A stretch of 64,000 nucleotides of DNA from Mesorhizobium sp. WSM2240. Its GTDB lineage: Bacteria > Pseudomonadota > Alphaproteobacteria > Rhizobiales > Rhizobiaceae. Below, piece by piece: positions 1-64,000 of the stretch (position 1 is its first letter; every line of letters begins with the position of its first letter). The notes under the pieces are model-generated. The model ran no database searches, was not told the origin of the DNA, and was given only the letters and a program-made list of their open reading frames with translations. Made by a program: the position numbers and the translations under genes. The stretch is taken from contig NZ_CP159256.1 of NCBI RefSeq assembly GCF_040438645.1, forward strand, positions 558,001 through 622,000. Direction: 5' to 3'.

Positions 1-1416
1 GTTCGACTTCCAGCCGGATTGCGTGGCGCTGCCCGGCAGTCCGTAGGGCGGCATCTGCGCTGCGTTGTAGACTCGTCCGGTGATGATCGGCAAGTCTGGA
101 TCGCCCTCGATGAAGTCAACGATTACCTCCTGGCCAATGCGCGGTATCTGGATGAAGCCCCAGCCGCTGCCGGCCCAGCTTTGCGATACGCGCACAAAGC
201 AGGAACTGTTCTGGTCCTTCTTGCCTTTACGATCCCAGTGGAACTGGACTTTCACCCGCGCATATTCGTCGGTGAAAATCTCCTCTCCGGACGGCCCGAC
301 AACCGTAGCAGTTTGCGGCCCGCGCATGATCGGTCTTGGCGTAATCCGCGGTGGACGATAGGGCAAAGTGGTCGGCGCCACACCCAAAACCACCTGGAAG
401 TTCTCTCCCTCTGTCTCGACGCCGCTTCGATATCCCGGATCGAACAGTTTGTATTCGGCGCTGAGCACCAGATATTCCTGGTTCTGGTCCTCGCGCGGGA
501 AGCCCTCCAGCTTGAAGGTACACCCCGAAAACAGGCCACGAACCGTCCCCGCAGCTGCAATGCGCTGGTGCGGAGCCTGAATTTCCTCGCGCCTGATCGC
601 AGCAATCTTGTCGCCGCGGCCGACATCCAGATGCGCGCCGGGTTGGCGATAATTCTCGCCGGAATCCAGCTTGTGACTGAGCGTCTGGACCGATTGCGCC
701 TTCAGGTCTGCGCCTGGCTTCTTGAAGTCATAGTCGGTGTGAGCATAGGCTCCAGGCCTCACGGAACTTCCCGGCACCCAATCGGTGATGTATTCGACGT
801 CACGCCGCGCGCCCTGCCCCTCGAAGTGATACGGCACCGTTCCATAGCCTGGCGCCGGCTTGAGCTTGCTCATCGCGTCAACCAGGATCAGCGTGTGCTC
901 CCCGTCGGCATACTCGAAGAAATACATGATGCCTTCATGTTCGAGCAAGCGTTGCACAAAATCCAGATCGGTCTCGTCATACTGCACGCAGTATTCCCGG
1001 GGTTGGTAGGATCCTTGCAGCCTCTTTTCCATCTTGGGCGAGCCGTGCTTTGAAAAAATCTCCTCCACAATTTCAATGACGCTCATGGCCTGAAAAATGC
1101 GGCAGTCGGTCGTATTTCCAAGGAACCATAACCAGGGTCGGACGACTGCTTCGTAATATGCGAGCCTATCTTCGATGCGGGTCAGACGGAACTCCGAGAT
1201 GAGGCCGCTGAACCAGCGTTTCGGGTCTGCTGACTCGCCTTCGATCGAGACCGTTCCGCCGAGCATTTTGAGCGGGTTGATATCCGGATCGGTGCTTACG
1301 AAACCTACCGTGAAGGCAAAGCAGCGGCTGATTTCATCACGGCCCAGGAGATGAGTGAAGGTCAGTGTCGTAGGACCGACCGGTGTCTTGACGATTGCGG
1401 CACGATTACTTGCCAT
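1..1416 (-). CDS. vgrG: VgrG/TssI spike protein of a type VI secretion system (3' end outside window)
   Basis: VgrG forms the trimeric spike at the tip of the T6SS tube and often carries or recruits effectors. I translated the minus strand from the ATG at 1416; the frame stays open for 472 codons to the window edge, so the C-terminus is missing. The N-terminal part is gp27-like (a YYEAVVRPWLWFL-type segment followed by a FVQRLLEHEGIMYFFEY stretch). The later part holds the VgrG signature around the gp5 OB-fold: a VKVQFHWDRKG segment, then SWAGSGWGFIQIPRIGQEV and DFIEGDPDLPIITGRVYN, very close to the family consensus. It lies 140 bp downstream of the autotransporter-like gene on the same strand, with no clear promoter between them. 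Whether an effector or DUF extension follows cannot be seen. Family assignment is firm. Confidence 0.95.
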   Translation of the reverse strand, partial: MASNRAAIVKTPVGPTTLTFTHLLGRDEISRCFAFTVGFVSTDPDINPLKMLGGTVSIEGESADPKRWFSGLISEFRLTRIEDRLAYYEAVVRPWLWFLGNTTDCRIFQAMSVIEIVEEIFSKHGSPKMEKRLQGSYQPREYCVQYDETDLDFVQRLLEHEGIMYFFEYADGEHTLILVDAMSKLKPAPGYGTVPYHFEGQGARRDVEYITDWVPGSSVRPGAYAHTDYDFKKPGADLKAQSVQTLSHKLDSGENYRQPGAHLDVGRGDKIAAIRREEIQAPHQRIAAAGTVRGLFSGCTFKLEGFPREDQNQEYLVLSAEYKLFDPGYRSGVETEGENFQVVLGVAPTTLPYRPPRITPRPIMRGPQTATVVGPSGEEIFTDEYARVKVQFHWDRKGKKDQNSSCFVRVSQSWAGSGWGFIQIPRIGQEVIVDFIEGDPDLPIITGRVYNAAQMPPYGLPGSATQSGWKSN

Positions 1417-1556
1417 ACGCGTCGCGCCTCATCATGTACTGATCCCCAATCGATCCTAGCACAGGGTCTTGCTGCAAAATAGCATCTGTGTGCGCCAGCG
1501 AATGTGCGGTACCGCATGCAACTGCCGGATTTCCGCAAAAATGAACGATAGAATTC

Positions 1557-4500
1557 TCAAAACGCGACTTTCAGACCGACCTTGCCGGCCAGCGTCGTGC
1601 TGTCGGAAGAAGCCTTGCCTCGCACTTCCGCGCTGACTGTCGCGGATTGCATTACTTTCAGGTTGAACCCTGCAGAAACAGCGGCGGAAAAATCGGAATC
1701 ATCGAAATCGAAGCTCCTGCCATCGGCGATAGCCGTGTTCTCGTAGGCGAAGCGCTGCTGTAGTTCACCTCGAAGATAAGGACTGAACACCATCCCGTTC
1801 TGCCACTGAAAATCGCCGTACACTCCAGGTTCGAATTTCATCGCACCAAACGAAACCTCCGTTTCACCATGTGCGACGCCCAGATTGTCGGTGTAGGAAT
1901 CGCCGGTGAAACTTACGCCGAGAATCCCGCCGCGCAGATCGAACCGCAGCCGGTCGGAAAGCGCAAAGATGCGGCCAGCCGACGCCGTAACCGCATAGCC
2001 GACCGTATCGTATTCGCCGGCCGCGCCACCGAGAATACCATTCTGGACATCCGTGCTTCCGAACAGCGCCGTGCCTGACACCAGGACGTAGTTCACTTCC
2101 CGCCGGAACAGGGCGTAGGCTCCCGCCATGCCACTTTCGTTTTGCGCCTCGCCAGTGAAGTCGAAGCCGCCAAAGGGATTGAGGCCCACATCCGTCGACG
2201 TGTAGCCACCGAAAACACCGATATTCAGTCCATATTCAGCGTCGAAGCCAAAATGCTTGGCTGCATTGAAGTCGAGGCTGAGAGCGGCCGAGAAATCCTC
2301 GCTGCTGAAGGAAGGTCCGGCGATGTTCGCCGCTCCGCTCGAAATGGTGAAGCCGTGGTGGTCCACCTGTGCGAACTGGCCCGAGGCAAAGATGCCGAAG
2401 GTCGGCGCTGCGGCCACCGGTGCGCCGCCCGCCAAACCAAGCCCGTATTCGGCTGCGTCTCCCGTGATATCAAACACCGCGTCGAGAAACGTATCGACTG
2501 TCTGTGCGGCTGCGGCCGCATCGACTGCGGCCACCGCCCCCACCACCTCGTCGTTCGGTGTGGCGAGCAGGAATAATCCGCCTGGACCTTCCACGACTTG
2601 GTAGTTGAACAGGGCGGCAGGCGTTCCGGTTATGCCAGCGACGTCGAACATGCCGCCGATCGGTGCGCCGGCTGCGGTCAGGATCGGAATCTGCGTCGTT
2701 TGCACCAGTTCGGGGGGACCGACCAGGTTCACCAGGATGATGTTGTTGCCTATGGCGGTGGCGGCGCCGTTTGCCGCGATGCGGTCGGCTCGCGAACCGA
2801 CTTGGTCGACATCAATTCCGATTGTCGCGCGGTCCAGCGTCAGTCCGCCGAGCGTGAGCGTATCGGTCGGATCGCCGTCGATCATGGTGAGGGTGGAACC
2901 GATCACTGACATGTTTCCGAATCCGCCGTCCTGGGAGCCGAGCCTCGTGGCGCCGGTGGAAAACAGCGTCGATGCGTCCCGCAATGTGAGGGCGTCGATC
3001 ACTTGCGTGCCGCCGATGAAGCGCAGCGTCGATGCCCCCAAAGCAAGCGAGGAGAAGCCGGTGAAATTCTGGCTTTCGCCACCGCCGGCGAGATCGACCC
3101 CGCTGATCGTGCCTGCCGCGCCTACGCCGCTGAATATCACGCCGTCTCGCAAGTCCAAGGGCGCAAGATCTTCGATCGTTAGAGTGTTGCCGGAAAGGCC
3201 GCCAATATCGCCGCCGATTGACCCGCCACGGAGGTTGACTGTCTCTGCATTGATGCCGCCGTCGATCGTTCCATCCAGGATTGTGACAGTGTCGGTGCCC
3301 TCGCCTCCCGTCACATCGCCGCCAATCGTCCCGCCTGTCATGGCGAAGCTGTCGTCGCCAGCGTCGAGCGTGACATCGCCTTGGATCGACGCCGTGCCTG
3401 AAATCGTGACCGCGTCGTTTCCGCCGCCGCCGCCTACAAGGCCAACACCGCCCCCGCTGACCGCAATCTGATCGTCGTCTCCCCCGCCGAGCAGCCCGCC
3501 CTCGACAGTGCCGCCGGTGACGTCGAAAACATCGTTGCCGGCGCCGGCGTCCAGATCCAAACCCACCGTACCGCTGCTGACACGGAAAGCATCCTCGCCG
3601 GCGGCACCGAACACGCTTGCGGCGACCGAGCCGCCAGTCATCGTGAACCGATCGTCGCCCTGGTCCTCGTCCTCGTCGAGCAATACCTCATTTCGGACCG
3701 ACCCTGTGTCCGAAAGCGTCACCGCGTCGTTCCCATCGCCGCCGCTGATACGGCCGATATCCCCGCCGCTGATGGTGACGGTATCATCGTCGCCGTCGCC
3801 AAAAATTGCGGCGGCAGTTCCCCCGGAGAAATTGAAGACATCATTGCCCAGGCCACCCCTGGCACCAGCCGTCAGTGTGCCACCTTCTACCGTGATGGTA
3901 TCGATGCCGTCTTCTCCAAGCACGAAACCTGTGATGGTGCCGCCGGAAATCCCTATGATGTCGTCACCCGAGTTACCCGCGAGGAAGCCCGAGATCGTGC
4001 CGCCGGCCACGCTCAGTGTATCGTCGCCATCGCCGCCGCTGACTGCAGCACCGACAGTTCCACCCGTCATGGTGAAGCGGTCGGCGCCGCCCTCAAGTCC
4101 AATGGCATCGGGCTCAGCGGTCGAGCCAATGACGGCTCCATCTTCCGAGAGCGTGACAATGTCGTTGCCCGCACCGCCATAGATCGACTCGTCAATCGTG
4201 CCCATCCCGCCAACATCGAAAGTATCGTTGCCCTCCTCACCAAAAACGGAACCGTAGATGGTGCCGCCGTCGATCGAGAAGCGGTCATTGCCTGTTCCGA
4301 GAAATACCGAGACCGGCGCCTCGACAGCACCAATCACACCACCGTTCATGGTGAAGACGTCCTCGCCGCCCAGTGTCTCGATCACATTGCCCCGTTCGTC
4401 GAGGTAATCCGCTTCGGTCGCACCTGCGATAGCTGGCGGGTTGACAGATTCTCCGGCGCTTTCACCCTGGACGATCTCCCCGCCCGATATGTTTATGGCG

Positions 4501-4817
4501 TCGGCGCCATTGCCATCATATTCGACAGAAATACCGGATTCGGATCCATCGTCGAGGCTGGCGTCAAAACTCGTAGCGAAAGCTTCGGCCGTATCCTCTG
4601 AATTGCAGTCTACGATGACGTTCTGGACAATCCCTCCGACGAGAACCGGTGTCGCTGTGCAGGCCAGCGTCTGGGAGGGCGTAAACACGACGGCGGCCGC
4701 GATGGCCAGACCCGAAGCGCCGGCGAGATTGCTCAGCCGCCTCGGCTTCAACCGCAACAATTTGCTTGGTGAAGCGCAAGCCCTCCTGCCGGGTAGTTCC
4801 GGTCCGACCATGAACAT
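1557..4817 (-). CDS. Autotransporter-like outer membrane protein with RTX-like repeats
   Basis: Predicted surface protein anchored by a C-terminal beta-barrel. From the ATG at 4817 the product is about 1086 residues. It has a basic start, a hydrophobic signal segment (LAGASGLAIAAAVVF) and a likely cleavage site after TLA. A long passenger of repeated GG-x-G-(N/D)-D units follows, alternating with TMTGGxV/TISGGxI turns (about 4600 down to 2900). This pattern suggests a beta-helix related to RTX calcium-binding repeats. The last 280 or so residues show alternating aromatic/hydrophobic strands and end in Phe (GLKVAF), the classic outer-membrane barrel terminus. An in-frame upstream start at 5006 would add 63 residues that look unlike a signal peptide, so I prefer 4817 (4811 is also possible). 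Function is unknown; adhesion or self-aggregation is the family norm. It sits between vgrG and a caspase-like gene, but a link to secretion is only positional. Confidence 0.85.
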   Translation of the reverse strand: MFMVGPELPGRRACASPSKLLRLKPRRLSNLAGASGLAIAAAVVFTPSQTLACTATPVLVGGIVQNVIVDCNSEDTAEAFATSFDASLDDGSESGISVEYDGNGADAINISGGEIVQGESAGESVNPPAIAGATEADYLDERGNVIETLGGEDVFTMNGGVIGAVEAPVSVFLGTGNDRFSIDGGTIYGSVFGEEGNDTFDVGGMGTIDESIYGGAGNDIVTLSEDGAVIGSTAEPDAIGLEGGADRFTMTGGTVGAAVSGGDGDDTLSVAGGTISGFLAGNSGDDIIGISGGTITGFVLGEDGIDTITVEGGTLTAGARGGLGNDVFNFSGGTAAAIFGDGDDDTVTISGGDIGRISGGDGNDAVTLSDTGSVRNEVLLDEDEDQGDDRFTMTGGSVAASVFGAAGEDAFRVSSGTVGLDLDAGAGNDVFDVTGGTVEGGLLGGGDDDQIAVSGGGVGLVGGGGGNDAVTISGTASIQGDVTLDAGDDSFAMTGGTIGGDVTGGEGTDTVTILDGTIDGGINAETVNLRGGSIGGDIGGLSGNTLTIEDLAPLDLRDGVIFSGVGAAGTISGVDLAGGGESQNFTGFSSLALGASTLRFIGGTQVIDALTLRDASTLFSTGATRLGSQDGGFGNMSVIGSTLTMIDGDPTDTLTLGGLTLDRATIGIDVDQVGSRADRIAANGAATAIGNNIILVNLVGPPELVQTTQIPILTAAGAPIGGMFDVAGITGTPAALFNYQVVEGPGGLFLLATPNDEVVGAVAAVDAAAAAQTVDTFLDAVFDITGDAAEYGLGLAGGAPVAAAPTFGIFASGQFAQVDHHGFTISSGAANIAGPSFSSEDFSAALSLDFNAAKHFGFDAEYGLNIGVFGGYTSTDVGLNPFGGFDFTGEAQNESGMAGAYALFRREVNYVLVSGTALFGSTDVQNGILGGAAGEYDTVGYAVTASAGRIFALSDRLRFDLRGGILGVSFTGDSYTDNLGVAHGETEVSFGAMKFEPGVYGDFQWQNGMVFSPYLRGELQQRFAYENTAIADGRSFDFDDSDFSAAVSAGFNLKVMQSATVSAEVRGKASSDSTTLAGKVGLKVAF

Positions 4818-5260
4818 GCCCCCGCATCGTTTTTCGACGCCGTCAGCGATCTTGCGCAAGAACTGGACGTCGGCACAAGGATGCTGGACTATGACACTGG
4901 ATGCACGGCAAGCGCAATTGCAATAATACCACACAGGGCGGACGATTTCATTGATGACCAGAAGCAACGTCTTTCGCCGACAATATTCATGTGATCGAGG
5001 TTTCAAGCATTAGAGGGAGAAGATTGCCCAATGAATCCAGCGGTTAATGTCCGACACCAAGAACTGCTGCAGGTTTCATTGTTATCTCGCGGCAGGGTCA
5101 GGCCGCGATGGTAATGATCTATGCCCTAGCTTTGCACTAGTTGTTGCTATAAAAAGAGGAAGGTTTTGGCAGGTTCTTTTGGCCGGGAGCGACCCAGCGG
5201 TCGCGACGCCTGGATAGAGGTTGTACGTCACTTTGGCCGGATTGCAGAACGGGCGCAGTC
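4818..5260. other. Divergent intergenic region
   Basis: This stretch separates the minus-strand autotransporter gene from the plus-strand caspase-like gene and must hold both promoters. An AT-rich element (TTGCTATAAAAAGAGG, ending near 5160) lies about 100 bp before the caspase start. I see no confident -35/-10 pair, no terminator and no ORF with coding character. Confidence 0.4.
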
Positions 5261-6730
5261 ATGTCGATCTTTGCAATTATTCTCCGGACAATCATGTCGG
5301 CTGTGTTGCTGTCAGTTTCGGCAGTTTGCGCCGGCGCGACCGCGCTGGGCGCTCAACCATCCGATCTGCCGAGGCGGCTTGCTATTGTGGTGGGCAATTC
5401 GGCCTATGAGAGCAAGCGGCTCGAGCATCTGCCAAATGCCGTAAACGATGCGACCAGGCTTTCGGAGACCTTGAAGAGGCTGAACTTCGATGTCCTGACC
5501 ACGACCAATGTGAAGTCGGAGGCGTTCAACCGTCTCCTGGTCGAAGCGGAGAGGAAGCTGCCGGCGGCGAGCGCGGTACTGATCTTCTATGCGGGTCACG
5601 GGATTCAGATCAAGGGAGAGAATTATCTGCTTCCGGTCGACACGCCCGATCCCGATAGCGTCGACAAGCTGACAGAACGCGCCATCAAGTTGAACGATGT
5701 TGTCGCGCGCTTCGCAAGCCGCGACCGTCAGACATTCGTTTTCCTTGACGCCTGCCGCAACAACCCGATGGGCCAAGAGGGCGGCAATGACGGTCTCGCC
5801 CAAGTAGAGGTCGGCGAAAACACGTTCATTGCCTTTGCTACCCAACCGGGAAACGCCACCGTGGACGGCGCCGGTGAAAACAGTCCGTTCACGACCGCTC
5901 TGCTCAAGAACATCGAAATCCCCGGCCTCAGTGTTTCCGACATGATGATCCGCGTTCGCAACGAAACCGAAGCCCTTACGCTCGGAAGGCAAGTCCCCTG
6001 GGATCAGTCGAACTTGCGCGAACAGTTCTATTTCACGGAGCAGCAGGTAATCGACCCGGCGCAACTGAGCGCCAGTCTTTCTCGAATCCTTTCCGATCCG
6101 GTGGCAAAGGAAAAGCTCCAAATCGAACTGGCGTCAAACGACTTGCAGACTGCAGTGCTCATCGTCGGGCAAGCGCTCCGCTCGGTCTCTCCGTCCGCTG
6201 TTCAGACCGTCGCCGAACTTCCCGGGGCGCCTGGCATACAGGTTGCGAGCCTCGACGCATCGCGCAGCATTGAAGGCGCACGGCGAAGCGTGGTCTCGGA
6301 TCTTGGCACGCTGATTGTGGGCGCTTCGACAAAGGACGGCGTCGAGGCGCAGACTGCGGAACTTGCGCGCAGCGTTCAGACAGAACTGCGCCGGCTGGGG
6401 TGTTACCGCATGGCGGTGGATGGAGACTGGGGCAAAGGTTCAGTACGCGCCCTCAATAATTTTTACGTCAACACCAAACAGGTTGCGGCGACGGCTGAGC
6501 CCACGGTCGAATTGCTGGGGGATCTATTCTTGCGTTCCGGCCGTATTTGCAAGCAGCCGGTGGTCGTCAAGAAGCCCCGGCAAACCAATGTGGCGTCGGA
6601 CGATGGTCGTAAGGCAACCCCCGGACTGAAGCGCAACCGTAAGAGCAGGGCCTCGGCGGCCCCAGCCCGCGCCCCGGCAGCGCCCCCACCGGACATCAGC
6701 AGCGGCATCGGCATAGGAGGGATCTTCTAG
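5261..6730 (+). CDS. Secreted caspase-fold (peptidase C14) protein with peptidoglycan-binding-like C-terminus
   Basis: Metacaspase/caspase-like peptidase predicted to act outside the inner membrane. Residues 1-31 look like a signal peptide (hydrophobic run MSAVLLSVSAVCAGA, then LGA). The C14 core runs from about residue 39 (RLAIVVGNSAYE) to 250. The catalytic dyad is visible: His113 in FYAGHG and Cys165 in FLDACRNNP. Residues about 365-430 resemble a peptidoglycan-binding_1 unit (VQTELRRLGCYRMAVDGDWG). The tail is Ala/Pro-rich and basic and ends in a Gly/Ile-rich stretch. The next gene, tssL, starts 228 bp downstream, and the gap holds only short Arg-rich frames. Substrates in alphaproteobacteria are unknown; caspases specific for Arg/Lys are the usual bacterial type. 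Start 5261 was chosen for the complete signal; 5294 is an alternative. Confidence 0.88.
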   Translation: MSIFAIILRTIMSAVLLSVSAVCAGATALGAQPSDLPRRLAIVVGNSAYESKRLEHLPNAVNDATRLSETLKRLNFDVLTTTNVKSEAFNRLLVEAERKLPAASAVLIFYAGHGIQIKGENYLLPVDTPDPDSVDKLTERAIKLNDVVARFASRDRQTFVFLDACRNNPMGQEGGNDGLAQVEVGENTFIAFATQPGNATVDGAGENSPFTTALLKNIEIPGLSVSDMMIRVRNETEALTLGRQVPWDQSNLREQFYFTEQQVIDPAQLSASLSRILSDPVAKEKLQIELASNDLQTAVLIVGQALRSVSPSAVQTVAELPGAPGIQVASLDASRSIEGARRSVVSDLGTLIVGASTKDGVEAQTAELARSVQTELRRLGCYRMAVDGDWGKGSVRALNNFYVNTKQVAATAEPTVELLGDLFLRSGRICKQPVVVKKPRQTNVASDDGRKATPGLKRNRKSRASAAPARAPAAPPPDISSGIGIGGIF

Positions 6731-6958
6731 GCCGCGTTTATCTTGGTCTCGCACCCGGGTCATGCCTTCAGTTCCAATTCACCAATCTTTGCAGTACCAT
6801 GAAGGATAGATATCTTTCTCGGCAAGCAAAGCTGTTTGGACAGGAGGCTTCTGCCCAACGATGTCGAAGAAACGGATGCGGCGTTGCCTGCCTATGCGCG
6901 GCAGCATGCTACGGCGGAGCAAAGGCCACCGCGATTTCAGCTCTGTGGATGAGCGGCC

Positions 6959-8503
6959 GTGACCAGCAAGGATGATCCCTTCGCGTCGAAGGACAGTACG
7001 GTGATCCGTCCCGCTGGACCGAAGCAGGAACGGGAGCCTGCCAATCGGTCAGTGCCGTTTGTTGCCCCCTCGGAGCATTCGGCAGCGATTTCCCAGCCGA
7101 CCATCATTGCATCCCGCTCGCCCGAAATAGGGGAAGGTACATCCGAGGCCACAGTTATTTCGACAGGCCCGGCGTATTCGAGGGGTGCAGGGACACAAGA
7201 CAACGCTGAGCCGACGGTCATCGTGCAACCGGGCGCAGGGCCGCCGATGCCGAACAGCCAATCGCAAAAGACGAACCTCGAAGCGATTCTGGACGCACGC
7301 GCTGGCGCTCAGTATCCAAGCAGAAACCCACTCATCGCCGCCGCGGCCCCGCTTCTGCTTCTGCTTGGCCGCCTTCGCCTCGTTTCCGTCGAAGCTCAGG
7401 CGTCACCATTGATCGACCATGCCGCCGAAGCCGTCTCGGAATTCGAGCGCAGGTTGGCGCACGCGGGCAGTCCTTCCGACGAGTCCAGGATCGCAACTTA
7501 CGTGCTTTGCGAAACAGTGGACGATATCGCCCAGAGCCTGCCTGGCTGCGACAGGAAAGCCTGGACGGAGAGCGGCATGCTGGCGCGATTTTTCGAAGCG
7601 CGAACCTCGGGCGTGGGTTTTTTTGAGGCGCTGAACAAGATCCTCGCGAACCCGGCTCCGCACTACAACCTGCTGGAATTGATGCAGGTCTGCCTGAGCC
7701 TCGGTTTCAAAGGTCAATATCGTGGAATACCGGCAGGCGAAAGCGGCCTTGCCCGCGTGCGGACCGATGTCTACGAAACGCTGCGCTACCTCAAGCCGCG
7801 CGCGGACGACGAGATTGCCCCTCGCGCGATCTCCGCATCCCCAAAGGGCAGTTCGAACCGATTGCCGCTTTGGGCGATCCTGACGGGGGTAATCGTGCTG
7901 CTTGCCGGTATTTACCTCATCTTGCGGATCATGATTGAAAACGAGGCCGATGCGGCGGCCGAAACAATGCTGGCGCTGAACCCTTCCACGCCCATAGCGA
8001 TCCAACGCACCGCCGCCCCGTCACCGGCCGCGGTCCCCGACGAACTGCCGAGCCTCACGCAGATCAAACGGGTTCGTGCTGCGCTTGGAGCCCACCTCGC
8101 GAGCAAAGGAGTAGCGGTGCACGTAAAAAACGATTTCATCGTCGTTGAGATCAACAATCAGCTTCTGTTCGAACCCGGGATGGCCGACCTCAAACCGGAG
8201 TTCAGGCCCGTTGCAGAACGCATCACTGCAGCGTTGCGGCAGGAACCGGGACCTGTCACAATCGTCGGGCACACCGACAATGTGAAGCCGCGCAGTTCAA
8301 GCAGGTTCAAGTCGAACCTCGACCTCTCCGTTGCCCGCGCCACGGCCGTACAGAAGATGATCGCCGCCACGATCGGAGACTCTTCACGCCTGAGCGTCGA
8401 AGGCAGGGGCGATGGCGAGCCCATCGCCGACAATTCGACGCCGGAAGGCCGGGCACAGAACCGGCGCGTGGAATTGATGCTTCCGGTGGAGAAAACGCCG
8501 TGA
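6959..8503 (+). CDS. tssL: TssL/DotU (ImpK) T6SS membrane protein with C-terminal OmpA domain
   Basis: TssL forms the inner-membrane part of the T6SS envelope complex with TssM. The start is a GTG; no better ATG exists in frame. Residues 1-100 are disordered and Pro/Thr-rich, with four Thr-(Val/Ile)-Ile motifs at Thr14 (STVIRP), Thr48 (PTIIAS), Thr65 (ATVIST) and Thr86 (PTVIVQP). In Agrobacterium TssL, phosphorylated Thr14 is reported to bind the FHA protein, so these are candidate phospho-sites. The DotU cytosolic domain follows (about 120-280, beginning NPLIAAAAPLLLLLGRLR). Next comes one membrane helix (about 302-323) and a periplasmic OmpA-like domain (about 395-510, with IVGHTDNV and NRRVEL) that would bind peptidoglycan. 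It heads the run tssL-tssM-pppA-ppkA. Length is typical of rhizobial 'evolved' TssL proteins. Confidence 0.93.
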   Translation: MTSKDDPFASKDSTVIRPAGPKQEREPANRSVPFVAPSEHSAAISQPTIIASRSPEIGEGTSEATVISTGPAYSRGAGTQDNAEPTVIVQPGAGPPMPNSQSQKTNLEAILDARAGAQYPSRNPLIAAAAPLLLLLGRLRLVSVEAQASPLIDHAAEAVSEFERRLAHAGSPSDESRIATYVLCETVDDIAQSLPGCDRKAWTESGMLARFFEARTSGVGFFEALNKILANPAPHYNLLELMQVCLSLGFKGQYRGIPAGESGLARVRTDVYETLRYLKPRADDEIAPRAISASPKGSSNRLPLWAILTGVIVLLAGIYLILRIMIENEADAAAETMLALNPSTPIAIQRTAAPSPAAVPDELPSLTQIKRVRAALGAHLASKGVAVHVKNDFIVVEINNQLLFEPGMADLKPEFRPVAERITAALRQEPGPVTIVGHTDNVKPRSSSRFKSNLDLSVARATAVQKMIAATIGDSSRLSVEGRGDGEPIADNSTPEGRAQNRRVELMLPVEKTP

Positions 8504-8543
8504 GGCATGGCGCTCTCGAATCACCAAGCGTTCTGGCGCGTTC

Positions 8544-11500
8544 ATGAAATCCTGGCTGCTTGCGGTTGTCGCCGTCCCCGTTCTGATCTGTATCGCCGCC
8601 GCTGTATGGATCGCAGGCCCGCAAATCGGCTTCGGCGACGCGCGGCCTCTGCAATCCGGCCTGGCCCGCATGGTGATCGTCGCCCTTCTCCTTTTGGCAG
8701 CGGCCTATTTTGCGTTTCGCCTCACGCGTGGGTTTGCTGGCGGCAAGCGGAGCCTCACGGCCGCCGCCGGAAAAGAGCGCAAAGGCATCGACCCCGAAGG
8801 CCTTTCAAAGCGAATGTCCGATGCGCTCAAGCGGCTGGAACGGTCCAGCGGCAGACGCAGCGGCATCATCGACCTGCCCTGGTACGTTGTGATCGGCCCA
8901 GCTGGGTCCGGAAAATCCACTGCCATCGCCCATGGCAGCGAACTCCCGCTCAACGCACCCGTTGCTGTGGCCCCGACCCGCGATTGTGAATTGTTTTTGG
9001 CCGGCGAGGCGATGTTCGTCGACACCGCTGGCCCTCTGGCCATGCAGAACGGGTCGGCTGTCGACCGCAACAACTGGCTGGCCCTGCTGTCCTGGCTCAA
9101 AAAAAGTCGCGGCCGCCGGGCGGTTGATGGCATTATCCTTGTATTCAGCGTCGGCGACATGCTGACGCTCGGCCAGCCCCAGCGGGGCGAGCAGGCCGCC
9201 GCGCTGCGCAAGCGGCTACTGGAGATGCGCGAGGAACTCCAAGTCGCGCTCCCAGTCTACGTTCTTTTCACCAAGGCCGACTTCATCCCGGGTTTTTGGG
9301 AGTTCTTTGGTGCCTTCGATACGGCACGAAAGACCAAAGTCTGGGGCGCCACCTTCGCTCCGCACGATCTGAACGGCGCCACCAGCACGCAGGCGCAGGT
9401 CGAATTCGACGCGCTGGCCGCGCGCCTTTCGGAAGAGGTGACGGACCGGCTGCACGAGGAGCCCGATACTGCCGCGCGCGTGGCCATTTTCGATTTTCCC
9501 CAGCAGTTCGCGGCGTTGAAACAACAAGTGGTTGAGTTGCTGAACATGCTGACTTCCGGGAAGGATCAGCCGGTTGCAAATCTGCGCGGGTTCTTCTTTT
9601 CCTCCGCACTTCACGACAGGGCGAAGTATGGGCCACACGGCGAATGCGGCTATTTCCTTCGCGACCTCCTGGGAAAAATCATTCCAGCTGATTCCAGCCG
9701 GCATTTGCGGACTGCTGGCGGGCGTCACGCAGCCTTTCTGCGCTTTGCCAGCCTGGCCGCGGTGGCGCTGGTGAGCGCCGCGTTGCTGGGCGCATGGGCC
9801 GTCAGCTTCAGCAAAAACCGGTCGCTGATCGAAGCCACCACAACCGTGGCCGAAACGGTCGGGGCGGAGGAGCAACTCAGGAATGCCGCGGTCAGCGACG
9901 TGGACCTTGAGAACATTGTCGGTGTGCTGGCCATGCTGCGTGACGCTCCGGCCGGTTACGCAACTCGCGAAATGCCCACGCCGATCGAGGAAACGTTCGG
10001 CCTCAGCCAGCGCGGCAAGCTTCTTTCGGCTGCCGAAACTGCCTACCGGCAGGCGGCTGAACGGCTATTGCGTTCACGCCTCATATTGCAGACCGAGCAG
10101 ACAATACAAGCCAGCATTGGCGATCCGGGGATGCTTTACGAGCCGCTCAAAATATACCTCATGCTTGGCGGCCAAGCACCGCGGGTCGACGACGAACTGG
10201 TCATCGCCTGGTTCAAGCGCGATTGGGAGCAGAACCGGTATCCAGGCTCAGCCAACCGTGAAGGCCGGGAGGAACTCGAGACGCATCTGCGCGCCATGCT
10301 CGAGCTTGACGATGGCCAGGAGTATTCCTTCCTGATCGATCGCCCTCTGATCGAGGCAGCGCAAAGATCATTGTCGCGAATGGACGTGCAGGAGTTCGCC
10401 TGGGTTCAGATCAAGTCCGCCATCCATTCGGCGCAGCTTCAAGACTTTTCGCTTGTCGCCAACGCAGGTCCGCAAGCTGCACAGGTCTTGGAGACAGTGG
10501 ACGGTCGCGGGCTGGCGGCTCTGAAGGTGCCGGGCATCTACACCTATTCCGGCTTTAACGACTTTCTCCTGCCGCAGCTTGCGGCGGTTGCCACACGGGT
10601 GGTCGAGGATCAATGGGTAATGGGGGCCGGCGGCGAGCAGGTCGGCGTCGAGCAACAGTTGAAACGGCTCGGCCCGCTGCTGCTCGATCGCTATAGCAAG
10701 GATTTTATCGCAGCATGGGCCGACATGCTGGACGATTTGAAGCTGAAGCCGATGGCCGAGGACAGCCCGCAATACGTCTCGCTGGCGGCGGCATCCTCGG
10801 TGACATCGCCGATCCGGCTGCTCGTCGAAGCCATTTCCCGGGAGACCGGCGTGACACGAGTAGACGAAGGCGCGGCCGAATCTGACGAAACGGCCAAAAA
10901 GCGCACTGCCATGATTGAAGGCCTGGCGCGCATAGGCCTCGATATTTCGCAGGGCAAGTCTCAAGCGCGCGCGGGTGGCGCATTCGCCAAAACCATGTCG
11001 CAGGCGCCAGGGGCCGGTATCGAAATCCAGTTTCTGCCATTCCGGAGGCTGGTCGAAGGCGGTAGCGGGCGGCGGCCCATCGATGCTCTCGTCCAGAATT
11101 TCTATGAAATCTACCAGAGCTTGGTGCTGGTGGCCAACAGCCCGGCTCAAGCAGAGCGCGCGACCGCCAACCTGCAGCTCCAGGTTCTGAATTTGAGAGC
11201 AAACGCCTCGCGCCTGCCAAAGCAACTGGCCAGAATGATCAGTGCGGTGGCGGACGATCTCGAGGGCGATGTGGCAAGGAGCTCGCTAACGCAGTTGAGC
11301 AATGCGCTTGCCGAGGCGGTCACCGGGCCTTGCCAGGAGGTCGTAACCGACACCTATCCGTTCACGCGCACAAGCCCCCGCGACATATCTATTCCCGATT
11401 TTTCGAGGCTGTTCGCGCCGAACGGCGAGTTCGACCGCTTTTTCGCCCAGCACCTGGCGCCGCTCGCCGACATCGGCAACCCCGACTGGCAGTGGAGAGA

Positions 11501-11987
11501 GGACAGCCGCCTCGGCCGCAACCTGTCCATGTCGACGCTGAGATCCTTCCAGCATGCGGCAGCGATCCGCGATGCTTTCTTTCCGCAAGGAGAGGCTTTT
11601 CCGGCGATCGCCCTCACCTTCACGCCGTTCTCGCTGCACAGCGACGCCGACATGGCCTTGCTCAACATCAATGGACATATCGTGCAGAGCTACCAGGGCG
11701 GCAGTGCGCCGGCGAGCTTCAACTGGCCGGAGGAAGGCCATTCGAACGCGGTCAATCTCAGCCTATCGCCAGAAATCCCAGGCCGCGACTTCGAGGTAGA
11801 GTTCAAAGGGCCCTGGGCGCTGATGCGCCTGCTCGACACTGGTACGATCAGCCGCGACGGCGACAAACTGCAGGCGCGTTTTGTCATAGGCGGGCGTGAT
11901 GTCGCTTATACTATTGAGGTCGGCGCAAGGCAAAACCCCTTTCTTCTCGAATCTCTTCGGGAATTCACCTGCCCGGACGGCTTATGA
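8544..11987 (+). CDS. tssM: TssM/IcmF (ImpL) T6SS inner-membrane ATPase-like protein
   Basis: TssM spans the inner membrane and periplasm, binds TssL and TssJ, and forms the core of the T6SS membrane complex. The 1147-residue length is normal. Two N-terminal helices (about 4-26 and 40-60) are followed by a cytosolic GTPase-like domain. Its intact Walker A motif (GPAGSGKST, residues 118-126) means this is an ATP-binding type TssM. A third helix lies near residue 410 (SLAAVALVSAALLGAWAV). The remainder is the periplasmic IcmF-related region, including an IDALVQNFYEIYQSL segment and a C-terminal beta-rich TssM_C domain. It begins 40 bp after tssL, and its 3' end lies just ahead of pppA, so co-transcription is likely. 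Confidence 0.95.
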   Translation: MKSWLLAVVAVPVLICIAAAVWIAGPQIGFGDARPLQSGLARMVIVALLLLAAAYFAFRLTRGFAGGKRSLTAAAGKERKGIDPEGLSKRMSDALKRLERSSGRRSGIIDLPWYVVIGPAGSGKSTAIAHGSELPLNAPVAVAPTRDCELFLAGEAMFVDTAGPLAMQNGSAVDRNNWLALLSWLKKSRGRRAVDGIILVFSVGDMLTLGQPQRGEQAAALRKRLLEMREELQVALPVYVLFTKADFIPGFWEFFGAFDTARKTKVWGATFAPHDLNGATSTQAQVEFDALAARLSEEVTDRLHEEPDTAARVAIFDFPQQFAALKQQVVELLNMLTSGKDQPVANLRGFFFSSALHDRAKYGPHGECGYFLRDLLGKIIPADSSRHLRTAGGRHAAFLRFASLAAVALVSAALLGAWAVSFSKNRSLIEATTTVAETVGAEEQLRNAAVSDVDLENIVGVLAMLRDAPAGYATREMPTPIEETFGLSQRGKLLSAAETAYRQAAERLLRSRLILQTEQTIQASIGDPGMLYEPLKIYLMLGGQAPRVDDELVIAWFKRDWEQNRYPGSANREGREELETHLRAMLELDDGQEYSFLIDRPLIEAAQRSLSRMDVQEFAWVQIKSAIHSAQLQDFSLVANAGPQAAQVLETVDGRGLAALKVPGIYTYSGFNDFLLPQLAAVATRVVEDQWVMGAGGEQVGVEQQLKRLGPLLLDRYSKDFIAAWADMLDDLKLKPMAEDSPQYVSLAAASSVTSPIRLLVEAISRETGVTRVDEGAAESDETAKKRTAMIEGLARIGLDISQGKSQARAGGAFAKTMSQAPGAGIEIQFLPFRRLVEGGSGRRPIDALVQNFYEIYQSLVLVANSPAQAERATANLQLQVLNLRANASRLPKQLARMISAVADDLEGDVARSSLTQLSNALAEAVTGPCQEVVTDTYPFTRTSPRDISIPDFSRLFAPNGEFDRFFAQHLAPLADIGNPDWQWREDSRLGRNLSMSTLRSFQHAAAIRDAFFPQGEAFPAIALTFTPFSLHSDADMALLNINGHIVQSYQGGSAPASFNWPEEGHSNAVNLSLSPEIPGRDFEVEFKGPWALMRLLDTGTISRDGDKLQARFVIGGRDVAYTIEVGARQNPFLLESLREFTCPDGL

Positions 11988-12060
11988 CTTACTCCCCGCC
12001 CGAAGCTGTGGCAGATTGCGAAATCTGTTCTTGGCTGAACGGGAGAGGCTTGGAAGCAAG

Positions 12061-12828
12061 TTGAGCGAGGTCGCCCTCCAAATCGAAAGCTACGGCGTCA
12101 GTCACAAGGGCTGCGTACGCCTCGTCAATGAAGACAGGTTCCTGATCGAGCCACAGAGCGGGCTTTGGCTGGTCGCCGACGGCATGGGTGGACACGCTGC
12201 CGGCGAGGTCGCCTCGTCCAGCATCGTCGAGCACCTCGCTACGATTGGGGTGGCAAGCTCTGCGCCGGATCTGCGCGCGCGGTTTGAAGATCGGTTGAGC
12301 CGCGCCCATGACGAAATCCGCAAGCTGTCGCAAGCGCGCGGCGCGACGATCGGCTCCACCATCGCCGCCCTTTTGGCAATGGAGGGCCGCTTCGCCTGCC
12401 TGTGGTCGGGCGACAGCCGCGTCTATCTGGTGCGCGAAGGGGCGATAACCCAGCTTTCGCGCGATCACACCGAGGTTCAAGAACTCCTTGATCGAGGCGT
12501 CCTAAGTCCGGCGGAAGCACGAACCTGGCCGCGGCGCAACGTCATCACGCGCGCCGTCGGCGTCACCGAGGAGATCGTCATCGATTTCCAACAGGGCGAA
12601 ACATTGCCGGGCGACATTTTTGTGCTTGGCACGGATGGATTGACCTCGCATGTAGCAGATGCGGAAATCGAGGCTGCGGTGACATCGGCGGCACCCGAGG
12701 ATGCCTGCGGACATCTCCTGGATACCGTGCTTTCGCGGGGCGGCACGGATAATGTGACCATTGTGGTGGTGCGCTTCACAGGAGCTGAACAGGCACCTTC
12801 CACCCGCGCTGCCGGCAACGGATCGTGA
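12061..12828 (+). CDS. pppA: PppA-type PP2C serine/threonine protein phosphatase
   Basis: This phosphatase would oppose the adjacent PpkA kinase in post-translational control of the T6SS. PP2C motifs appear in order: NEDRF, LWLVADGMGGH (metal-binding Asp-Gly), GSTIAALL, WSGDSRVYLVREG, LGTDGLT and GGTDNVTIVVV. The frame is open back to 11896, inside tssM, but homologous content begins only near SYGVSHKGCVRLVNED. I therefore chose the TTG at 12061, which follows an AAGCAAG/GGAAG ribosome-site-like stretch and leaves 73 bp after tssM; this start is uncertain. No TagF fusion is visible, unlike the Agrobacterium TagF-PppA arrangement. The gene ends 7 bp before ppkA. Confidence 0.93.
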   Translation: MSEVALQIESYGVSHKGCVRLVNEDRFLIEPQSGLWLVADGMGGHAAGEVASSSIVEHLATIGVASSAPDLRARFEDRLSRAHDEIRKLSQARGATIGSTIAALLAMEGRFACLWSGDSRVYLVREGAITQLSRDHTEVQELLDRGVLSPAEARTWPRRNVITRAVGVTEEIVIDFQQGETLPGDIFVLGTDGLTSHVADAEIEAAVTSAAPEDACGHLLDTVLSRGGTDNVTIVVVRFTGAEQAPSTRAAGNGS

Positions 12829-12835
12829 CAGCACT

Positions 12836-14992
12836 ATGAGTTCCGACGACAAGACCAGATTCCTGCCCGAAGCGGGCCGGGTGACAATTGGCACCCAACT
12901 CAGCGGGATTTACGAACTCGACGAGCACCTCGCGTCGGGCGGCATGGGAGAAGTGTATCGCGGCCACAACATTCAAACCGGCGACCTGGTTGCGATCAAG
13001 ATCGTGCTGCCCGAATTTTCCCGCGACCAGACCATTCTGTCTCTGTTTCGCAAGGAAGCCTCCGTTCTCAACCACCTGTCGCACGATGCTGTGGTGCGTT
13101 ACCACGTCTTCACAATCGACCCGGGCATTGGCCGACCCTACCTGGCCATGGAATTCGTAAACGGCGAGAGTCTCCACGATGTGATCCGGCGGGGGCCGAT
13201 GCCGACCGAACAAGTTCGCAGGCTGTGCCTGCGCCTTGCCGACGGACTGAGCGCGGTTCACGGAGCCAATACTTTCCATCGCGACCTCTCGCCGGACAAC
13301 ATCATCTTGCCGAGCGGGCGCGTCGAGCGCGCCAAGATCATCGACTTCGGCATCGCCCGGTCGGCCAAGATCGGAGACGGAACCCTGATCGGGGGACGCT
13401 TCGCCGGAAAATACAATTACGTTTCGCCCGAGCAGTTGGGCCTTTATGGCGGCGAAGTCAGCGAGCAGTCCGACATATACAGTCTTGGATTGGTGCTTGC
13501 GGCGGCGCTCCGGGGAGCACCTATCGACATGGCCGGGTCGCAATCGGAAGTGGTCGACAAGCGCCGCATGCTGCCGGACCTCTCTGGGATCGATGAGTCA
13601 TTGCGACCGCTTCTGGTTTCCATGCTGCAACCGGACCCGAAAAACCGGCCAGCCAGTATGGCGGAGATCGTCGAGATTGCGCGGATCGGCCTTAGCGGGA
13701 GCCAAACTCCCAGTCCGGCCCTGTGGGGCGGCGAGGCGGACACGAGGCAACTGCATCAAATACCCGTCTCTCACCAGCCATCGATCGAAAGCCGGCTGCC
13801 GGGCATGCCTTCGCCGTCACCGCAATCAAGGTCGGCCGGGAGCCCAGAACCTTGGGACCCGGCGAGAGCAAGCCCGAGAAATTTCGTGCCGCACGCACCG
13901 CCAGCGCTCCGCGGCCAGCCGCCGCCAGCCACGGCGAATGGTGCACCCATCGATCGCACGCGTTCGAAGTCCACTCGTGTCCTGATTATTGCCGGACTGG
14001 CCGCTATCGCCCTAATTGCCGGAGCCGGTGGCTATTTCGGTGGCCTTTTCGACCCGACTCCGCCCCCTGACATTTCTGATCCTGCTCCAGCAGAACCGCC
14101 TGTCGCCGAGGCGCCTGAGGAGACGGACGTGCTGTCGCAAGCCGATTCTGCCCAAGCTCCCGTCAGTGGACGAGAAGCAGCAGACAAACCGTCCGCCGAT
14201 ACTGGCCCTCCGCCGCCAGAGCAGCTGCAGACAGAAAAAGAGATTGTCGAACAGCCAGCTGAGCAGAAAGCTGCAGTCCCAGAGGAGGAGGTTCCAGGTC
14301 CGGATGAGGATGTTGCAGTCCTGGATCCGGCCAGGCAGGCTCCCGCTGCCGAGGCGCTAGATGGCGTCGCAGAACGGATTTCGTGGCTTCGCAACTATCC
14401 TGGCGGCGACTGTTTCTATGCCATCGCGACTTCGGCCGCCGACACTGCGATCGAGATCGAGGGGTTCGGAACCACTGTTGAGCCTTTCATGGAAATGCTC
14501 ACCGACTTTCAGGCGAAGTTCGGCTTCGAACCTGAGATAGGTGTGCGGCTCATCGAGCCGGCGCAATGCGTCATTACGGATTTCATGCGTGGCCTCGGCG
14601 GTGCTGCCGAGGCGCCTCAACTTACTCTCGACCGGACGTCGGTGCCGAGCGGTTCTGCGGTCAGCGGGGAACTGGAAATGCCGGAGGGCCGCAGTTCGAA
14701 CCTCTTGCTGATCGATCACAGGGGCATGGTGTTCAATCTCGACAGCCGCTTGATCGGGGCGCCTAACAAGGCCTCGTTCAGCATCCCAATCGGTCTCAGC
14801 GCGACAGACGCCGCTGCGGGCCAGGCTGTTCCGCAGGTTATTGTCGCGGTTACCTCCCCGGACGGCATCGACGCCGCCGAAATCTCCAAGCCGAGACCGG
14901 CCGCCGAGGTGTTTCCAGGCATTCTTTCTGAAATTCAGGCCAGGAAGCTTGTAAGCGGAGCCACCGCCAAATATTTCCGGCTCGGCGGTTAA
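12836..14992 (+). CDS. ppkA: PpkA-type transmembrane serine/threonine protein kinase
   Basis: Hanks-type kinase expected to phosphorylate T6SS components such as TssL. The kinase domain spans about residues 26-290: Gly loop ASGGMGEVYRG, Lys55 in VAIKI, catalytic Asp150 in HRDLSPDN, DFG Asp170, then SPEQLGLYGG. A Pro-rich linker precedes one transmembrane helix (about 381-403). A second acidic Pro/Glu-rich linker, presumably periplasmic, leads to a terminal domain (about 512-718) beginning WLRNYPGGDCFYAI. That domain is recognisably the same as the C-terminal domain of the TonB-like protein encoded immediately downstream on the opposite strand. This differs from Pseudomonas PpkA, which carries a von Willebrand domain. 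The ATG at 12836 was chosen over the upstream frame start because it lies 7 bp after the pppA stop and gives a normal kinase N-terminus. Confidence 0.94.
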   Translation: MSSDDKTRFLPEAGRVTIGTQLSGIYELDEHLASGGMGEVYRGHNIQTGDLVAIKIVLPEFSRDQTILSLFRKEASVLNHLSHDAVVRYHVFTIDPGIGRPYLAMEFVNGESLHDVIRRGPMPTEQVRRLCLRLADGLSAVHGANTFHRDLSPDNIILPSGRVERAKIIDFGIARSAKIGDGTLIGGRFAGKYNYVSPEQLGLYGGEVSEQSDIYSLGLVLAAALRGAPIDMAGSQSEVVDKRRMLPDLSGIDESLRPLLVSMLQPDPKNRPASMAEIVEIARIGLSGSQTPSPALWGGEADTRQLHQIPVSHQPSIESRLPGMPSPSPQSRSAGSPEPWDPARASPRNFVPHAPPALRGQPPPATANGAPIDRTRSKSTRVLIIAGLAAIALIAGAGGYFGGLFDPTPPPDISDPAPAEPPVAEAPEETDVLSQADSAQAPVSGREAADKPSADTGPPPPEQLQTEKEIVEQPAEQKAAVPEEEVPGPDEDVAVLDPARQAPAAEALDGVAERISWLRNYPGGDCFYAIATSAADTAIEIEGFGTTVEPFMEMLTDFQAKFGFEPEIGVRLIEPAQCVITDFMRGLGGAAEAPQLTLDRTSVPSGSAVSGELEMPEGRSSNLLLIDHRGMVFNLDSRLIGAPNKASFSIPIGLSATDAAAGQAVPQVIVAVTSPDGIDAAEISKPRPAAEVFPGILSEIQARKLVSGATAKYFRLGG

Positions 14993-15074
14993 CAAAACCG
15001 GCACGCTCCCGGCCGCTTCCCGCGTTCTGGCCCACGCAGCCTCACGGCAGCTCGGCTTGGCCTTGCTGCTCAGG

Positions 15075-16637
15075 TCAGCGGACGATGAACGATGCGACCC
15101 CGAAATCCACCTGGTTGCCCTGCTTCAGTATTTCCTTGCGCAACTGTTCGAAATACGGCTGTGCCTGCGTGCCCTCATGGACTGCAAAAGTGAGCAACGG
15201 ATGATCGCTGGCGATCGCAAGAAGCAGTTGGACAGTCCCTACCGGGCCGTCGGTCAGGGTGAGTGGAGCCCGGAATGATACTGTATTTCCGGCCTCGGGC
15301 ATGAGATCCTGCAATTCCTGTACCTTGCCATCGTCATCGATGATGATCAGGTAGAGCCACCTACGGCGGAAATTGTGGATACGGCCCGTTAGCATCTCAC
15401 CGCTCCTGACTTCCGGCCTGGCAGTTTGTACGGGGAGAGGCTGTTCAGGATAAGCAGCGAGATCACTGGCGAAGGTAAGCGCTGCACACTGCGCATCGGC
15501 GACGAGATGACCACGAACTGCGGCGGGCGTCTCGATCAATTGACTGATGCGGCGACCAAGTTCAACGGTCCGCTCAACAGTGGCGGCATATCCGTTCACC
15601 TCGATCACATTGCCACGCGCTGAAGCCAGAGCCAGGAAGCACTGACGGGGCTCGGAAGACAGAAAATCCAGCAGCTTGGCGTAGCTCTGCCTCGGCGTTT
15701 CCGTGGGCGGAAGGGGGTCTGGAGGGCTAGGCCGGAGAAGCGCAACGGTCTGCTCAGGATCGGTAGGCGTGGCCGCGTCGAGCTTGATGCGAGGAGCGGA
15801 TTTGACGGCGATTTGGCGACCGGCTGCATTCACATGCGCCCGGTTCTGATGCCTGCGCAGTCTCGCACGACTTGCCCGGGGCGCCGTTGCTACCGGATGG
15901 CGCTGTACGACCTGGGCTGACGCAATTGCCTGCGGCTGCGCGCGCACAGCAGGAGGTGGGGACTGCGGCCGGACCGCATTCGCGGTGCTGTTTGGACGCA
16001 ACGCAGGCACGCTTGGCGCGGAGGGCTCGGCGACGACGTGCTGCCGCTGTTGGGCGATTGGCAGCTGCCGAGGATCAGAAGCGCGCTCTGGCGACGCTGC
16101 CGATACGGCGCGCGCTGGCTGGGACGGCTGGACGGTTTGAGCGGCAGCCCGGCGCCTGGATGCAGGTGCCGCGCGAAAACTCGGCGGTGCTGGCCTGGCC
16201 GCGTCAGTTGCTGCCACCGCGGCCAATCGTTGTGCTTGGGTCGGCACACGCTTCGCGTGGCTTTGTGCCTCGGGCTGCACGCGGCCAGCAGTGGGCGGCG
16301 CTTGCTGCGCGACGGCGCTGACCGCAACTGCTGTGAGTTGTTTGCGCACCCGGCCGGTATCCTCGACGTGCTCGGGCGTCGCTTGGACAGCCTTGAGCGG
16401 CTTCTTCTCCGCTGTCGGAGCCGCCTTTCGCGAGGATGCCGTCTGCCAGGATTTCGGCATAACAGATGCTTTTTTCGCCAATGAGCGCGGCGTCGACTGA
16501 ACCGTAATAAGGGTCTTTGCTGCCGGTTTGCTATCGGTTTGTGGGATCGCCATCAGGGATGCGACAAGGGCGGCATGGATCGCCAGCGAAGCGCAAATAG
16601 CGATGCCCCAGAGAGCTATTTCCGATCTCTGCCTCAC
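15075..16637 (-). CDS. TonB-like energy-transducer protein carrying the PpkA-type C-terminal module
   Basis: Last gene of the ExbB-ExbD-ExbD operon and so in the place of TonB/TolA. Residues 1-9 are polar, then one membrane helix (about 10-32, ALWGIAICASLAIHAALVAS) carries a buried His21, which recalls His20 of TonB. Residues about 35-300 are a long Ala/Pro/Arg-rich, low-complexity span suited to crossing the periplasm. The C-terminal 200 residues do not match the TonB_C or TolA fold by eye. Instead they align with the PpkA tail: CFLALASARGNVIEVNGYAA versus CFYAIATSAADTAIEIEGFG, followed by a shared Gln-Cys and a (Y/L)LI-ID--G motif. The two genes are convergent, 82 bp apart. The ATG at 16637 overlaps the preceding exbD stop by 4 bp. 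Role is inferred: a PMF-driven periplasmic transducer connected with the T6SS kinase. Confidence 0.7.
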   Translation of the reverse strand: MRQRSEIALWGIAICASLAIHAALVASLMAIPQTDSKPAAKTLITVQSTPRSLAKKASVMPKSWQTASSRKAAPTAEKKPLKAVQATPEHVEDTGRVRKQLTAVAVSAVAQQAPPTAGRVQPEAQSHAKRVPTQAQRLAAVAATDAARPAPPSFRAAPASRRRAAAQTVQPSQPARAVSAASPERASDPRQLPIAQQRQHVVAEPSAPSVPALRPNSTANAVRPQSPPPAVRAQPQAIASAQVVQRHPVATAPRASRARLRRHQNRAHVNAAGRQIAVKSAPRIKLDAATPTDPEQTVALLRPSPPDPLPPTETPRQSYAKLLDFLSSEPRQCFLALASARGNVIEVNGYAATVERTVELGRRISQLIETPAAVRGHLVADAQCAALTFASDLAAYPEQPLPVQTARPEVRSGEMLTGRIHNFRRRWLYLIIIDDDGKVQELQDLMPEAGNTVSFRAPLTLTDGPVGTVQLLLAIASDHPLLTFAVHEGTQAQPYFEQLRKEILKQGNQVDFGVASFIVR

Positions 16638-17053
16638 GGGGCTTTCCCAGCGCTTCGGCCCTGCGCATGCAGTGTCACGATACGGACGGGAACATTGGCG
16701 GTGTTGATGCGCGCAAGGATGTCCACAAACTTGTCCGCCTGCACCGTGCGTTCGGCGAGAATATTGAGGAACTGGCTATTGTCCGCAGCTTTCCTGGCTG
16801 CACCGGGCAACGCGTCCATCGACACAGGGGCACCATCGAGAAATAGCGACCCGTCCGCGGTCACAAGCAGCAGAGGCCGGGGGAGATGATCCAGCGGCAA
16901 GTGCTGCGTCAGAGGCACGTCGGTCATCAGTTCGCCTTGGGTTATCAGGCGTCCGGTTGCCAGATAAAACAGCAGGAGAAGAAATACGATATTGATGACA
17001 GCCAGCGAGAAGTCGGGCCGCCGCCGCTTCGGGCGGGAAGGAATATAGTTCAC
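16634..17053 (-). CDS. exbD: Second ExbD/TolR-family protein, channel Asp replaced by Asn
   Basis: ExbD-family subunit with a short basic cytoplasmic N-terminus, one membrane helix (about 15-34) and a periplasmic domain of about 100 residues. In canonical ExbD/TolR the helix reads Leu-Ile-Asp-Val/Met-x-Phe-Leu-Leu-Leu and the Asp carries protons. Here the matching sequence is VINIVFLLLLFYL, with Asn21 at that place. The companion ExbD at 17050-17478 keeps the Asp. The start codon overlaps the end of that gene by 4 bp (ATGA) and its own 3' end overlaps the TonB-like gene by 4 bp, so translation is coupled throughout. A mixed ExbD dimer with one active site is a reasonable inference, not shown. 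Confidence 0.85.
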   Translation of the reverse strand: MNYIPSRPKRRRPDFSLAVINIVFLLLLFYLATGRLITQGELMTDVPLTQHLPLDHLPRPLLLVTADGSLFLDGAPVSMDALPGAARKAADNSQFLNILAERTVQADKFVDILARINTANVPVRIVTLHAQGRSAGKAP

Positions 17054-17478
17054 CGGGCGCTCCCACTGGCGTTCACCAGTGCCACATTGTCCGCCTCAGC
17101 CACTTTGAGAGCCTCAAGCGTGGCAACGATATCCTGAACTGTCGCCCGACCGGTGCAGATTACCAGGAAACTTTGAACCCCATGCGAGACCAGCCCTGCG
17201 ACTTGTGAAGTCACATCGTCGGCAGCAATCCGTTGACCACCGATAGTTACGAAGCCTCGGGAGACGCGGATCGCAAGAACATAGGGCGTCACTGCGCCGG
17301 TCGAGGGCCTTTCGTCGGAGAGGCCGGCAAGATTTCCCATTGGAAGCAGGGAGTATGGCGCCATCTGCGACGACAGCATGAAAAACATCAGCAGCAAGAA
17401 CATGACATCGATCAGGGATGTCAGCACAAACGTCGGGCGGATCTTTCCGGCTTGCCTATGTTTCAGGGCTTGGCCCAA
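17050..17478 (-). CDS. exbD: ExbD/TolR-family biopolymer transport protein
   Basis: Proton-channel partner of ExbB. A basic N-terminus (residues 1-14) precedes one transmembrane helix with the conserved acidic site, Asp24 in SLIDVMFLLLMFFM. The periplasmic domain follows with the usual beta strands (a GQRIAADDV segment) and a conserved VQDIVATLEALKVA stretch near the end. It is 17 bp after exbB and overlaps the next exbD-like gene by 4 bp. Length (142 residues) is normal. The substrate system cannot be told from this subunit alone; the operon partner is an atypical TonB-like protein rather than a TolA or a classical TonB. Confidence 0.9.
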   Translation of the reverse strand: MGQALKHRQAGKIRPTFVLTSLIDVMFLLLMFFMLSSQMAPYSLLPMGNLAGLSDERPSTGAVTPYVLAIRVSRGFVTIGGQRIAADDVTSQVAGLVSHGVQSFLVICTGRATVQDIVATLEALKVAEADNVALVNASGSAR

Positions 17479-17495
17479 CGTCGAATCCCCGGCGA

Positions 17496-18194
17496 TCAGG
17501 CCGCATCAGGCTGCGTGGCGGCGCTGAGATCAAACTGGCTTCCCGCCGTGCCGCCCTCGCAGGTAAGTGACCCCTGCTCGTCGAATAGTACCGCACCGAT
17601 GGCCGTTTCCATCGTGGCGCGCTCGTTCTCCACGCGCGCTTCGAGCCACACCCAGACAAAGTAGAAGGGAATTGCGATCCCCAAGCCGGCCGCCGTAGTC
17701 AGCAATGCCGCCCAGATGCCGGTCGCCAGCGCTGAGGGATCGACCGCACCTGCGCTCCTCGACAATTCACCGAAGGCCGAGATCATCCCGATGACCGTGC
17801 CGAGCAGTCCCATCATAGGCGCGGCCTGAACCACCGATTCCAGGATACGAAGGTAGCGGGTCATTGCTGCGATTTGGTCAAGCGCTGTGTGTCCGGCGAT
17901 TTCTTGCGCCCGTTGCCGGTCCCCGGGATGGAGCAGCAGGGACTGTATCGCACTTGAGACGGTTGCAGAGGTGGGCGACGTCTCCTTCTTGGCCTCGTTC
18001 AGCGCGCGAGCCCGGTCTCCCGACGACCATATCAAAATCGCGCTCCGCGCGGCGCGCGAGCGGCCGACGCCGATGCGGGCAAACTGGACGACCTTGAAAA
18101 TAGCAACAGCTGTTGCCGCGATTGAGACCGCAAACAGCGCGATAAGGACCGGCCCGCCGGCTGAACCCAATTGACTGATCAGAACGTCAATCAT
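17496..18194 (-). CDS. exbB: ExbB/TolQ/MotA-family proton channel protein
   Basis: Forms the pentameric stator that converts proton flow into motion of an ExbD/TonB-type partner. Three membrane segments are visible: near the N-terminus (GGPVLIALFAVSIAATAVAIF), and the pair after residue 110 with the family signatures PMMGLLGTVIGMISAF and GIWAALLTTAAGLGIAIPFYF. The cytoplasmic loop between helices 1 and 2 is of ordinary size. I start at the ATG at 18194, giving a 10-bp gap from the upstream gene; a start 21 bp further upstream would overlap that gene's stop and add a short polar leader. Second gene of a five-gene minus-strand operon. Confidence 0.93.
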   Translation of the reverse strand: MIDVLISQLGSAGGPVLIALFAVSIAATAVAIFKVVQFARIGVGRSRAARSAILIWSSGDRARALNEAKKETSPTSATVSSAIQSLLLHPGDRQRAQEIAGHTALDQIAAMTRYLRILESVVQAAPMMGLLGTVIGMISAFGELSRSAGAVDPSALATGIWAALLTTAAGLGIAIPFYFVWVWLEARVENERATMETAIGAVLFDEQGSLTCEGGTAGSQFDLSAATQPDAA

Positions 18195-18204
18195 GGCGGC
18201 CCCG

Positions 18205-18633
18205 CTACAGCCCAAAGTTAATCGAGGTACGCGTCGTCGTTTTCAAGGCGTCAATGCAGATCGTGGCATTTTTGCCATCAGCCACACATTCGGTGACATC
18301 GTTGATCAGGAGCCGCGAGATCGCGTTGCAGGCCTGGTCTGCGAGGTCGAATTGAACGACTTTGGTCTTGCCAGCCGGAAGTCGGCCGAATTCGAACACC
18401 AGCGCCTCTGCGACCTTGCCTTGCCCATCAAAGGTGAAGACGTCGAAGGACGCCTTGTCGAGGAGCACCCCGGTTACATTCAGGGCGACGAAAGAAAGCC
18501 TGCACCCGCCCTTCAGATCAACCGCTTCGTTGAGCTCAATAGAAAGCGCCTTTTCCTGAGCAACCGCACTAGCCGGCGTCGTGCAAAGGCTCGACGCTGC
18601 CATCATGCCGCATAGCAAGTTGCGAAAGGCCAT
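18205..18633 (-). CDS. Small exported protein of unknown function, first gene of the ExbBD operon
   Basis: I do not recognise a family. The ATG at 18633 follows a clear GAGGAG ribosome site about 8 bases upstream and opens with a signal peptide (FRNLLCGMMAASSLCTTPASA). The frame extends a further 30 codons upstream, but those residues lack export features. The mature part (about 115 residues) is beta-rich and has four Cys (in GGCRL, QACN, TECVA and TICID) that could form two disulphides. It ends in TSINFGL. The gene ends 10 bp before exbB, so it is probably a periplasmic accessory of the ExbBD/TonB-like machine. The divergent DUF1036 gene shares the 218-bp upstream region. Confidence 0.75.
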   Translation of the reverse strand: MAFRNLLCGMMAASSLCTTPASAVAQEKALSIELNEAVDLKGGCRLSFVALNVTGVLLDKASFDVFTFDGQGKVAEALVFEFGRLPAGKTKVVQFDLADQACNAISRLLINDVTECVADGKNATICIDALKTTTRTSINFGL

Positions 18634-18851
18634 ATGTGCATCTCCTCGCAACGCCGCGCTTGCAGAAACGCAAGCTCTGGTCTGCTCGACGATTTTGGCA
18701 GCATGGCAAGAATGTTCACGCACGCCAGAACCACCGTCGGGCAGTTTGCGATGATTGTTCTACTTCATCAAGGCTTTGCTTATTGGCGATGCTCATTAAT
18801 AATACGTTCGTCTATTGCGGGCGGGATTCTGCCTGCAGCAAGGGCTTCGCA

Positions 18852-19307
18852 ATGATGGAACCGTCGCGATGGTTGCCTGCCTGGTTGGGCTACCAAGGAG
18901 GCTCGACCGCCGGAGCTATCGCTCTGGTTCTCGCCATCTTCGCGCCAACGGCTGCAAGAGCCGAATTCACGGTCTGCAATCAGACGCTGGACGTCGTCAA
19001 TCTGGCCGTAGGACAGCAGATCGAAAGCGCGTTCCAGACCGAAGGGTGGTGGACGGTCGGCGCCAATCAGTGCGTCAACGTCATTCGCGAGGAACTTGGC
19101 AACCGGTACATCTATGTCTACGCTACCGACGTGTTCGGGCATCCGATCCTCAGCGGTTCGACCGACATGTGCGTCGAGCGGCGGCGCTTCACCATCCGTG
19201 GAATCGGCGAGTGCTGGCAACGCGGACACATCGCCGCCGCCTTCTATGAAGTGGACACGCGTGAGCAGGCCCGATGGACCCTGTTCCTCTCCGGGCGCGG
19301 TCCATGA
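18852..19307 (+). CDS. Exported DUF1036-family protein
   Basis: DUF1036 proteins are small Cys-containing secreted proteins common in Rhizobiales, without a settled function. After the signal segment (TAGAIALVLAIFAPTAARA) the mature protein begins EFTVCNQTLDVVNLAVGQ. It contains the typical GWWTVGANQCVNV and YIYVYATDVFG stretches and a later pair of Cys. The frame is open back to 18636, but the AAGGG-preceded ATG at 18852 (or 18855) gives the signal peptide directly. It overlaps the next gene by 4 bp (ATGA), so the two are translationally coupled; this ties it to peptidoglycan remodelling. Confidence 0.88.
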   Translation: MMEPSRWLPAWLGYQGGSTAGAIALVLAIFAPTAARAEFTVCNQTLDVVNLAVGQQIESAFQTEGWWTVGANQCVNVIREELGNRYIYVYATDVFGHPILSGSTDMCVERRRFTIRGIGECWQRGHIAAAFYEVDTREQARWTLFLSGRGP

Positions 19308-21616
19308 CACACAGCATCGACGCGAGTTTCCGCCTCAAGAAGCAGGCCCTCGCAGAAAGGCGGGCACGCGCCCGGCTGCGCAAGGCATTCGTCGTGCTCG
19401 GTATGCTGGTCACGCTCGCCCTGGCAGCCGCCCTCTATTACACAGCCGACCATTGGTACTTCGGCGAGGACTATGACGAGGATCTCAGGTTTGCCGAGGA
19501 TGCCGGGGATCTTCCAGCCGAAGCGCCCGTATACGTTCCAGCCATCGTGGATCTTCCCGGCGATCCCATGTGGATCAGCCTCTCGAAGGAGAGTGCCAGC
19601 GCCAACCGGGTAAGCACCCTCGCTCGGCCAGCAGCGCTGGACCAGTTCGGAGTCTCGCCCGAGATTCAGTTGCTCTCGGATGCAATGCTGAGTTCCAGCG
19701 AGCGTTTCATGACAACCATCCCCTCAACGCAGGAGGACTTTGCGTTCTTCCAGGCGCAGCGGACGGTTTCGGCGATGCCCGCGACGGGCGCGGCGGATCT
19801 TGAAGGTTTGGTCGACCCCCTGGCGTCCGGGCCGGATGGTCCCGGCTCGGAGGCGGCCGGGTGGGACGAGACGATCAGTGCTGGCAAAGCTGAGCTACCT
19901 CATTTCCAGAAAACCGAAATCGAGAACAACACGACCGTGGCGAACGTCACTCCTGAACCGGAGCGGGTCGAAGCGACCAGGGATTTTTTCATCAAGGTGC
20001 TGGTGAGCCGCAGCCTCGACAGCATCGCTCTCGAAGAGGGTTTTTCTTCCAATGACGCGAAGCTGGCCGGACAAGCCCTCAAGGCAGTGTTCGCCCGCGA
20101 CGGGTTGCAACCTGGCGATGTCGTGGCGCTGCGTGGATTCCGTGCAAAGCGCGACGTCACGGTGTTCTCGCTGATGCAGGTCTCGATCTATGCCGGCGAC
20201 ACTTTTCTGGGAACGCTCGCGCGTAATGCGGCCGGAGAGTTCGTCTCCAGCGTCGACCCCTGGGTACGCGATGATTTGTTCAACTATTCAGGCGAGCCGA
20301 AGGACGTCGGCTTGAAACGTCAGTACCGCCTTTTGGATGCCATTTACTCGACCGCTGCGCGCAACAACGTTCCCACCGCCGTGATCGGCGAGGCGATCAT
20401 GTATCTGTCGCGCGGCCAGGATCTGAACACCTTCGCGACGCATAGCGACCGCCTGGTGCTGATCTATGGCGGCGCGGCACGTGGTGAAGGCGGTGCGGGA
20501 GGCCGCGTTCTCTACGTCGGCGTGCTCGGCGGCGAAAAGCCGCTCGAATGTTACGTCTATGAGCAGAGCGATGGAGAGCACGCCTGCGTATCGGGCGACG
20601 AAAGGGTCCATTCCCTGACCGTAACAAACGGCATGGCGACGCCCGTCAACGGTGTCATGACCTCCACCTTTGGGCCGCGAAAGCACCCGATCCTAAAAAC
20701 CGTGCGGATCCACAAGGGAGTCGACTGGGCAGCCCCAGTCGGCACACCGATCGTAGCGGCCTATGACGGCGAGATCGTGTTCCAGGGGGATGGCGGCGGC
20801 TACGGCAAGCTCGTGCGGGTCGCTCACGAAGGCGGCCGCGAGACGAGATACGCACATCTGCAGCGTTTCGAACGGGAAAGCGGCGCTGTGGTAAAGGCTG
20901 GCGATGTAATCGGCTACGTCGGAACCACCGGCCTGTCGACCGGTCCGCATCTGCATTTCGAGCTTTACCTGGGTGGCGAGGCGATCGATCCCTTGGCATC
21001 CCCGACCCTCGCATCCGTTTCGGTGTCGGATGGTTCGGCCGTCGAAATCCTCACCGACCGCATCATTCAAGTCGAAAGTGGTGGCAATGCCCGAGCCAAG
21101 AACCCCCTATCCTCGGCCACAGGGCTTGGTCAGTTCATCGACTCCACCTGGATCAGGATGATGAACACCTACCGGCCGGATCTGGCGCGCTCGCTGTCAC
21201 GCGCCGAGCAGCTGGCCCTACGCTTCGATGTGACCATCTCGCGGGAGATGGTGAGCAATCTCGCGCGTGAAGGTGAGGCCTATCTGCGTGCGCGCGGGCA
21301 CAAGATAACCGCCGGGCGTCTTTATCTCTGCCATTTTCTTGGCATGGAAGGCGCGCACAAGGTGTTGGCGTCCCCCAGCAGCATGGCACTGATCGATGCT
21401 CTCGGGGCAGGCGTGATACGCGCCAATCCATTCCTGACCGGCAAGGATGTGGGCTATGTGCTGAGTTGGGCCGAGAGAAAGATGACCAGCCGTGGACGAA
21501 GACCCGTCGCGCAGCCGGTTATTGTAACTACGCAAATCACTCAGGTGTCGCCGGAGTTCGAAAAGTATAAAGCCGCGATCGCCGAACTCATGAAGCCGGA
21601 GCAGCAAGCTCTGTAG
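19304..21616 (+). CDS. Membrane-anchored M23 endopeptidase / lytic transglycosylase fusion
   Basis: Predicted two-headed peptidoglycan hydrolase. An N-terminal membrane helix (about 25-46, VLGMLVTLALAAALYY) anchors it with the bulk in the periplasm. A middle region (about 220-340) resembles the LysM/OapA-like part that precedes M23 domains. The LytM/M23 domain is at about 445-565, with Zn ligands in HKGVDW (His, Asp) and HLHFEL. A transglycosylase SLT-like domain follows at about 585-720, with the catalytic Glu in IIQVESGGNARAKNP and then GLGQFIDSTW. Start 19304 overlaps the DUF1036 stop. Cell-wall cutting enzymes are needed to insert a T6SS across the envelope, and that is the likely role here; a secreted effector role is less likely given the anchor. 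Confidence 0.9.
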   Translation: MTHSIDASFRLKKQALAERRARARLRKAFVVLGMLVTLALAAALYYTADHWYFGEDYDEDLRFAEDAGDLPAEAPVYVPAIVDLPGDPMWISLSKESASANRVSTLARPAALDQFGVSPEIQLLSDAMLSSSERFMTTIPSTQEDFAFFQAQRTVSAMPATGAADLEGLVDPLASGPDGPGSEAAGWDETISAGKAELPHFQKTEIENNTTVANVTPEPERVEATRDFFIKVLVSRSLDSIALEEGFSSNDAKLAGQALKAVFARDGLQPGDVVALRGFRAKRDVTVFSLMQVSIYAGDTFLGTLARNAAGEFVSSVDPWVRDDLFNYSGEPKDVGLKRQYRLLDAIYSTAARNNVPTAVIGEAIMYLSRGQDLNTFATHSDRLVLIYGGAARGEGGAGGRVLYVGVLGGEKPLECYVYEQSDGEHACVSGDERVHSLTVTNGMATPVNGVMTSTFGPRKHPILKTVRIHKGVDWAAPVGTPIVAAYDGEIVFQGDGGGYGKLVRVAHEGGRETRYAHLQRFERESGAVVKAGDVIGYVGTTGLSTGPHLHFELYLGGEAIDPLASPTLASVSVSDGSAVEILTDRIIQVESGGNARAKNPLSSATGLGQFIDSTWIRMMNTYRPDLARSLSRAEQLALRFDVTISREMVSNLAREGEAYLRARGHKITAGRLYLCHFLGMEGAHKVLASPSSMALIDALGAGVIRANPFLTGKDVGYVLSWAERKMTSRGRRPVAQPVIVTTQITQVSPEFEKYKAAIAELMKPEQQAL

Positions 21617-21679
21617 CGGAGCCAACCAAGTTGACGCGGAATTCAAACAAGTACAATGCCCGACGGTGCAGTGAATCTG

Positions 21680-22201
21680 CTATTGCAGGTTGATCCGCAT
21701 CTCGACCCGTCTGTTGACGGGGTCATAGGGATCGCTGACGCGCGGATTGCGTTCGCCCTTGCCGGTCGCACTCATGCGAGACGGCTCGATGCCGTTAGAC
21801 AAGAGAAAAGCGCTGACTGCCTGCGCGCGCCGCTGCGAAAGTCCAATATTATAGTGTTCGGGCCCCGATGCATCCGTATAGCCCTCAACGATGAAACTAT
21901 GGGACTTCAGCCGATTGTCCTTGAGCGCCGTGGCAAATTCCCCCAGCTTCTCACGCGCCTCGGGCGTCAGATCCGCAGAGTCGAGATCAAAATTGATCAA
22001 CATGTCCAGGCCGGTGCGGACCGGCTTGTCCGCCTTGCTCGCGCACTCCTCCTCCGTGCCAACGCAGATGCCGCGGGACGCGCCCAGATCGACTGCGGTT
22101 GCGAAAAACTTCACAATATCTTCCGAAGACTGCACAGGTTGAGCGTACGCGTCTGCTGAAATTAGTGCTGCGACCAGCGCCAATGCCGAAGTAGCCCGCA
22201 T
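21680..22201 (-). CDS. OmpA-family peptidoglycan-associated protein
   Basis: Exported 173-residue protein. The signal peptide is RATSALALVAALISADAYA, with cleavage before QPVQ. An N-terminal segment with two Cys (GICVGTEEEC) precedes an OmpA-like domain (about 65-173) with the motifs INFDLDSADLTPEA, FIVEGYTDASG, NIGLSQRRAQAV and NRRVEMRI, which bind the diaminopimelate of peptidoglycan. There is no lipobox Cys, so it is probably periplasmic and not a Pal lipoprotein. It converges on the M23/transglycosylase gene (63 bp between stops) and diverges from the FHA gene. It may anchor the nearby complex to the wall. Confidence 0.9.
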   Translation of the reverse strand: MRATSALALVAALISADAYAQPVQSSEDIVKFFATAVDLGASRGICVGTEEECASKADKPVRTGLDMLINFDLDSADLTPEAREKLGEFATALKDNRLKSHSFIVEGYTDASGPEHYNIGLSQRRAQAVSAFLLSNGIEPSRMSATGKGERNPRVSDPYDPVNRRVEMRINLQ

Positions 22202-22503
22202 TGGTTATCTCCAGTTTGAGCTCAGTGCGTACAAGAAAAGTAACTCATCCAAAGTAAATTCGTCCCCGCCTACTGTCAACCAGTTTAGGGCTGCCTGCAA
22301 AACCGTTGGGGGTTCGGCACGGTTCATGTTCTTAAAAGTTGACGAGGTATGCTGCGTTTCCGGCGCACTTGCCCGTAGCTCGGCTTGGCCCCATGCTGCT
22401 GAGACGGATGATTGGACCGCTGAAGCAGACCCGTCCAGCGAGGATGAACGCACCTTCGGCATTCGGCCAGGAGCAGGAACAGAAGCGTTTCGGAGAAAGC
22501 GCG
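22202..22503. other. Divergent intergenic region between ompA-like and FHA genes
   Basis: This 302-bp stretch must carry both promoters. Plus-strand frames from 22339 run into the FHA gene but lack family content before 22504. A 14-base string AGCTCGGCTTGGCC at 22377-22390 also occurs at 15049-15062 after ppkA, each followed within a few bases by TGCTGCT; its meaning is unknown. No operator or terminator was recognised. Confidence 0.35.
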
Positions 22504-23547
22504 ATGACAATCACTCTGACTATCGTCAATGTCGATCTTCTGCCGAGCGGGGCGCCGGCGTTCTTCCAGACGGCGAACCGCTCGTTCCAGGTCGGACGAG
22601 ATCCCAATCTCGACTGGACCCTGCAGGACCCTTCACGTCAAATCTCAAGCCGGCACTGCGAAGTTCGATTCGAAAGCGGGGCCTACTGGCTGTATGACCG
22701 TTCAACCAACGGAGTGTTCGTGAACGGATCAACTGAACGGATGCGGGGCGTGCACCGGCTTAACAATGGCGATCGTTTGCAAATTGGGCCGTATGTCATC
22801 GACGTCATGATCGCTGGCGATGACGGAGGTCTCCAGATACCGCCCACTGTGCAGGGGGAGCCAACAGCACCAGCGTTCGACCGGCCCGGTGCGATTAGCG
22901 CGAGCACTGCCGCCAAGGCGGGAGGAGTGAATGAAGTCTCCCAGCGGTCGATGCCGGTGAGCGGGACCCAACCTGCCCTCCAGCCTGGATCGTTTCTCGA
23001 AGCATTTTGCGCGGGCGCAGGCGTTCCTTCGGATCTGTTCGCGTCGCGTGACCAGACAGAACTTGCCTACGAGCTCGGCGAATTTGTGAAACTGACCGTC
23101 GAGAACCTTAGCCAAATGCTGAGGTCGCGCGCTTCAGCCAAGGCGATAATCAAAAGTTCGAGCCGGACTGTCATCGGCTCGACCGACAACAACCCCCTGA
23201 AACACGTGCCAGCGAGCGCCGAAGCGATCGAGTCGATGTTCACTCGCAAGCGGGTTGGCTATCTCAACGCGCGGCGCAGCCTTGAAGAAGCATTTAAAGA
23301 TCTCCAGACGCACGAACAGGCGACATACGCGGCTATGCAGAAGGCGCTGGCGAAGCTGCTCGACCAACTTGCCCCCGAAACCATAGAGTTGGCGGTGAAG
23401 GGATCGCCCTTCGTCCCGAAAAAGGCGCGGGCCTGGGACCTTTTCGTCGAGCGATGGGAGGAGCAGAATGCAGGCGAGAACGGCATGCTGGACCCGTTTC
23501 TGGCACATTTTGCAGATGCCTACGACGAAGCCACCAGCAAGAGCTAG
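22504..23547 (+). CDS. fha: T6SS FHA-domain protein (TagH/ImpI/Fha type)
   Basis: Phosphothreonine reader of the T6SS post-translational switch. The FHA domain occupies about residues 5-95 with the canonical contacts: Gly31-Arg32, Ser49-Arg50-His51 in QISSRHCEV, and Asn69-Gly70 in STNGVFVNG. A linker leads to the T6SS-specific C-terminal domain (about 160-345), recognisable from NPLKHVPASAEAIESMF and from RRSLEEAFKDLQTHEQATYAAMQ given as separate adjacent parts RRSLEEAFKDL and QTHEQATY. The ATG at 22504 follows GGAGAAAGCG at good spacing; the longer frame from 22339 has no such site. Most likely ligands encoded here are the TssL N-terminal Thr motifs phosphorylated by PpkA. It is unlinked to the tssL-ppkA operon but within the same locus. 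Confidence 0.93.
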   Translation: MTITLTIVNVDLLPSGAPAFFQTANRSFQVGRDPNLDWTLQDPSRQISSRHCEVRFESGAYWLYDRSTNGVFVNGSTERMRGVHRLNNGDRLQIGPYVIDVMIAGDDGGLQIPPTVQGEPTAPAFDRPGAISASTAAKAGGVNEVSQRSMPVSGTQPALQPGSFLEAFCAGAGVPSDLFASRDQTELAYELGEFVKLTVENLSQMLRSRASAKAIIKSSSRTVIGSTDNNPLKHVPASAEAIESMFTRKRVGYLNARRSLEEAFKDLQTHEQATYAAMQKALAKLLDQLAPETIELAVKGSPFVPKKARAWDLFVERWEEQNAGENGMLDPFLAHFADAYDEATSKS

Positions 23548-24013
23548 GTGCGCCCGGAGTATCGTCGTCGAGGCGAAACAAGTATGCTGTATGGGAGCAG
23601 ATGCACAAGAAGATGATCGCGATGCGCGTCGGGCGCCTGACTTGCGCAGCGCTGTGGTACTAGTACCCTCATCCTGCACACTGCGCATAGATTCTTCACG
23701 CATAAGTATTTTGGAATCGCACCAATCCACAGGAAAATGTTGTTGGTATCTTTGTTGGTATCGTCGGCCCCTGGCCAACGAAAAAATGCGTTCGGGAACA
23801 GTTACATAGGTTGCACACTCGATTCCGCCTCTGGCCCCAACGCCCGTTTTGAAAAAATTGTCCATGTTTTTCAGTCACTTATGCAATTACTTCGATTCCG
23901 TTGTTCGGCGTCCTGCTCGGAATCGGGATGATCTGGCCTTCGGATATTGCCGTGATGCCGACATTTCGGTCCGCCCCAAAGCCGGTTCCGCGCTGCCGCC
24001 CTCGTGCATGGCC
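23548..24013. other. Gene-free junction between T6SS locus and ugd
   Basis: No convincing gene is seen in these 466 bp; the overlapping minus-strand frames are Arg/Ser-rich and lack starts with ribosome sites. A tandem direct repeat sits at 23740-23762 (listed separately). The stretch marks the change from the secretion locus to island and polysaccharide DNA. Confidence 0.4.
23740..23762. repeat. Tandem direct repeat TTGTTGGTATC x2
   Basis: Two exact copies of TTGTTGGTATC (23740-23750 and 23752-23762) are separated by one base. Paired short direct repeats of this kind occur near tyrosine integrase genes as arm- or core-binding sites. A decayed integrase lies 1.8 kb to the right (25500-26444), so this could be part of an old attachment region. 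That is inference; no tRNA gene was recognised beside it. Confidence 0.35.
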
Positions 24014-25345
24014 CTACACCGCCCTTCTGCCAATGCTGTGATATTCGAGTCCATGGCGGGCGACGACCTTTGGGTCATAGAGGTTTCGCCCGTCGAAGAT
24101 GACCGGCGTCGTCAATGCATCCCTCACCAAATCAAAGGATGGCGCGCGAAAGCTGTTCCATTCGGTCGCGATAAGCAGAGCATCCGCGCCCCGCAGCGCC
24201 GCTTCCTTGGTTCCGCAAAGAAGTAGGTCGTTGCGCTGGCCGTAAATGCTCTGACATTCCTGCATCGCCTCGGGATCGAAGGCATGCACGGTCGCTCCGG
24301 CCTGCCACAGCGCCTCCATCAGGACACGGGATGGGGCTTCACGCATATCGTCGGTGTTCGGTTTGAAGGCTAGGCCCCAGAGCGCGAATACCTTCGCCTT
24401 GAGATTGCCTTTGAAATAGCGGTGCACCTTGTCGAAGAGGACTGATTTCTGCTCGTTATTGCGCTCCTCCACCGCCTTCAGCATCTTGGCGTCGAAACTG
24501 ATGGCTTCCGCAGTCTTGATCAGGGCGCGAACGTCCTTTGGAAAGCATGAACCGCCATAGCCCAATCCCGGATAGATGAAGTCGTAGCCGATGCGCGGAT
24601 CGCTGCCGATGCCCTTGCGGACTTCCTCGATGTCGGCGCCGAGCTGCTCGGCCAGACTGGACATCTCGTTCATGAAGCTGATTTTGGTCGCAAGCATGCA
24701 GTTGGCCGCATATTTCGTAAATTCGGCGCTGCGTACATCCATAACAATCATTTTCTCGTGGTTTCGGCTGAACGGGGCGTAGAGCTCCCGCATCATCTTT
24801 TCGGTTTCCTGGCTGCTGGTCCCAACAATAATTCGGTCGGGCCTCATGCAGTCCGCCACCGCGGAGCCTTCCTTGAGGAACTCCGGATTGGAGACGACGT
24901 CGAACACAAGGTCTTCGCGCCCTCTCGCCTCGAGCCTCTCCGCGATCCTGGACCTTATCCTGTCGCACGTGCCCACCGGCACGGTCGACTTGCTGACGAC
25001 GATCTTCGGCTCGTCCATTTCGCGTCCGATAACCTCTGCAACGGCGAGCACGTATTTGAGATCGGCCGATCCGTCCTCGCCGGGCGGCGTGCCGACGGCA
25101 CTCATTAGAATTTGGCCATGCTTCACGGCTGCCGCAGCAACCGTCGTGAACGCGAGGCGGCCCGCCGCATGATTTTCCCTGACAAGACTTTCAAGACTTG
25201 GCTCGTAAATCGGGATGAGCCCCTGGTCCAGCCGCTCCACCTTCCCGACGTCAATGTCGACGCACAACACATTATGCCCAACCTCAGCCAGCACCGCCGC
25301 CTGCACGAGACCGACATAGCCAATTCCAAAAACCGTCACATTCAT
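24014..25345 (-). CDS. ugd: UDP-glucose 6-dehydrogenase
   Basis: Oxidises UDP-glucose to UDP-glucuronate with two NAD+. The full 443-residue length is present: N-terminal Rossmann fold (GIGYVGLVQAAVLAEVGHNV, residues 7-26), a GTPPGEDGSADL motif, STVPVGT, the substrate region NPEFLKEG, the catalytic Cys near residue 265 in GYGGSCFPKD, and a C-terminal UDP-binding domain (LWGLAFKPNTDDMREAPS). UDP-glucuronate is the substrate of the Uxs decarboxylase encoded at 58704-59678, which links this gene to the polysaccharide cluster even though island remnants lie between. No nearby promoter was identified. Confidence 0.97.
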   Translation of the reverse strand: MNVTVFGIGYVGLVQAAVLAEVGHNVLCVDIDVGKVERLDQGLIPIYEPSLESLVRENHAAGRLAFTTVAAAAVKHGQILMSAVGTPPGEDGSADLKYVLAVAEVIGREMDEPKIVVSKSTVPVGTCDRIRSRIAERLEARGREDLVFDVVSNPEFLKEGSAVADCMRPDRIIVGTSSQETEKMMRELYAPFSRNHEKMIVMDVRSAEFTKYAANCMLATKISFMNEMSSLAEQLGADIEEVRKGIGSDPRIGYDFIYPGLGYGGSCFPKDVRALIKTAEAISFDAKMLKAVEERNNEQKSVLFDKVHRYFKGNLKAKVFALWGLAFKPNTDDMREAPSRVLMEALWQAGATVHAFDPEAMQECQSIYGQRNDLLLCGTKEAALRGADALLIATEWNSFRAPSFDLVRDALTTPVIFDGRNLYDPKVVARHGLEYHSIGRRAV

Positions 25346-25474
25346 CTCAGTTGTTTCCTATGCAAAGGAATCATCGATCACTCTTGAATCCGATCCGCTC
25401 AAATCTGCTTGCCGAAGACCGACGTGTGAAGGCGTCCGAAGGTTGAATCAGATGCTGCCGGGGCAGTGCGGTCT

Positions 25475-25497
25475 TGATGATGATGATGATGATGATA
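25475..25497. repeat. GAT trinucleotide microsatellite
   Basis: Seven consecutive GAT units lie at the decayed 3' end of the integrase pseudogene. They may come from slippage in non-coding DNA. Read on the minus strand they give a run of Ile or Ser codons depending on frame. Confidence 0.8.
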
Positions 25498-25499
25498 TC

Positions 25500-26444
25500 C
25501 TCGATCGGGATAGGTGCCCGTAAACGTCCATCGTCATCACGATGCTGCCATACCCAAGCCGTTCCCGGACGACTTTCGTAGGCAGCCCGAGGCCCTCGTC
25601 TGTCTGCCGGTTTATGCACCACGAAGAAGAGAAATGGCGGAGGGCGTGCAGTCCGGGATATTTCGCCGCAAGGTCCGGCTTGCCTCACGTCGACCTCTCG
25701 CCTGATATCTACTTAGGCTTGCCGATCGAGTTGAACCGATCCGCACGCCAATGGACGTGGATCTCTCGGCCATCGAGGTCGACGTCGCCCCCCGCAATTC
25801 GGAGGCCCGATGTCCTGTGACGATTGCCGTCAGCAATAGAGCCGGCAGCGGCCTTCCAGAGCTCCTACAGGCGCCTTCGCCTCCTCGCGGGTGGATGCCT
25901 ACGGCGACCTTGACACGGCCTTTCTGGCGCTTCTCCTGCCGCCTCTCCCCCTTGCGACGGCCGCGAATGTTGCGCACGACGTTGCGAGCTGAAAGGCCCC
26001 TGTCCTGCGCATCGGCAAGCATCGAGCCGAGGCACACCATCACCTTCCGCAATATTGCTGCCGACCGGCCGGCTTCGCGCAACTGGTCCTCGAAAGCGCG
26101 GACGGCCGGAATGTTGAGGGCCGACGGCTTCACGCGGCCGATGAACGTCACGACGTGCAAATTGAGGTGTGAGCGGTAACTGTCGATCGTTGTACGCTCG
26201 AGCCCGGCTGCTTCGGCACTCGCGATCCAAAGCTTGCCTGCGACTGCGCCTGTGGCCTGGCGCTGCCGGCGACGTGTGTCCCCAGGCGGCCCTGAACATG
26301 CGCAGTGGCAGCGAAGCCGTCGGCGTCCTTCTTGTTCGCGAAGGTCTTCAGCCATCGGATGCCTTTGCCGTCGATATAATCGGCCACCCAGGCGATTTTC
26401 TCCTCGCCCTTCGCATTGGTCCACCTGCGCTTGCGGACTGACAT
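25500..26444 (-). pseudogene. Decayed tyrosine-type phage/ICE integrase
   Basis: Integrase broken by several frameshifts. It starts at the ATG at 26444 with MSVRKRRWTNAKGEEKIAWV, continuing to about KDADGFAATAHV. It then shifts frame to an SAM-like core-binding part (TIDSYRSHLNLHVVTFIGRV, then FEDQLREAGRSAAILRKV). Another shift gives the catalytic part, with LLTAIVTGHRASELRG (first catalytic Arg). A third frame holds KYPGLHALRHFSSSWCINRQ (second Arg box) and LGYGSIVMTMDVYGHL with the nucleophile Tyr (codon near 25522). The box usually reading LGH reads LGY. All parts are in the expected order on one strand, so this is one gene that decayed recently enough to be readable. It is the best evidence for a former integrative element here. 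Confidence 0.85.
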
Positions 26445-26473
26445 CAGAACGGAACCCGCAAAGGTGGTGCAGC

Positions 26474-26719
26474 ATGAGCACCCTGTCAATCGAAACATCA
26501 AAAAATCACTGCCATCGACCAGATGGACCACGGCCTGGATTTGCTGCGCTGCGCGGGGATGGCGTTGCATCCGCGGCGCTTGACGACACGTTGCTCGATG
26601 CCATCACGAACACCCTGAACGATGCCATCCACAAGCTCGAGCCAGTGCGGGAAGCGGTAAACCGCGCGCATGGGTTAAGCGATCCTGTCCGAACGACGGG
26701 AGGCGGCCGCAATGGCTGA
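26474..26719 (+). pseudogene. Small island gene, probably frameshifted
   Basis: An 81-codon frame starting MSTLSIETSK. Its second half (LDDTLLDAITNTLNDAIHKL) has a sensible amphipathic pattern and is of a type found beside integrases in rhizobial islands. In the middle, an alternative frame reads ITAIDQMDHGLDLLRCAGMA, a better protein-like stretch, while the listed frame is Arg/Pro/Gly-rich there. I infer two compensating frameshifts. No function is known. It overlaps the next small frame by 8 bp. Confidence 0.5.
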
Positions 26720-27032
26720 AGAGCCTCCCGTTGGTAGCACCACAGGCAGCTCCCATGAGCACAGCGCGGCCGTCGACGAGGCGACCCGCTATCTCACCTC
26801 GGTACCGCCACGCGAGCGCCCGAAGCCTCTCGTGCCGGCCATGCGGGAGATGTTCGGCCTGACGACTGTCGAGGTGTGCCAGGCGATCCAGGAAAGCCGT
26901 CTGATCCGAGCGAGGGAGCCATTGCCCCTGCCGGCGCGGAGAGCAGACACGGATCACCAAAAAAAGCGTTCACCAGCGCTAAGCTCGAAATCCTCGATTG
27001 CATTTCAATGGATCCTCGGTCAAGGCTGCTGA
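26712..27032 (+). CDS. Small hypothetical island protein, C-terminus altered by frameshift
   Basis: The frame opens MAEEPPVGSTTGSSHEHSAA, then VDEATRYLTSVP and LVPAMREMFGLTTVEVCQAI with ESRLIRAR. The GLT-x-x-E(V/A)CQAI part looks like a short helix-turn-helix-like motif, and short proteins ending LIRAR are common next to rhizobial integrases. After RAR the frame runs on into low-complexity residues that overlap the next broken gene, so the natural stop was probably lost. Role unknown; a regulator or excisionase-like accessory is possible. Confidence 0.5.
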   Translation: MAEEPPVGSTTGSSHEHSAAVDEATRYLTSVPPRERPKPLVPAMREMFGLTTVEVCQAIQESRLIRAREPLPLPARRADTDHQKKRSPALSSKSSIAFQWILGQGC

Positions 27033-27388
27033 GTTCCGCGTCGCCTACCGGCTGGTCCAGCATGCCAACAGCGAGGGCGGAGCGATTTTCCCCTCTCAGG
27101 AACGCCTGGCAGATCAGACCGGAACGAAGGTGCGCATCGTGCGCGCCTGAATCGCAGACCTCGTCGAGAAGGGTTGGCTTCACGTCATCCGACCGAACAA
27201 ACGCACGCCAAATCTCTACCGGTTCGACGGGCGCCACATCGAGGCTCGCCTCCGGATAGCATCCCTGGCGCAGGTGCTTGGCAAGCACATTGAAGAGGCG
27301 TCGATGTTCCATGCGTTCCAAGAACCGCATCCTGGCACTGAGCCGTCAGATCGACAGCACAACCACACTCAGCCTGAAACTCCCCGAT
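26955..27388 (+). pseudogene. Helix-turn-helix replication/regulatory-type gene, 5' part, split by IS21
   Basis: Reads as a plasmid-replication-like or HTH protein: PKKAFTSAKLEILDCISMDP in one frame, then after a frameshift EFRVAYRLVQHANSEGGAIF and PSQERLADQTGTKVRIVRA, an in-frame TGA near 27150, then IADLVEKGWLHVIRPNKRTP and NLYRFDG. The middle is a winged-helix/HTH pattern. The gene is cut at 27388 by the IS21 element. Removing the element and one CCGAT copy continues the frame into 29608-29699 to a TGA. The frameshift and stop show it was probably dead apart from the insertion. Confidence 0.7.
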
Positions 27389-27442
27389 TGTCAAGCGAAG
27401 CGAGGATTTGACCCCTTTGGCGAAGTGAAGAACTGACCCCCT

Positions 27443-28246
27443 TCACTGGTTTGCTGTTTCGTTGGTTTCGAGCGCCGGTCCGACCTTCTGCAGAAGGCCA
27501 GACCGGCGCTTTTCGCGGAGCCGGTAGCTGTCGCCCCGGATGGTGATCACCGTCGAGTGATGAAGCAGACGATCCAGGATGGCCGTGGCGACGACGGCGT
27601 CTCCAAAAACGCTTCCCCATTCTCCCACGGAGCGATTGGAAGTGATCAGAATCGATCCCTTCTCGTAGCGTCGCGACACCAGCTGGAAGAACAGGTGGGC
27701 GGCATTGGCCTCGAAGGGCAGATAGCCCAGCTCGTCGATGATCAGCAGCTTCGGCCGCGACAAAGTCGTCAAGTGTTTGTCGAGTAAGCCGTCGGCGTGC
27801 GCCTTGGCCAGCATCGCCACCAGCGTCGCCGCCGTGACGAACTGCACGTTGTAATTCTGGCGGATCGCCTCGCGGCCCAAGCTGACAGCCAAATGGGTCT
27901 TGCCTGTTCCGGGCGGCCCAAGGAACAGGACCGTGTCGCCGTGGGCGATCCAACGGCAGGTTGCCAGTTCCCTGATCTGCTCCTGATCCAGCGAGGGCTG
28001 CGCCTCGTAGTCGAAGCCGTCCAGTTCGCGCACGAACGGGAACTGAGCAAGTTTGCTCGACATGGAGATGCGCCGCTCGTCACGGCGGGCGATCTCGCGC
28101 GACACCAGGAAGCCGAGGGCTTCGCGTAAGTTCATCTTCGAGCGGGCAGCCTCATCCAGCAACGTGTCGAGCTGGTCGCGGATCGCCGTCAGCTTCAGCC
28201 GATCGAGCGTTGCGATGAGCATGTCATGATCAACGGTCGTCATCAC
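27443..28246 (-). CDS. istB: IS21-family helper ATPase IstB
   Basis: AAA+ ATPase (DnaA/DnaC-like) that assists IstA in target selection and strand transfer. It has a Walker A at about residue 110 (FLGPPGTGKTHLAVSLG), Walker B in LLIIDELGYLPF, and a conserved ITSNRSVGEWG sensor region. The full 267-residue length is present. Its start overlaps the istA stop by 4 bp, the usual coupled arrangement. Confidence 0.97.
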   Translation of the reverse strand: MMTTVDHDMLIATLDRLKLTAIRDQLDTLLDEAARSKMNLREALGFLVSREIARRDERRISMSSKLAQFPFVRELDGFDYEAQPSLDQEQIRELATCRWIAHGDTVLFLGPPGTGKTHLAVSLGREAIRQNYNVQFVTAATLVAMLAKAHADGLLDKHLTTLSRPKLLIIDELGYLPFEANAAHLFFQLVSRRYEKGSILITSNRSVGEWGSVFGDAVVATAILDRLLHHSTVITIRGDSYRLREKRRSGLLQKVGPALETNETANQ

Positions 28247-29529
28247 CAGCCCCCTCCGACGACCGCCTCGTATTCAGCGAGCGGTCGCAGCAAGGCGGCT
28301 GGAGCGACCTCAATGGGAACTGCACGCACCGGCCCTTCAAAGCCGGCTACACCGACAAAATGAGCGCGGTCCACGATCCGTTGTCGGCGCCCCCGGCAAA
28401 AGGCATGGTCTGCGACGACCTGGCCCGCATGACGAATGATCACGCGGCCGGCCAGAACCACGACCTGGACGCTCTCTCCGATTAGTCGCCAGGGGACGGA
28501 GTAACTGTTCGTGTCGAGATCGATCGCGCAGTCGGCCTGAACCTTGCGGACCAGATCCCTCAACTGACCAAACGGGGCACGGCCAGCCAAGGGGCGAAGC
28601 GCACGAGCTTCATCGCCAAAGCGTTCCACCGGCGCAACGCCGGTGGTGCCGTGTTCACGCTGGTCGGCGACCTCGCGTGTCCACCGGTCCAGATGCGTCT
28701 CGAACGCCGCCCAGCTCTCGAACCGGCGTCCGGCGATTGCGTTCTTCTTGACGTAGCCGACCCCGCGTTCGTCTTTCCCTTTCGTGCGGGCCCGGTAGGG
28801 AGCACAGGCCCGCGGCGTAAAGCCCCAGTACCGGGCGAAGGCATGCAGCCGCGTGTTGAACCTCACCTCGCGCGTCACCGCGTCGTGGTGTTCGACCAGC
28901 GCCTTCGCATTGTCGATCAAGACTTCCGCCGGGACGCCGCCGAACCGCAGGAATGCGCCTTCCATCCCCTCAAACCAGTCGGTTTGGCGCTCTCGAAGTG
29001 AGGCGCGGATATGCATCCGGCGGGAATAGCCAAGCGTGGCGACAAACACATGGATCCGCACACGCTCGCCGCCGATCCACACCTTCGTGTCGCCGAAGTC
29101 GATCTGCATCTGATGGCCGGGCGCCGTCTCAAAGCGGACCGTCGCCCGCTTCTGCGCCTTCAATTCCCGTCGCCAGCACTTCACCCTCAGCTCTACCGAG
29201 CGAAGCCCGATTACAATCCCATGCTCGCTCTTCAACTCCTGGCGGATGACGTCCGCGTTGCCGTCGTGGCGGAAAAACCGCTCCCGAAGCCAATCGTCCA
29301 AACCGTCAAATGCCGTTCGGCGGACGGGTTGGCGATACGCGATCACCCCGCCTTCACGAAGGTAACGACGAACGGTATTGCGCGCGCATCCAAACTCCTG
29401 CGCGATCCGTTTCGCTCCCCAACCAACTTCATGCAGTCGAACCATCGCTGCAACCTCTTCCCCCGACCGCATCTCCTCGACCCGCATTGTTCCCGACAAT
29501 GCAAGCTTCGACGAAACTTCAACTGTCAT
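28243..29529 (-). CDS. istA: IS21-family transposase IstA
   Basis: DDE transposase. The N-terminal HTH is visible as MVRLHEVGWGAKRIAQEFGC followed by ARNTVRRYLREGG. The rve core has Asp in QIDFGDTKVWIGGE and Asp in LIDNAKALVEHHD, with the third acidic residue in the KGKDERGVGYVKKN region. A C-terminal Mu-type beta-barrel region (NSYSVPWRLIGESVQVVV) follows. The start at 29529 is used; an internal Met 14 codons later is possible. No frameshift is seen. Confidence 0.96.
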   Translation of the reverse strand: MTVEVSSKLALSGTMRVEEMRSGEEVAAMVRLHEVGWGAKRIAQEFGCARNTVRRYLREGGVIAYRQPVRRTAFDGLDDWLRERFFRHDGNADVIRQELKSEHGIVIGLRSVELRVKCWRRELKAQKRATVRFETAPGHQMQIDFGDTKVWIGGERVRIHVFVATLGYSRRMHIRASLRERQTDWFEGMEGAFLRFGGVPAEVLIDNAKALVEHHDAVTREVRFNTRLHAFARYWGFTPRACAPYRARTKGKDERGVGYVKKNAIAGRRFESWAAFETHLDRWTREVADQREHGTTGVAPVERFGDEARALRPLAGRAPFGQLRDLVRKVQADCAIDLDTNSYSVPWRLIGESVQVVVLAGRVIIRHAGQVVADHAFCRGRRQRIVDRAHFVGVAGFEGPVRAVPIEVAPAALLRPLAEYEAVVGGGW

Positions 29530-29602
29530 CTATCCTTCCTCTCAAAAGAGAGGGGTCAGTTCTTCGTTTCGTGCGGGGGTCAATTTCTCACTTCGCCCGA
29601 CA

Positions 29603-29699
29603 CCGATACCGGTTGATCGCAGGCAATATTGGTCATAATTTGCCGCAAGAAGCGCCACAGGCCTTTGCTCAAGCGGTGATCGACGTTGATGGCTTCTGA
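29603..29699 (+). pseudogene. 3' end of the gene split by IS21
   Basis: After the second CCGAT copy the frame reads YRLIAGNIGHNLPQEAPQAF and ends DVDGF-stop at 29697-29699. It is in frame with the 5' part ending at 27388 once the element and one target copy are removed. This short tail confirms the insertion point. Nothing about its function can be read. Confidence 0.65.
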
Positions 29700-29715
29700 C
29701 CGCGACCCAGAGACG

Positions 29716-29973
29716 ATGCTGGTGAGAGGGACCCAGCGAACGGCGCAGTTGTCATCGACGGCGTCTTCGCGCAACACTGCGCCAACCAATCCCAAGGTGG
29801 ACCTGCACACCTGCAGCGTGAAGCTGCCCTACGACAAGGTGGCTAGCCATCTCGGCTACGCGCCGGTCGTCTCGCTTGAGACCGCCTGCCGACATTCGGT
29901 CTCCTGGCTGGAATTCGCCGGATATCCCATGGCCGCGGCGCGCCTTGGTTCCCAAGAGACGAGCCACGGATGA
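29716..29973 (+). pseudogene. 3' fragment of an NAD-dependent sugar epimerase/dehydratase
   Basis: The last 60 or so codons read KLPYDKVASHLGYAPVVSLE and HSVSWLEFAGYP, matching the usual C-terminal part of extended short-chain epimerases (a Tyr-Asp-x-x-Lys-Ala-x-x-x-Leu-Gly-Tyr-x-Pro pattern). The Rossmann and catalytic regions are absent; upstream is the island scar. The stop overlaps the next ATG (ATGA at 29970-29973), so the intact ancestor was coupled to the glycosyltransferase. The upstream boundary is arbitrary. Confidence 0.6.
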
Positions 29974-31544
29974 CCGATTGCAACGAGACGACCATCGTCA
30001 TCACCACGTGCAATCGCGTGAACTTCCTGGGGGAGGCGATTGAAAGCGCACTGGCGCAGACTGTTCACGCGGACGAGATCATCGTCGTCGATGACGGATC
30101 GGCGGACGATCCTGCAGCCGTGGTGGCTCAATACCCAGGCACCCGGCTAATCCGGCAGGAAAACGGCGGGCTGGCGGCGGCACGCAATACCGGACTGGCC
30201 GCAGCGAGCGGCCGTTACATCGCTTTCCTCGACGCCGATGATCGGCTCCGCCCGCGCATGATCGAATTGAACCTAGGCCAGTTCCAGCGGCATCCCGAAT
30301 GCGCGCTGGTCTATGGGGCCTACGATTACATCAATGAACAGGGCGCCCCCACAAGTACGGTTCCCGTACGTCTGCCAAGTCAGGACGCCTATGCTGACTT
30401 CCTGGCCGGCAACCTTATCGGGATGCACGGGACCGTTCTCTATCGGCGCGAATGGTTGCAGGCCGCAGGCGGGTTCGACCCGTCTCTGCAGACAGCCGAG
30501 GACTACGACGTCTTCCTCCGGCTGTCGTCCCGCGGCCACCCCGTCGCGGCCACGAGGGAATCTCTGGCGGAGTATCGCCGCCACGGCACCAACATTTCGA
30601 ACGACCTGCCCTATATGCTGGAGCGGGTGCTCGCGGTGCTGGGCCGTCACAAGGATGCAGCCGCGAGCCGTCCGGATTGGCTTGCCGCCTATAGAAAGGG
30701 TGTCGCGGACTGGAAGAGCGATTATAGCGGCAAGCAACTCGTGCAGATGCGGCACGCATTACGGAACATGTCCGAGATCGGGCCTGCGGCGGTGCGGACG
30801 GCGCGCATGGTGGCGCTGTCGCCGGATGCGGTGGCGTCCCGAACCGTCTCGGCCGTAAAGAGCAGGATACGTCCATACCTCAATGCCGCGCGGGTCCGGT
30901 TCGGCAGTCTCGATCGGACCACCCCGATCAGCCGGAGCTTCGGCTATGACCGCGGCAAGCCGGTCGACCGCCATTACGTCGAGCAGTTCCTTGCGAAACA
31001 CTCGGCCGACATCGGCGGTCGCGTCCTGGAAATCGGCGACAACCAATACACTATGCGCTTCGGCGGCGACCGTGTTGAGGTCAGCAACGTACTGAACAGG
31101 TATCCTGGCCATCCGACCACCACATTCGTAGGCGACCTGACGGACGGGGCGGGGCTGCCCTCGGACGCGTTCGACTGCTTCGTCCTGACGCAAACGCTGC
31201 ACCTCCTGTTCGACCTGCGGTCGGCGGTTGCAACGCTCCACCGGGTCCTGAAACCAGGCGGCGTGCTTCTGGTCACGGTCCCCTGGGCAAGCCCTATCGA
31301 TCGTGGCGAATGGGGCGCCGACTGGTTCTGGTCGATATCCCCGAACGGACTTCAACGTCTCTTGCAGGAAGCATTTGGCCCTGATTGCCAGGCGGTCACG
31401 GCCTACGGCAACGTGAAAGTCGCGACCGCTTTCCTGTACGGCTTGGCCGAGCACGAGTTGCGACCGTCCGATTTCGAAGTCCATGATCCGCATTGCCCGG
31501 TGATCGTGGCGGGTCGAGCCGTCAAGGCCGGGAGCCCCGTATGA
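29970..31544 (+). CDS. GT2 glycosyltransferase fused to a SAM methyltransferase
   Basis: Bifunctional polysaccharide enzyme. Residues 1-290 form a GT-A family 2 domain: ITTCNRVNFLGEAIESALAQ, then IIVVDDGSADD, NGGLAAARNTG, the metal-binding FLDADDR, MHGTVLYRR and a TAEDYDVFLRLS acceptor-base region. Residues about 345-510 are a class I methyltransferase: a GGRVLEIGDNQYT variant of motif I, LPSDAFDCFVLTQTLH (motif IV) and LKPGGVLLVTVPW (post-motif). The GT2 half is closely similar in layout to the protein at 35853-36791. The start is coupled to the epimerase fragment and the end overlaps the deacetylase by 4 bp. It probably adds a sugar and methylates the same chain; the order is unknown. Confidence 0.9.
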   Translation: MTDCNETTIVITTCNRVNFLGEAIESALAQTVHADEIIVVDDGSADDPAAVVAQYPGTRLIRQENGGLAAARNTGLAAASGRYIAFLDADDRLRPRMIELNLGQFQRHPECALVYGAYDYINEQGAPTSTVPVRLPSQDAYADFLAGNLIGMHGTVLYRREWLQAAGGFDPSLQTAEDYDVFLRLSSRGHPVAATRESLAEYRRHGTNISNDLPYMLERVLAVLGRHKDAAASRPDWLAAYRKGVADWKSDYSGKQLVQMRHALRNMSEIGPAAVRTARMVALSPDAVASRTVSAVKSRIRPYLNAARVRFGSLDRTTPISRSFGYDRGKPVDRHYVEQFLAKHSADIGGRVLEIGDNQYTMRFGGDRVEVSNVLNRYPGHPTTTFVGDLTDGAGLPSDAFDCFVLTQTLHLLFDLRSAVATLHRVLKPGGVLLVTVPWASPIDRGEWGADWFWSISPNGLQRLLQEAFGPDCQAVTAYGNVKVATAFLYGLAEHELRPSDFEVHDPHCPVIVAGRAVKAGSPV

Positions 31545-32512
31545 GCCTTCGGCCGGTGCTTCGGAGGCTGTCGCGTGCAGGCCGGCAAATCATCGGGTCC
31601 GAGCGACCGATCGTACTATTGTACCACCGTGTCGACATGCTTGCCGTAGACCCTTGGCAGCTGGCGGTCACGCCACGCAACTTCGCCCGGCAGATCGCCC
31701 TGCTCCGCCGTCGCAGGCGGGTGGTGCCACTGTCCTGGCTCGCCCGGGAGCTGACTGCGGGTCGGCTTCCCGCCCGAGCCGCCGCACTGACATTTGATGA
31801 CGGCTACGGCGACGTCTTCCGCAACGCTCTTCCGATCCTCGAGGCCGAGCAGTGCCCGGCCACGGTCTTCGTCACCACCGGGGCGATCGGCAGCCGGGTG
31901 GGGTTCTGGTGGGATCAGCTGTCCCGTATCGTGTACGAGACGCCTTCCCTGCCCGACGCACTCACGCTACCTCTAGCCGGAACTGTGCACACGTTCCGGC
32001 TCGCCGATGGTCGGGGAACGCCGGATCGCGATACTCTGCATGGGCGGTTGCATGCGCTCCTTAAACCGGCGGGGGCTGAGGCCCGACAAGAGGCGCTCGA
32101 TCGGCTTGCGGAATGGGCCGGAGCCGAGCGCGAGTGGCGCGAGGGCGACCTCGCCATGTCGCCGGATGAGCTCGCAACGCTCTCGTCCGCGGAGCTAATC
32201 GAGATAGGTGCCCACACGGTGAGCCATCCTAGCATGCCTCTGCTGTCCACCGGCGATATTGAGCGTGAGGTAGTCGCGAGCCGACGCGACTGCGAAGCGA
32301 TGACGGGGCGGGCCGTGACGGGCTTTGCCTATCCGTTCGGGGACCATGATGTCGCCTCGACCGCGGCGGTCCGGGCGGCCGGCTTCACTCACGCCTGCAC
32401 CACCGTAAGTCGCGCGGCCCGGCGCGGCGACGATCCGCTGGCCATTCCCCGGCTGCTCGCTGCCGATTGGGACGAGGCGAATTTCCAAGGGGAAGTGCTG
32501 ACCCATGGCTGA
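31541..32512 (+). CDS. Polysaccharide deacetylase (NodB/CE4 family)
   Basis: Metal-dependent deacetylase acting on N- or O-acetyl groups of glycans. CE4 motif 1 is AALTFDDGYGD (base Asp and metal Asp); motif 2 is IGAHTVSHPSM (two metal His). A later TGFAYPFGDHD stretch fits motif 3. A signal peptide is not evident, so it may act in the cytoplasm or on lipid-linked intermediates. Start 31541 overlaps the previous stop by 4 bp, which supports it over the longer frame at 31493. It also overlaps the start of a broken GT2 downstream, so four reading frames in a row were translationally chained. Confidence 0.9.
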   Translation: MSLRPVLRRLSRAGRQIIGSERPIVLLYHRVDMLAVDPWQLAVTPRNFARQIALLRRRRRVVPLSWLARELTAGRLPARAAALTFDDGYGDVFRNALPILEAEQCPATVFVTTGAIGSRVGFWWDQLSRIVYETPSLPDALTLPLAGTVHTFRLADGRGTPDRDTLHGRLHALLKPAGAEARQEALDRLAEWAGAEREWREGDLAMSPDELATLSSAELIEIGAHTVSHPSMPLLSTGDIEREVVASRRDCEAMTGRAVTGFAYPFGDHDVASTAAVRAAGFTHACTTVSRAARRGDDPLAIPRLLAADWDEANFQGEVLTHG

Positions 32513-32692
32513 TGCTGCCGTCCCGTCGCTCGTATCGGCCACCATCGTGGTGCTCGAGGGTGAAGATTTGCTCGGCGAGGCGATCGACAGCGCGTAATGG
32601 CGTAGATACTGACGGATTGGAAGCTCATCGTCGCCGACCATTTCCTGATTGCCTCACGGGTACTGCACCGTCCTGTGGCAATGGCGCCCTAA
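32505..32692 (+). pseudogene. N-terminal remnant of a GT2 glycosyltransferase
   Basis: An ATG overlapping the deacetylase stop opens SLVSATIVVLEGEDLLGEAI and hits a stop at AIDSA. A neighbouring frame continues ILTDWKLIVADHF before decaying. Together these match the opening of a family 2 transferase of the type at 36799 (ITPFLNAGSFLQEAVESVLD and TNWELALIDDG). The rest of the gene is missing; the opposite-strand ABC/GT block begins 82 bp later, so the deletion may mark where that block was inserted. Confidence 0.65.
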
Positions 32693-32773
32693 GTCGGCTC
32701 CTTAATCATTAGCTCTTCCAGGTACTATTTCTGTAGGTGTCAGCCGCAACGACGTAAGAACTCCCAATACCTG

Positions 32774-34552
32774 TTAGCGCGAAGCGCCGGCATGCTCCAA
32801 CTTCCACATGTGGTAGAACGAGCTGTCTTTGTCGCTGAGCAATTCTCTAGGAGACCCCTGTTCAATAACTCGGCCCTGATGCAGAACAATAACGTGATCG
32901 GCAGACTGTATCGTGCTGAGGCGGTGTGCGATAACAACGATCGTCCTTTTTCCCCTTAGCTCGTTTATGCTAGCCTCTATAGCTGTTTGCAAAGCAGCGT
33001 CTAAGGCGCTTGTCGCCTCATCCAGGATCAAGATTTCTGAGTTTTTTCTCAATGCTCGGGCAATAGCGATTCTCTGTCGCTGACCTACTGAAAAACGGTG
33101 ACCTCGCCTACGGACTGGAGTATCAAGTCCATCCGGAAGGTGGGCAACAAACTCGTGAACCTGCGCCGCCCGCGCGGCATCTTGCACGCTGTCGCGATCC
33201 CAATCTTCTGCTCCATAGCTTATCACGTCTAAAATAGTGTCCCCAAGAAGTTCAGCGTCCTGCCCGGCAAATGCGATCCGCTCTCTCCAGTCTGTTAACC
33301 TAATGGAACGAACATCTACCTCATCGACCGACATCGTACCCCGGGTGGGGTCAAAAAATCGGCACAACAGAGCTGCCACAGTACTTTTCCCAGATCCAGA
33401 AGAGCCGACGAATGCAGTCAGACGGTCCTTCACTATTTCAAAACTTGCGTCACAAATAGCTGCCGTGTCGCTACCCACGTAGGTGAAGCTCACGTTCTCA
33501 AATCGAATGCTCCTGGCCAGCCCATTGAATGCCCGTGATCCGCTTGGTTCCTCCGGCTTTTGAAGCACGTCCCTGATATGATCCAGCGTCGGCAAAGCTC
33601 TGGACAATTCGACTCGCACATGATTCAGCATTCGAACGTGAGGCTGCAGTCGGTACAGAAGGACGAGAAAGGCCACTAGCGTGCCCGCGGGGATACCCAT
33701 GCTCCAGGAATAAGCTACGATAACCAAAAGGAGCGGCGCAAAAAGAACTTCCGTAATCGGGCCTATTATCGCGGCAGCTTTTTCCACGTCAACTGACGCC
33801 ACACGATCACGCGCTGCTATATTAACAAAACTTCTATACTCCCGCTTCTCTCGAGAAAATAGTCTAATTACCTTTAGAGCCTCCAACGATTCGATCAGCC
33901 TCGATGAGAGCTCTGCGCTGGTTTCTTTTGCGACAGCGGCTCGACGCCTCACTCTCCTAGTAAGAACGATAGTAACAACACCAATTAGCGTTAAACCGGC
34001 TAGGGAGACCACAGTCAGTCGCGGAGACAGAAGAAAAAGAATTACGCAGAATGCCGTAATGGAGAACAGACTAACTATTCCTTTCGCCACTGCAACAACA
34101 AACTCACCTGCGAGCCACGTCTCTCCCTGAACGATGTTGAACATTCGGCCAGAACTACTACTGCTTACAAACTGATAATCGGCGCGAAGCAATCTATCAA
34201 ATAGTGACGCACGCAGATCTAAAACAATCTTTTTGCTGATAATTAACGCAACAAAGGAATATAAGTATTGGATAACAGCCTTGCTTGCAAACAGGAGCAA
34301 TATTCCAAATAGAAATGATAGTAGAACGGTTGTGTGATTAGCGGTCGGCCAGATATCGTTAGCGCGACCAAGTAAGGGGAATACTACAGCCACATCGGGC
34401 GATCGAAACAAGTAGGATATAAGGGGAACAAGTATCGCAACCCCAATGCCCTCAACTGCAGCAGAAGCTACGCCGAGCATGACCAGTGTTGGGAATGCCC
34501 ACAGGTGTGGTCTCAGAAAGGCTCTTAGGAAATATAGGTAGGCGCGGTTCAC
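32774..34552 (-). CDS. ABC-type lipid/polysaccharide exporter (MsbA-like, TMD-NBD fusion)
   Basis: Half-transporter of 592 residues. The N-terminal 330 residues hold about six membrane segments; the C-terminal NBD has Walker A GSSGSGKST, a Q-loop in FAGQDAELLGD, signature FSVGQRQRIA, Walker B ILILDEATSALD and H-loop IAHRLSTI. All catalytic residues are present. It is last in a four-gene minus-strand block; its GTG start overlaps the upstream GT stop by 4 bp. To the eye the block is visibly richer in A/T at third positions than the flanking plus-strand genes. Likely substrate: a lipid-linked glycan made by the adjacent transferases. Confidence 0.93.
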   Translation of the reverse strand: MNRAYLYFLRAFLRPHLWAFPTLVMLGVASAAVEGIGVAILVPLISYLFRSPDVAVVFPLLGRANDIWPTANHTTVLLSFLFGILLLFASKAVIQYLYSFVALIISKKIVLDLRASLFDRLLRADYQFVSSSSSGRMFNIVQGETWLAGEFVVAVAKGIVSLFSITAFCVILFLLSPRLTVVSLAGLTLIGVVTIVLTRRVRRRAAVAKETSAELSSRLIESLEALKVIRLFSREKREYRSFVNIAARDRVASVDVEKAAAIIGPITEVLFAPLLLVIVAYSWSMGIPAGTLVAFLVLLYRLQPHVRMLNHVRVELSRALPTLDHIRDVLQKPEEPSGSRAFNGLARSIRFENVSFTYVGSDTAAICDASFEIVKDRLTAFVGSSGSGKSTVAALLCRFFDPTRGTMSVDEVDVRSIRLTDWRERIAFAGQDAELLGDTILDVISYGAEDWDRDSVQDAARAAQVHEFVAHLPDGLDTPVRRRGHRFSVGQRQRIAIARALRKNSEILILDEATSALDAALQTAIEASINELRGKRTIVVIAHRLSTIQSADHVIVLHQGRVIEQGSPRELLSDKDSSFYHMWKLEHAGASR

Positions 34553-35661
34553 GATGTCGGTACCACGCCAGCAACGGCCAATCGTGCGGCTACCGCCCGG
34601 CGTCGGTCGTGCCTATCCGGAATACGCGGTTCAGTCTGCAATCCCTCCTCCGGCGATATTTCATGAAAATGGCGGATATGCTGTCTCTCGCTTTTGACGG
34701 GGTGATCTGAAGACGTCCAGCCGAACCAATCTTTCAGTCGGCGCAAGATCCCTCGCGTCAACGATCGCGCTATTCTCAAATTTAATGCGGATGGAGGATC
34801 GATCAATATCGTTCTCGCTAGAAGCGCCAGGCCTTGAGGAAACTTCCCTTCACGCAGCGACCGCTCCGCTAGCCAGCTAGCGTTCTCGCCCGCCGCCCAG
34901 CGGAAGAGAAAGGCCGGGAGTTCGGGGTGCCGATTGCGCACTTCGCGCAGGACAATCTGCCGCGATTTAAACATTTTGAAGATATTGCTAGACATATTGC
35001 CATCCGAGAGGCGGTACCCCATGAGATAGGAATCGGCTATTCGTACCGCATATCGTTCCGAGATGGCGAGAAACGCCCTTGTGTCCTCTGCCCCTTGTGC
35101 TCCCCTGGCCCGAAGACTGGGATCAAATCCTCCTATCTCCAGCAGACATTTCCGCCTTACCAATACCGCGCTGCCCCCGCCCATGAAATTGAACAAAACG
35201 AGCAATGGGTAAACGTACCCCTCATAGGGTGGGAAGTGAGGGCTTTTTATAATCGCTCCTTCGGAATCGACCTCTCGGTACCTGCAGTAGACTATACCAG
35301 TGTCGGCGCCCCCGCGCTGCATGACCTCCATCTGCTTAGAAATCTTTTCACGGTGCCAGAGGTCATCCGCGTCGAGGAAAGCAACGTAATCGCCTTGCGC
35401 AGACGCGATCCCCGCATTCCGGGCGACAGCGACGCCTCCATTCGCCTGATGTATCAATCGCACTCGCTTGTCGCGAGCAGCACACTCACGCACGACGCTG
35501 GCGGTGGCGTCCGTCGACCCATCATCAACCACGATGATCTCAATTGAGGGCCATGTCTGCTCCGCTGCGCATCGAACAGCGTTTTCTACGAACCCACAGC
35601 CATTATGGACCGGTATCACCACGGATACTAGCGTGGCGGATTCATCACTCAGATTGGCCAT
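34549..35661 (-). CDS. Family 2 glycosyltransferase
   Basis: GT-A transferase of 370 residues: VVIPVHNGCGFVENAV, EIIVVDDGSTDATA, NGGVAVARNAG, the metal site FLDADDLW, a GGFDPSLRARGAQGAEDTRA acceptor region and a C-terminal GYRLSDGNMSSN segment. It closely resembles the protein at 54768-55766 (shared GGFDPSLRAR / FDPSLRARDAEG and GNMSSN / GSMSSN motifs), so the two are paralogues. It is coupled to the ABC exporter downstream. The sugar specificity cannot be read. Confidence 0.92.
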   Translation of the reverse strand: MANLSDESATLVSVVIPVHNGCGFVENAVRCAAEQTWPSIEIIVVDDGSTDATASVVRECAARDKRVRLIHQANGGVAVARNAGIASAQGDYVAFLDADDLWHREKISKQMEVMQRGGADTGIVYCRYREVDSEGAIIKSPHFPPYEGYVYPLLVLFNFMGGGSAVLVRRKCLLEIGGFDPSLRARGAQGAEDTRAFLAISERYAVRIADSYLMGYRLSDGNMSSNIFKMFKSRQIVLREVRNRHPELPAFLFRWAAGENASWLAERSLREGKFPQGLALLARTILIDPPSALNLRIARSLTRGILRRLKDWFGWTSSDHPVKSERQHIRHFHEISPEEGLQTEPRIPDRHDRRRAVAARLAVAGVVPTS

Positions 35662-35852
35662 GGATAAACCGCACCTGAATCTGGTGGTGGATAGTTTGCT
35701 GCCATTTTGGTGACCCAGCGTTCAGGAACTTCAAATCCAAAACCACTCTACAATTCACCTGCTTCCCTGCCTTGGTATTGGTTTACCAGCTCTGACCTGC
35801 CAAATCCGTCGCCCGCGAGAGCCGCGGCACCTGACGCCACCTGCTCAGCACG

Positions 35853-36791
35853 TCAATGGGGGCCCCGGGGATAACCTAGCGATGATGCTATCAGATCGAT
35901 GTAAGCAGCCGGCGCATGCTGGCCAGCCCACGCAAGGCTCAGAATTGCGCTCTTGAATTTCCCGCTTCTGTTTAGATCCCGCACAGCTGCCTTGATCATT
36001 TGCCTGCCGTACAATCTTTTCCAAAAGCCTATGCCGTCTCTATAAGCTGCTTTATATGATCGGTCGCTGCAGGTGTGTATCTTTTGGCGCCTTAAAACCA
36101 ACAATGCGCTCCGCAGCATCTTCTGGTAATTACGTGACATGTTATAGTCGTGCTGGCGGTACTCGGCAACTATTTCGCTGTACACTTCGATCGGGTACTT
36201 TCGAGCAAGGCGCAGGTAAACGTCATAATCTTCGCAGGCTTCCAATCGCGGATCGAAACCTCCCTCCCGAACCAGGATAGAGCGATCGTAGAGTACTGTA
36301 CCGTGCATCGCGATAAAGTTGCCTCTAAGAAATTCTTTATAAGGATCGCCTTCGTATGCGGGTGACCGCTCCCACAGGGCAACTCTATCCAGCGACACCC
36401 CACGGTGCCCACCACATACAAACGCGTATCCAGCCCGCGTGATGAGTGCCGCCACGCCCAGCTCGACTGCATTGGGCAACAGAATATCATCGGCGTCTAA
36501 AAACGTCACGTAGGCACCAGTCGACTTAAGCAACCCGGCGTTGCGCGCTGACGGCAATCCGGTGTTCCTCTGGTGAAGAACAATGGCATGTTCTAACTTG
36601 TTCGCCACCTCAAGCGAGTTGTCAGTCGACCCATCATCAACCACCAGTATCTCGGTATTTCGATAGGTTTGCCGTCGCGCACTGTGAAAGGCATCTTGCA
36701 AAAAGGTGCCGTGGTTGAAGCATGTGATTACGATACTAACGAGTGGATCCCGCTCGCCCACGGTAAGCTTCCTCTCTATCGCTGGACGCAC
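35853..36791 (-). CDS. Family 2 glycosyltransferase
   Basis: GT-A transferase of 312 residues from a GTG start 7 bp after the preceding stop. Motifs are VITCFNHGTFLQDA, EILVVDDGSTDNS, NTGLPSARNAG, TFLDADD and MHGTVLYDRS, with ACEDYDVYLRLA. The last two match the GT2 half of the fusion at 29970-31544 nearly word for word, so they descend from a common gene. The fusion's methyltransferase half is absent here. A 190-bp gap to the next gene in the block holds nothing recognised. Confidence 0.92.
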   Translation of the reverse strand: MRPAIERKLTVGERDPLVSIVITCFNHGTFLQDAFHSARRQTYRNTEILVVDDGSTDNSLEVANKLEHAIVLHQRNTGLPSARNAGLLKSTGAYVTFLDADDILLPNAVELGVAALITRAGYAFVCGGHRGVSLDRVALWERSPAYEGDPYKEFLRGNFIAMHGTVLYDRSILVREGGFDPRLEACEDYDVYLRLARKYPIEVYSEIVAEYRQHDYNMSRNYQKMLRSALLVLRRQKIHTCSDRSYKAAYRDGIGFWKRLYGRQMIKAAVRDLNRSGKFKSAILSLAWAGQHAPAAYIDLIASSLGYPRGPH

Positions 36792-36798
36792 CTCGTAT

Positions 36799-37755
36799 TC
36801 ACGGCGCGCTCGAGCTCGTCAGACTAATGTACGCTCGGGCCAACCTTCTCGCGACTCGACTCATTACTGGGTGCCGATACCGCCAGAGTGCGCGCTGAAG
36901 TTTTCTCCACTCGTTTGATTGCTCCATCCCAACAGATATCATATGACCTTCCAACCAAACGAGAAACTGGTGCCGGTACTTATGAAACTCACCTTCTTGG
37001 TGTACGATTTGGCTGCTCGACGTAGTCCTCTGTCGGTAATAGTCGCAGCAGGCGCTGGAAACGTAAACAGGCGTCGAGGTGTATACCTTCGCCAGGAACA
37101 CTTGGTCTGTGAATACCCGTTTGAATTCATCGTTCCAACCCCCAATTCGGTCGACAACATCCGATCTCACCAGCACAGAATTCATCGACGGCGACGCGCC
37201 TTCGCCCAAAGGGTACAACGCTGAGAGCAAAGCAGGAGGCCGCGCCAAGCTGTTCTGAGGTGCACCGACGAGCACAAACTTATCTTTGTGTTTGTCTTCA
37301 GCGCGACCCGTCCACCGATGCCAATATACCGTGGACCCAACCACCATACCGGCTTCTGGTATCATTTCAAAAATTGATAACTGTTGCTCCAGTCGATCTG
37401 GAAGCCAAACGTCATCGGCATCCAAGTATGCAATGTACTCGCCCGACGAATGTTTGCGCCCTAGATTGCGCGATGAACTCGCCCCCAGATTTCGATGCCC
37501 GAAATGCGTTAAGTATCGAATTTTGCCCGACGACTGCTCCGCGTAACGTTTGGCAACGTCTGTGCTCTCATCTGTAGAACCGTCGTCAATAAGCGCTAAC
37601 TCCCAATTTGTGTAAGTTTGATCCAACACGCTCTCGACTGCCTCCTGTAAGAAGGAACCTGCGTTTAGAAACGGGGTTATGATCGAAACCAGGGGACGAT
37701 GCGATGCCACCAAGTACGTCCGTTCCCGTTTGGCAAGTGGCGTTATGCTCGACAT
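36799..37755 (-). CDS. Family 2 glycosyltransferase
   Basis: First gene of the minus-strand ABC/GT block, with a TTGAGGC ribosome-site-like stretch before the ATG. GT2 motifs: IITPFLNAGSFLQEAVESVL, LALIDDGSTDES, RNLGASSSRNLG, YLDADDVWLPDR. The acceptor side differs from the other GT2s here (GGWNDEFKRVFTDQVFLAKV). The broken plus-strand GT2 at 32505 resembles this N-terminus. The gene's upstream region abuts an IS3 remnant. Confidence 0.92.
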   Translation of the reverse strand: MSSITPLAKRERTYLVASHRPLVSIITPFLNAGSFLQEAVESVLDQTYTNWELALIDDGSTDESTDVAKRYAEQSSGKIRYLTHFGHRNLGASSSRNLGRKHSSGEYIAYLDADDVWLPDRLEQQLSIFEMIPEAGMVVGSTVYWHRWTGRAEDKHKDKFVLVGAPQNSLARPPALLSALYPLGEGASPSMNSVLVRSDVVDRIGGWNDEFKRVFTDQVFLAKVYTSTPVYVSSACCDYYRQRTTSSSQIVHQEGEFHKYRHQFLVWLEGHMISVGMEQSNEWRKLQRALWRYRHPVMSRVARRLARAYISLTSSSAP

Positions 37756-37808
37756 TTCTGAAGTGCCTCAATTCTGGGGAGGGTCCGATGCCCCGATGCG
37801 GGGTAGTA

Positions 37809-37907
37809 TGGCTTGAGCGGGAGAACCGCGATTTGCGGCATGCCAATGAGATCCTGCGCAAGGCTTCCCCTTATTTTGCCCAGGCGGAGCTCGACCGCCC
37901 ATCCAAG
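37809..37907 (+). pseudogene. Remnant of an IS3-family OrfA transposase
   Basis: A 33-codon piece reads WLERENRDLRHANEILRKAS and PYFAQAELDRPSK. This is the highly typical end of IS3-family OrfA (a leucine-zipper-like L-x-x-E-N-R-x-L-R-x-A-N-E-I-L-x-K-A-S followed by YFAQAELDR). No start, HTH or OrfB is left on either side. The surrounding 37756-38289 region contains no other gene I can support. It marks an old insertion at the block border. Confidence 0.85.
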
Positions 37908-38289
37908 CGGCGTCCGGGGTGCCTTAAGCGTTGCCTTGACTTGTTCTTTGGACCCAGTCCGATCCGCGCAAACGCAGAAGTATCAACACATAAGAATATC
38001 ACAGAATAATCGCTCCGCTGTGCCCGGGGTAACAGCGACATGTCTCCGAGACGCTTAAATCTGAATCAAATCTGATCGACTGGAAGCCGTTGGGATAACC
38101 CCTCCTATGGACGGCACGTGCCGCGACCAAAGGGCAAAGGTTTAGGGGTTCGTCTCCATACGGCACCCACCGAGGTGTGGCATGTCACCCCAATGCAGTA
38201 GCGCCGATATCGGGACGGATAAGACCGAAAGCGCGGCTGCGCGTGGGAACGCAGCCATTGGATGGATTCGGCGCGATCGGCGCGGCGAT

Positions 38290-39537
38290 ATGAAAGCAAA
38301 CGATGCGGAAGGCAAGATTGACCGGGGGCATCGACTGCGTATCGCTCATGTGATTACCCGTCTCATCAATGGCGGTGCTGATGAGAATACCGTCCATTCC
38401 TGCAATTGGGCCGCGCAAAGAGGACATGATGTTGTCCTGCTGCATGGCGAGGCCGTCCACCCGGAAATTGTAGCTAAAGTGGACCCGCGGGTGGAACTCG
38501 TTACCGTCCCGGGCTTGACCCGATCTATTTCACCTGTCTCCGACGTGAAGGCATTGTTGACGCTTACCCGGAGATTCCGCGCCTGGCATGCCGACATCGT
38601 ACATACGCACACCAGCAAGGCAGGCATTCTCGGGCGTTTCGCGGCATGGGCGGCGGGAGTTCCAGCGATCGTTCATGGCGTGCATATCGTGCCGTTTGTC
38701 AATGTCGGTGTCGCCGAGCGTTTTGCCTATCTCGCCTTGGAAAAGCTGGCAGCACCAGTCACCAGTGCGTTCATCAGTGTGAGCGAGGGCATCCGTGACT
38801 TATGCTTGAGCGCAGGAGTGGGACTCCCAGACAAACATTATGTCGTCCATTCCGGATTCGAACTTGATCGTTTTCGCAACGCCTGCCCGCCCGACGATTG
38901 GCGCGATTTGCTACGCTTGACACCGGACGCGCAGCGCCCGCCTGTGCTCTTGATGATCGCGGCTTTCGAGCCACGCAAGCGACACATGGAATTTCTGGAG
39001 GTTTTCAAGAAACTCGCCGACCGCTTACCCGACGCGGTGCTTGTGCTGGCGGGCGACGGGCCGCTTCACTCGGTCGTCGAATCGCGGGCTAAGCGGCTTG
39101 GGCTCGAGCGCCAAGTGGTCTTTACCGGTTATCGGGATGACCCCGAGCGGCTGATCGCACTCGCGGACCTTTGCCTGCTCTGTTCCATGCGGGAGGGATT
39201 GCCCCGTGTGGTCATGCAATATCTCGCCGGCGGCAAGCCTTGTGTCGTTTGCGATCTGCCAGGTCTTCACGAAGTGCTCCGCCCTGACATCAACGGTGTG
39301 ATTACACCCGCCAACGATTTGGCAGCCATGGCTGACGCCATTGCCGCCCTCCTAGAGGATCGTGCAAGACTGGCATTCCTCGCGCAAGGTGCCGCGGCGA
39401 CGGATCTTTCGAACTGGGACGCCAGGCTGATGGGCAAGCGGATCGATGCCATTTATCGCGAGGCTCTTGACCGACATCGGGCAAGCAAGGGAGTGTCAAC
39501 AAGGCCTGCTGTCCGAAATATGGCGCTTCCGCGATGA
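38290..39537 (+). CDS. Family 4 glycosyltransferase
   Basis: GT-B transferase of about 415 residues. N-terminal domain: LRIAHVITRLINGGADENTV and DIVHTHTSKAGILGR, FAAWAAGVP. C-terminal donor domain: MIAAFEPRKRHMEFLEVF, VLAGDGPL, VFTGYRDDPERL, then the E-x7-E region CSMREGLPRVVMQYLAGGKP. The pattern fits transferases of the WcaL/EpsD kind acting on lipid-linked precursors in exopolysaccharide synthesis. Met at 38290 is chosen because the family content begins just after it; the frame opens at 38182. It starts a new plus-strand series after the IS3 scar. Confidence 0.92.
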   Translation: MKANDAEGKIDRGHRLRIAHVITRLINGGADENTVHSCNWAAQRGHDVVLLHGEAVHPEIVAKVDPRVELVTVPGLTRSISPVSDVKALLTLTRRFRAWHADIVHTHTSKAGILGRFAAWAAGVPAIVHGVHIVPFVNVGVAERFAYLALEKLAAPVTSAFISVSEGIRDLCLSAGVGLPDKHYVVHSGFELDRFRNACPPDDWRDLLRLTPDAQRPPVLLMIAAFEPRKRHMEFLEVFKKLADRLPDAVLVLAGDGPLHSVVESRAKRLGLERQVVFTGYRDDPERLIALADLCLLCSMREGLPRVVMQYLAGGKPCVVCDLPGLHEVLRPDINGVITPANDLAAMADAIAALLEDRARLAFLAQGAAATDLSNWDARLMGKRIDAIYREALDRHRASKGVSTRPAVRNMALPR

Positions 39538-39674
39538 ACGGGTGTGACCTATGCGCTTGACAGTGATCGGGAAGGTTTTCGGTGCCTGCTCTGCCGATTT
39601 TTTTTTGCACATGGGACGGGGTTGTAATCTTAGTGGCCGCCATTGGCTCCACGGACGCTATTCGGCGGATTGAT

Positions 39675-40925
39675 ATGATTATAACAGAAATTACGTCTGC
39701 TCATCCGATGAAGACCCCGCGGGCCGAAGCTCTTCCCAGCATTCGAATTCTCCTCGTGCTTGCAACCTATTTTCCTGAGTCATATGGCGGCGCCGAGCAA
39801 CAGACGCGGCGATTTGCTCGGGTGCTGGTTGAAAGGGGCGTTTCCGTAACCATTATGGCGCCCAGACTGTCGCACTCGACGCCGAAACGGTCCGCCATGG
39901 ACGGGGTGCCGATCCAGCGCCTTCGTTTGCGCGCGGCACCGAATTTAGGCGGGCGGCATATGCTGTCGTTCCTGTCGTGGTGCGTCCAGGTTGTGATCTG
40001 GATGCTGCGCCGTCGCGACGAATTCGATGTCGTGCATATTATACATGCGCGACTTCACGCCGTTCCGGCGGCATTGGCAGGAGCCCTCCTGCGCAAACCG
40101 GTTCTCGCAAAATTGGGCCGGGGCGGACGGTATTTTGATCTCGACGTTGTGCGCGAGAAGAAAATCATCGGTCGCTGGGCGTCGGTCCTAATTAAACGTC
40201 ACGTCACGGCCTTCATCGCCAATAGCTGCCAAATCGCCGGAGATCTGAAGAGACATGGCATTGACGCCGATCGCATTCATTTGATTCCGAATGGGATCGA
40301 TCTGCCCCGCAAGCCGCGCCGCGAGCCGAGCGCCGATGGCAGCCGACGCTTTATCTGCCTTGGCCGCCTCGATCCGGAAAAGTGCCTTGAGCACATGATC
40401 GATGCGTTCGCGGCACTTCCCGCCGAGGCAAAGGCGCATCTCACCATAGTGGGCGATGGTCATTGCCGTGTCACTCTCGAGGAACAGGCGATCCGGTTGG
40501 GCCTTTCCGGCAGGGTCACTTTCGCCGGCGCGGTCGAAGATGTGTTTCCCTTTCTGTGGCGGGCTGATTTCTATCTTTCCACCTCGGCGTCGGAAGGCAT
40601 GTCAAACGCCCTGCTTGAGGCCATGAGCTGCGGGGTGGTCCCGATCATCACCGATGTAAGCGGTGCATCCGACATTGTAGAGCACGAGCGCAGCGGCTTT
40701 TTGGCTCGCTCGCATGCGGAGTATTGCGGACTGTTTCTTCGCGCGCTCAACTTATCGGAAGCCGAGCGCGATGAGATGGCGCGCCACGCAGTACAAACTG
40801 TCGCTGCGCGATTCAGCATGGAAAGCGTCGCCCTGCGGCAGATGGAGCTATACCGCACACTTATGCGGCAGCAGGTGACTTCTGAGAGCGACATGCTTGG
40901 TACAACGAGGAGATTCGTCCGGTAA
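39675..40925 (+). CDS. Family 4 glycosyltransferase
   Basis: GT-B transferase of about 416 residues. Motifs: VLATYFPESYGGAEQQTRRF, DVVHIIHARLH, AFIANSCQIAGDL, PNGIDLP, FICLGRLDPEKCLEHMIDAF, the nucleotide site TIVGDGHC and the E-x7-E region STSASEGMSNALLEAMSCGV. Start 39675 follows a CGGCGGA stretch; 39708 is an alternative Met. It is 138 bp after the previous GT4. The acceptor and donor sugars are unknown. Confidence 0.92.
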   Translation: MIITEITSAHPMKTPRAEALPSIRILLVLATYFPESYGGAEQQTRRFARVLVERGVSVTIMAPRLSHSTPKRSAMDGVPIQRLRLRAAPNLGGRHMLSFLSWCVQVVIWMLRRRDEFDVVHIIHARLHAVPAALAGALLRKPVLAKLGRGGRYFDLDVVREKKIIGRWASVLIKRHVTAFIANSCQIAGDLKRHGIDADRIHLIPNGIDLPRKPRREPSADGSRRFICLGRLDPEKCLEHMIDAFAALPAEAKAHLTIVGDGHCRVTLEEQAIRLGLSGRVTFAGAVEDVFPFLWRADFYLSTSASEGMSNALLEAMSCGVVPIITDVSGASDIVEHERSGFLARSHAEYCGLFLRALNLSEAERDEMARHAVQTVAARFSMESVALRQMELYRTLMRQQVTSESDMLGTTRRFVR

Positions 40926-41229
40926 AATGCCGCTTTTGCCAAGCGAGGTTCTAATGCACAGAGGCTCCTCCAGTAAAAAGCAGAATGGGCGGTGTACTCC
41001 GTCCTAGTGCGGCGCGTCGCATGAATTTTGCCGGGCGAGCTGGTCGAAGCGGCTCCGCCAGTAATGCAGTCAAGCAGAGTCTCTTCGCACGGAAAGGGGG
41101 ACGTATCGGCGACAACCTTCATAAAGCTGGGCTGGCGCGGTCATAAATTGGCGCCGACAGGATTATGTTCATGGCTGAATCCGCGAACGCCGCGGGGACG
41201 CCACCGGTGACCCAAAAGGCGCATCGTGC
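40926..41229. other. Gene-free stretch before the flippase gene
   Basis: About 300 bp with no supported gene; frames on either strand are short and rich in rare combinations. AAAGGCG just before 41230 serves as the ribosome site of the next gene. No terminator hairpin was recognised. Confidence 0.35.
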
Positions 41230-42756
41230 ATGGTAAGCACTGAGGACAATAACTCGACAAATGGACCGCGCAAACTGACAGAGCGCATGCTGAAGGGCGT
41301 TGCTTGGTCAGGCTTAACCTCAATCCTGCTCCTGGGGCTGAAATTCATATCCGTTGCGATATTGGCGCGGCTGCTTTCGCCGCGTGATTACGGCGTCGTC
41401 GGCGGCGCATTCATCGCCGTCGAGCTTGCTGCGATGCTCTGTGGTTTGGGCTTGGCCCCGGCGCTGATCCAGCGCAAGGTCGTCGAGCGAGATCACATAG
41501 CAACTGCGCTCGGTGTCTCTCTTGCTTTGTCGTGCGTGATCGGTGCCGCCTTGTGGCTCGCAGCGCCCTTTGTCGCAACATTGATGCGTATCGAAGCTCT
41601 AACCGATGTCGTGAGGCTGCTCGCATTCGCGACTCCGCTGGGCGCCTTCAACTTGATCTGCGAGGCGCTCCTTGCGCGCAACATGGGGTTCAGGGCGGTC
41701 TCTCTCTGCCTGCTTTTCAGCTTCTCCGTAGCGGTTTGCGTCGTTGCTGTACCCATGGCATTCGCCGGATTCGGCTATTGGTCGCTCGTCGCCATGCAGA
41801 TTGCAGAAGTGTCTATTGGTGCCCTTGCCTTCGGATTTGCTGCTCGCAAGCTTCTCGTGCTGCCCGGCTTTTCGGCTCGAGCGTTTCGCGAATTGTGGCC
41901 GATGAGCCTTGGGTTCTCGCTTACGCGGCCCTTCGGGTACCTGGTGAATAATACCGCCAAGTTTCTTATCGCACGGCTCATGGGCGCCGAGGCGCTCGGT
42001 CTTTTCACGCGCGCAGCTTTCCTTAGCGATAATGCAGGGAACCTCTTCAACAACATCGCCCGTATTGTTGCATTTCCTGCGATGGCTCAGCTTCAGACTG
42101 ACCGAGAGCGCCTGCGCAGCGGATTCTTGAAGGGCCTATCTCTAACGGCGATGGCAACCATGCCGACCAGTGCGTTTTCTATCGTTTTCGCGCAAGAGCT
42201 TGTCGACATCATTCTTGGTCCGAAATGGGACGAGGCAGTCTTACCCTTTGCCCTTCTTGCCACCAGCCTATATTTTCGGCTTGGTAACAAACTTAGCTAC
42301 GCAGTCCTTCAGGCGCTGGGGCAGCCCTATCGCGTCATCAAGATTCACTGTGCTGTCGTTGCCATACTCGCCCTCGGCATTCTGACGACCTACGATCATG
42401 GCCTCGCCACCGTTTGCACGGTGGTGCCGCTGGCTTTCGGCTCTGCTTTTGTGATGACCGTCCGACTTGTCTCCAGAGTTATTGAAATGAGCATCGGCGC
42501 TATTTTTAGGGCTCACGTTATACCAATGTCGCTTGCCTTGGTGGTTGTTGCAATCGGCATAGGCACAAGGGCTATGCTTGTTGGCCAGTCGAGCATCGTT
42601 ATTGTCGCACTTGGCGCTCTTGCTGTTGTGAGCTCTGTACTCGCGCTACTCTACTTCGTGCCAGAGAGAGTGTTGGGGCGATTGGATGCAGAAGGACATC
42701 GAACGCTGCCGTCGCTAAAGTTTGCCTTTCGCCGGTTGGCTAGTTGCTCTATGTGA
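41230..42756 (+). CDS. Wzx-type polysaccharide flippase (PST/MOP family)
   Basis: Membrane transporter of 508 residues that would move lipid-linked repeat units to the periplasmic side. About 12-14 hydrophobic segments are spread across the length. The start has the typical layout: a short charged leader, then GVAWSGLTSILLLGLKFISV and ARLLSPRDYGVVG, which is diagnostic of the family (LL-x-P-x-D-(Y/F)-G). It pairs with the Wzy-like protein at 50825-52105. Together they suggest a Wzx/Wzy-dependent route in addition to the ABC exporter. Confidence 0.92.
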   Translation: MVSTEDNNSTNGPRKLTERMLKGVAWSGLTSILLLGLKFISVAILARLLSPRDYGVVGGAFIAVELAAMLCGLGLAPALIQRKVVERDHIATALGVSLALSCVIGAALWLAAPFVATLMRIEALTDVVRLLAFATPLGAFNLICEALLARNMGFRAVSLCLLFSFSVAVCVVAVPMAFAGFGYWSLVAMQIAEVSIGALAFGFAARKLLVLPGFSARAFRELWPMSLGFSLTRPFGYLVNNTAKFLIARLMGAEALGLFTRAAFLSDNAGNLFNNIARIVAFPAMAQLQTDRERLRSGFLKGLSLTAMATMPTSAFSIVFAQELVDIILGPKWDEAVLPFALLATSLYFRLGNKLSYAVLQALGQPYRVIKIHCAVVAILALGILTTYDHGLATVCTVVPLAFGSAFVMTVRLVSRVIEMSIGAIFRAHVIPMSLALVVVAIGIGTRAMLVGQSSIVIVALGALAVVSSVLALLYFVPERVLGRLDAEGHRTLPSLKFAFRRLASCSM

Positions 42757-42767
42757 TCGGGACCAAT

Positions 42768-44033
42768 ATGAGACCTCGTGTTCTCCTCATAACGCGTCTT
42801 CACACCCAAAATGCGGGTAATGAGGCACTCTCTACAGAGTTCATCCGGTACGCCTTATCCCGTTTTCCTGCCGCGGATGTTCGAGCTATTGATCGTTACC
42901 CACGCTTTTTCGAACAATTTGATTTGAGGGGCATCGGCGGAGGTTCGATCAAAGAATTCGATGCGCTAGCTCACGCGCTGACATTGCGCTTTCGCAGAGA
43001 GGACGCGCCTCTGCCAGCGAAAGCTGAGTTGAATTTGGTCAAGCTTGACGAGACGGGAAAAGAGCTTCGTGGTCCCTTACGAAGAGTCAAGCGTAAGCTG
43101 GCCATGCGTAGGAAATTGGCTGCCTTGGGATTAATCGAGAGATCCGTTCCTGTAACAGCTGTAACAGCTTGTTGTACCTCTGATTTAGTCGTTTGGAATC
43201 CCGCAGGGGAAATTTGCCCGACCGGTGATCCCCATCAAGTGATGCGGTTGCTTCTGTTGCTTCGCATCGCTCAGTTAAGCGGAAGGAAGACCGTCGCAAT
43301 CAACCACAGCCTTGAGATCGGAAATAAAGCTCTCGGCACCTTGATTGCTCACGTATACAAGAATCTGTGCTATTTGAGCGTGCGCGACGCAAGATCGGCT
43401 GAGGTTGCTATAAAACTTGGCGTGCGCAAATCGATCATCCATGAGGCACCTGACATGGTATTTCTGGCCTCACAGATATCGGTGCCGGAGACTGCAAGCG
43501 CCATTCCCCGCAGGGCGATCGGGCTTGCAGTGAATGGCTTGGGGGCTATGCAGGGCGTTGATGAATGGGCGCGTCTGGCAGAAGGCCTGAATAAGACCGG
43601 TCGCCCGGTCGTTCTTGTATCGAATGCAATCCATCGCGATTTGGCTTTCGCCAGACGCTTGAATCGAATGATTGATAAGTCCGCGGTCATCGACTATCAG
43701 CCTCGATATCAGCAGCTTCGGTCCATATACCGACAATGCGATGCCGTCATCAGCAGCCGCCTGCATGCTTCGATTCTGGCGCTTTGCGAGGGTGTGCCGG
43801 TCGTTAGCATCGAGCCGTCGGTGTTCAAACTTTCAGCGATCTTTCGCCAATTGGATTATCCGCTCGAAACTGAAAGATTGCAGCAGGCTGGTTGGTCGGA
43901 TCGGGTGCTTGCCAAGCTAGGACTGTGTCTATCCGAGGAGCGATCTTTTATTTCGTCGGCTGGTACAAACGCAATTTCGGAACAGCTGAGAAGGATAGAA
44001 GTGGCGTACGCACCATTGTTTACGCTAGCATAA
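42768..44033 (+). CDS. Polysaccharide pyruvyl-transferase family protein
   Basis: This family transfers pyruvyl ketals from PEP to sugars in exopolysaccharides (ExoV/WcaK type), though some members differ. It begins RPRVLLITRLHTQNAGNEAL, where an N-x-G-(N/D)-E/A motif is typical. The central part contains VAINHSLEIGNKALG and SVRDARSAEVAIKLG, and the C-terminal part contains AVISSRLHASILALCEGVPV, the family's strongest signature (S-R-L-H-x-x-I-x-A). The ATG at 42768 with GGGAC upstream is preferred; an earlier start at 42744 would overlap the flippase gene by 13 bp. Confidence 0.85.
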   Translation: MRPRVLLITRLHTQNAGNEALSTEFIRYALSRFPAADVRAIDRYPRFFEQFDLRGIGGGSIKEFDALAHALTLRFRREDAPLPAKAELNLVKLDETGKELRGPLRRVKRKLAMRRKLAALGLIERSVPVTAVTACCTSDLVVWNPAGEICPTGDPHQVMRLLLLLRIAQLSGRKTVAINHSLEIGNKALGTLIAHVYKNLCYLSVRDARSAEVAIKLGVRKSIIHEAPDMVFLASQISVPETASAIPRRAIGLAVNGLGAMQGVDEWARLAEGLNKTGRPVVLVSNAIHRDLAFARRLNRMIDKSAVIDYQPRYQQLRSIYRQCDAVISSRLHASILALCEGVPVVSIEPSVFKLSAIFRQLDYPLETERLQQAGWSDRVLAKLGLCLSEERSFISSAGTNAISEQLRRIEVAYAPLFTLA

Positions 44034-44129
44034 GTTGGCGCGTGGACACCTGTTGGCGGGCGCCCATCGCGAGGAGACCGAAGTAAGCGGTCTTTTGACC
44101 CATGGCGCCCGCGACTTGAAGTTCATCGG

Positions 44130-44445
44130 ACCTGGTGTCAGCCGAGAGCTTGTTGCTCGAGTTCTCGGTAGCCCAGGCAGTTAGCGATCTGCAGCTCCTC
44201 TTCAATCGACCACTGGCGACCGCCGCACCGCCGCCCGGTCTCAACGACCTCCAGCCGCGATGACAAGATGCACCCGAAGGGGGCGAACTTCCTCCAAACC
44301 GGGCCGGTCCGGCGGTCCGGAGAGCGGGCAAAGTGGCGGGAAACTTCGCCACCGCATGCACGTAGGATCGCTGCGTGACCGCCGGCGACATATTGCGGAT
44401 CGTCATGTCCTCGATTACGCGATTATGCGCGCTCAAGTCGGCCAT
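44130..44445 (-). pseudogene. Composite remnant: tyrosine recombinase N-terminus plus IS66-like OrfA start
   Basis: From 44445 the minus strand reads RVIEDMTIRNMSPAVTQRSY and VHAVAKF, then in a second frame SRHFARSPDR, then in a third GLEEVRPLRVHLV. This is the N-terminal, SAM-like part of the tyrosine recombinases found with IS91-type elements (I-x-D-M-x-x-R-N-x-S-P-x-T-Q-x-S-Y). Directly after it, RLEVVETGRRCGGRQWSIEE resembles the start of an IS66-family OrfA. Both are broken. The rest of the 606-bp gap (44034-44639) has no supportable gene. Confidence 0.6.
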
Positions 44446-44639
44446 CTCATTCTCCTGTTTTCGAGATTGCGCATCAACACTTCAACAGCGCAATCCTCCA
44501 AAACGGAAGCCTCACCCGCAAAACCAGCGCACCAGATCCGCGTCAGCGGCTTCGCTCAATCCCATTTGTCCACACGATCTAGCGTTCTGTCTAAAGCGTT
44601 GCGGGTCTTTTCCAATCCTGTGTTACAGGAAAAGCCAAG

Positions 44640-45449
44640 TTAGAAGGCATATCTGAAGCGGTCTATGTCTTCCGCGTATCGCTTCTCGACTATTGCCCGC
44701 GTGTAGCTATTGTACACGTCGTGACGAGCAAGAGTGTTCCCGAATATGTTCGTTCGCGGGATCTGGAAATCTGGTTCACCGAGGATGTCACGCAGTCGAT
44801 CGACCTCGTCTGAAATCTGCTCAAGTTTGAAGACGTGGTCACATCTGTACTCGTTTTCTACGCGCAAGAAAGCACTCTGAGAAGCCCAATGGCGGTCGGC
44901 GCGTTCATCCGTTCCCTCTTCGGAGCCGAGCCAGCTAACAAAGGCATCGAAAGGCATGAATGGACGCAGGCCTTCGTAACGTGCGATTAAGTGCGCCCGG
45001 CGACGTCCCCGGTCCAGTCGTACAATCTTATCCCGATAGCAGCTGTAGACCCGGTCCCAGGGATTTCGAACGACTGCCAGTACCCGATATTCTCTTCTGT
45101 TCAGGTCCTTCCGCAAGAGAGCCTGGAGTGAAGTTGTCTCAGACCACACGCCTTCCTGGTCGGACCAACGGTCGAGAAACGCTGCCAAAAGCGATCTGCT
45201 GCCGGATTTGGGGATTGTTACGATGATTGCCTCATGGCGAAGAGAAGTGAGTACGTCTGTTTCGAGAGTGGGCGAAGGTCGGTTCTGTAGTGAAAACAAT
45301 ACTCGTCTTGCTGCAATGTAAGCGAGTTGCGCTCTGGTTCGCCAGGGATCTGAATTGCGCGTGAGATAAACGCTCTTCCGTAGGGGATTCTCGTGAGAGT
45401 ACTTTGCGGATATAGTCATCCCAGGTTCAGCGCGTTGTTTATTGAACAT
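44640..45449 (-). CDS. Sulfotransferase family protein
   Basis: PAPS-dependent transfer of sulfate to a sugar or lipid is the expected reaction. The 5'-phosphosulfate loop is IVTIPKSGSRSLLAAF (about residues 76-91) and the 3'-phosphate site is VVRNPWDRVYSCYRDKI; a later DHVFKLEQISDEVDRL segment fits Sulfotransfer_2 enzymes, which act on carbohydrates. Length 269 is normal. It is the last of three minus-strand genes (sulfotransferase, methyltransferase, sulfotransferase). The PAPS could come from cysD-cysNC at 59966-62811. Confidence 0.88.
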   Translation of the reverse strand: MFNKQRAEPGMTISAKYSHENPLRKSVYLTRNSDPWRTRAQLAYIAARRVLFSLQNRPSPTLETDVLTSLRHEAIIVTIPKSGSRSLLAAFLDRWSDQEGVWSETTSLQALLRKDLNRREYRVLAVVRNPWDRVYSCYRDKIVRLDRGRRRAHLIARYEGLRPFMPFDAFVSWLGSEEGTDERADRHWASQSAFLRVENEYRCDHVFKLEQISDEVDRLRDILGEPDFQIPRTNIFGNTLARHDVYNSYTRAIVEKRYAEDIDRFRYAF

Positions 45450-45512
45450 GGACCGTTGTCCTTTAGATCGAAGAGCCTTCTAGGAGATAATCCAATTACC
45501 TACTGATCAACC

Positions 45513-46193
45513 TTAAACTGGTCGCCGGAGTAGCACCACGGTCGACGAATAGGGTCGAAAAAGCCAGAAGTATCTATGATAGCGAGCCTTGAAACGCTCA
45601 AAGTCAGCAAGAAGAAGATACGGAAAACTTAGAACATGCCGTGTTAGCAGCCGGATCAACTCTCGTGATGTATTCTGGTTCCGAAGATCGTCCAGATAGG
45701 TGCTGTCCGAAACGACGGCCTCTTGCAGGCAGGTGAAATCAGGAAACAGGCGACGGATTTCATCGGGGGCTGGCCGGTAGAGCGTATCAATGGGGTCAAG
45801 GTGATAGGGATAGCTGTACGGACCGGTGACCAGCAGGAAACCCTCAGGCTCCACGATCCTGGCGCAGGCATCGGCAAATGCGCCCGGATCAATCAGATGC
45901 TCGAGTAGGTTGCTGCACATGACGAGCCTGGGATGGAGCGCCCTCAGTTGCTCCTGGAAAGCCAGATCCAGCACATCTCCAACCAAGTCGACTCCTTCGT
46001 CTTCCTTCATGTCAATATTGAGGATGCGTACCCCGCGCTCGCGAAGCGGCCGAAACACGTGCAGGTCGACGTGGGGCTGTTCCACCGTCCGGAAGTGGGC
46101 GGTTGAGGAGCCGATATTCAGGCAGGGATTCATTGCTTCGCTCGGAAGCGAACCCAGAAGCGTCTGAACGTGCTTGGCTTCATTCGGACGCAT
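45513..46193 (-). CDS. SAM-dependent methyltransferase
   Basis: Class I methyltransferase of about 226 residues. A weak motif I is CLNIGSSTAHFR, then VDLVGDVLDLAF, the family's VMCSNLLEHLIDPGAFADAC (motif IV and helix), and VEPEGFLLVTGPYSYPYHLD. This layout is common for glycan-modifying methyltransferases. I use the ATG at 46193, with GGGGA upstream; the frame can be extended to a TTG at 46244. It lies between two sulfotransferase genes, so the three probably decorate the same chain. Confidence 0.85.
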   Translation of the reverse strand: MRPNEAKHVQTLLGSLPSEAMNPCLNIGSSTAHFRTVEQPHVDLHVFRPLRERGVRILNIDMKEDEGVDLVGDVLDLAFQEQLRALHPRLVMCSNLLEHLIDPGAFADACARIVEPEGFLLVTGPYSYPYHLDPIDTLYRPAPDEIRRLFPDFTCLQEAVVSDSTYLDDLRNQNTSRELIRLLTRHVLSFPYLLLADFERFKARYHRYFWLFRPYSSTVVLLRRPV

Positions 46194-46259
46194 CGGCGAG
46201 CATTCCCCATACGCTAGTTGCAGTGTGCGAGGGCCGGTCGCCAAAGGCTCGCATCGTTA

Positions 46260-47138
46260 TCACCGTTCGCCTCGTTCGGTCGCCCCACCCTCTGCGAGTT
46301 CAGGGGTCAGGCTGCTCCACCGAACCTCGTACATGGTCTCCATAACGCCGGAGGCGTACCTGTTGAAGTCCTTCAGGTCCTCGCTCGTCAGTCGCTCGAT
46401 CGCAGCAGCGTTGATGTTCTTGGCCAGGAGTGACGTCCAATAGCTTTTGTCCACTATGCGCATGGTGCGACTTGCAGATGCGGCGGCCTCCTGGCCTGGC
46501 CCATAGCCCTTTGGGTTGTGAATATAGGCGCCCTCCCGCGGCCGCGGCAGCGCCAGTCGCCCGTACAGGTGATCCAAAAAGCGGAGAGGATTGGCAACCA
46601 TATCCTCGAACCTGACAAGCAGGTAGTTGTTTCTGGCAGCCTGTTCGGCAAGCATCTTGCCGGCAATGTGGCTGTAGACCCGTCCCGCCATCCTGGCCGG
46701 GACCCCTCGGCGCTTCCAAGAATCGCAAAGGCCGTAGCCGTTCCTCACCAGCCCGATGAAGATCGTCTCTTCGAACTGCTTCTCGATCTCAGAGTTCAGG
46801 AAGATGTCGTACTCGGTCGCCTTGAAGAGGACGTGGCGCGCGAGCGCGAGATCGAGCCGCCTTTCCTTCCACAGCTGGTAGTCAGCGGCGATCGACACTT
46901 GGATGCTTCTTTCCAGGCGCTTCTGAAATCGCTTCGCGCAGAACACTGACCTCGACGCCAGCTTGCCCGCGCGGACTCCCAGACGGCGATAGACCTTTGG
47001 AGGAATATTCGAGCCGTTGTAGTAGAATTGCCAAAACTCATCGACGGTCATGACGACGCCGGGCGAAGAGCCGATCATGTTCGCCAGAATATTCGACCCA
47101 CCGCGGCCAAAGGAGTTTATGACAATGGCTCGATCCAT
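46260..47138 (-). CDS. Sulfotransferase family protein
   Basis: The N-terminus MDRAIVINSFGRGGSNILAN carries the PAPS 5'-phosphosulfate loop (FGRGGSNIL in place of the usual PKSGTT), and IFIGLVRNGYGLCDSWKRRG is the 3'-phosphate-binding segment. LLVRFEDMVANPLRFLDHLY is the conserved late sulfotransferase stretch. About 292 residues from the ATG at 47138; the frame extends to a TTG at 47273, but homologous content starts at 47138. It is not closely similar to the other sulfotransferase (44640), so the two probably sulfate different positions. Confidence 0.87.
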   Translation of the reverse strand: MDRAIVINSFGRGGSNILANMIGSSPGVVMTVDEFWQFYYNGSNIPPKVYRRLGVRAGKLASRSVFCAKRFQKRLERSIQVSIAADYQLWKERRLDLALARHVLFKATEYDIFLNSEIEKQFEETIFIGLVRNGYGLCDSWKRRGVPARMAGRVYSHIAGKMLAEQAARNNYLLVRFEDMVANPLRFLDHLYGRLALPRPREGAYIHNPKGYGPGQEAAASASRTMRIVDKSYWTSLLAKNINAAAIERLTSEDLKDFNRYASGVMETMYEVRWSSLTPELAEGGATERGER

Positions 47139-47736
47139 TCTCGGGTCCAAGGATTCACGGTTCAGCCCGCTATAGGACTGACTGAGCGTATTGGGCCATA
47201 GTATTTCCTCACCCTCGCGTCGTAAAGTCCGGAGCACGCCGGCTACATCGCCGCCTGGCAGACAGCACCGCAAGCACTACTCGTACCTGAATCAAAAATC
47301 GCTGAACCAAACGCCTGGGAAATCCGATCAGCTTTTTTGACAGTAGGTACTAGGACGGACTGGGCTCATCACATTGAACTCGCGGGAGACGAACCTCACC
47401 CAAATTGGTTCCGGCGCGCTCCTTCCGATCAAGAGGCAGCATCATCTTGACTAGTATGTTCGAGCGCCCTCGACCAAACGAATGAGGATGACGGCTCTTT
47501 AGTACTAGATGCTCGCGGACCACTCGTTTCCAAGGATTCTGCTGCCCTTCCGCGCGCCGCGGGGCGTCATTGAAAAGCCAAACTAAAATGTGATGTTATC
47601 CCCCTTGAGCTTGACCGTTCTCGCGGGAGAATTGCTTTTGCGAGGAGGAGTTAAAAATCCGTAAGGGGCCTCCTTGTGCAGCCTTAGCTCGAGCCAGCGA
47701 TTATCGCGCCACGTGAGATAAGCAGGGCACTCGATA
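47139..47736. other. Divergent intergenic region
   Basis: Nearly 600 bp between the minus-strand sulfotransferase operon and the plus-strand GH16 gene. It should contain promoters for both. A GAGGAGGAGTTAAAAA stretch at about 47651-47666 looks like a strong ribosome site but is followed only by a very short frame; the true GH16 start at 47737 is preceded by AGCAGGGCACTCGATA. No operator or non-coding RNA could be recognised. Confidence 0.35.
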
Positions 47737-49797
47737 ATGACCAACCGCATTTCTCGCCGGGATTTGGCACGGGCCGCATGCGCCGCCCTTTTGCTGACGG
47801 CCTCCGGTCGCTCAGGACGGGATGCTCGGGCCGCCGGCCCGGCGCAAGGCTCGCTCCCGGAAGCTCACTCCTGGCATCCTGGTCTGTTAGCGGAAATGAT
47901 TGTCAAATCTTGGTATCAGGAGGATCTGGGCGAAGGCGAAATCTCCTCGTGGCAATCCGGCGGCGTGAAGCCGGTGGCTGCGGTTCAAGCCGAGCCCTCC
48001 CTGCGCCCAATAAAGCTTCCGAATGACGGCGGCGTCCTCTTCAAGAAGGGTACGAAACAGGCGTTGACCTGGCCTGTCGATAAGGATGCCCCCTATCTCC
48101 ACCGGTGGTGGCTCGTGATCGCGCGGTGCGATTCTGTGAACAACACCGGTGCGGATAACGTTTCCGTTCTTTGCGTCAACGGCACGGAGGGTGGCTCGGT
48201 GCATCGCCAGCCGCGTATCTCTTTCAGGCCCTCGTCCGCCATGTTCGTCTCGCAACTCAATGACGGCAAAACTAAGAGCGAGGAAGGGAGGTGCTCGACG
48301 GATTTTGGGGACTGGAATGTCATGGTCGGGTACCGCCGCGGGATGGTGACGCAGGCCGTGGTGAATGGGGTTAGAACGGCCGGCCAAGCGATTCATGCAT
48401 TGAAACCCAACCTGATGAAATCGCAGAGCTTCATGGGCGATGTGAACAAGCCGATGAGGGTCGATGTCGCGATCGATTGCGTCATCATTGGGCAAAGCGA
48501 ACTCAATGATGCGCAGATCGAGAAGCTCGTGGGTTGGGCCATGTGGCGCGCCGGCCGGCAAGCCGACCTGCCCGACAATCATCCCTATAAAAAGAGCCCG
48601 CCTTTGGCGGTGGATGCCAGCGACAATCCCGCGCGGTATGCCTTCGATTCGCAGGGCTGGGCAAGTTGGGCGGCGGTTGATACAAGGACGAACCAAGCCC
48701 ATCGAGGTCAGGCGGCGCCCAATATCAGCGGCTATACGACGGTGTTCTTCGACGATTTCGAGACCAACACCATTGTCGACGATCTGACAGGCGCACAGAG
48801 CAGCGGCTGGTTCGCGCCGACGCACCTCACCAATATCGGCGGGGATGCGAAGGCACAGCGGATTTCCGGGACGCCGTCTTCATACATTCACGATGCCGAG
48901 AGCCACACGCTGTCGCTCCGTCTCGTCCACAACAAGGTTTGGAAGACCGGAGCGTTTTCTTCGGTCAACAACAACGGCCAAGGTCGGTGGTGGGGAAAAG
49001 GAATATTCGAGATCCGCGCCAAGTTCCCGAAGCTTTCCGCGCCGCGCCCGGGCTTCTTTCCTGCCTTCTGGGCCTATGGCAAGGAGCACCTGTTTTGGCG
49101 GACGCGGAATCGTCTGGAAACTGACTTTTGGGAATACGGGGCGGAGGACGGAACGTGGATCAATATCAGCCAGCACGTACATAAGCCGGCGCTTGCCTAT
49201 GTGGATCCCCAAATCGCCGCCGCTGACGTGCGCAGGAAGATCGCCGGCTACCCGATCAACCAATCAAACGGCTTTCCCAACGCGATAGACATATATGACG
49301 GCGAGTTTCATACGTGGTACGCCCAGATCGAAGATAATTTCACCTACTTCGTGATTGATGGCTATGAAGTGGCGCGTTGCCCGACGACGCCGGAGCTTGC
49401 CGCGCAAAAATACATCATGGTCGATTTGGGCTTTCGATCCGGCAAGGGCGGAGTCTTGCCGGATCCATCCGAAACTTACGACATGGCCATAGACTATATT
49501 CGGGTCCGCCAGAAGGAGTCGGATCTTGCGGAGGTGCCTGCGGGCTTCGCGCGATTGCCAGAGCTTTCCAGCTCTGCCTCAATCGGAAGCACGCTGAGCG
49601 TACAGCCGAATGTGCCAGCCTCGCATCTGGAGTACTTTTGGTATCGTGACGGAGTTCCCATTGTCGGCGAGACTGCTGCAACATACAAGATCAATGCAAG
49701 GGATGCTGGGCACAGGATCCGGTGCCAAGTGCGTGCGCTCTCTTTGCTTGATCAGCCGGAAGCCTGGACCGCCGAAGCGGACGTCGTAGAGAGGTAA
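47737..49797 (+). CDS. Secreted GH16 endo-glycanase with LamG-like and C-terminal Ig-like domains
   Basis: Probably cuts the polysaccharide made by this cluster, as ExoK/ExsH do for succinoglycan. The N-terminus NRISRRDLARAACAALLLTA has a twin-arginine (Tat) signal pattern. Residues about 45-285 resemble a concanavalin/LamG fold (QSELNDAQIEKLVGWAMWRA is the typical end). The GH16 domain lies at about 335-590; its active site is visible as Glu461-Thr-Asp463-Phe-Trp-Glu466 in RLETDFWEYG, giving nucleophile and acid/base. A C-terminal Ig-like unit (about 605-685) has SIGSTLSVQPNVP and YFWYRDGVPI. The three-domain layout and 686-residue length are larger than simple ExoK-like lichenases. Confidence 0.9.
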   Translation: MTNRISRRDLARAACAALLLTASGRSGRDARAAGPAQGSLPEAHSWHPGLLAEMIVKSWYQEDLGEGEISSWQSGGVKPVAAVQAEPSLRPIKLPNDGGVLFKKGTKQALTWPVDKDAPYLHRWWLVIARCDSVNNTGADNVSVLCVNGTEGGSVHRQPRISFRPSSAMFVSQLNDGKTKSEEGRCSTDFGDWNVMVGYRRGMVTQAVVNGVRTAGQAIHALKPNLMKSQSFMGDVNKPMRVDVAIDCVIIGQSELNDAQIEKLVGWAMWRAGRQADLPDNHPYKKSPPLAVDASDNPARYAFDSQGWASWAAVDTRTNQAHRGQAAPNISGYTTVFFDDFETNTIVDDLTGAQSSGWFAPTHLTNIGGDAKAQRISGTPSSYIHDAESHTLSLRLVHNKVWKTGAFSSVNNNGQGRWWGKGIFEIRAKFPKLSAPRPGFFPAFWAYGKEHLFWRTRNRLETDFWEYGAEDGTWINISQHVHKPALAYVDPQIAAADVRRKIAGYPINQSNGFPNAIDIYDGEFHTWYAQIEDNFTYFVIDGYEVARCPTTPELAAQKYIMVDLGFRSGKGGVLPDPSETYDMAIDYIRVRQKESDLAEVPAGFARLPELSSSASIGSTLSVQPNVPASHLEYFWYRDGVPIVGETAATYKINARDAGHRIRCQVRALSLLDQPEAWTAEADVVER

Positions 49798-49903
49798 TCG
49801 TGCAAAATGAGCTTTCGCGGCTTAAATATGGCATCATCTGCCCGAGCAAAAAGGACAGGCGGCAGGGTCTCCTCTTAGTTCCTTTTCGGCCCGGGAGAAA
49901 CAT

Positions 49904-50584
49904 ATGAGTCCGTCCGTCTATGACCGCTTGACGGTGAATAGCCCCAACCCGGCTGCACGGCTTGCGCAGAGAAGCCGGCATGAAAGGGGTATCCGACTTG
50001 TGAAGCAACATCTCTCTCCCAGCAGCGCTATCCTCGACTTCGGATCCAACACGGGCGACTTTCTTAACACGCTGGCCGGCAGGGGCTGGTCAGGACCGCT
50101 TTACGGCTATGATCCCTATGTGACGCCAACAGCCCCATCGTTCACGCCGGTAGGGAGCCTGGGAGAGATACCTGATGAGGTACTAGACGCGGTGCTGGCC
50201 TTTGAAACCCTCGAGCATGTCGACGACCACGTATTAGAGGAGTTCATCTCGTTCTGTGAGCGCTCTCTTCGGGCTGGCGGAGTTCTGATCATCTCCGTGC
50301 CCATCATGGTTGGGCCTATTCTCCTGCTCAAGTACCCCAACGCCGTTTTCATAAACAAGTCGCGATGGCGATACAGCGCCTGGGAGCTATTCCGTGCGGC
50401 GATTCTCTGGCAACAGGTCCCACGGAGCAAGTCCGGCGCCTATCTCGATCACAAGGGGTTTGACTACAGGGTACTACGCCAGAGGCTCGCCCGCCGCTTC
50501 GCCCCGATCTCGATCGGATATTCTCCATTTCCGGGCTTGAGCCCGGTCCTAAACTCTCAGGCTTTTATGTGCTTCCGGCGATGA
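49904..50584 (+). CDS. SAM-dependent methyltransferase
   Basis: Class I methyltransferase of 226 residues starting at an ATG with GGGAGAAAC at ideal distance. Motif I is SAILDFGSNTGDFLNTLAG, followed by AVLAFETLEHVDDHVLEEFI and LRAGGVLIISVPI. The C-terminal part (NKSRWRYSAWELFRAAI) is typical of bacterial glycan methyltransferases. It follows the GH16 gene by 106 bp. A 240-bp gap with no gene separates it from the wzy-like gene. Confidence 0.88.
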   Translation: MSPSVYDRLTVNSPNPAARLAQRSRHERGIRLVKQHLSPSSAILDFGSNTGDFLNTLAGRGWSGPLYGYDPYVTPTAPSFTPVGSLGEIPDEVLDAVLAFETLEHVDDHVLEEFISFCERSLRAGGVLIISVPIMVGPILLLKYPNAVFINKSRWRYSAWELFRAAILWQQVPRSKSGAYLDHKGFDYRVLRQRLARRFAPISIGYSPFPGLSPVLNSQAFMCFRR

Positions 50585-50824
50585 GTACGAGCGATCGCAT
50601 CTGAGGTGAGATTGAACAACCGCCACGGACGTTGTCCCTTGCTGATTTCAAAGGCCTTCTGCCCGTTGAGTCCTGCAGCGGCCGATTTCCCCTTGATGTC
50701 AGCGCCGGACATGCAACCATCACAATCTGGGCAAGGCTCTCCTCGTAACGCTTCCTGCCGGGTACGGTACCTATGCTCAATCCCGGCAACGTGCTAGAGG
50801 AAAGTAACGTCGTGCGGGGCGCTC

Positions 50825-52105
50825 ATGCGTTACCTTCTGACATTCGCGATCCTGAGCTTGTTTGTGCCGATAAGGCTCAAGACGGAACTTGTCCTACTGC
50901 GTCCCTTCGAGATGCTCACGCTGCTCGTGATGATTGCCGGCTTCCTGACGGGACGCTGGCGGCATGTGTCGCTTCCCGCGGGCTTCTTGCTGCTCCTGCC
51001 GTTCTTCTGCTGGCATGTGGCATCGGCCTTTTCGAATGGCGCGCAGAACGGCCTGCGCGAGCTGCTGCAAATCTCGGCCGTAACAGCGCTCGCCTTTGCT
51101 TTGGCACAGGAAGCCGGACGTATAAGTATCGCAAAGGCGGCCCGCGTCCTGTTCTTCGGCATGGGGCTGATCCTAGTTTATATCATCGCCTGGCATCTGG
51201 CCAATGGCGATTGGGTTGGATGGAAACAATTGGTCGATCCGAAGTTGGTCTTTACTTTCTTGCCGGTTATGCTTGCGGGCCTGCTCGTCTTTGCCGGAAG
51301 GACGGAGCGCCGTATCCTTTGGCTTGCCTGGTCTGGCTTGTTTCCCCTGCTTCTGCTTTCGGGAGAGCGCAAGGCACTCTTGATCTATATCTTCCTGACG
51401 GCCGCCCTTCTCATGCGCGGTCGACTCGCCACGACCGTGCCGGCCGTAGGCGCAGGATTGCTCGCACTGCTTGCCTTATCGAGCGTCGTGGACAATCCGT
51501 ATCTCGCGCGCCAGCTGCAGACGCTGCTAAATCCTGCGAGCATGGGGCAGTATAACCACCTGCTGGTAACAGGCGAGTATGCTCAGGGCGACACGCCGAG
51601 CAATGTTCAGCGCGCCTTTGCCTTCGACCTGTCGAGGAAGCTTTTTGCGGAGCATCCTCTGGTAGGTATCGGCACGAACCAGTTCAAGAATATTATCGAT
51701 ACGGAGTTCAGCAATCTTCCTGAAGAGCTGCGGCTGGGGATACATGGCGAGTTTCAACGCATCCTCACCGAGAACGGCATCATTGGGCTCAGCCTCTATA
51801 TTTTCATTTGGCTCGCCGCATGGTTTCGGTTAAGCCGCGCTCTAAGCTGGGCACTTTTCCACGGATTGATCGGAGCGGCCCAGGCACGGCTTCTGCCCCT
51901 CGTGCTCCTTATTCCCTGCGCCTTTTACGTTGGAACAGAAGCCTCCGGCACACGAGCTTTCGTCACGCTGATCGTTGTCTCGCTCCTGCCGGAATTGACG
52001 CGGCACGGGCTTTGGCTATCATTGCACAGGGCGCGGAGGAGCCACCCCAAAACTATGAGGCATTCTCGATTGCTCGGGCGTCCTTTGCAAGGAAGCACGA
52101 GATGA
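50825..52105 (+). CDS. Wzy/WaaL-family O-antigen polymerase or ligase
   Basis: Integral membrane protein of 426 residues with about ten to twelve hydrophobic segments. The large periplasmic loop contains the family-defining stretch AEHPLVGIGTNQFKNII and, after it, LGIHGEFQRILTENGIIGLS (the H-(N/G)-x-x-L-x-x-x-x-E-x-G-x-x-G pattern of Wzy_C). It likely polymerises the repeat units exported by the flippase at 41230; a ligase role cannot be excluded from sequence. The 3' end overlaps the next GT2 gene by 4 bp. Confidence 0.9.
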   Translation: MRYLLTFAILSLFVPIRLKTELVLLRPFEMLTLLVMIAGFLTGRWRHVSLPAGFLLLLPFFCWHVASAFSNGAQNGLRELLQISAVTALAFALAQEAGRISIAKAARVLFFGMGLILVYIIAWHLANGDWVGWKQLVDPKLVFTFLPVMLAGLLVFAGRTERRILWLAWSGLFPLLLLSGERKALLIYIFLTAALLMRGRLATTVPAVGAGLLALLALSSVVDNPYLARQLQTLLNPASMGQYNHLLVTGEYAQGDTPSNVQRAFAFDLSRKLFAEHPLVGIGTNQFKNIIDTEFSNLPEELRLGIHGEFQRILTENGIIGLSLYIFIWLAAWFRLSRALSWALFHGLIGAAQARLLPLVLLIPCAFYVGTEASGTRAFVTLIVVSLLPELTRHGLWLSLHRARRSHPKTMRHSRLLGRPLQGSTR

Positions 52106-53085
52106 GTGTTTCGGTTATCCTGACATGCCACAATGAGGAACGCTTCATTGTGCAGGCGGTGGAAAGCGTGATCAATCAGACCGCGTCGAGCCGCATCAAA
52201 GAGATCATCATTGTGAATGACGCCTCGACCGACGGCTCGGCGGAAGTCATCGCCGCGCTGGCTCGCAGGGAGCCGCGCATACATGTCCTGACGGCGGCCG
52301 GTATCGGCCTTCCATCGGCGAGGAACCTTGCCATCAGACATTCTACTGGCGATTTTATTGCAATCCTTGACGGTGATGACTTCTGGGCCGAGGACAAGCT
52401 TGAGCGTCAATTGGCCGTCTTCGGCAATGGCTGCAAGGCGGGCCTTGTCTATGGTGATTTTGTCGATTTTTCTGCTCCGGATCTTTCCGATGCACAACAC
52501 GTCCCGGTACGCCGCTATCACGCGGACCAAAGCGACACGTTGCCGACATATTTTCTGCGTGATGGGCCGATTGTTCCTTCCAACATTATTATGCGGCGGG
52601 AGATTGTCGAAAATGTCGGATTATTCAACGAGACGTTCAGGGTTGGAGAGGATACAGAGTTTTGTTTGCGCATAGCCGAGCGCTGGACATTTCAACATGT
52701 TGCCGGAGCACTCGTCTACAAACGGCGCCATGGCTCGAACGCAACCCGCAGACTCGACGCGCTTCTGCCGACAGCCGAACGCGTCACGCGAGAATGCGTC
52801 ATGCGATGGCCGGAGCTTGCGCACCTCGCGCGCCGGCGCAACGCGCGTTTTTACGCGAAAGCCGGCAATGATTGCGTGGCTCAAGGCGAAAAGCAACGCG
52901 GAGCGCGCCTTCTAGTTCGCGCAATGCGGCACGATCCATTGTCCTGGCGCGTCTATGTTTACATCCTTCTTTGCGTCCTGCCGAGGGGCGTGGAGCCGCA
53001 GGTGCGCCGCGCAGCCAAGCTGTTGTTCTACCGCGCCCTGCGCAAAGGGAGCGGCATTGACGAATATCGGGGCGCTCAACGCTAG
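52102..53085 (+). CDS. Family 2 glycosyltransferase
   Basis: GT-A transferase of 327 residues coupled to the wzy-like gene (ATGA at 52102-52105); the upstream extension of the frame to 51808 is out-of-frame wzy sequence. Motifs: VILTCHNEERFIVQAVESVI, EIIIVNDASTDGSAEV, GIGLPSARNLAIR, the metal site ILDGDDFW and VGEDTEFCLRIAE in the acceptor region. The DGDD in place of DADD is a tolerated variant. Confidence 0.92.
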   Translation: MSVSVILTCHNEERFIVQAVESVINQTASSRIKEIIIVNDASTDGSAEVIAALARREPRIHVLTAAGIGLPSARNLAIRHSTGDFIAILDGDDFWAEDKLERQLAVFGNGCKAGLVYGDFVDFSAPDLSDAQHVPVRRYHADQSDTLPTYFLRDGPIVPSNIIMRREIVENVGLFNETFRVGEDTEFCLRIAERWTFQHVAGALVYKRRHGSNATRRLDALLPTAERVTRECVMRWPELAHLARRRNARFYAKAGNDCVAQGEKQRGARLLVRAMRHDPLSWRVYVYILLCVLPRGVEPQVRRAAKLLFYRALRKGSGIDEYRGAQR

Positions 53086-53119
53086 AGGCACAAGGTCATC
53101 GGGAACGCTTCCGTATCAC

Positions 53120-54223
53120 ATGCGAATTCTTTACTTCATCAACGGCTTCGATCCCGGTGGTGCCGAGCACGGGCTGCTGACGTTGCTGCAAGCAGGATTT
53201 TTCAGCGGGCATGAGCTGAAGATTCTCGCCTGTTGCCGTGGTCGCGGAGCTCTTGCCGATGAAATCGCCGCAAACATCGGAGAGCACAATCTTATTCTGA
53301 CGTCGCAGCGCGAAGAGCCTTCCTTGCGCACCTTCGTGAGCACGTTCTTTGTGATGTTGCGCCTTATCCGGGAGTGGCGGCCGGATATGGTTGCGTTGTC
53401 GCTCAAGCAGGCCAATCTCCTAGGACGATTCGCTGCGATGTTCGCTCCTCGGCTTCGCTGCGTTTCATTCGAGCACATCGCCCGTTACCGCTCCCGGCGT
53501 GCCGAAGGCGTTTATGGCCCTGTGCTCAAGGCACTGTCCTGGCGTGTCGACGAAATCTGGGCTGATTGCGAAAATACGCTGCGGGAGACGCAAGCATACT
53601 TCCTGCCCCGCAGGCGCCAGTCGTATGTGGTGCCTCTGTTTCTTGCCGATGAGGCTTCCTCCCATAAGCGCGATTACTCGCTCAACACACCCTTGCGCCT
53701 TGCTGGAGCCGGACGCCTTATGGCGCGAAAGAATTTTGACCGCCTGATTGAGGCCATCCGAATGCTCCAAGACCGGGGTGTTTCGGCAAGCCTCGATCTT
53801 TATGGCGAGGGGCCGGAACGGCAGGCCCTTTCTCGCAAGGCGGATGAGCTCGGCATTCGAGATCGCGTGCATTTCCATGGATATGTCGCACGCTGGTTCG
53901 AGTTGGCTTGTGATCGTGACATGTTCATCAATCTGTCCGATACGGAAGGGTTCTGCATCGTCGTCGCGGAGGCGATGCTTGCCGGCCTTCCGGTGATCGC
54001 GACCGACATCGGCGGTATCCGGGATTACGGCAAGGATGGGGAGAACATGCTGAAGCTTACTGTGCCCTCCGCGGAGATGGTGGTGACGCAAGCATTAGCG
54101 CTCGCGGCCGATGAAACGCTCCGCAAGAAGATCGGAAGACAGGCACGACAGGACATGCTCCAGGCCTATTCGCAGGATGCTCTGCGTGCCCGCGCGACAG
54201 TGGTGTTGGGGGGCGGAATGTAA
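53120..54223 (+). CDS. Family 4 glycosyltransferase
   Basis: GT-B transferase of about 367 residues: RILYFINGFDPGGAEHGLLT, MVALSLKQANLLGRFAAMF, then the donor domain LRLAGAGRLMARKNFDRLIE, LYGEGPERQAL, VHFHGYVARWFELA, and the E-x7-E region LSDTEGFCIVVAEAMLAGLP. The frame is open back into the preceding GT2 (52955); the Met at 53120 matches the family N-terminus exactly. A TTG overlapping the GT2 end is an alternative that would keep the genes coupled. Confidence 0.9.
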   Translation: MRILYFINGFDPGGAEHGLLTLLQAGFFSGHELKILACCRGRGALADEIAANIGEHNLILTSQREEPSLRTFVSTFFVMLRLIREWRPDMVALSLKQANLLGRFAAMFAPRLRCVSFEHIARYRSRRAEGVYGPVLKALSWRVDEIWADCENTLRETQAYFLPRRRQSYVVPLFLADEASSHKRDYSLNTPLRLAGAGRLMARKNFDRLIEAIRMLQDRGVSASLDLYGEGPERQALSRKADELGIRDRVHFHGYVARWFELACDRDMFINLSDTEGFCIVVAEAMLAGLPVIATDIGGIRDYGKDGENMLKLTVPSAEMVVTQALALAADETLRKKIGRQARQDMLQAYSQDALRARATVVLGGGM

Positions 54224-54246
54224 GGATCGGCAAGGGGCTGGCGACC

Positions 54247-54266
54247 AAGATCGCCGGGCCGATCTT
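54247..54266 (+). terminator. Possible hairpin terminator after the GT4 gene
   Basis: AAGATCG and CGATCTT form a perfect 7-bp stem around a 6-base loop, 24 bp after the GT4 stop. The following bases (AATTCTG) are only weakly T-rich, so a rho-independent role is tentative. It coincides with the end of the wzy-GT2-GT4 run. Confidence 0.35.
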
Positions 54267-54399
54267 AATTCTGACAGCTCGGCGTCTCGAAGGAAACTGC
54301 CTGCACCCAAAAATGCCGTTCTGGGCAGCTGAACGCGCTTGAGTCCGCGCAGAATGACAGCCGGTCTGTTCCTGCTACCAGCGGCAACATCGCAACATC

Positions 54400-54564
54400 G
54401 CCTATCGCGTTATAGCGATGGTGGTCGAGTAGCTCAGCTATTCGGCTTTTGCCCTCACAGATCCAGGCGGGCGGATTTTCCTTCGTCGTAGCAGGATTCT
54501 GGGCCGATGGATTCACGCTTCCCCAATAGCTCTCCGGCTGCGGATTGACCTTCGGATTGCCATG
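54400..54564 (-). pseudogene. Fragment of a second UDP-glucuronate decarboxylase (uxs)
   Basis: The minus strand reads GNPKVNPQPESYWGSVNPSA, then with a disturbed middle EGKSRIAELLDHHRYNAI. The intact Uxs at 58704-59678 has [20 protein letters not shown] and [18 protein letters not shown] at the matching place, including the catalytic Y-x-x-x-K area (degenerate in the fragment). The remainder is gone. It shows that a related precursor gene once sat inside the cluster. The rest of 54224-54767 contains nothing else I can support. Confidence 0.65.
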
Positions 54565-54767
54565 GAGCACAGTATGAAATGCGACTGATCCTTGTACCTG
54601 CTTTTCGGATTCGACGGTGTTTCGTCGCGAGCGCAATCCGTCACCTCGTCAGGCCCGGCCCACAGGAAGGACCGACCTGATCTGCCTCAGCCCCGATCGT
54701 TGAGGAGCAGTACGTTTTTCATGATTGCATCACTTGTTTTTCCAGCTCGGAGAAAACGAGGGCTCCA

Positions 54768-55766
54768 ATGACCCAGGACAAAGTCACGGTAGGCGTCGTG
54801 GTGCCGATGTTCAATGCCGAGCGAACCATTGGTGCGACGCTGACCAGCATCTGTCGGCAGAGCCATCAGGCACTGGACATTATTGTGGTGGATGATGGGT
54901 CGACGGACCGGTCCGTATCAATCGTGGCCGCCTACGCCGAGCAAGATCGGCGTATACGCCTTCTCAGGCAGTCAAACGCGGGTGTTGCGCATGCCCGCAA
55001 CAGCGGTGCCGCTTCCACCGACGCAGCGTTTCTGGCGTTTGTTGACGCGGATGATCTTTGGGCCTCCTCCAAAATCGCGCTGCAACTGCGTGTCCTGAAG
55101 GAAGGTGGCTCGTTAGCAGGCCTGGCATATTGCTGGTTTGCGGATATCGATGAGGACGGTCGGATATTTTCATTCAACCAGCCCGATGCCGAAGGTCGCG
55201 TGCTCCAACGCATGTGCAGAAACAATTTTGTCGGTAACGGAAGTTCGATGCTTGTGCGTCACTCCGCATTCGAGCGGGCGGGACAATTCGATCCGTCCTT
55301 GAGGGCCAGGGACGCAGAAGGCTGCGAGGACTTCCTATTGTGCCTCAGAATAGCGGAGAATTACGAGTTTCGTGTCGTGCCCCAACACCTTGTGGGTTAC
55401 CGAAGGACGATCGGGAGCATGTCGAGCAATGTCATGCAGATGTTTCGTTCGTATGAAATTGTCCTTGCCGAGTTTCGCGAAAAATATCCGCAATTCGGAA
55501 GCGATCTCGATGCCCATCTGCTTGACATGATCAATACGCTTGCCGTGAGAGCTTTGGTTGGCGGGCGGCCTTCCGCAGCCTGGTACCTGTCGAAGAAGCT
55601 CTTCTTCCTGGATCCGCGCACGGCGATTTCGCGTCTGCCTCACACGGTCGACGTCTACTGCCGTGGGTTGGTTCCTCGCTGGATCAAAGTTCGAGTAAAA
55701 CGGATGCGAAACGAGGAGGTCCGGCCTCTTTATGGAGAGATTTTCGCTGGATCAAAGTTCGAGTAA
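54768..55766 (+). CDS. Family 2 glycosyltransferase with C-terminus altered by tandem duplication
   Basis: GT-A transferase of 332 residues: VVVPMFNAERTIGATLTSIC, DIIVVDDGSTDRS, NAGVAHARNSGAA, the metal site FVDADDLWAS and FDPSLRARDAEGCEDFLLCL in the acceptor half. It is a paralogue of 34549-35661. A 68-bp tandem duplication (55677-55812) shifts the frame near the end, so the protein stops at GSKFE in the second copy. Read through the second copy alone, the frame would end KRNAEFPPLYEEIFWLR with a stop overlapping the next ATG. The enzyme core is intact and the change touches only about the last five residues, so activity may persist. Confidence 0.9.
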   Translation: MTQDKVTVGVVVPMFNAERTIGATLTSICRQSHQALDIIVVDDGSTDRSVSIVAAYAEQDRRIRLLRQSNAGVAHARNSGAASTDAAFLAFVDADDLWASSKIALQLRVLKEGGSLAGLAYCWFADIDEDGRIFSFNQPDAEGRVLQRMCRNNFVGNGSSMLVRHSAFERAGQFDPSLRARDAEGCEDFLLCLRIAENYEFRVVPQHLVGYRRTIGSMSSNVMQMFRSYEIVLAEFREKYPQFGSDLDAHLLDMINTLAVRALVGGRPSAAWYLSKKLFFLDPRTAISRLPHTVDVYCRGLVPRWIKVRVKRMRNEEVRPLYGEIFAGSKFE

Positions 55767-55812
55767 AACGGAAACGAAACGCCGAGTTTCCGCCTCTTTA
55801 TGAAGAGATTTT
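55677..55812. repeat. 68-bp imperfect tandem duplication
   Basis: Copy 1 is 55677-55744 and copy 2 is 55745-55812. Both begin CGCTGGATCAAAGTTCGAGT and end GAGATTTT; 60 of 68 positions agree by hand count. The first 27 bases are identical and the differences cluster afterwards, changing amino acids (MRNEEVRPLYGEIF versus KRNAEFPPLYEEIF). As 68 is not divisible by three, the copies lie in different frames. The divergence suggests fusion of two paralogous gene ends, not slippage. Confidence 0.9.
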
Positions 55813-55821
55813 CTGGTTAAG

Positions 55822-56160
55822 ATGAGCGCGCGCCTCTTCGGCGGATTGCGGCGGCTGTTCCGCCCGGCAGCTGCACCGGCATGGGGCGGACCAACGGTCG
55901 TGGGCTCGGGTTGGCTGCGGCGGTTCTGGAAGGGCGCCGGGCTCATCCTGTTTATGAAAAGTCGTCGGAGTGACGAAGAGCTCCGCGCAGGACAACGCGC
56001 CATGGTTCGCTGGTGGTTCTTCTATCAACTAAAGCCCCTCGCGCGCGCGGCCGGCAGGCTGCGCGGTCCAGACTTTCGGTTCAGCGTTGCGGAATCGTCT
56101 CGCTTGCTTCCGTCTCAGCATGGCCCGGCTCAATGTCATCGTGAGAGGCCAAACTGCTAG
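55822..56160 (+). CDS. Small hypothetical protein
   Basis: A 112-codon frame whose ATG overlaps the TGA that ends the second repeat copy's frame (ATGA at 55822-55825), the coupling pattern used all through this cluster. The first 85 or so residues are basic and Trp/Arg/Leu-rich (SARLFGGLRRLFRPAAAPAW, then WLRRFWKGAGLILFMKS and MVRWWFFYQLKPLARAAG). The last part (SQHGPAQCHRERPNC) looks like frame noise, so a downstream deletion may have replaced the natural end. I do not recognise a family. Confidence 0.4.
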   Translation: MSARLFGGLRRLFRPAAAPAWGGPTVVGSGWLRRFWKGAGLILFMKSRRSDEELRAGQRAMVRWWFFYQLKPLARAAGRLRGPDFRFSVAESSRLLPSQHGPAQCHRERPNC

Positions 56161-56576
56161 AACGGCGCAGCCGAGAACCGACCGCCAAATCCGCTCCCGA
56201 AAAACTATCCGGGATTTAGCGGAACCGCTGTCCGCGAATTACTGCAACACGCAATTATGGGTAGAATCTATGGCCTCGCGGGCAAATACGATCGTTCCTC
56301 CGCAAGTCGCCGCTTGGTCAGTTTCTTTCCCGAAACCCTTTTCCCAACGGCCTGACCGACGGTCTGTTTTGCCGTCAAAAGATGCGAGCCATTCATCGCG
56401 TTGCTCCCACAGGAATCGATGGAACTGGGCGGATTTTGGAAAATTGGCCCGTGATCGCACTAGATTGGCGGGTATTCTTTACCCGAACGCAGCTATCGTC
56501 ACCGTCGATCTCGATCTCGATCCCGAATTGGGCAAGCACCAGCCACATTGGGCGAGGTCCACCTGCATCTGTCGCG
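56161..56576. other. Decayed or non-coding stretch left of IS481
   Basis: Frames on both strands are open for up to 150 codons, but none has a ribosome site, family motif or consistent codon pattern. One plus-strand piece (GTAVRELLQHAIMGRIYGLA) looks protein-like but cannot be assigned. Probably eroded polysaccharide-cluster DNA. Confidence 0.35.
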
Positions 56577-56580
56577 ACGT

Positions 56581-57630
56581 CTAGATGTTTGATCCCAGGC
56601 TTTGATGGCGCATTCTTGTCGTCCGAATCAAAGGATGCGCTATGGGCCAAGTTCTTCACAGGAGCGCCACGACGACAGAGGCGATCCGTCGAGCGATACA
56701 ACATAGTCAAGAGAGCTTGAGGGCGCTCGCCAAACGCTACGGTATCAATCAGAAGACAGTCGCCAAGGCGCAAGCGAGCCTCGGTCGCCGATCTTCCGAC
56801 AGGTCCCAGAGAACCGAGGTCGACTGTGCTCTCTCCTGAGGAGGAGGCTGTCATCGTCGCTTTCCGGCGCTATACGCTGCTGCCGCTCGACGATTGCCTC
56901 TATGCGCTGCAGCCGACGATCCCGCATCTGACGCGCTCGTCGCTTCATCGCTGCCTACAGCGTCACGGCATCGGCCGGCTTCCGGACGTCGAGGGCGACA
57001 AGCCGGCGAAGAAGAAGTTCAAGGCCTATCCGATCGGCTACTTCCACATCGATATCGCCGAGGTCCGGACCGAGCAGGGCAAGCTCCACATGTTCGTCGC
57101 CATCGACCGAACATCGAAGTTCGCCTTCGTCGAATTGCACGAGAGAGCCACGACAGCGATCTCGGCCGACTTTCTGCGTCACCTTCTCGAGGCAGTCCCC
57201 TACAAGGTCCACACAGTGCTCACCGACAACGGCATCCAATTCACGACACCTGGCGCCGGGGGCTCGGCCGTCCCGTTGATCAAGGAAGCCATGGCCGCGG
57301 GAGAGATCATCTGGGCGCACGCCTTCGAGCACGCATGTGCAAGGGCTGATATCGATCACCGGACGACCAAGCCAAAACACCCCTGGACCAATGGCCAGGT
57401 CGAACGCATGAACCGAACGATCAAAGACGCGACGGTCAGGCGCTTCTACTACGAAACCCATGACCAACTCCGCCAGCATCTCGCCGACTTCGTCTCAGCA
57501 TACAATTTCGGCCGGAGACCGAAGACCCTAAAGGGCCTTACCCCCTACGAATACGTCTGCAAAATCTGGACGCAACAGCCCAGTCGCTTCACATCTGATC
57601 CAACCCATAATGCCGGGACTAAACATCTAG
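56581..57630 (+). mobile_element. IS481-family insertion sequence, transposase frameshifted
   Basis: An element of about 1.05 kb. The left end CTAGATGTTTGATCCCAGGC (56581-56600) is matched by the right end read on the minus strand, CTAGATGTTTAGTCCCGGC (57630 down to 57612); the true tips may lie a few bases outside. The transposase stop codon falls within the right inverted repeat, as is usual for this family. No clear target duplication was found, so the element may be old. Confidence 0.75.
56642..57630 (+). pseudogene. IS481-family transposase with two frameshifts
   Basis: The N-terminus GQVLHRSATTTEAIRRAIQH and LAKRYGINQKTVAK (HTH) is in one frame. At about 56766 two bases appear lost (AAGGCGCAAG where AAGTGGCGCAAG is expected), and the frame changes to SPEEEAVIVAFRRYTLLPLD, then HIDIAEVRTEQGKLHMFVAI (first DDE Asp), VLTDNGIQFT (second Asp) and HPWTNGQVERMNRTIKDATV (Glu). 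Near 57605 a second shift separates the body from its natural end MPGLNI-stop. Inactive as it stands unless frameshifting occurs. Confidence 0.88.
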
Positions 57631-57732
57631 GTCAGGCGGTGCGAAAGCGGATAGAGGAAAACTTGTCACTCGCGGCAGTGGCTGCCGCGCTCTCGATTTG
57701 TCGTGCCGTAGGCCACTTCCGCGAAATGCCGG

Positions 57733-58707
57733 TCATAGCCGGCTACAGTACCAGGCCAGCGCCGTTTCGACGATCCTGTCGATTCCGGATTGGTTCGAAA
57801 CCCAGCCCAGCTCCTGCTCAGCCTTGCCGGCCGCGGCCACAAGCGCCGGCGGGTCACCTGCTCTGCGCGGACCATAAACCACCGATAGGCGCGTTCCCGA
57901 AACTCGGCTCACCGCATCGACCAGTTCCTTCACCGTAGTCCCGGTTCCGGTGCCGAGATTGTAGACGTGGACTCCCGCGTCGCGGAGAAGCTTCTCCGCC
58001 GCCAGAACGTGGGCACGTGCGAGATCGGTGACGTGGATGTAGTCCCGCTCAGCGGTTCCATCGCGGGTATCGAGGTCCGCACCGTTGATGGTAAAAATCC
58101 GGCCCGGCTTGACTGCCGCCTCGATAGCCAGCGGAATGACATGTGTTTCCGGTTCATGCCGCTCCCCGATCTCGCCGTCGGGATCGCATCCAGCCGCGTT
58201 GAAATACCGAAGCACGACCGCGTTGAGGCCATGGGCAACCGAGAGGTCGTCCACCATCCGTTCTATGATGAATTTCGACCACCCGTAGGGATTGATCGGC
58301 GATTGCGGATGCGTTTCGTCAATTGGAGACCGGATTGGAACACCGTAAGATGCGCAGGTGCTCGAAAAGATAAGCTTGTCGACGCCGACCTTGAGCATTT
58401 CCTCAAGCAAAACCAACGACCCAAAGCTGTTGTTTCGGTAATAGAGTTCCGGGTGCTCGACGGACTCACCAACATAGGCATAGGCGGCGAAATGCGCCAC
58501 CACATCCGGCCGATACTGGTGTAGCGCTGCCGCCACGGCGGCGGCGTCGGAAATGTCGCCCTCGACGATCGGTCCCCATTTGACCGCATCGCGCCAGCCA
58601 CGCGAGAGGTTGTCATACGCAATGACCGACCAACCGGATTCGGCGAACGCCTTGCAACAGTGGGACCCTACATAGCCGGCCCCGCCCGTGACCAAGACTG
58701 TCTTCAT
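57733..58707 (-). CDS. galE: UDP-sugar 4-epimerase (GalE family; possible UDP-xylose 4-epimerase)
   Basis: Extended short-chain dehydrogenase with bound NAD that inverts C4 of UDP-sugars. The start has [20 protein letters not shown]; catalytic parts are [10 protein letters not shown] (Ser/Thr) and [13 protein letters not shown] (Tyr-x-x-x-Lys), then [17 protein letters not shown] and [15 protein letters not shown]. Met at 58707 overlaps the uxs stop by 4 bp (ATGA). In Sinorhizobium a gene pair of this order encodes UDP-xylose synthase and UDP-xylose 4-epimerase, which gives UDP-arabinose, so Uxe activity is as likely as classical GalE. Sequence alone does not separate them. Confidence 0.92.
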
Positions 58708-59678
58708 TCGGCAGCGGCGGGCCGGACATGCCCCGCTGAAACCAAGTCGTCGAAATAGGCGATGGTCTTGGCAAGACCATCGCGCAATACGGTTCTTGGC
58801 TTCCAGTTGAGCTCGCGCAAAGCACACCCGATATCAGGCTGTCGCTGCCTTGGGTCGTCGACGGGCAAGGGCAAAAACCTGATCTTGGAGCGGCTTCCGG
58901 TAAGTTCGATCACAAGATTGGCGAGTTCCAGCATCGTGAATTCGACCGGATTGCCGAGATTGATCGGACCGGTAACATCGTCAGCCGTTTGCATCAGGCG
59001 AACCAGACCGTCGATGAGATCGTCGACGTAGCAAAATGAACGGGTTTGGTGGCCGGTGCCATACACCGTTATCGGCTCGTTTTGCAGTGCCTGCACGATG
59101 AAGTTGGAAATGACGCGGCCGTCGTCCGGACGCATCCTCGGACCGTACGTGTTGAAGATGCGCGCTACCTTGATCCGCAGCCTGTGCTGTCGCCAATGGT
59201 CGAAGAACAGGGTTTCTGCACAGCGCTTGCCTTCGTCGTAACAGGAACGGGGCCCTATCGGATTTACCCTGCCCCAATAGTCCTCGGTCTGCGGATGAAC
59301 TTCAGGGTCGCCATAAACTTCGGAAGTGGACGCCTGAAGGATCTTCCCGCGAACTCGCTTGGCCAAGCCGAGCATGTTGATCGCCCCATGGACACTGGTC
59401 TTGGTCGTCTGGACCGGATCGAACTGATAGTGAACGGGGCTTGCCGGGCAGGCAAGGTTGTAAATTTCATCGACTTCTACGTAGAGCGGAAACGTCACGT
59501 CGTGGCGAATGATCTCGAAGAATCTGTTGTCGAGCAGATGCGCCACGTTCCTTCGACTTCCGGTGAAGAAATTGTCGAGGCATGCCACCTCATGACCGTC
59601 GCCAAGCAGCCGCTCACACAAGAACGATCCAAGGAAACCTGCACCCCCAGTCACCAGGATTCGTTTTACCTGCTGCAT
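58704..59678 (-). CDS. uxs: UDP-glucuronate decarboxylase (UDP-xylose synthase)
   Basis: Converts UDP-glucuronate to UDP-xylose with CO2 release through an NAD-bound 4-keto intermediate. Features: [45 protein letters not shown], the catalytic [14 protein letters not shown] and [13 protein letters not shown] (Tyr-x-x-x-Lys), and [20 protein letters not shown], a hallmark of Uxs. Length of about 324 residues is normal. Met at 59678 is preferred over 59696. It is co-transcribed with the epimerase gene; substrate would be supplied by Ugd at 24014-25345. Confidence 0.95.
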
Positions 59679-59760
59679 TTGGAGTCTCCGAGCCATTTGG
59701 CCGAGCCAAATAAGATAGCCTGAGTTCAGGGTGATTTACTAGGGCCTGCTTTCACTTTAC

Positions 59761-59789
59761 GTTACCGACAACAAATTGTTGTCGATAAC
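59761..59789. promoter_or_regulatory. 29-bp near-perfect palindrome upstream of cysD
   Basis: CGACAACAAATTGTTGTCG (59766-59784) is a perfect inverted repeat with 9-base arms around a single A. The flanking GTTAC and ATAAC extend it to 29 bp with one mismatch. It lies 177 bp before the cysD start and 83 bp before uxs, in the shared divergent region, a natural place for a dimeric repressor or activator. The regulator is unknown; AT-rich ends and lack of a T-run argue against a terminator. Confidence 0.6.
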
Positions 59790-59965
59790 GTCACCGCCAA
59801 CCGCCCAGTGTTGCGCTGAGGAAATATCGGGGAAAGACCCCGGCTCATTCAGCGCGCCGCGCGAGCGCCAGATGCAACCCGCCTTGAAGCGGTCAAATCA
59901 TGGATATAGTTCTGCAGGGGCGGTGTTTTACGCCCCGTCAAAAGGCTGGTTCAGAAAGTGCCGAC

Positions 59966-60871
59966 ATGAATGTCCCTTTGACGCATCTGCAACGCCTAGA
60001 GTTCGAGGCCATCCATATTTTTCGCGAGGTGGCGGCGGCGTTTGCCAAGCCGGTGATGCTCTATTCGGTTGGCAAGGATTCGTCGGTGCTGCTGCATCTG
60101 GCGATGAAGGCATTTTATCCGGCCAAGCCGCCATTTCCGTTCTTGCACGTCGACACGACCTGGAAATTCCGCGAGATGATCGAGTTTCGCGATCAGATGG
60201 CCAAGAAGCTGGGCTTCGACCTTCTTGTGCACGTCAACGAGGACGGCGTGCGCGACGGCATCAATCCGTTCGATCACGGCTCCAACACCCACACTCATGT
60301 CATGAAGACGGTGGGCCTGCGCCAGGCGCTCGACAAATACGGTTTCGACGCGGCCTTTGGCGGCGCCCGCCGCGACGAGGAAAAGTCGCGCGCGAAAGAG
60401 CGCATCTTCTCGTTCCGCAATGCGCAGCACGTCTGGGACCCCAAGAACCAGCGCCCGGAAATGTGGAAGATCTACAACACCCGGATTTCGCCGGGTGAAT
60501 CGATCCGCGTCTTCCCGCTGTCCAACTGGACCGAGCTCGACATTTGGCAATACATCTTGCGCGAGGACATCCCGATCGTGCCGCTTTATTTCGCCAAAAA
60601 GCGGCCGGTGGTGAACCGCGACGGCATGCTGATCATGCGCGATGACGAGCGCATGAAGCTTAGGCCCGGCGAAGTCATCGAGAACCGCCTGGTCCGTTTC
60701 AGGACGCTCGGCTGCTATCCGCTGACCGGGGCGATCGATTCCGACGCCGACGATCTCGAAGGCATCGTCAATGAGATGCTGATTGCCCGAACCTCGGAAC
60801 GCCAGGGCCGGCTGATCGACCGGGACGAGGCCGGCTCGATGGAAAAGAAGAAGCGCGAAGGATATTTCTGA
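59966..60871 (+). CDS. cysD: Sulfate adenylyltransferase subunit 2
   Basis: Small subunit of ATP sulfurylase, making APS from ATP and sulfate. It belongs to the PP-loop family: [15 protein letters not shown] (about residues 33-47), [30 protein letters not shown] and [10 protein letters not shown] near the end. 301 residues from the Met at 59966, the family's usual length; a longer frame from 59900 exists. It is 2 bp before cysNC. Homologous to NodP of rhizobia; its location beside a cluster with two sulfotransferases suggests PAPS supply for glycan sulfation as well as cysteine synthesis. Confidence 0.97.
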
Positions 60872-60873
60872 GA

Positions 60874-62811
60874 ATGCGCCGTACGTCGTCGACAACGGCC
60901 GCTGGGGTCGTCGATATCGATGGATTTCTCGCCGACCAGGAACAGAAGTCGCTGCTGCGCTTCCTGACCTGCGGTTCGGTCGACGACGGCAAGTCGACGC
61001 TGATCGGCCGGCTGCTGTCCGACACCAAGCAGATATTCGAGGACCAGCTGGCCACGCTGGAGCGCGATTCCAAGAAGCACGGCACGACCGGCGACGACAT
61101 TGATTTCGCGTTGCTGGTGGATGGGCTGGAGGCCGAGCGCGAGCAGGGCATCACCATCGACGTCGCCTACCGTTTCTTCGCCACGCCCAAGCGCAAATTC
61201 ATCGTGGCCGACACGCCCGGCCATGAACAATATACGCGCAACATGGCGACGGGCGCCTCGACCGCCGATCTCGCCATCGTGCTGGTCGACGCCAGGCAGG
61301 GTGTGCTGCGCCAGACCCGCCGCCATTCGATCATCGCCTCGCTGCTCGGCATCCGCCACGTGGTGCTTGCGGTCAATAAGATCGATCTGGTCGGCTTCGA
61401 CCGCGACGTGTTCGCCAGGATCGTCGCCGACTACACGGAATTCGCCAAGGATCTCGGCTTCTCGTCGATCGTGCCGATCCCGATGTCGGCCCGCTTCGGC
61501 GACAACGTCTCGCGGCGCTCGGAAAAGACCGGCTGGTATGGCGGCCCGACCTTGATCGACCATCTCGAAACGGTGGTGGTCGATCCCGCGAGCGAACAGC
61601 CGTTCCGGTTTCCCGTGCAGTATGTAAACCGGCCGAATCTCGATTTCCGCGGTTTTGCGGGAACGGTCGCGTCGGGCTCCATCGGAGCGGGCGAAGAGAT
61701 CGTCGTTGCAAAATCCGGCAAGAAGTCGCGCATCAAGCGCATCGTTGCACAGGACGGCGATCTCGAACGGGCGGTGGAGGGGCAGGCGGTCACCATCGTC
61801 CTGGAGGACGAGGTCGAGGTCTCGCGCGGCAATCTTCTGGTTGCGCCCGAAGCACGGCCGCAGGTCGCCGACCAGTTCGCAGCCAACCTCGTCTGGTTCG
61901 ACGAGCAGGCGCTTTTGCCCGGCCGCTCCTACATATTGCGCACCGAGACCGACCAGGCGAGCGCGACCATTTCGGAATTGAAATACCGCCTCAATGTCAA
62001 TGACTTCGCGCGGGAAGCGGCGAAATCGCTGGCGATGAACGAGGTCGGCGTCGTCAACATCTCGACGCAGTCGCCGATCGCCTTCGACAGCTTCGCCGAA
62101 AACCGCACCACCGGCGCGTTCATCCTGATCGATCGCATCACCAATGCGACCGTCGGGGCCGGCATGATCCTGCACCCGCTGCGCCGCGCATCGAATGTGC
62201 ATTGGCAGGCGCTCGACGTCGCCAAATCGGCCCGTGCGGATATAAAGCACCAGAAGCCGGCGGTTCTCTGGTTCACCGGGCTTTCGGGCTCGGGCAAGTC
62301 GACCATCGCCAATCTGCTCGAGAAGAAGCTGCATGCGAGCGGTCGCCACACCTACATTCTCGACGGCGATAATGTCCGCCACGGTCTTAACCGCGATCTC
62401 GGCTTCACCGACGAAGACCGCGTCGAAAACATCCGCCGCGTCGCCGAAGTGGCGCGCCTGATGGTCGATGCCGGCCTGATCGTGCTCGTCTCCTTCATCT
62501 CGCCGTTCCGCGCCGAGCGCCGCATGGCGCGCGAGATCGTGGCCGAGGGCGAGTTCGTCGAGGTGTTCGTCGACACGCCGTTCGAGGAATGCGCCGCACG
62601 CGACCCGAAAGGGCTCTATGCGAAAGCGCTCAGCGGCGAGATAAAGAACTTCACCGGCCTGGATTCGCCTTACGAACGGCCGGAAAATGCCGACGTGCGA
62701 CTAGAAACGATCGGCAAAACGCCGGAAGAGATGGTAGATGCGCTCGAAAGATGGCTCCATGACCGCAATATTGTCCAACGACCTGTTGACGACGAAGGTG
62801 GATCCATCTGA
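60874..62811 (+). CDS. cysNC: Bifunctional sulfate adenylyltransferase subunit 1 / APS kinase
   Basis: Fusion enzyme of the NodQ type. The N-terminal EF-Tu-like GTPase drives APS formation with CysD: G1 [16 protein letters not shown] (about residue 33), G3 [20 protein letters not shown]4 [10 protein letters not shown]. The C-terminal APS kinase (from about residue 460) phosphorylates APS to PAPS: Walker [33 protein letters not shown], and the [20 protein letters not shown] lid region. 645 residues is the usual size of the fusion. It overlaps cysQ at its 3' end. Confidence 0.97.
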
Positions 62812-63610
62812 CGACGCGGCAGTCCTGGCCCTTTTCGAAGGCTTGGCGCTTTCGGCTGGTCGCGCCATCATGGCGATTTTCGATGCCGCAATCGTCTTTG
62901 AGACGAAAGCTGACGCCTCGCCGGTGACCGAGGCGGACCGCGCCGCCGAGCGGGTGATCCTTGAAGGGCTGCGCGAGACGCTGGCCGGCATCGCCTGCGT
63001 GGCGGAAGAGGAAATCGCCGCCGGTGTGGTGCCGGTGCTGGAAGGCGATGCAATCCTGCTGATCGACCCGCTCGACGGGACGAAGGAATTCATCAACCGC
63101 AACAGCGATTTCACCGTCAACATCGCGCTCGTGCGCCGCGGCGTTCCGGAAATCGGCGTGGTCTATGCTCCGGCAAGGGGTGTGTTGTACTCCGGCCGTC
63201 CCGGCGAAGCGACCGAAGTTTCAATTTCGCCGGATTTTTTGCCGGCGGCCCGCCGCAAGATATCGGCTCGCAACGCGACCAAGCCGCTGACGATCGTCGC
63301 AAGCCGGTCCCACCGCACGCCCGAGACCGACGAATTCATCGCCAGGTTCGAGGGTCCGGAGATCATATCGGTGGGCTCGTCGTTGAAATTCTGCCTGCTG
63401 GCGAGCGGAGAGGCCGATCTGTATCCGCGTTTCGGCCGCACCATGGAATGGGATACCGCGGCCGGTGATGCCGTGCTCCGAGCGGCTGGCGGGCGAACCA
63501 CACTCATTGACGGCCGGCTGCTTCGCTATGGCAAACGCGGTCAACGCGACGAGAAGGATTTCGCAAATCCCTGGTTCATAGCAGACACGTCACCGGCTAC
63601 GGCCGATTAG
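62759..63610 (+). CDS. cysQ: 3'(2'),5'-bisphosphate nucleotidase CysQ
   Basis: Hydrolyses PAP, the inhibitory by-product of sulfotransferases and PAPS reductase, to AMP. The inositol-monophosphatase fold is shown by [14 protein letters not shown], the metal site [16 protein letters not shown] (Asp-Pro-Leu-Asp-Gly-Thr) and [16 protein letters not shown]. The start is uncertain: Met at 62759 overlaps cysNC by 53 bp, a longer frame begins at 62738, and a GTG at 62801 would reduce the overlap to 11 bp. The operon order cysD-cysNC-cysQ fits production and clean-up of PAPS/PAP. Confidence 0.95.
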
Positions 63611-63660
63611 CGTTTACGCTGACTGAGCATCCATGCGTTTCCAGCAGAACAGAACTGACG

Positions 63661-63879
63661 CTAATCTCTCCGGCAAAACATCCTGCTGTAGCAGGATCCG
63701 TTCCGGTTCAAGGATCGAAGCATTCTCAGCGTATGCCGGTCATCCAGCGTGTCGCCCCAGTTTTCCTCTATGCACAGCAACTGCCAGTCATTTCCGAATC
63801 GGGCCTTTGCCAGCTCGAACTCGCGCCGGATGGCCCCCTCGACGGCTTCGTGGAACGGTATGATCGTCGCTTCTGCCAT
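63661..63879 (-). CDS. Small hypothetical protein
   Basis: A frame of 72 codons from an ATG at 63879: AEATIIPFHEAVEGAIRREF, then ELAKARFGNDWQLLCIEENW and DDRHTLRMLRSL. It has a regular amphipathic helix pattern and reasonable residue composition, unlike the surrounding shadow frames, but no ribosome site is visible and I know no family. It converges on cysQ. It may be a minor gene or a chance frame. Confidence 0.4.
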   Translation of the reverse strand: MAEATIIPFHEAVEGAIRREFELAKARFGNDWQLLCIEENWGDTLDDRHTLRMLRSLNRNGSCYSRMFCRRD

Positions 63880-64000
63880 GACAAACAATGTAACACATTG
63901 CAAGAATGGGGCCAATGATCATTGTGCTGCTCAATCGGCTCTTGGGCCAGATCTCTAGACCGGCCAGGCCCATGATGGTGGCGAAGGTCGTTTCGTGCGC
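63880..64000. other. Right edge, content unresolved
   Basis: A minus-strand frame enters from the right edge (reading TTFATIMGLAGLEIWPKSRL) and could be the tail of a gene beyond the window, but too little is present to call it. Confidence 0.25.

What the first reader, a model, noticed from the sequence alone, without database searches (positions are those of the whole stretch)
14371..18194. ExbB-ExbD-ExbD-TonB-like machine inside a T6SS locus, sharing a new C-terminal module with the PpkA kinase
Seen: a coupled operon exbB-exbD-exbD-tonB-like converges on ppkA. The TonB-like protein (one TM helix with His21, long Pro/Ala span) ends in a domain of about 200 residues that aligns with the periplasmic tail of PpkA (Cys-Phe-x-Ala-x-Ala start, I-E-x-x-G-(Y/F), Gln-Cys, (Y/L)LI-ID--G, similar last 25 residues). 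Known: ExbBD/TonB and TolQR/TolA transmit proton-motive force to the envelope; PpkA kinases sense and control T6SS assembly. Inference: the two proteins may bind the same periplasmic ligand or each other, so that a PMF-driven transducer feeds the kinase switch. I know of no described T6SS with such a module.
Basis: partly seen in the sequence, partly recalled or inferred. Interest (0 to 1): 0.78.

Follow-up and report, generated by a model that had tools for sequence, protein, structure and literature searches.

The report
Proton-powered transducer paired with T6SS kinase
Next to the switch kinase of a bacterial secretion weapon sits a small proton-powered envelope machine whose outer end is a relative of the kinase's own sensor domain, and the pairing recurs in distant alphaproteobacteria, which suggests an unrecognised way to power or trigger the weapon.

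Summary
The roughly 205-residue ends of PpkA and of the TonB-like protein ("TonX") are homologous: BLASTP E 3e-11; profile-profile probability 99.92, E 3.6e-35, with at most 1.02% in 14 control comparisons. The domain models well (pLDDT 91.9) and matched no Pfam or NCBIfam family.

The true unit is five genes: secreted protein, exbB, exbD1, exbD2, tonX. I saw exbD1-exbD2-tonX in 26 genomes, one from another order. It faces ppkA tail-to-tail in 15; in 4 exbD2 and tonX follow ppkA on its own strand. Of 17 cassette genomes among 297 family genomes, 16 have TssK; overall 71 of 297 do.

New: ExbD1 keeps the membrane Asp in 26 of 26, ExbD2 has Asn there in 26 of 26, other ExbDs Asp in 9 of 9. TonX keeps a TonB-like membrane His.

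Most likely it is a dedicated proton-motive transducer acting on PpkA's periplasmic sensor or its ligand. The genomic link is solid; the mechanism is inferred. Literature novelty is weakly checked: only two paper searches were answered.

The parts
12836..14992 (+). PpkA-type Ser/Thr kinase, 718 aa; kinase domain about 26-277, one TM near 379-402, acidic/Pro linker, periplasmic tail
   Evidence: Pfam Pkinase 138 bits; TM and linker read from the sequence; named PpkA from its context beside PP2C and T6SS genes
14369..14989 (+). PpkA periplasmic tail, residues 512-718, homologous to the TonX tail
   Evidence: BLASTP E 3e-11; hhalign E 3.6e-35; 194 proteins with this tail at E up to 0.001, 120 listed
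15075..16637 (-). TonX, TonB-like protein, 520 aa: TM with Ser17 and His21, linker of 292 residues (35% Pro+Ala), tail of about 205 residues
   Evidence: No family match; TM and linker; relatives
15078..15692 (-). TonX tail: alpha-beta-beta-alpha-beta-alpha half, then an Ig-like beta sandwich
16634..17053 (-). ExbD2, ExbD-like with Asn in place of the TM Asp
   Evidence: PF02472 40.9 bits; Asn in 26 of 26; aligned with PDB ExbD 7ajq
17050..17478 (-). ExbD1, ExbD-like with the TM Asp
   Evidence: PF02472 40.2 bits; Asp in 26 of 26; aligned with PDB ExbD 7ajq
17496..18194 (-). ExbB/TolQ-like channel protein
   Evidence: PF01618 96 bits; PDB ExbB, TolQ and MotA by sequence
18205..18633 (-). Small secreted (periplasmic) protein, about 142 aa, four Cys; constant first gene of the cassette
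   Evidence: Seen with the cassette in 23 of 26 genomes; alignment; beta-sandwich model, pLDDT 70.7 from four sequences; signal peptide judged by eye
11968..12828 (+). PppA-like PP2C phosphatase (start codon uncertain)
   Evidence: PF00481 and PF13672; NF033484 at 195 bits, below its cut-off of 230
6959..11987 (+). TssL (DotU + OmpA) 6959-8503 and TssM 8544-11987, the second such pair of this locus
   Evidence: PF09850, PF00691, PF06761, PF14331, PF06744; first pair in L082
18852..21616 (+). DUF1036 protein 18852-19307 and M23 peptidase with an SLT-like stretch 19274-21616
   Evidence: PF06282, PF01551; both recur in many relatives
22507..23547 (+). TagH-type FHA protein, possible substrate of the kinase (inferred)
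   Evidence: TIGR03354 at 258.6 bits, cut-off 120.25; PF20232 and PF00498

Best explanation
The five genes encode a dedicated TonB/Tol-type energy transducer of one branch of alphaproteobacterial T6SS. ExbB should form the channel (by homology a pentamer). ExbD1, with the proton-carrying Asp, and ExbD2, with a fixed Asn, should form an obligate heterodimer inside it, so that the motor would have one working proton site. TonX is the TonB/TolA analogue: its TM His couples it to the motor, and its long linker lets it reach across the periplasm. Its end domain is a relative of the periplasmic sensor of PpkA. The most likely action is that TonX, driven by proton-motive force, competes for, delivers or pulls on the periplasmic partner of that sensor (the co-encoded secreted protein is the first candidate), or pairs with the PpkA tail itself, and so sets kinase activity, FHA phosphorylation and T6SS assembly. 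Shown: genes, homology of the tails, recurring gene content, key residues, association with T6SS. Inferred: stoichiometry, force, the partner and the effect on the kinase.
For: Tail homology E 3.6e-35 with 14 controls at or under 1.02%. Cassette in 26 genomes, tail-to-tail with ppkA in 15, exbD2 and tonX behind ppkA on its strand in 4, with the gene set kept through that rearrangement. 16 of 17 cassette genomes in the family sample have TssK against 71 of 297 overall (Fisher p 4e-10 by genome, 0.004 by genus). ExbD1 Asp 26 of 26, ExbD2 Asn 26 of 26, nine other ExbDs from six of these genomes Asp. TonX TM His 26 of 26. The secreted-protein gene also lies near or against tail-bearing ppkA without exbBD or tonX in the stretch read in G050 and G500, which suits a ligand of the tail.
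Against: No experiment. 19 of 36 tail-positive family genomes have the kinase tail but no cassette in the stretch read. In the four g21 genomes the cassette is not beside ppkA. In G466 no exbB or secreted-protein gene was seen in the locus. The ExbB position that is Glu in PDB ExbB 6ye4 varies (Ala, Val, Thr or Glu), so the motor is not canonical. The cassette is patchy: 8 changes on a kinase tree of 49 rows. Association counts are not corrected for descent.
Confidence: 0.5

Rival explanations
1. The transducer serves the structural side of the T6SS: it anchors the membrane complex or energises opening of the envelope, together with the M23 hydrolase and the DUF1036 protein. The tail is a common envelope-binding domain, and PpkA merely uses the same docking site.
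For: M23 and DUF1036 genes recur beside the cassette; in genus g21 the cassette sits with DUF1036 (four of four) and M23 (three of four) and not with ppkA. In G319 both lie between the cassette and the ppkA end. TssJ was found in none of 14 of the 17 family-sample cassette genomes.
Against: DUF1036 and M23 also accompany ppkA in loci without the cassette (for example L071, L074, L076-L079). The tail homology is to the kinase. TssJ is missing in many cassette-free relatives too: 13 of the 18 cassette-free genomes.
Confidence: 0.27
2. The two tails are parallel sensors of one periplasmic or outer-membrane signal without direct cross-talk: PpkA reads it for T6SS control, and TonX-ExbBD transports or clears it, much as a TonB system handles a substrate.
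For: The tails form two old groups on the tail tree (2 label changes over 77 labelled rows; one TonX clade not rejected, AU p 0.234). The kinase functions without TonX in many genomes.
Against: The close and repeated adjacency to ppkA, including ppkA-exbD2-tonX on one strand in g215, suggests more than a shared ligand. No receptor or transporter gene was seen as a constant neighbour, but I scored only the 15 window-type profiles in those stretches.
Confidence: 0.15
3. It is an ordinary TonB-ExbBD nutrient-uptake system that happens to lie in the T6SS locus.
For: ExbB, two ExbDs and a TonB-like TM protein are present; operons with two exbD genes are known from Xanthomonas (recalled).
Against: No TonB_C match (at E up to 1; at E up to 10); the tail is homologous to the kinase's; the cassette goes with T6SS; six of these genomes have other, canonical ExbDs elsewhere.
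Confidence: 0.05

Closest known systems
TonB-ExbB-ExbD and TolA-TolQ-TolR energy transducers
   Same: ExbB/TolQ-like channel protein, ExbD/TolR-like proteins, and a single-TM protein with Ser-x3-His in the TM and a long linker into the periplasm
   Different: Two ExbDs with a fixed Asp/Asn split; no match to a TonB C-terminal family; the output domain is a relative of a kinase sensor; bound to T6SS loci
Xanthomonas TonB-ExbB-ExbD1-ExbD2 and Myxococcus AglR-AglQ-AglS (both recalled, not fetched)
   Same: One ExbB/TolQ-type protein with two ExbD/TolR-type proteins
   Different: Other clients (iron uptake, gliding); whether their second ExbD lacks the Asp was not checked here
Pseudomonas T6SS threonine phosphorylation pathway, TagQRST-PpkA-Fha-PppA (recalled; the paper could not be opened)
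   Same: Kinase, PP2C phosphatase and FHA protein beside T6SS genes; the kinase has a periplasmic part that envelope proteins could control
   Different: Here a proton-motive transducer and a secreted protein lie beside the kinase, and the periplasmic part is a different domain with no VWA match

Membership tests
ExbB/ExbD (TolQ/TolR) energy transducers | ExbB matches MotA/TolQ/ExbB (PF01618) and ExbDs match ExbD/TolR (PF02472) over the curated cut-offs | tested here: met
   96 bits against 22.9; 40.2 and 40.9 against 25.4
ExbB/ExbD (TolQ/TolR) energy transducers | Conserved Asp in the ExbD TM helix: ExbD1 | tested here: met
   Asp in 26 of 26 rows; aligns with Asp25 of PDB ExbD 7ajq
ExbB/ExbD (TolQ/TolR) energy transducers | Conserved Asp in the ExbD TM helix: ExbD2 | tested here: not met
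   Asn in 26 of 26 rows; aligns with Asp25 of 7ajq
ExbB/ExbD (TolQ/TolR) energy transducers | Five-to-two channel complex that uses proton-motive force | not testable with these tools
   Only monomer prediction was on hand
TonB/TolA | N-terminal TM helix with Ser-x3-His (importance recalled) | tested here: met
   His in 26 of 26 rows, Ser four residues before it in 21, Ala in 5
TonB/TolA | Long periplasmic linker, Pro-rich in TonB | tested here: met
   Linkers of 184-508 residues in the 24 rows measured; Pro+Ala 17-46%, window 35% (L049 and L138 not measured correctly)
TonB/TolA | TonB C-terminal domain (Pfam TonB_C) | tested here: not met
   No match for the window protein at E up to 1 nor for 20 tails at E up to 10; HMMER's filters drop most weak matches, and the first half of the fold was hardly tested
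TonB/TolA | Works on a TonB-dependent receptor or on Tol-Pal | not tested
   No receptor search was made
T6SS threonine phosphorylation pathway | Kinase, PP2C phosphatase and T6SS FHA protein in a T6SS locus | tested here: met
T6SS threonine phosphorylation pathway | VWA domain in the periplasmic part of PpkA (recalled for Pseudomonas) | tested here: not met
   No VWA family in the Pfam scan of the 718-aa protein at E up to 1
T6SS threonine phosphorylation pathway | TagQRST upstream of the kinase | not tested
   No search for TagQRST was made

The most novel reading that the evidence does not exclude
A proton-driven motor with a single-site ExbD1/ExbD2 heterodimer is wired, through a duplicated sensor domain, to a membrane kinase, so that envelope energisation or tension is converted into phosphorylation that arms the T6SS. 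Neither a kinase client of an ExbBD/TonB-type motor nor an obligate Asp/Asn ExbD pair is known to me (recall, not a literature test).
Probability: 0.33. Interest if true: 0.87.

Novelty: new variant of a known kind. Interest (0 to 1): 0.73.

Why it matters
The known clients of ExbBD-type motors are few (from recall: TonB receptors, Tol-Pal, gliding, flagellar stators). A conserved motor whose output domain is a relative of a kinase sensor would add signalling to that list and give the T6SS a direct link to proton-motive force. The invariant Asp/Asn ExbD pair is a natural experiment on whether these motors need one or two proton sites. All of it can be tested by gene deletion in non-pathogenic soil bacteria.

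Tried and rejected
Replacement of TssJ by the cassette: TssJ was found in only 3 of 17 family-sample cassette genomes (the window, G002, G082) and in none of the 7 order-sample ones, but 13 of the 18 cassette-free genomes also lack it. The kinase tree gives only two independent pairs on supported branches (TssJ labels assigned by hand). I treat the correlation as shared ancestry.

Caspase-like neighbour (5261-6730) as a third carrier of the tail: none seen in its sequence by eye, and no tail match there.

Order-level search: 34 of 397 genomes matched, but of 28 new loci three (L105, L108, L110) show no tail by the profile and are probably chance. Of the 34 genomes, 21 were read at contig or 20-kb scale (19, plus G000 and G022); the other 13 were seen only as short stretches or a table row, so the count of cassettes there is a lower bound. 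In some searches only 8-10 candidates a genome were scored.

A sigma-70/terminator scan of 14800-19000 gave one promoter-like match (mean 0.9 in shuffles) and ten terminator-like ones (mean 4.1), none of use.

Failed calls: the genome search 12 and 13 gave no usable answer (I went on with other settings); the search for homologous proteins 33 timed out; paper searches and paper reads 87, 88, 96, 100 failed or timed out; one search had a wrong frame.
Full report
What is there. The window lies in a T6SS locus of an alphaproteobacterium. A genome of the same genus in the sample, G002, has a contig of the same length (18,109 bases) as the record titled Mesorhizobium alhagi, NZ_AHAM01000285.1. On the + strand run a caspase-like gene, TssL (DotU + OmpA), TssM, a PP2C phosphatase and a Ser/Thr kinase. 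On the - strand, converging on the kinase, runs secreted protein - exbB - exbD1 - exbD2 - tonX. Two GTGA overlaps and gaps of 17 and 10 nt suggest one coupled unit; the ppkA and tonX stop codons are 82 bp apart. Beyond it lie DUF1036, an M23 peptidase, OmpA and a TagH-type FHA protein.

How widespread. Searches with the TonX tail matched 36 of 297 genomes of the family and 34 of 397 of the order; a profile matched 2 of 385 of the class, one of them the window's own genome. Reading contexts gives 26 genomes with exbD1-exbD2-tonX: 17 of the 297 (the window's included), 7 more from the order sample, Chelativorans salis and G926 of another order. ExbB and the secreted protein are seen in 23 of 26; in G268 and G352 the contig ends first, and in G466 they are absent from the locus. 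Position relative to ppkA: 15 tail-to-tail; 4 (genus g215) rearranged so that exbD2 and tonX follow ppkA on its strand and face secreted protein-exbB, with exbD1 nearby; 1 (G319) with M23 and DUF1036 between, its tonX in two contig pieces; 4 (genus g21) away from tssLM-pppA-ppkA (on other contigs in G022, G208 and G311; in G263 the kinase was not found by this query); 2 cut by contig ends (G106, G352). Survival of the gene set through rearrangement is the best evidence that it works as a set.

Link to T6SS. TssK occurs in 71 of 297 family genomes, in 16 of 17 cassette genomes and in 35 of 36 tail-positive genomes (I take the two samples of 297 to be the same, as their handles agree). Of the 7 order-sample cassette genomes 6 have TssK; G926 has TssL and TssM beside the cassette. 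The two without TssK, G106 and G352, are drafts with the cassette on contigs of 11.7 and 3.1 kb; C. salis was not tested for TssK but has pppA and ppkA beside the cassette. Fisher p is 4e-10 by genome and 0.004 by genus, not corrected for descent. The converse does not hold: in 19 of 36 tail-positive family genomes the one tail found is the kinase's, and no cassette lies in the stretch read (in G061 and G213 the contig ends near ppkA). On a kinase tree of 49 rows the cassette needs 8 changes, at least 3 of them forced by well-supported branches; on the TssM tree 6. The cassette is therefore an accessory, gained or lost several times.

The motor. ExbD1 has Asp at the position of Asp25 of PDB ExbD 7ajq in 26 of 26 rows, and ExbD2 has Asn in 26 of 26; nine other ExbDs from six of these genomes, all that one search found besides the cassette's, have Asp. 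A fixed Asn rather than drift suggests an obligate heterodimer with one proton site (inference). The ExbB position that is Glu in PDB ExbB 6ye4 (E. coli Glu176, recalled) is Ala, Val, Thr or Glu across rows. TonX keeps the TM His in 26 of 26 rows and Ser four residues before it in 21 (Ala in L052, L053, L054, L136 and L139); linkers run from 184 to 508 residues with 17-46% Pro+Ala. For L049 the automatic TM pick was wrong and the TM was read; L138 is a fragment. The role of His and Ser in TonB and TolA is recalled.

The secreted protein. About 142 residues with its signal peptide, four Cys, well conserved. Its model, from only four sequences (pLDDT 70.7), is a beta sandwich, nearest IrmA 5ek5 (E 7.5e-4, TM 0.52). 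In G050 and G500 it lies near or against tail-bearing ppkA without exbBD or tonX in the stretch read (G500 is a 4.4-kb contig), which makes it a candidate ligand of the tail. Its database search could not be made.

A second membrane module. Upstream of the window the same locus has a sheath protein, Hcp, TssF, TssJ, TssK and another TssL-TssM pair and FHA protein, with one TssK and one TssJ in the genome. The window's TssM groups with those of relatives in which no TssJ was found. So the kinase, the cassette and the second TssL-TssM may have come together from such a system (inference).

Interpretation. I favour a dedicated proton-motive transducer acting at the PpkA periplasmic sensor. The structural rival keeps weight because g21 cassettes sit with DUF1036 and mostly M23. 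An ordinary TonB system is unlikely.

Literature. Two paper searches were answered: type VI secretion + ExbB + ExbD + PpkA gave one paper on a food-spoilage Pseudomonas (listing only); type VI secretion + Mesorhizobium + PpkA gave three (listing only). In one of these, PMC12565851, I searched for terms and saw passages: PpkA serves there as an expression reporter, and ExbB, TonB and TssJ do not occur. The later searches failed, so novelty rests on the missing Pfam and NCBIfam families and on my own knowledge.

Noticed in passing
window 6959-11987 and L082:8748-13623 (G000:C4:538001-558000): The T6SS locus has two TssL-TssM pairs and two TagH-type FHA proteins but one TssK and one TssJ. The window's TssM nests among those of relatives without TssJ, the other is far off on a long branch: a second, perhaps captured, membrane module.
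   Followed up: partly
window 5261-6730; L012, L044, L055, L061 and others: A caspase-like (Peptidase C14) gene recurs beside these T6SS modules (17 ORFs over E 1e-3 in the 41 loci); role unknown.
   Followed up: no
window 18852-21616: DUF1036 and an M23 peptidase with an SLT-like stretch travel with tail-bearing ppkA with or without the cassette (26 and 25 matching ORFs in the 41 loci): a likely cell-wall module of this T6SS branch.
   Followed up: no
L140:1-1649 (G500) and L064:16672-17232 (G050): The secreted-protein gene lies against or near tail-bearing ppkA without exbBD or tonX in the stretch read.
   Followed up: partly
whole genomes: Many T6SS of this order with tail-bearing PpkA have no TssJ match anywhere in the genome (19 of 40 genomes, 20 of 25; not all of these have a tail or one T6SS only).
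   Followed up: partly
window 17496-18194 and other cassettes: The ExbB position that is Glu in PDB ExbB 6ye4 is Ala, Val, Thr or Glu in the cassette family.
   Followed up: no
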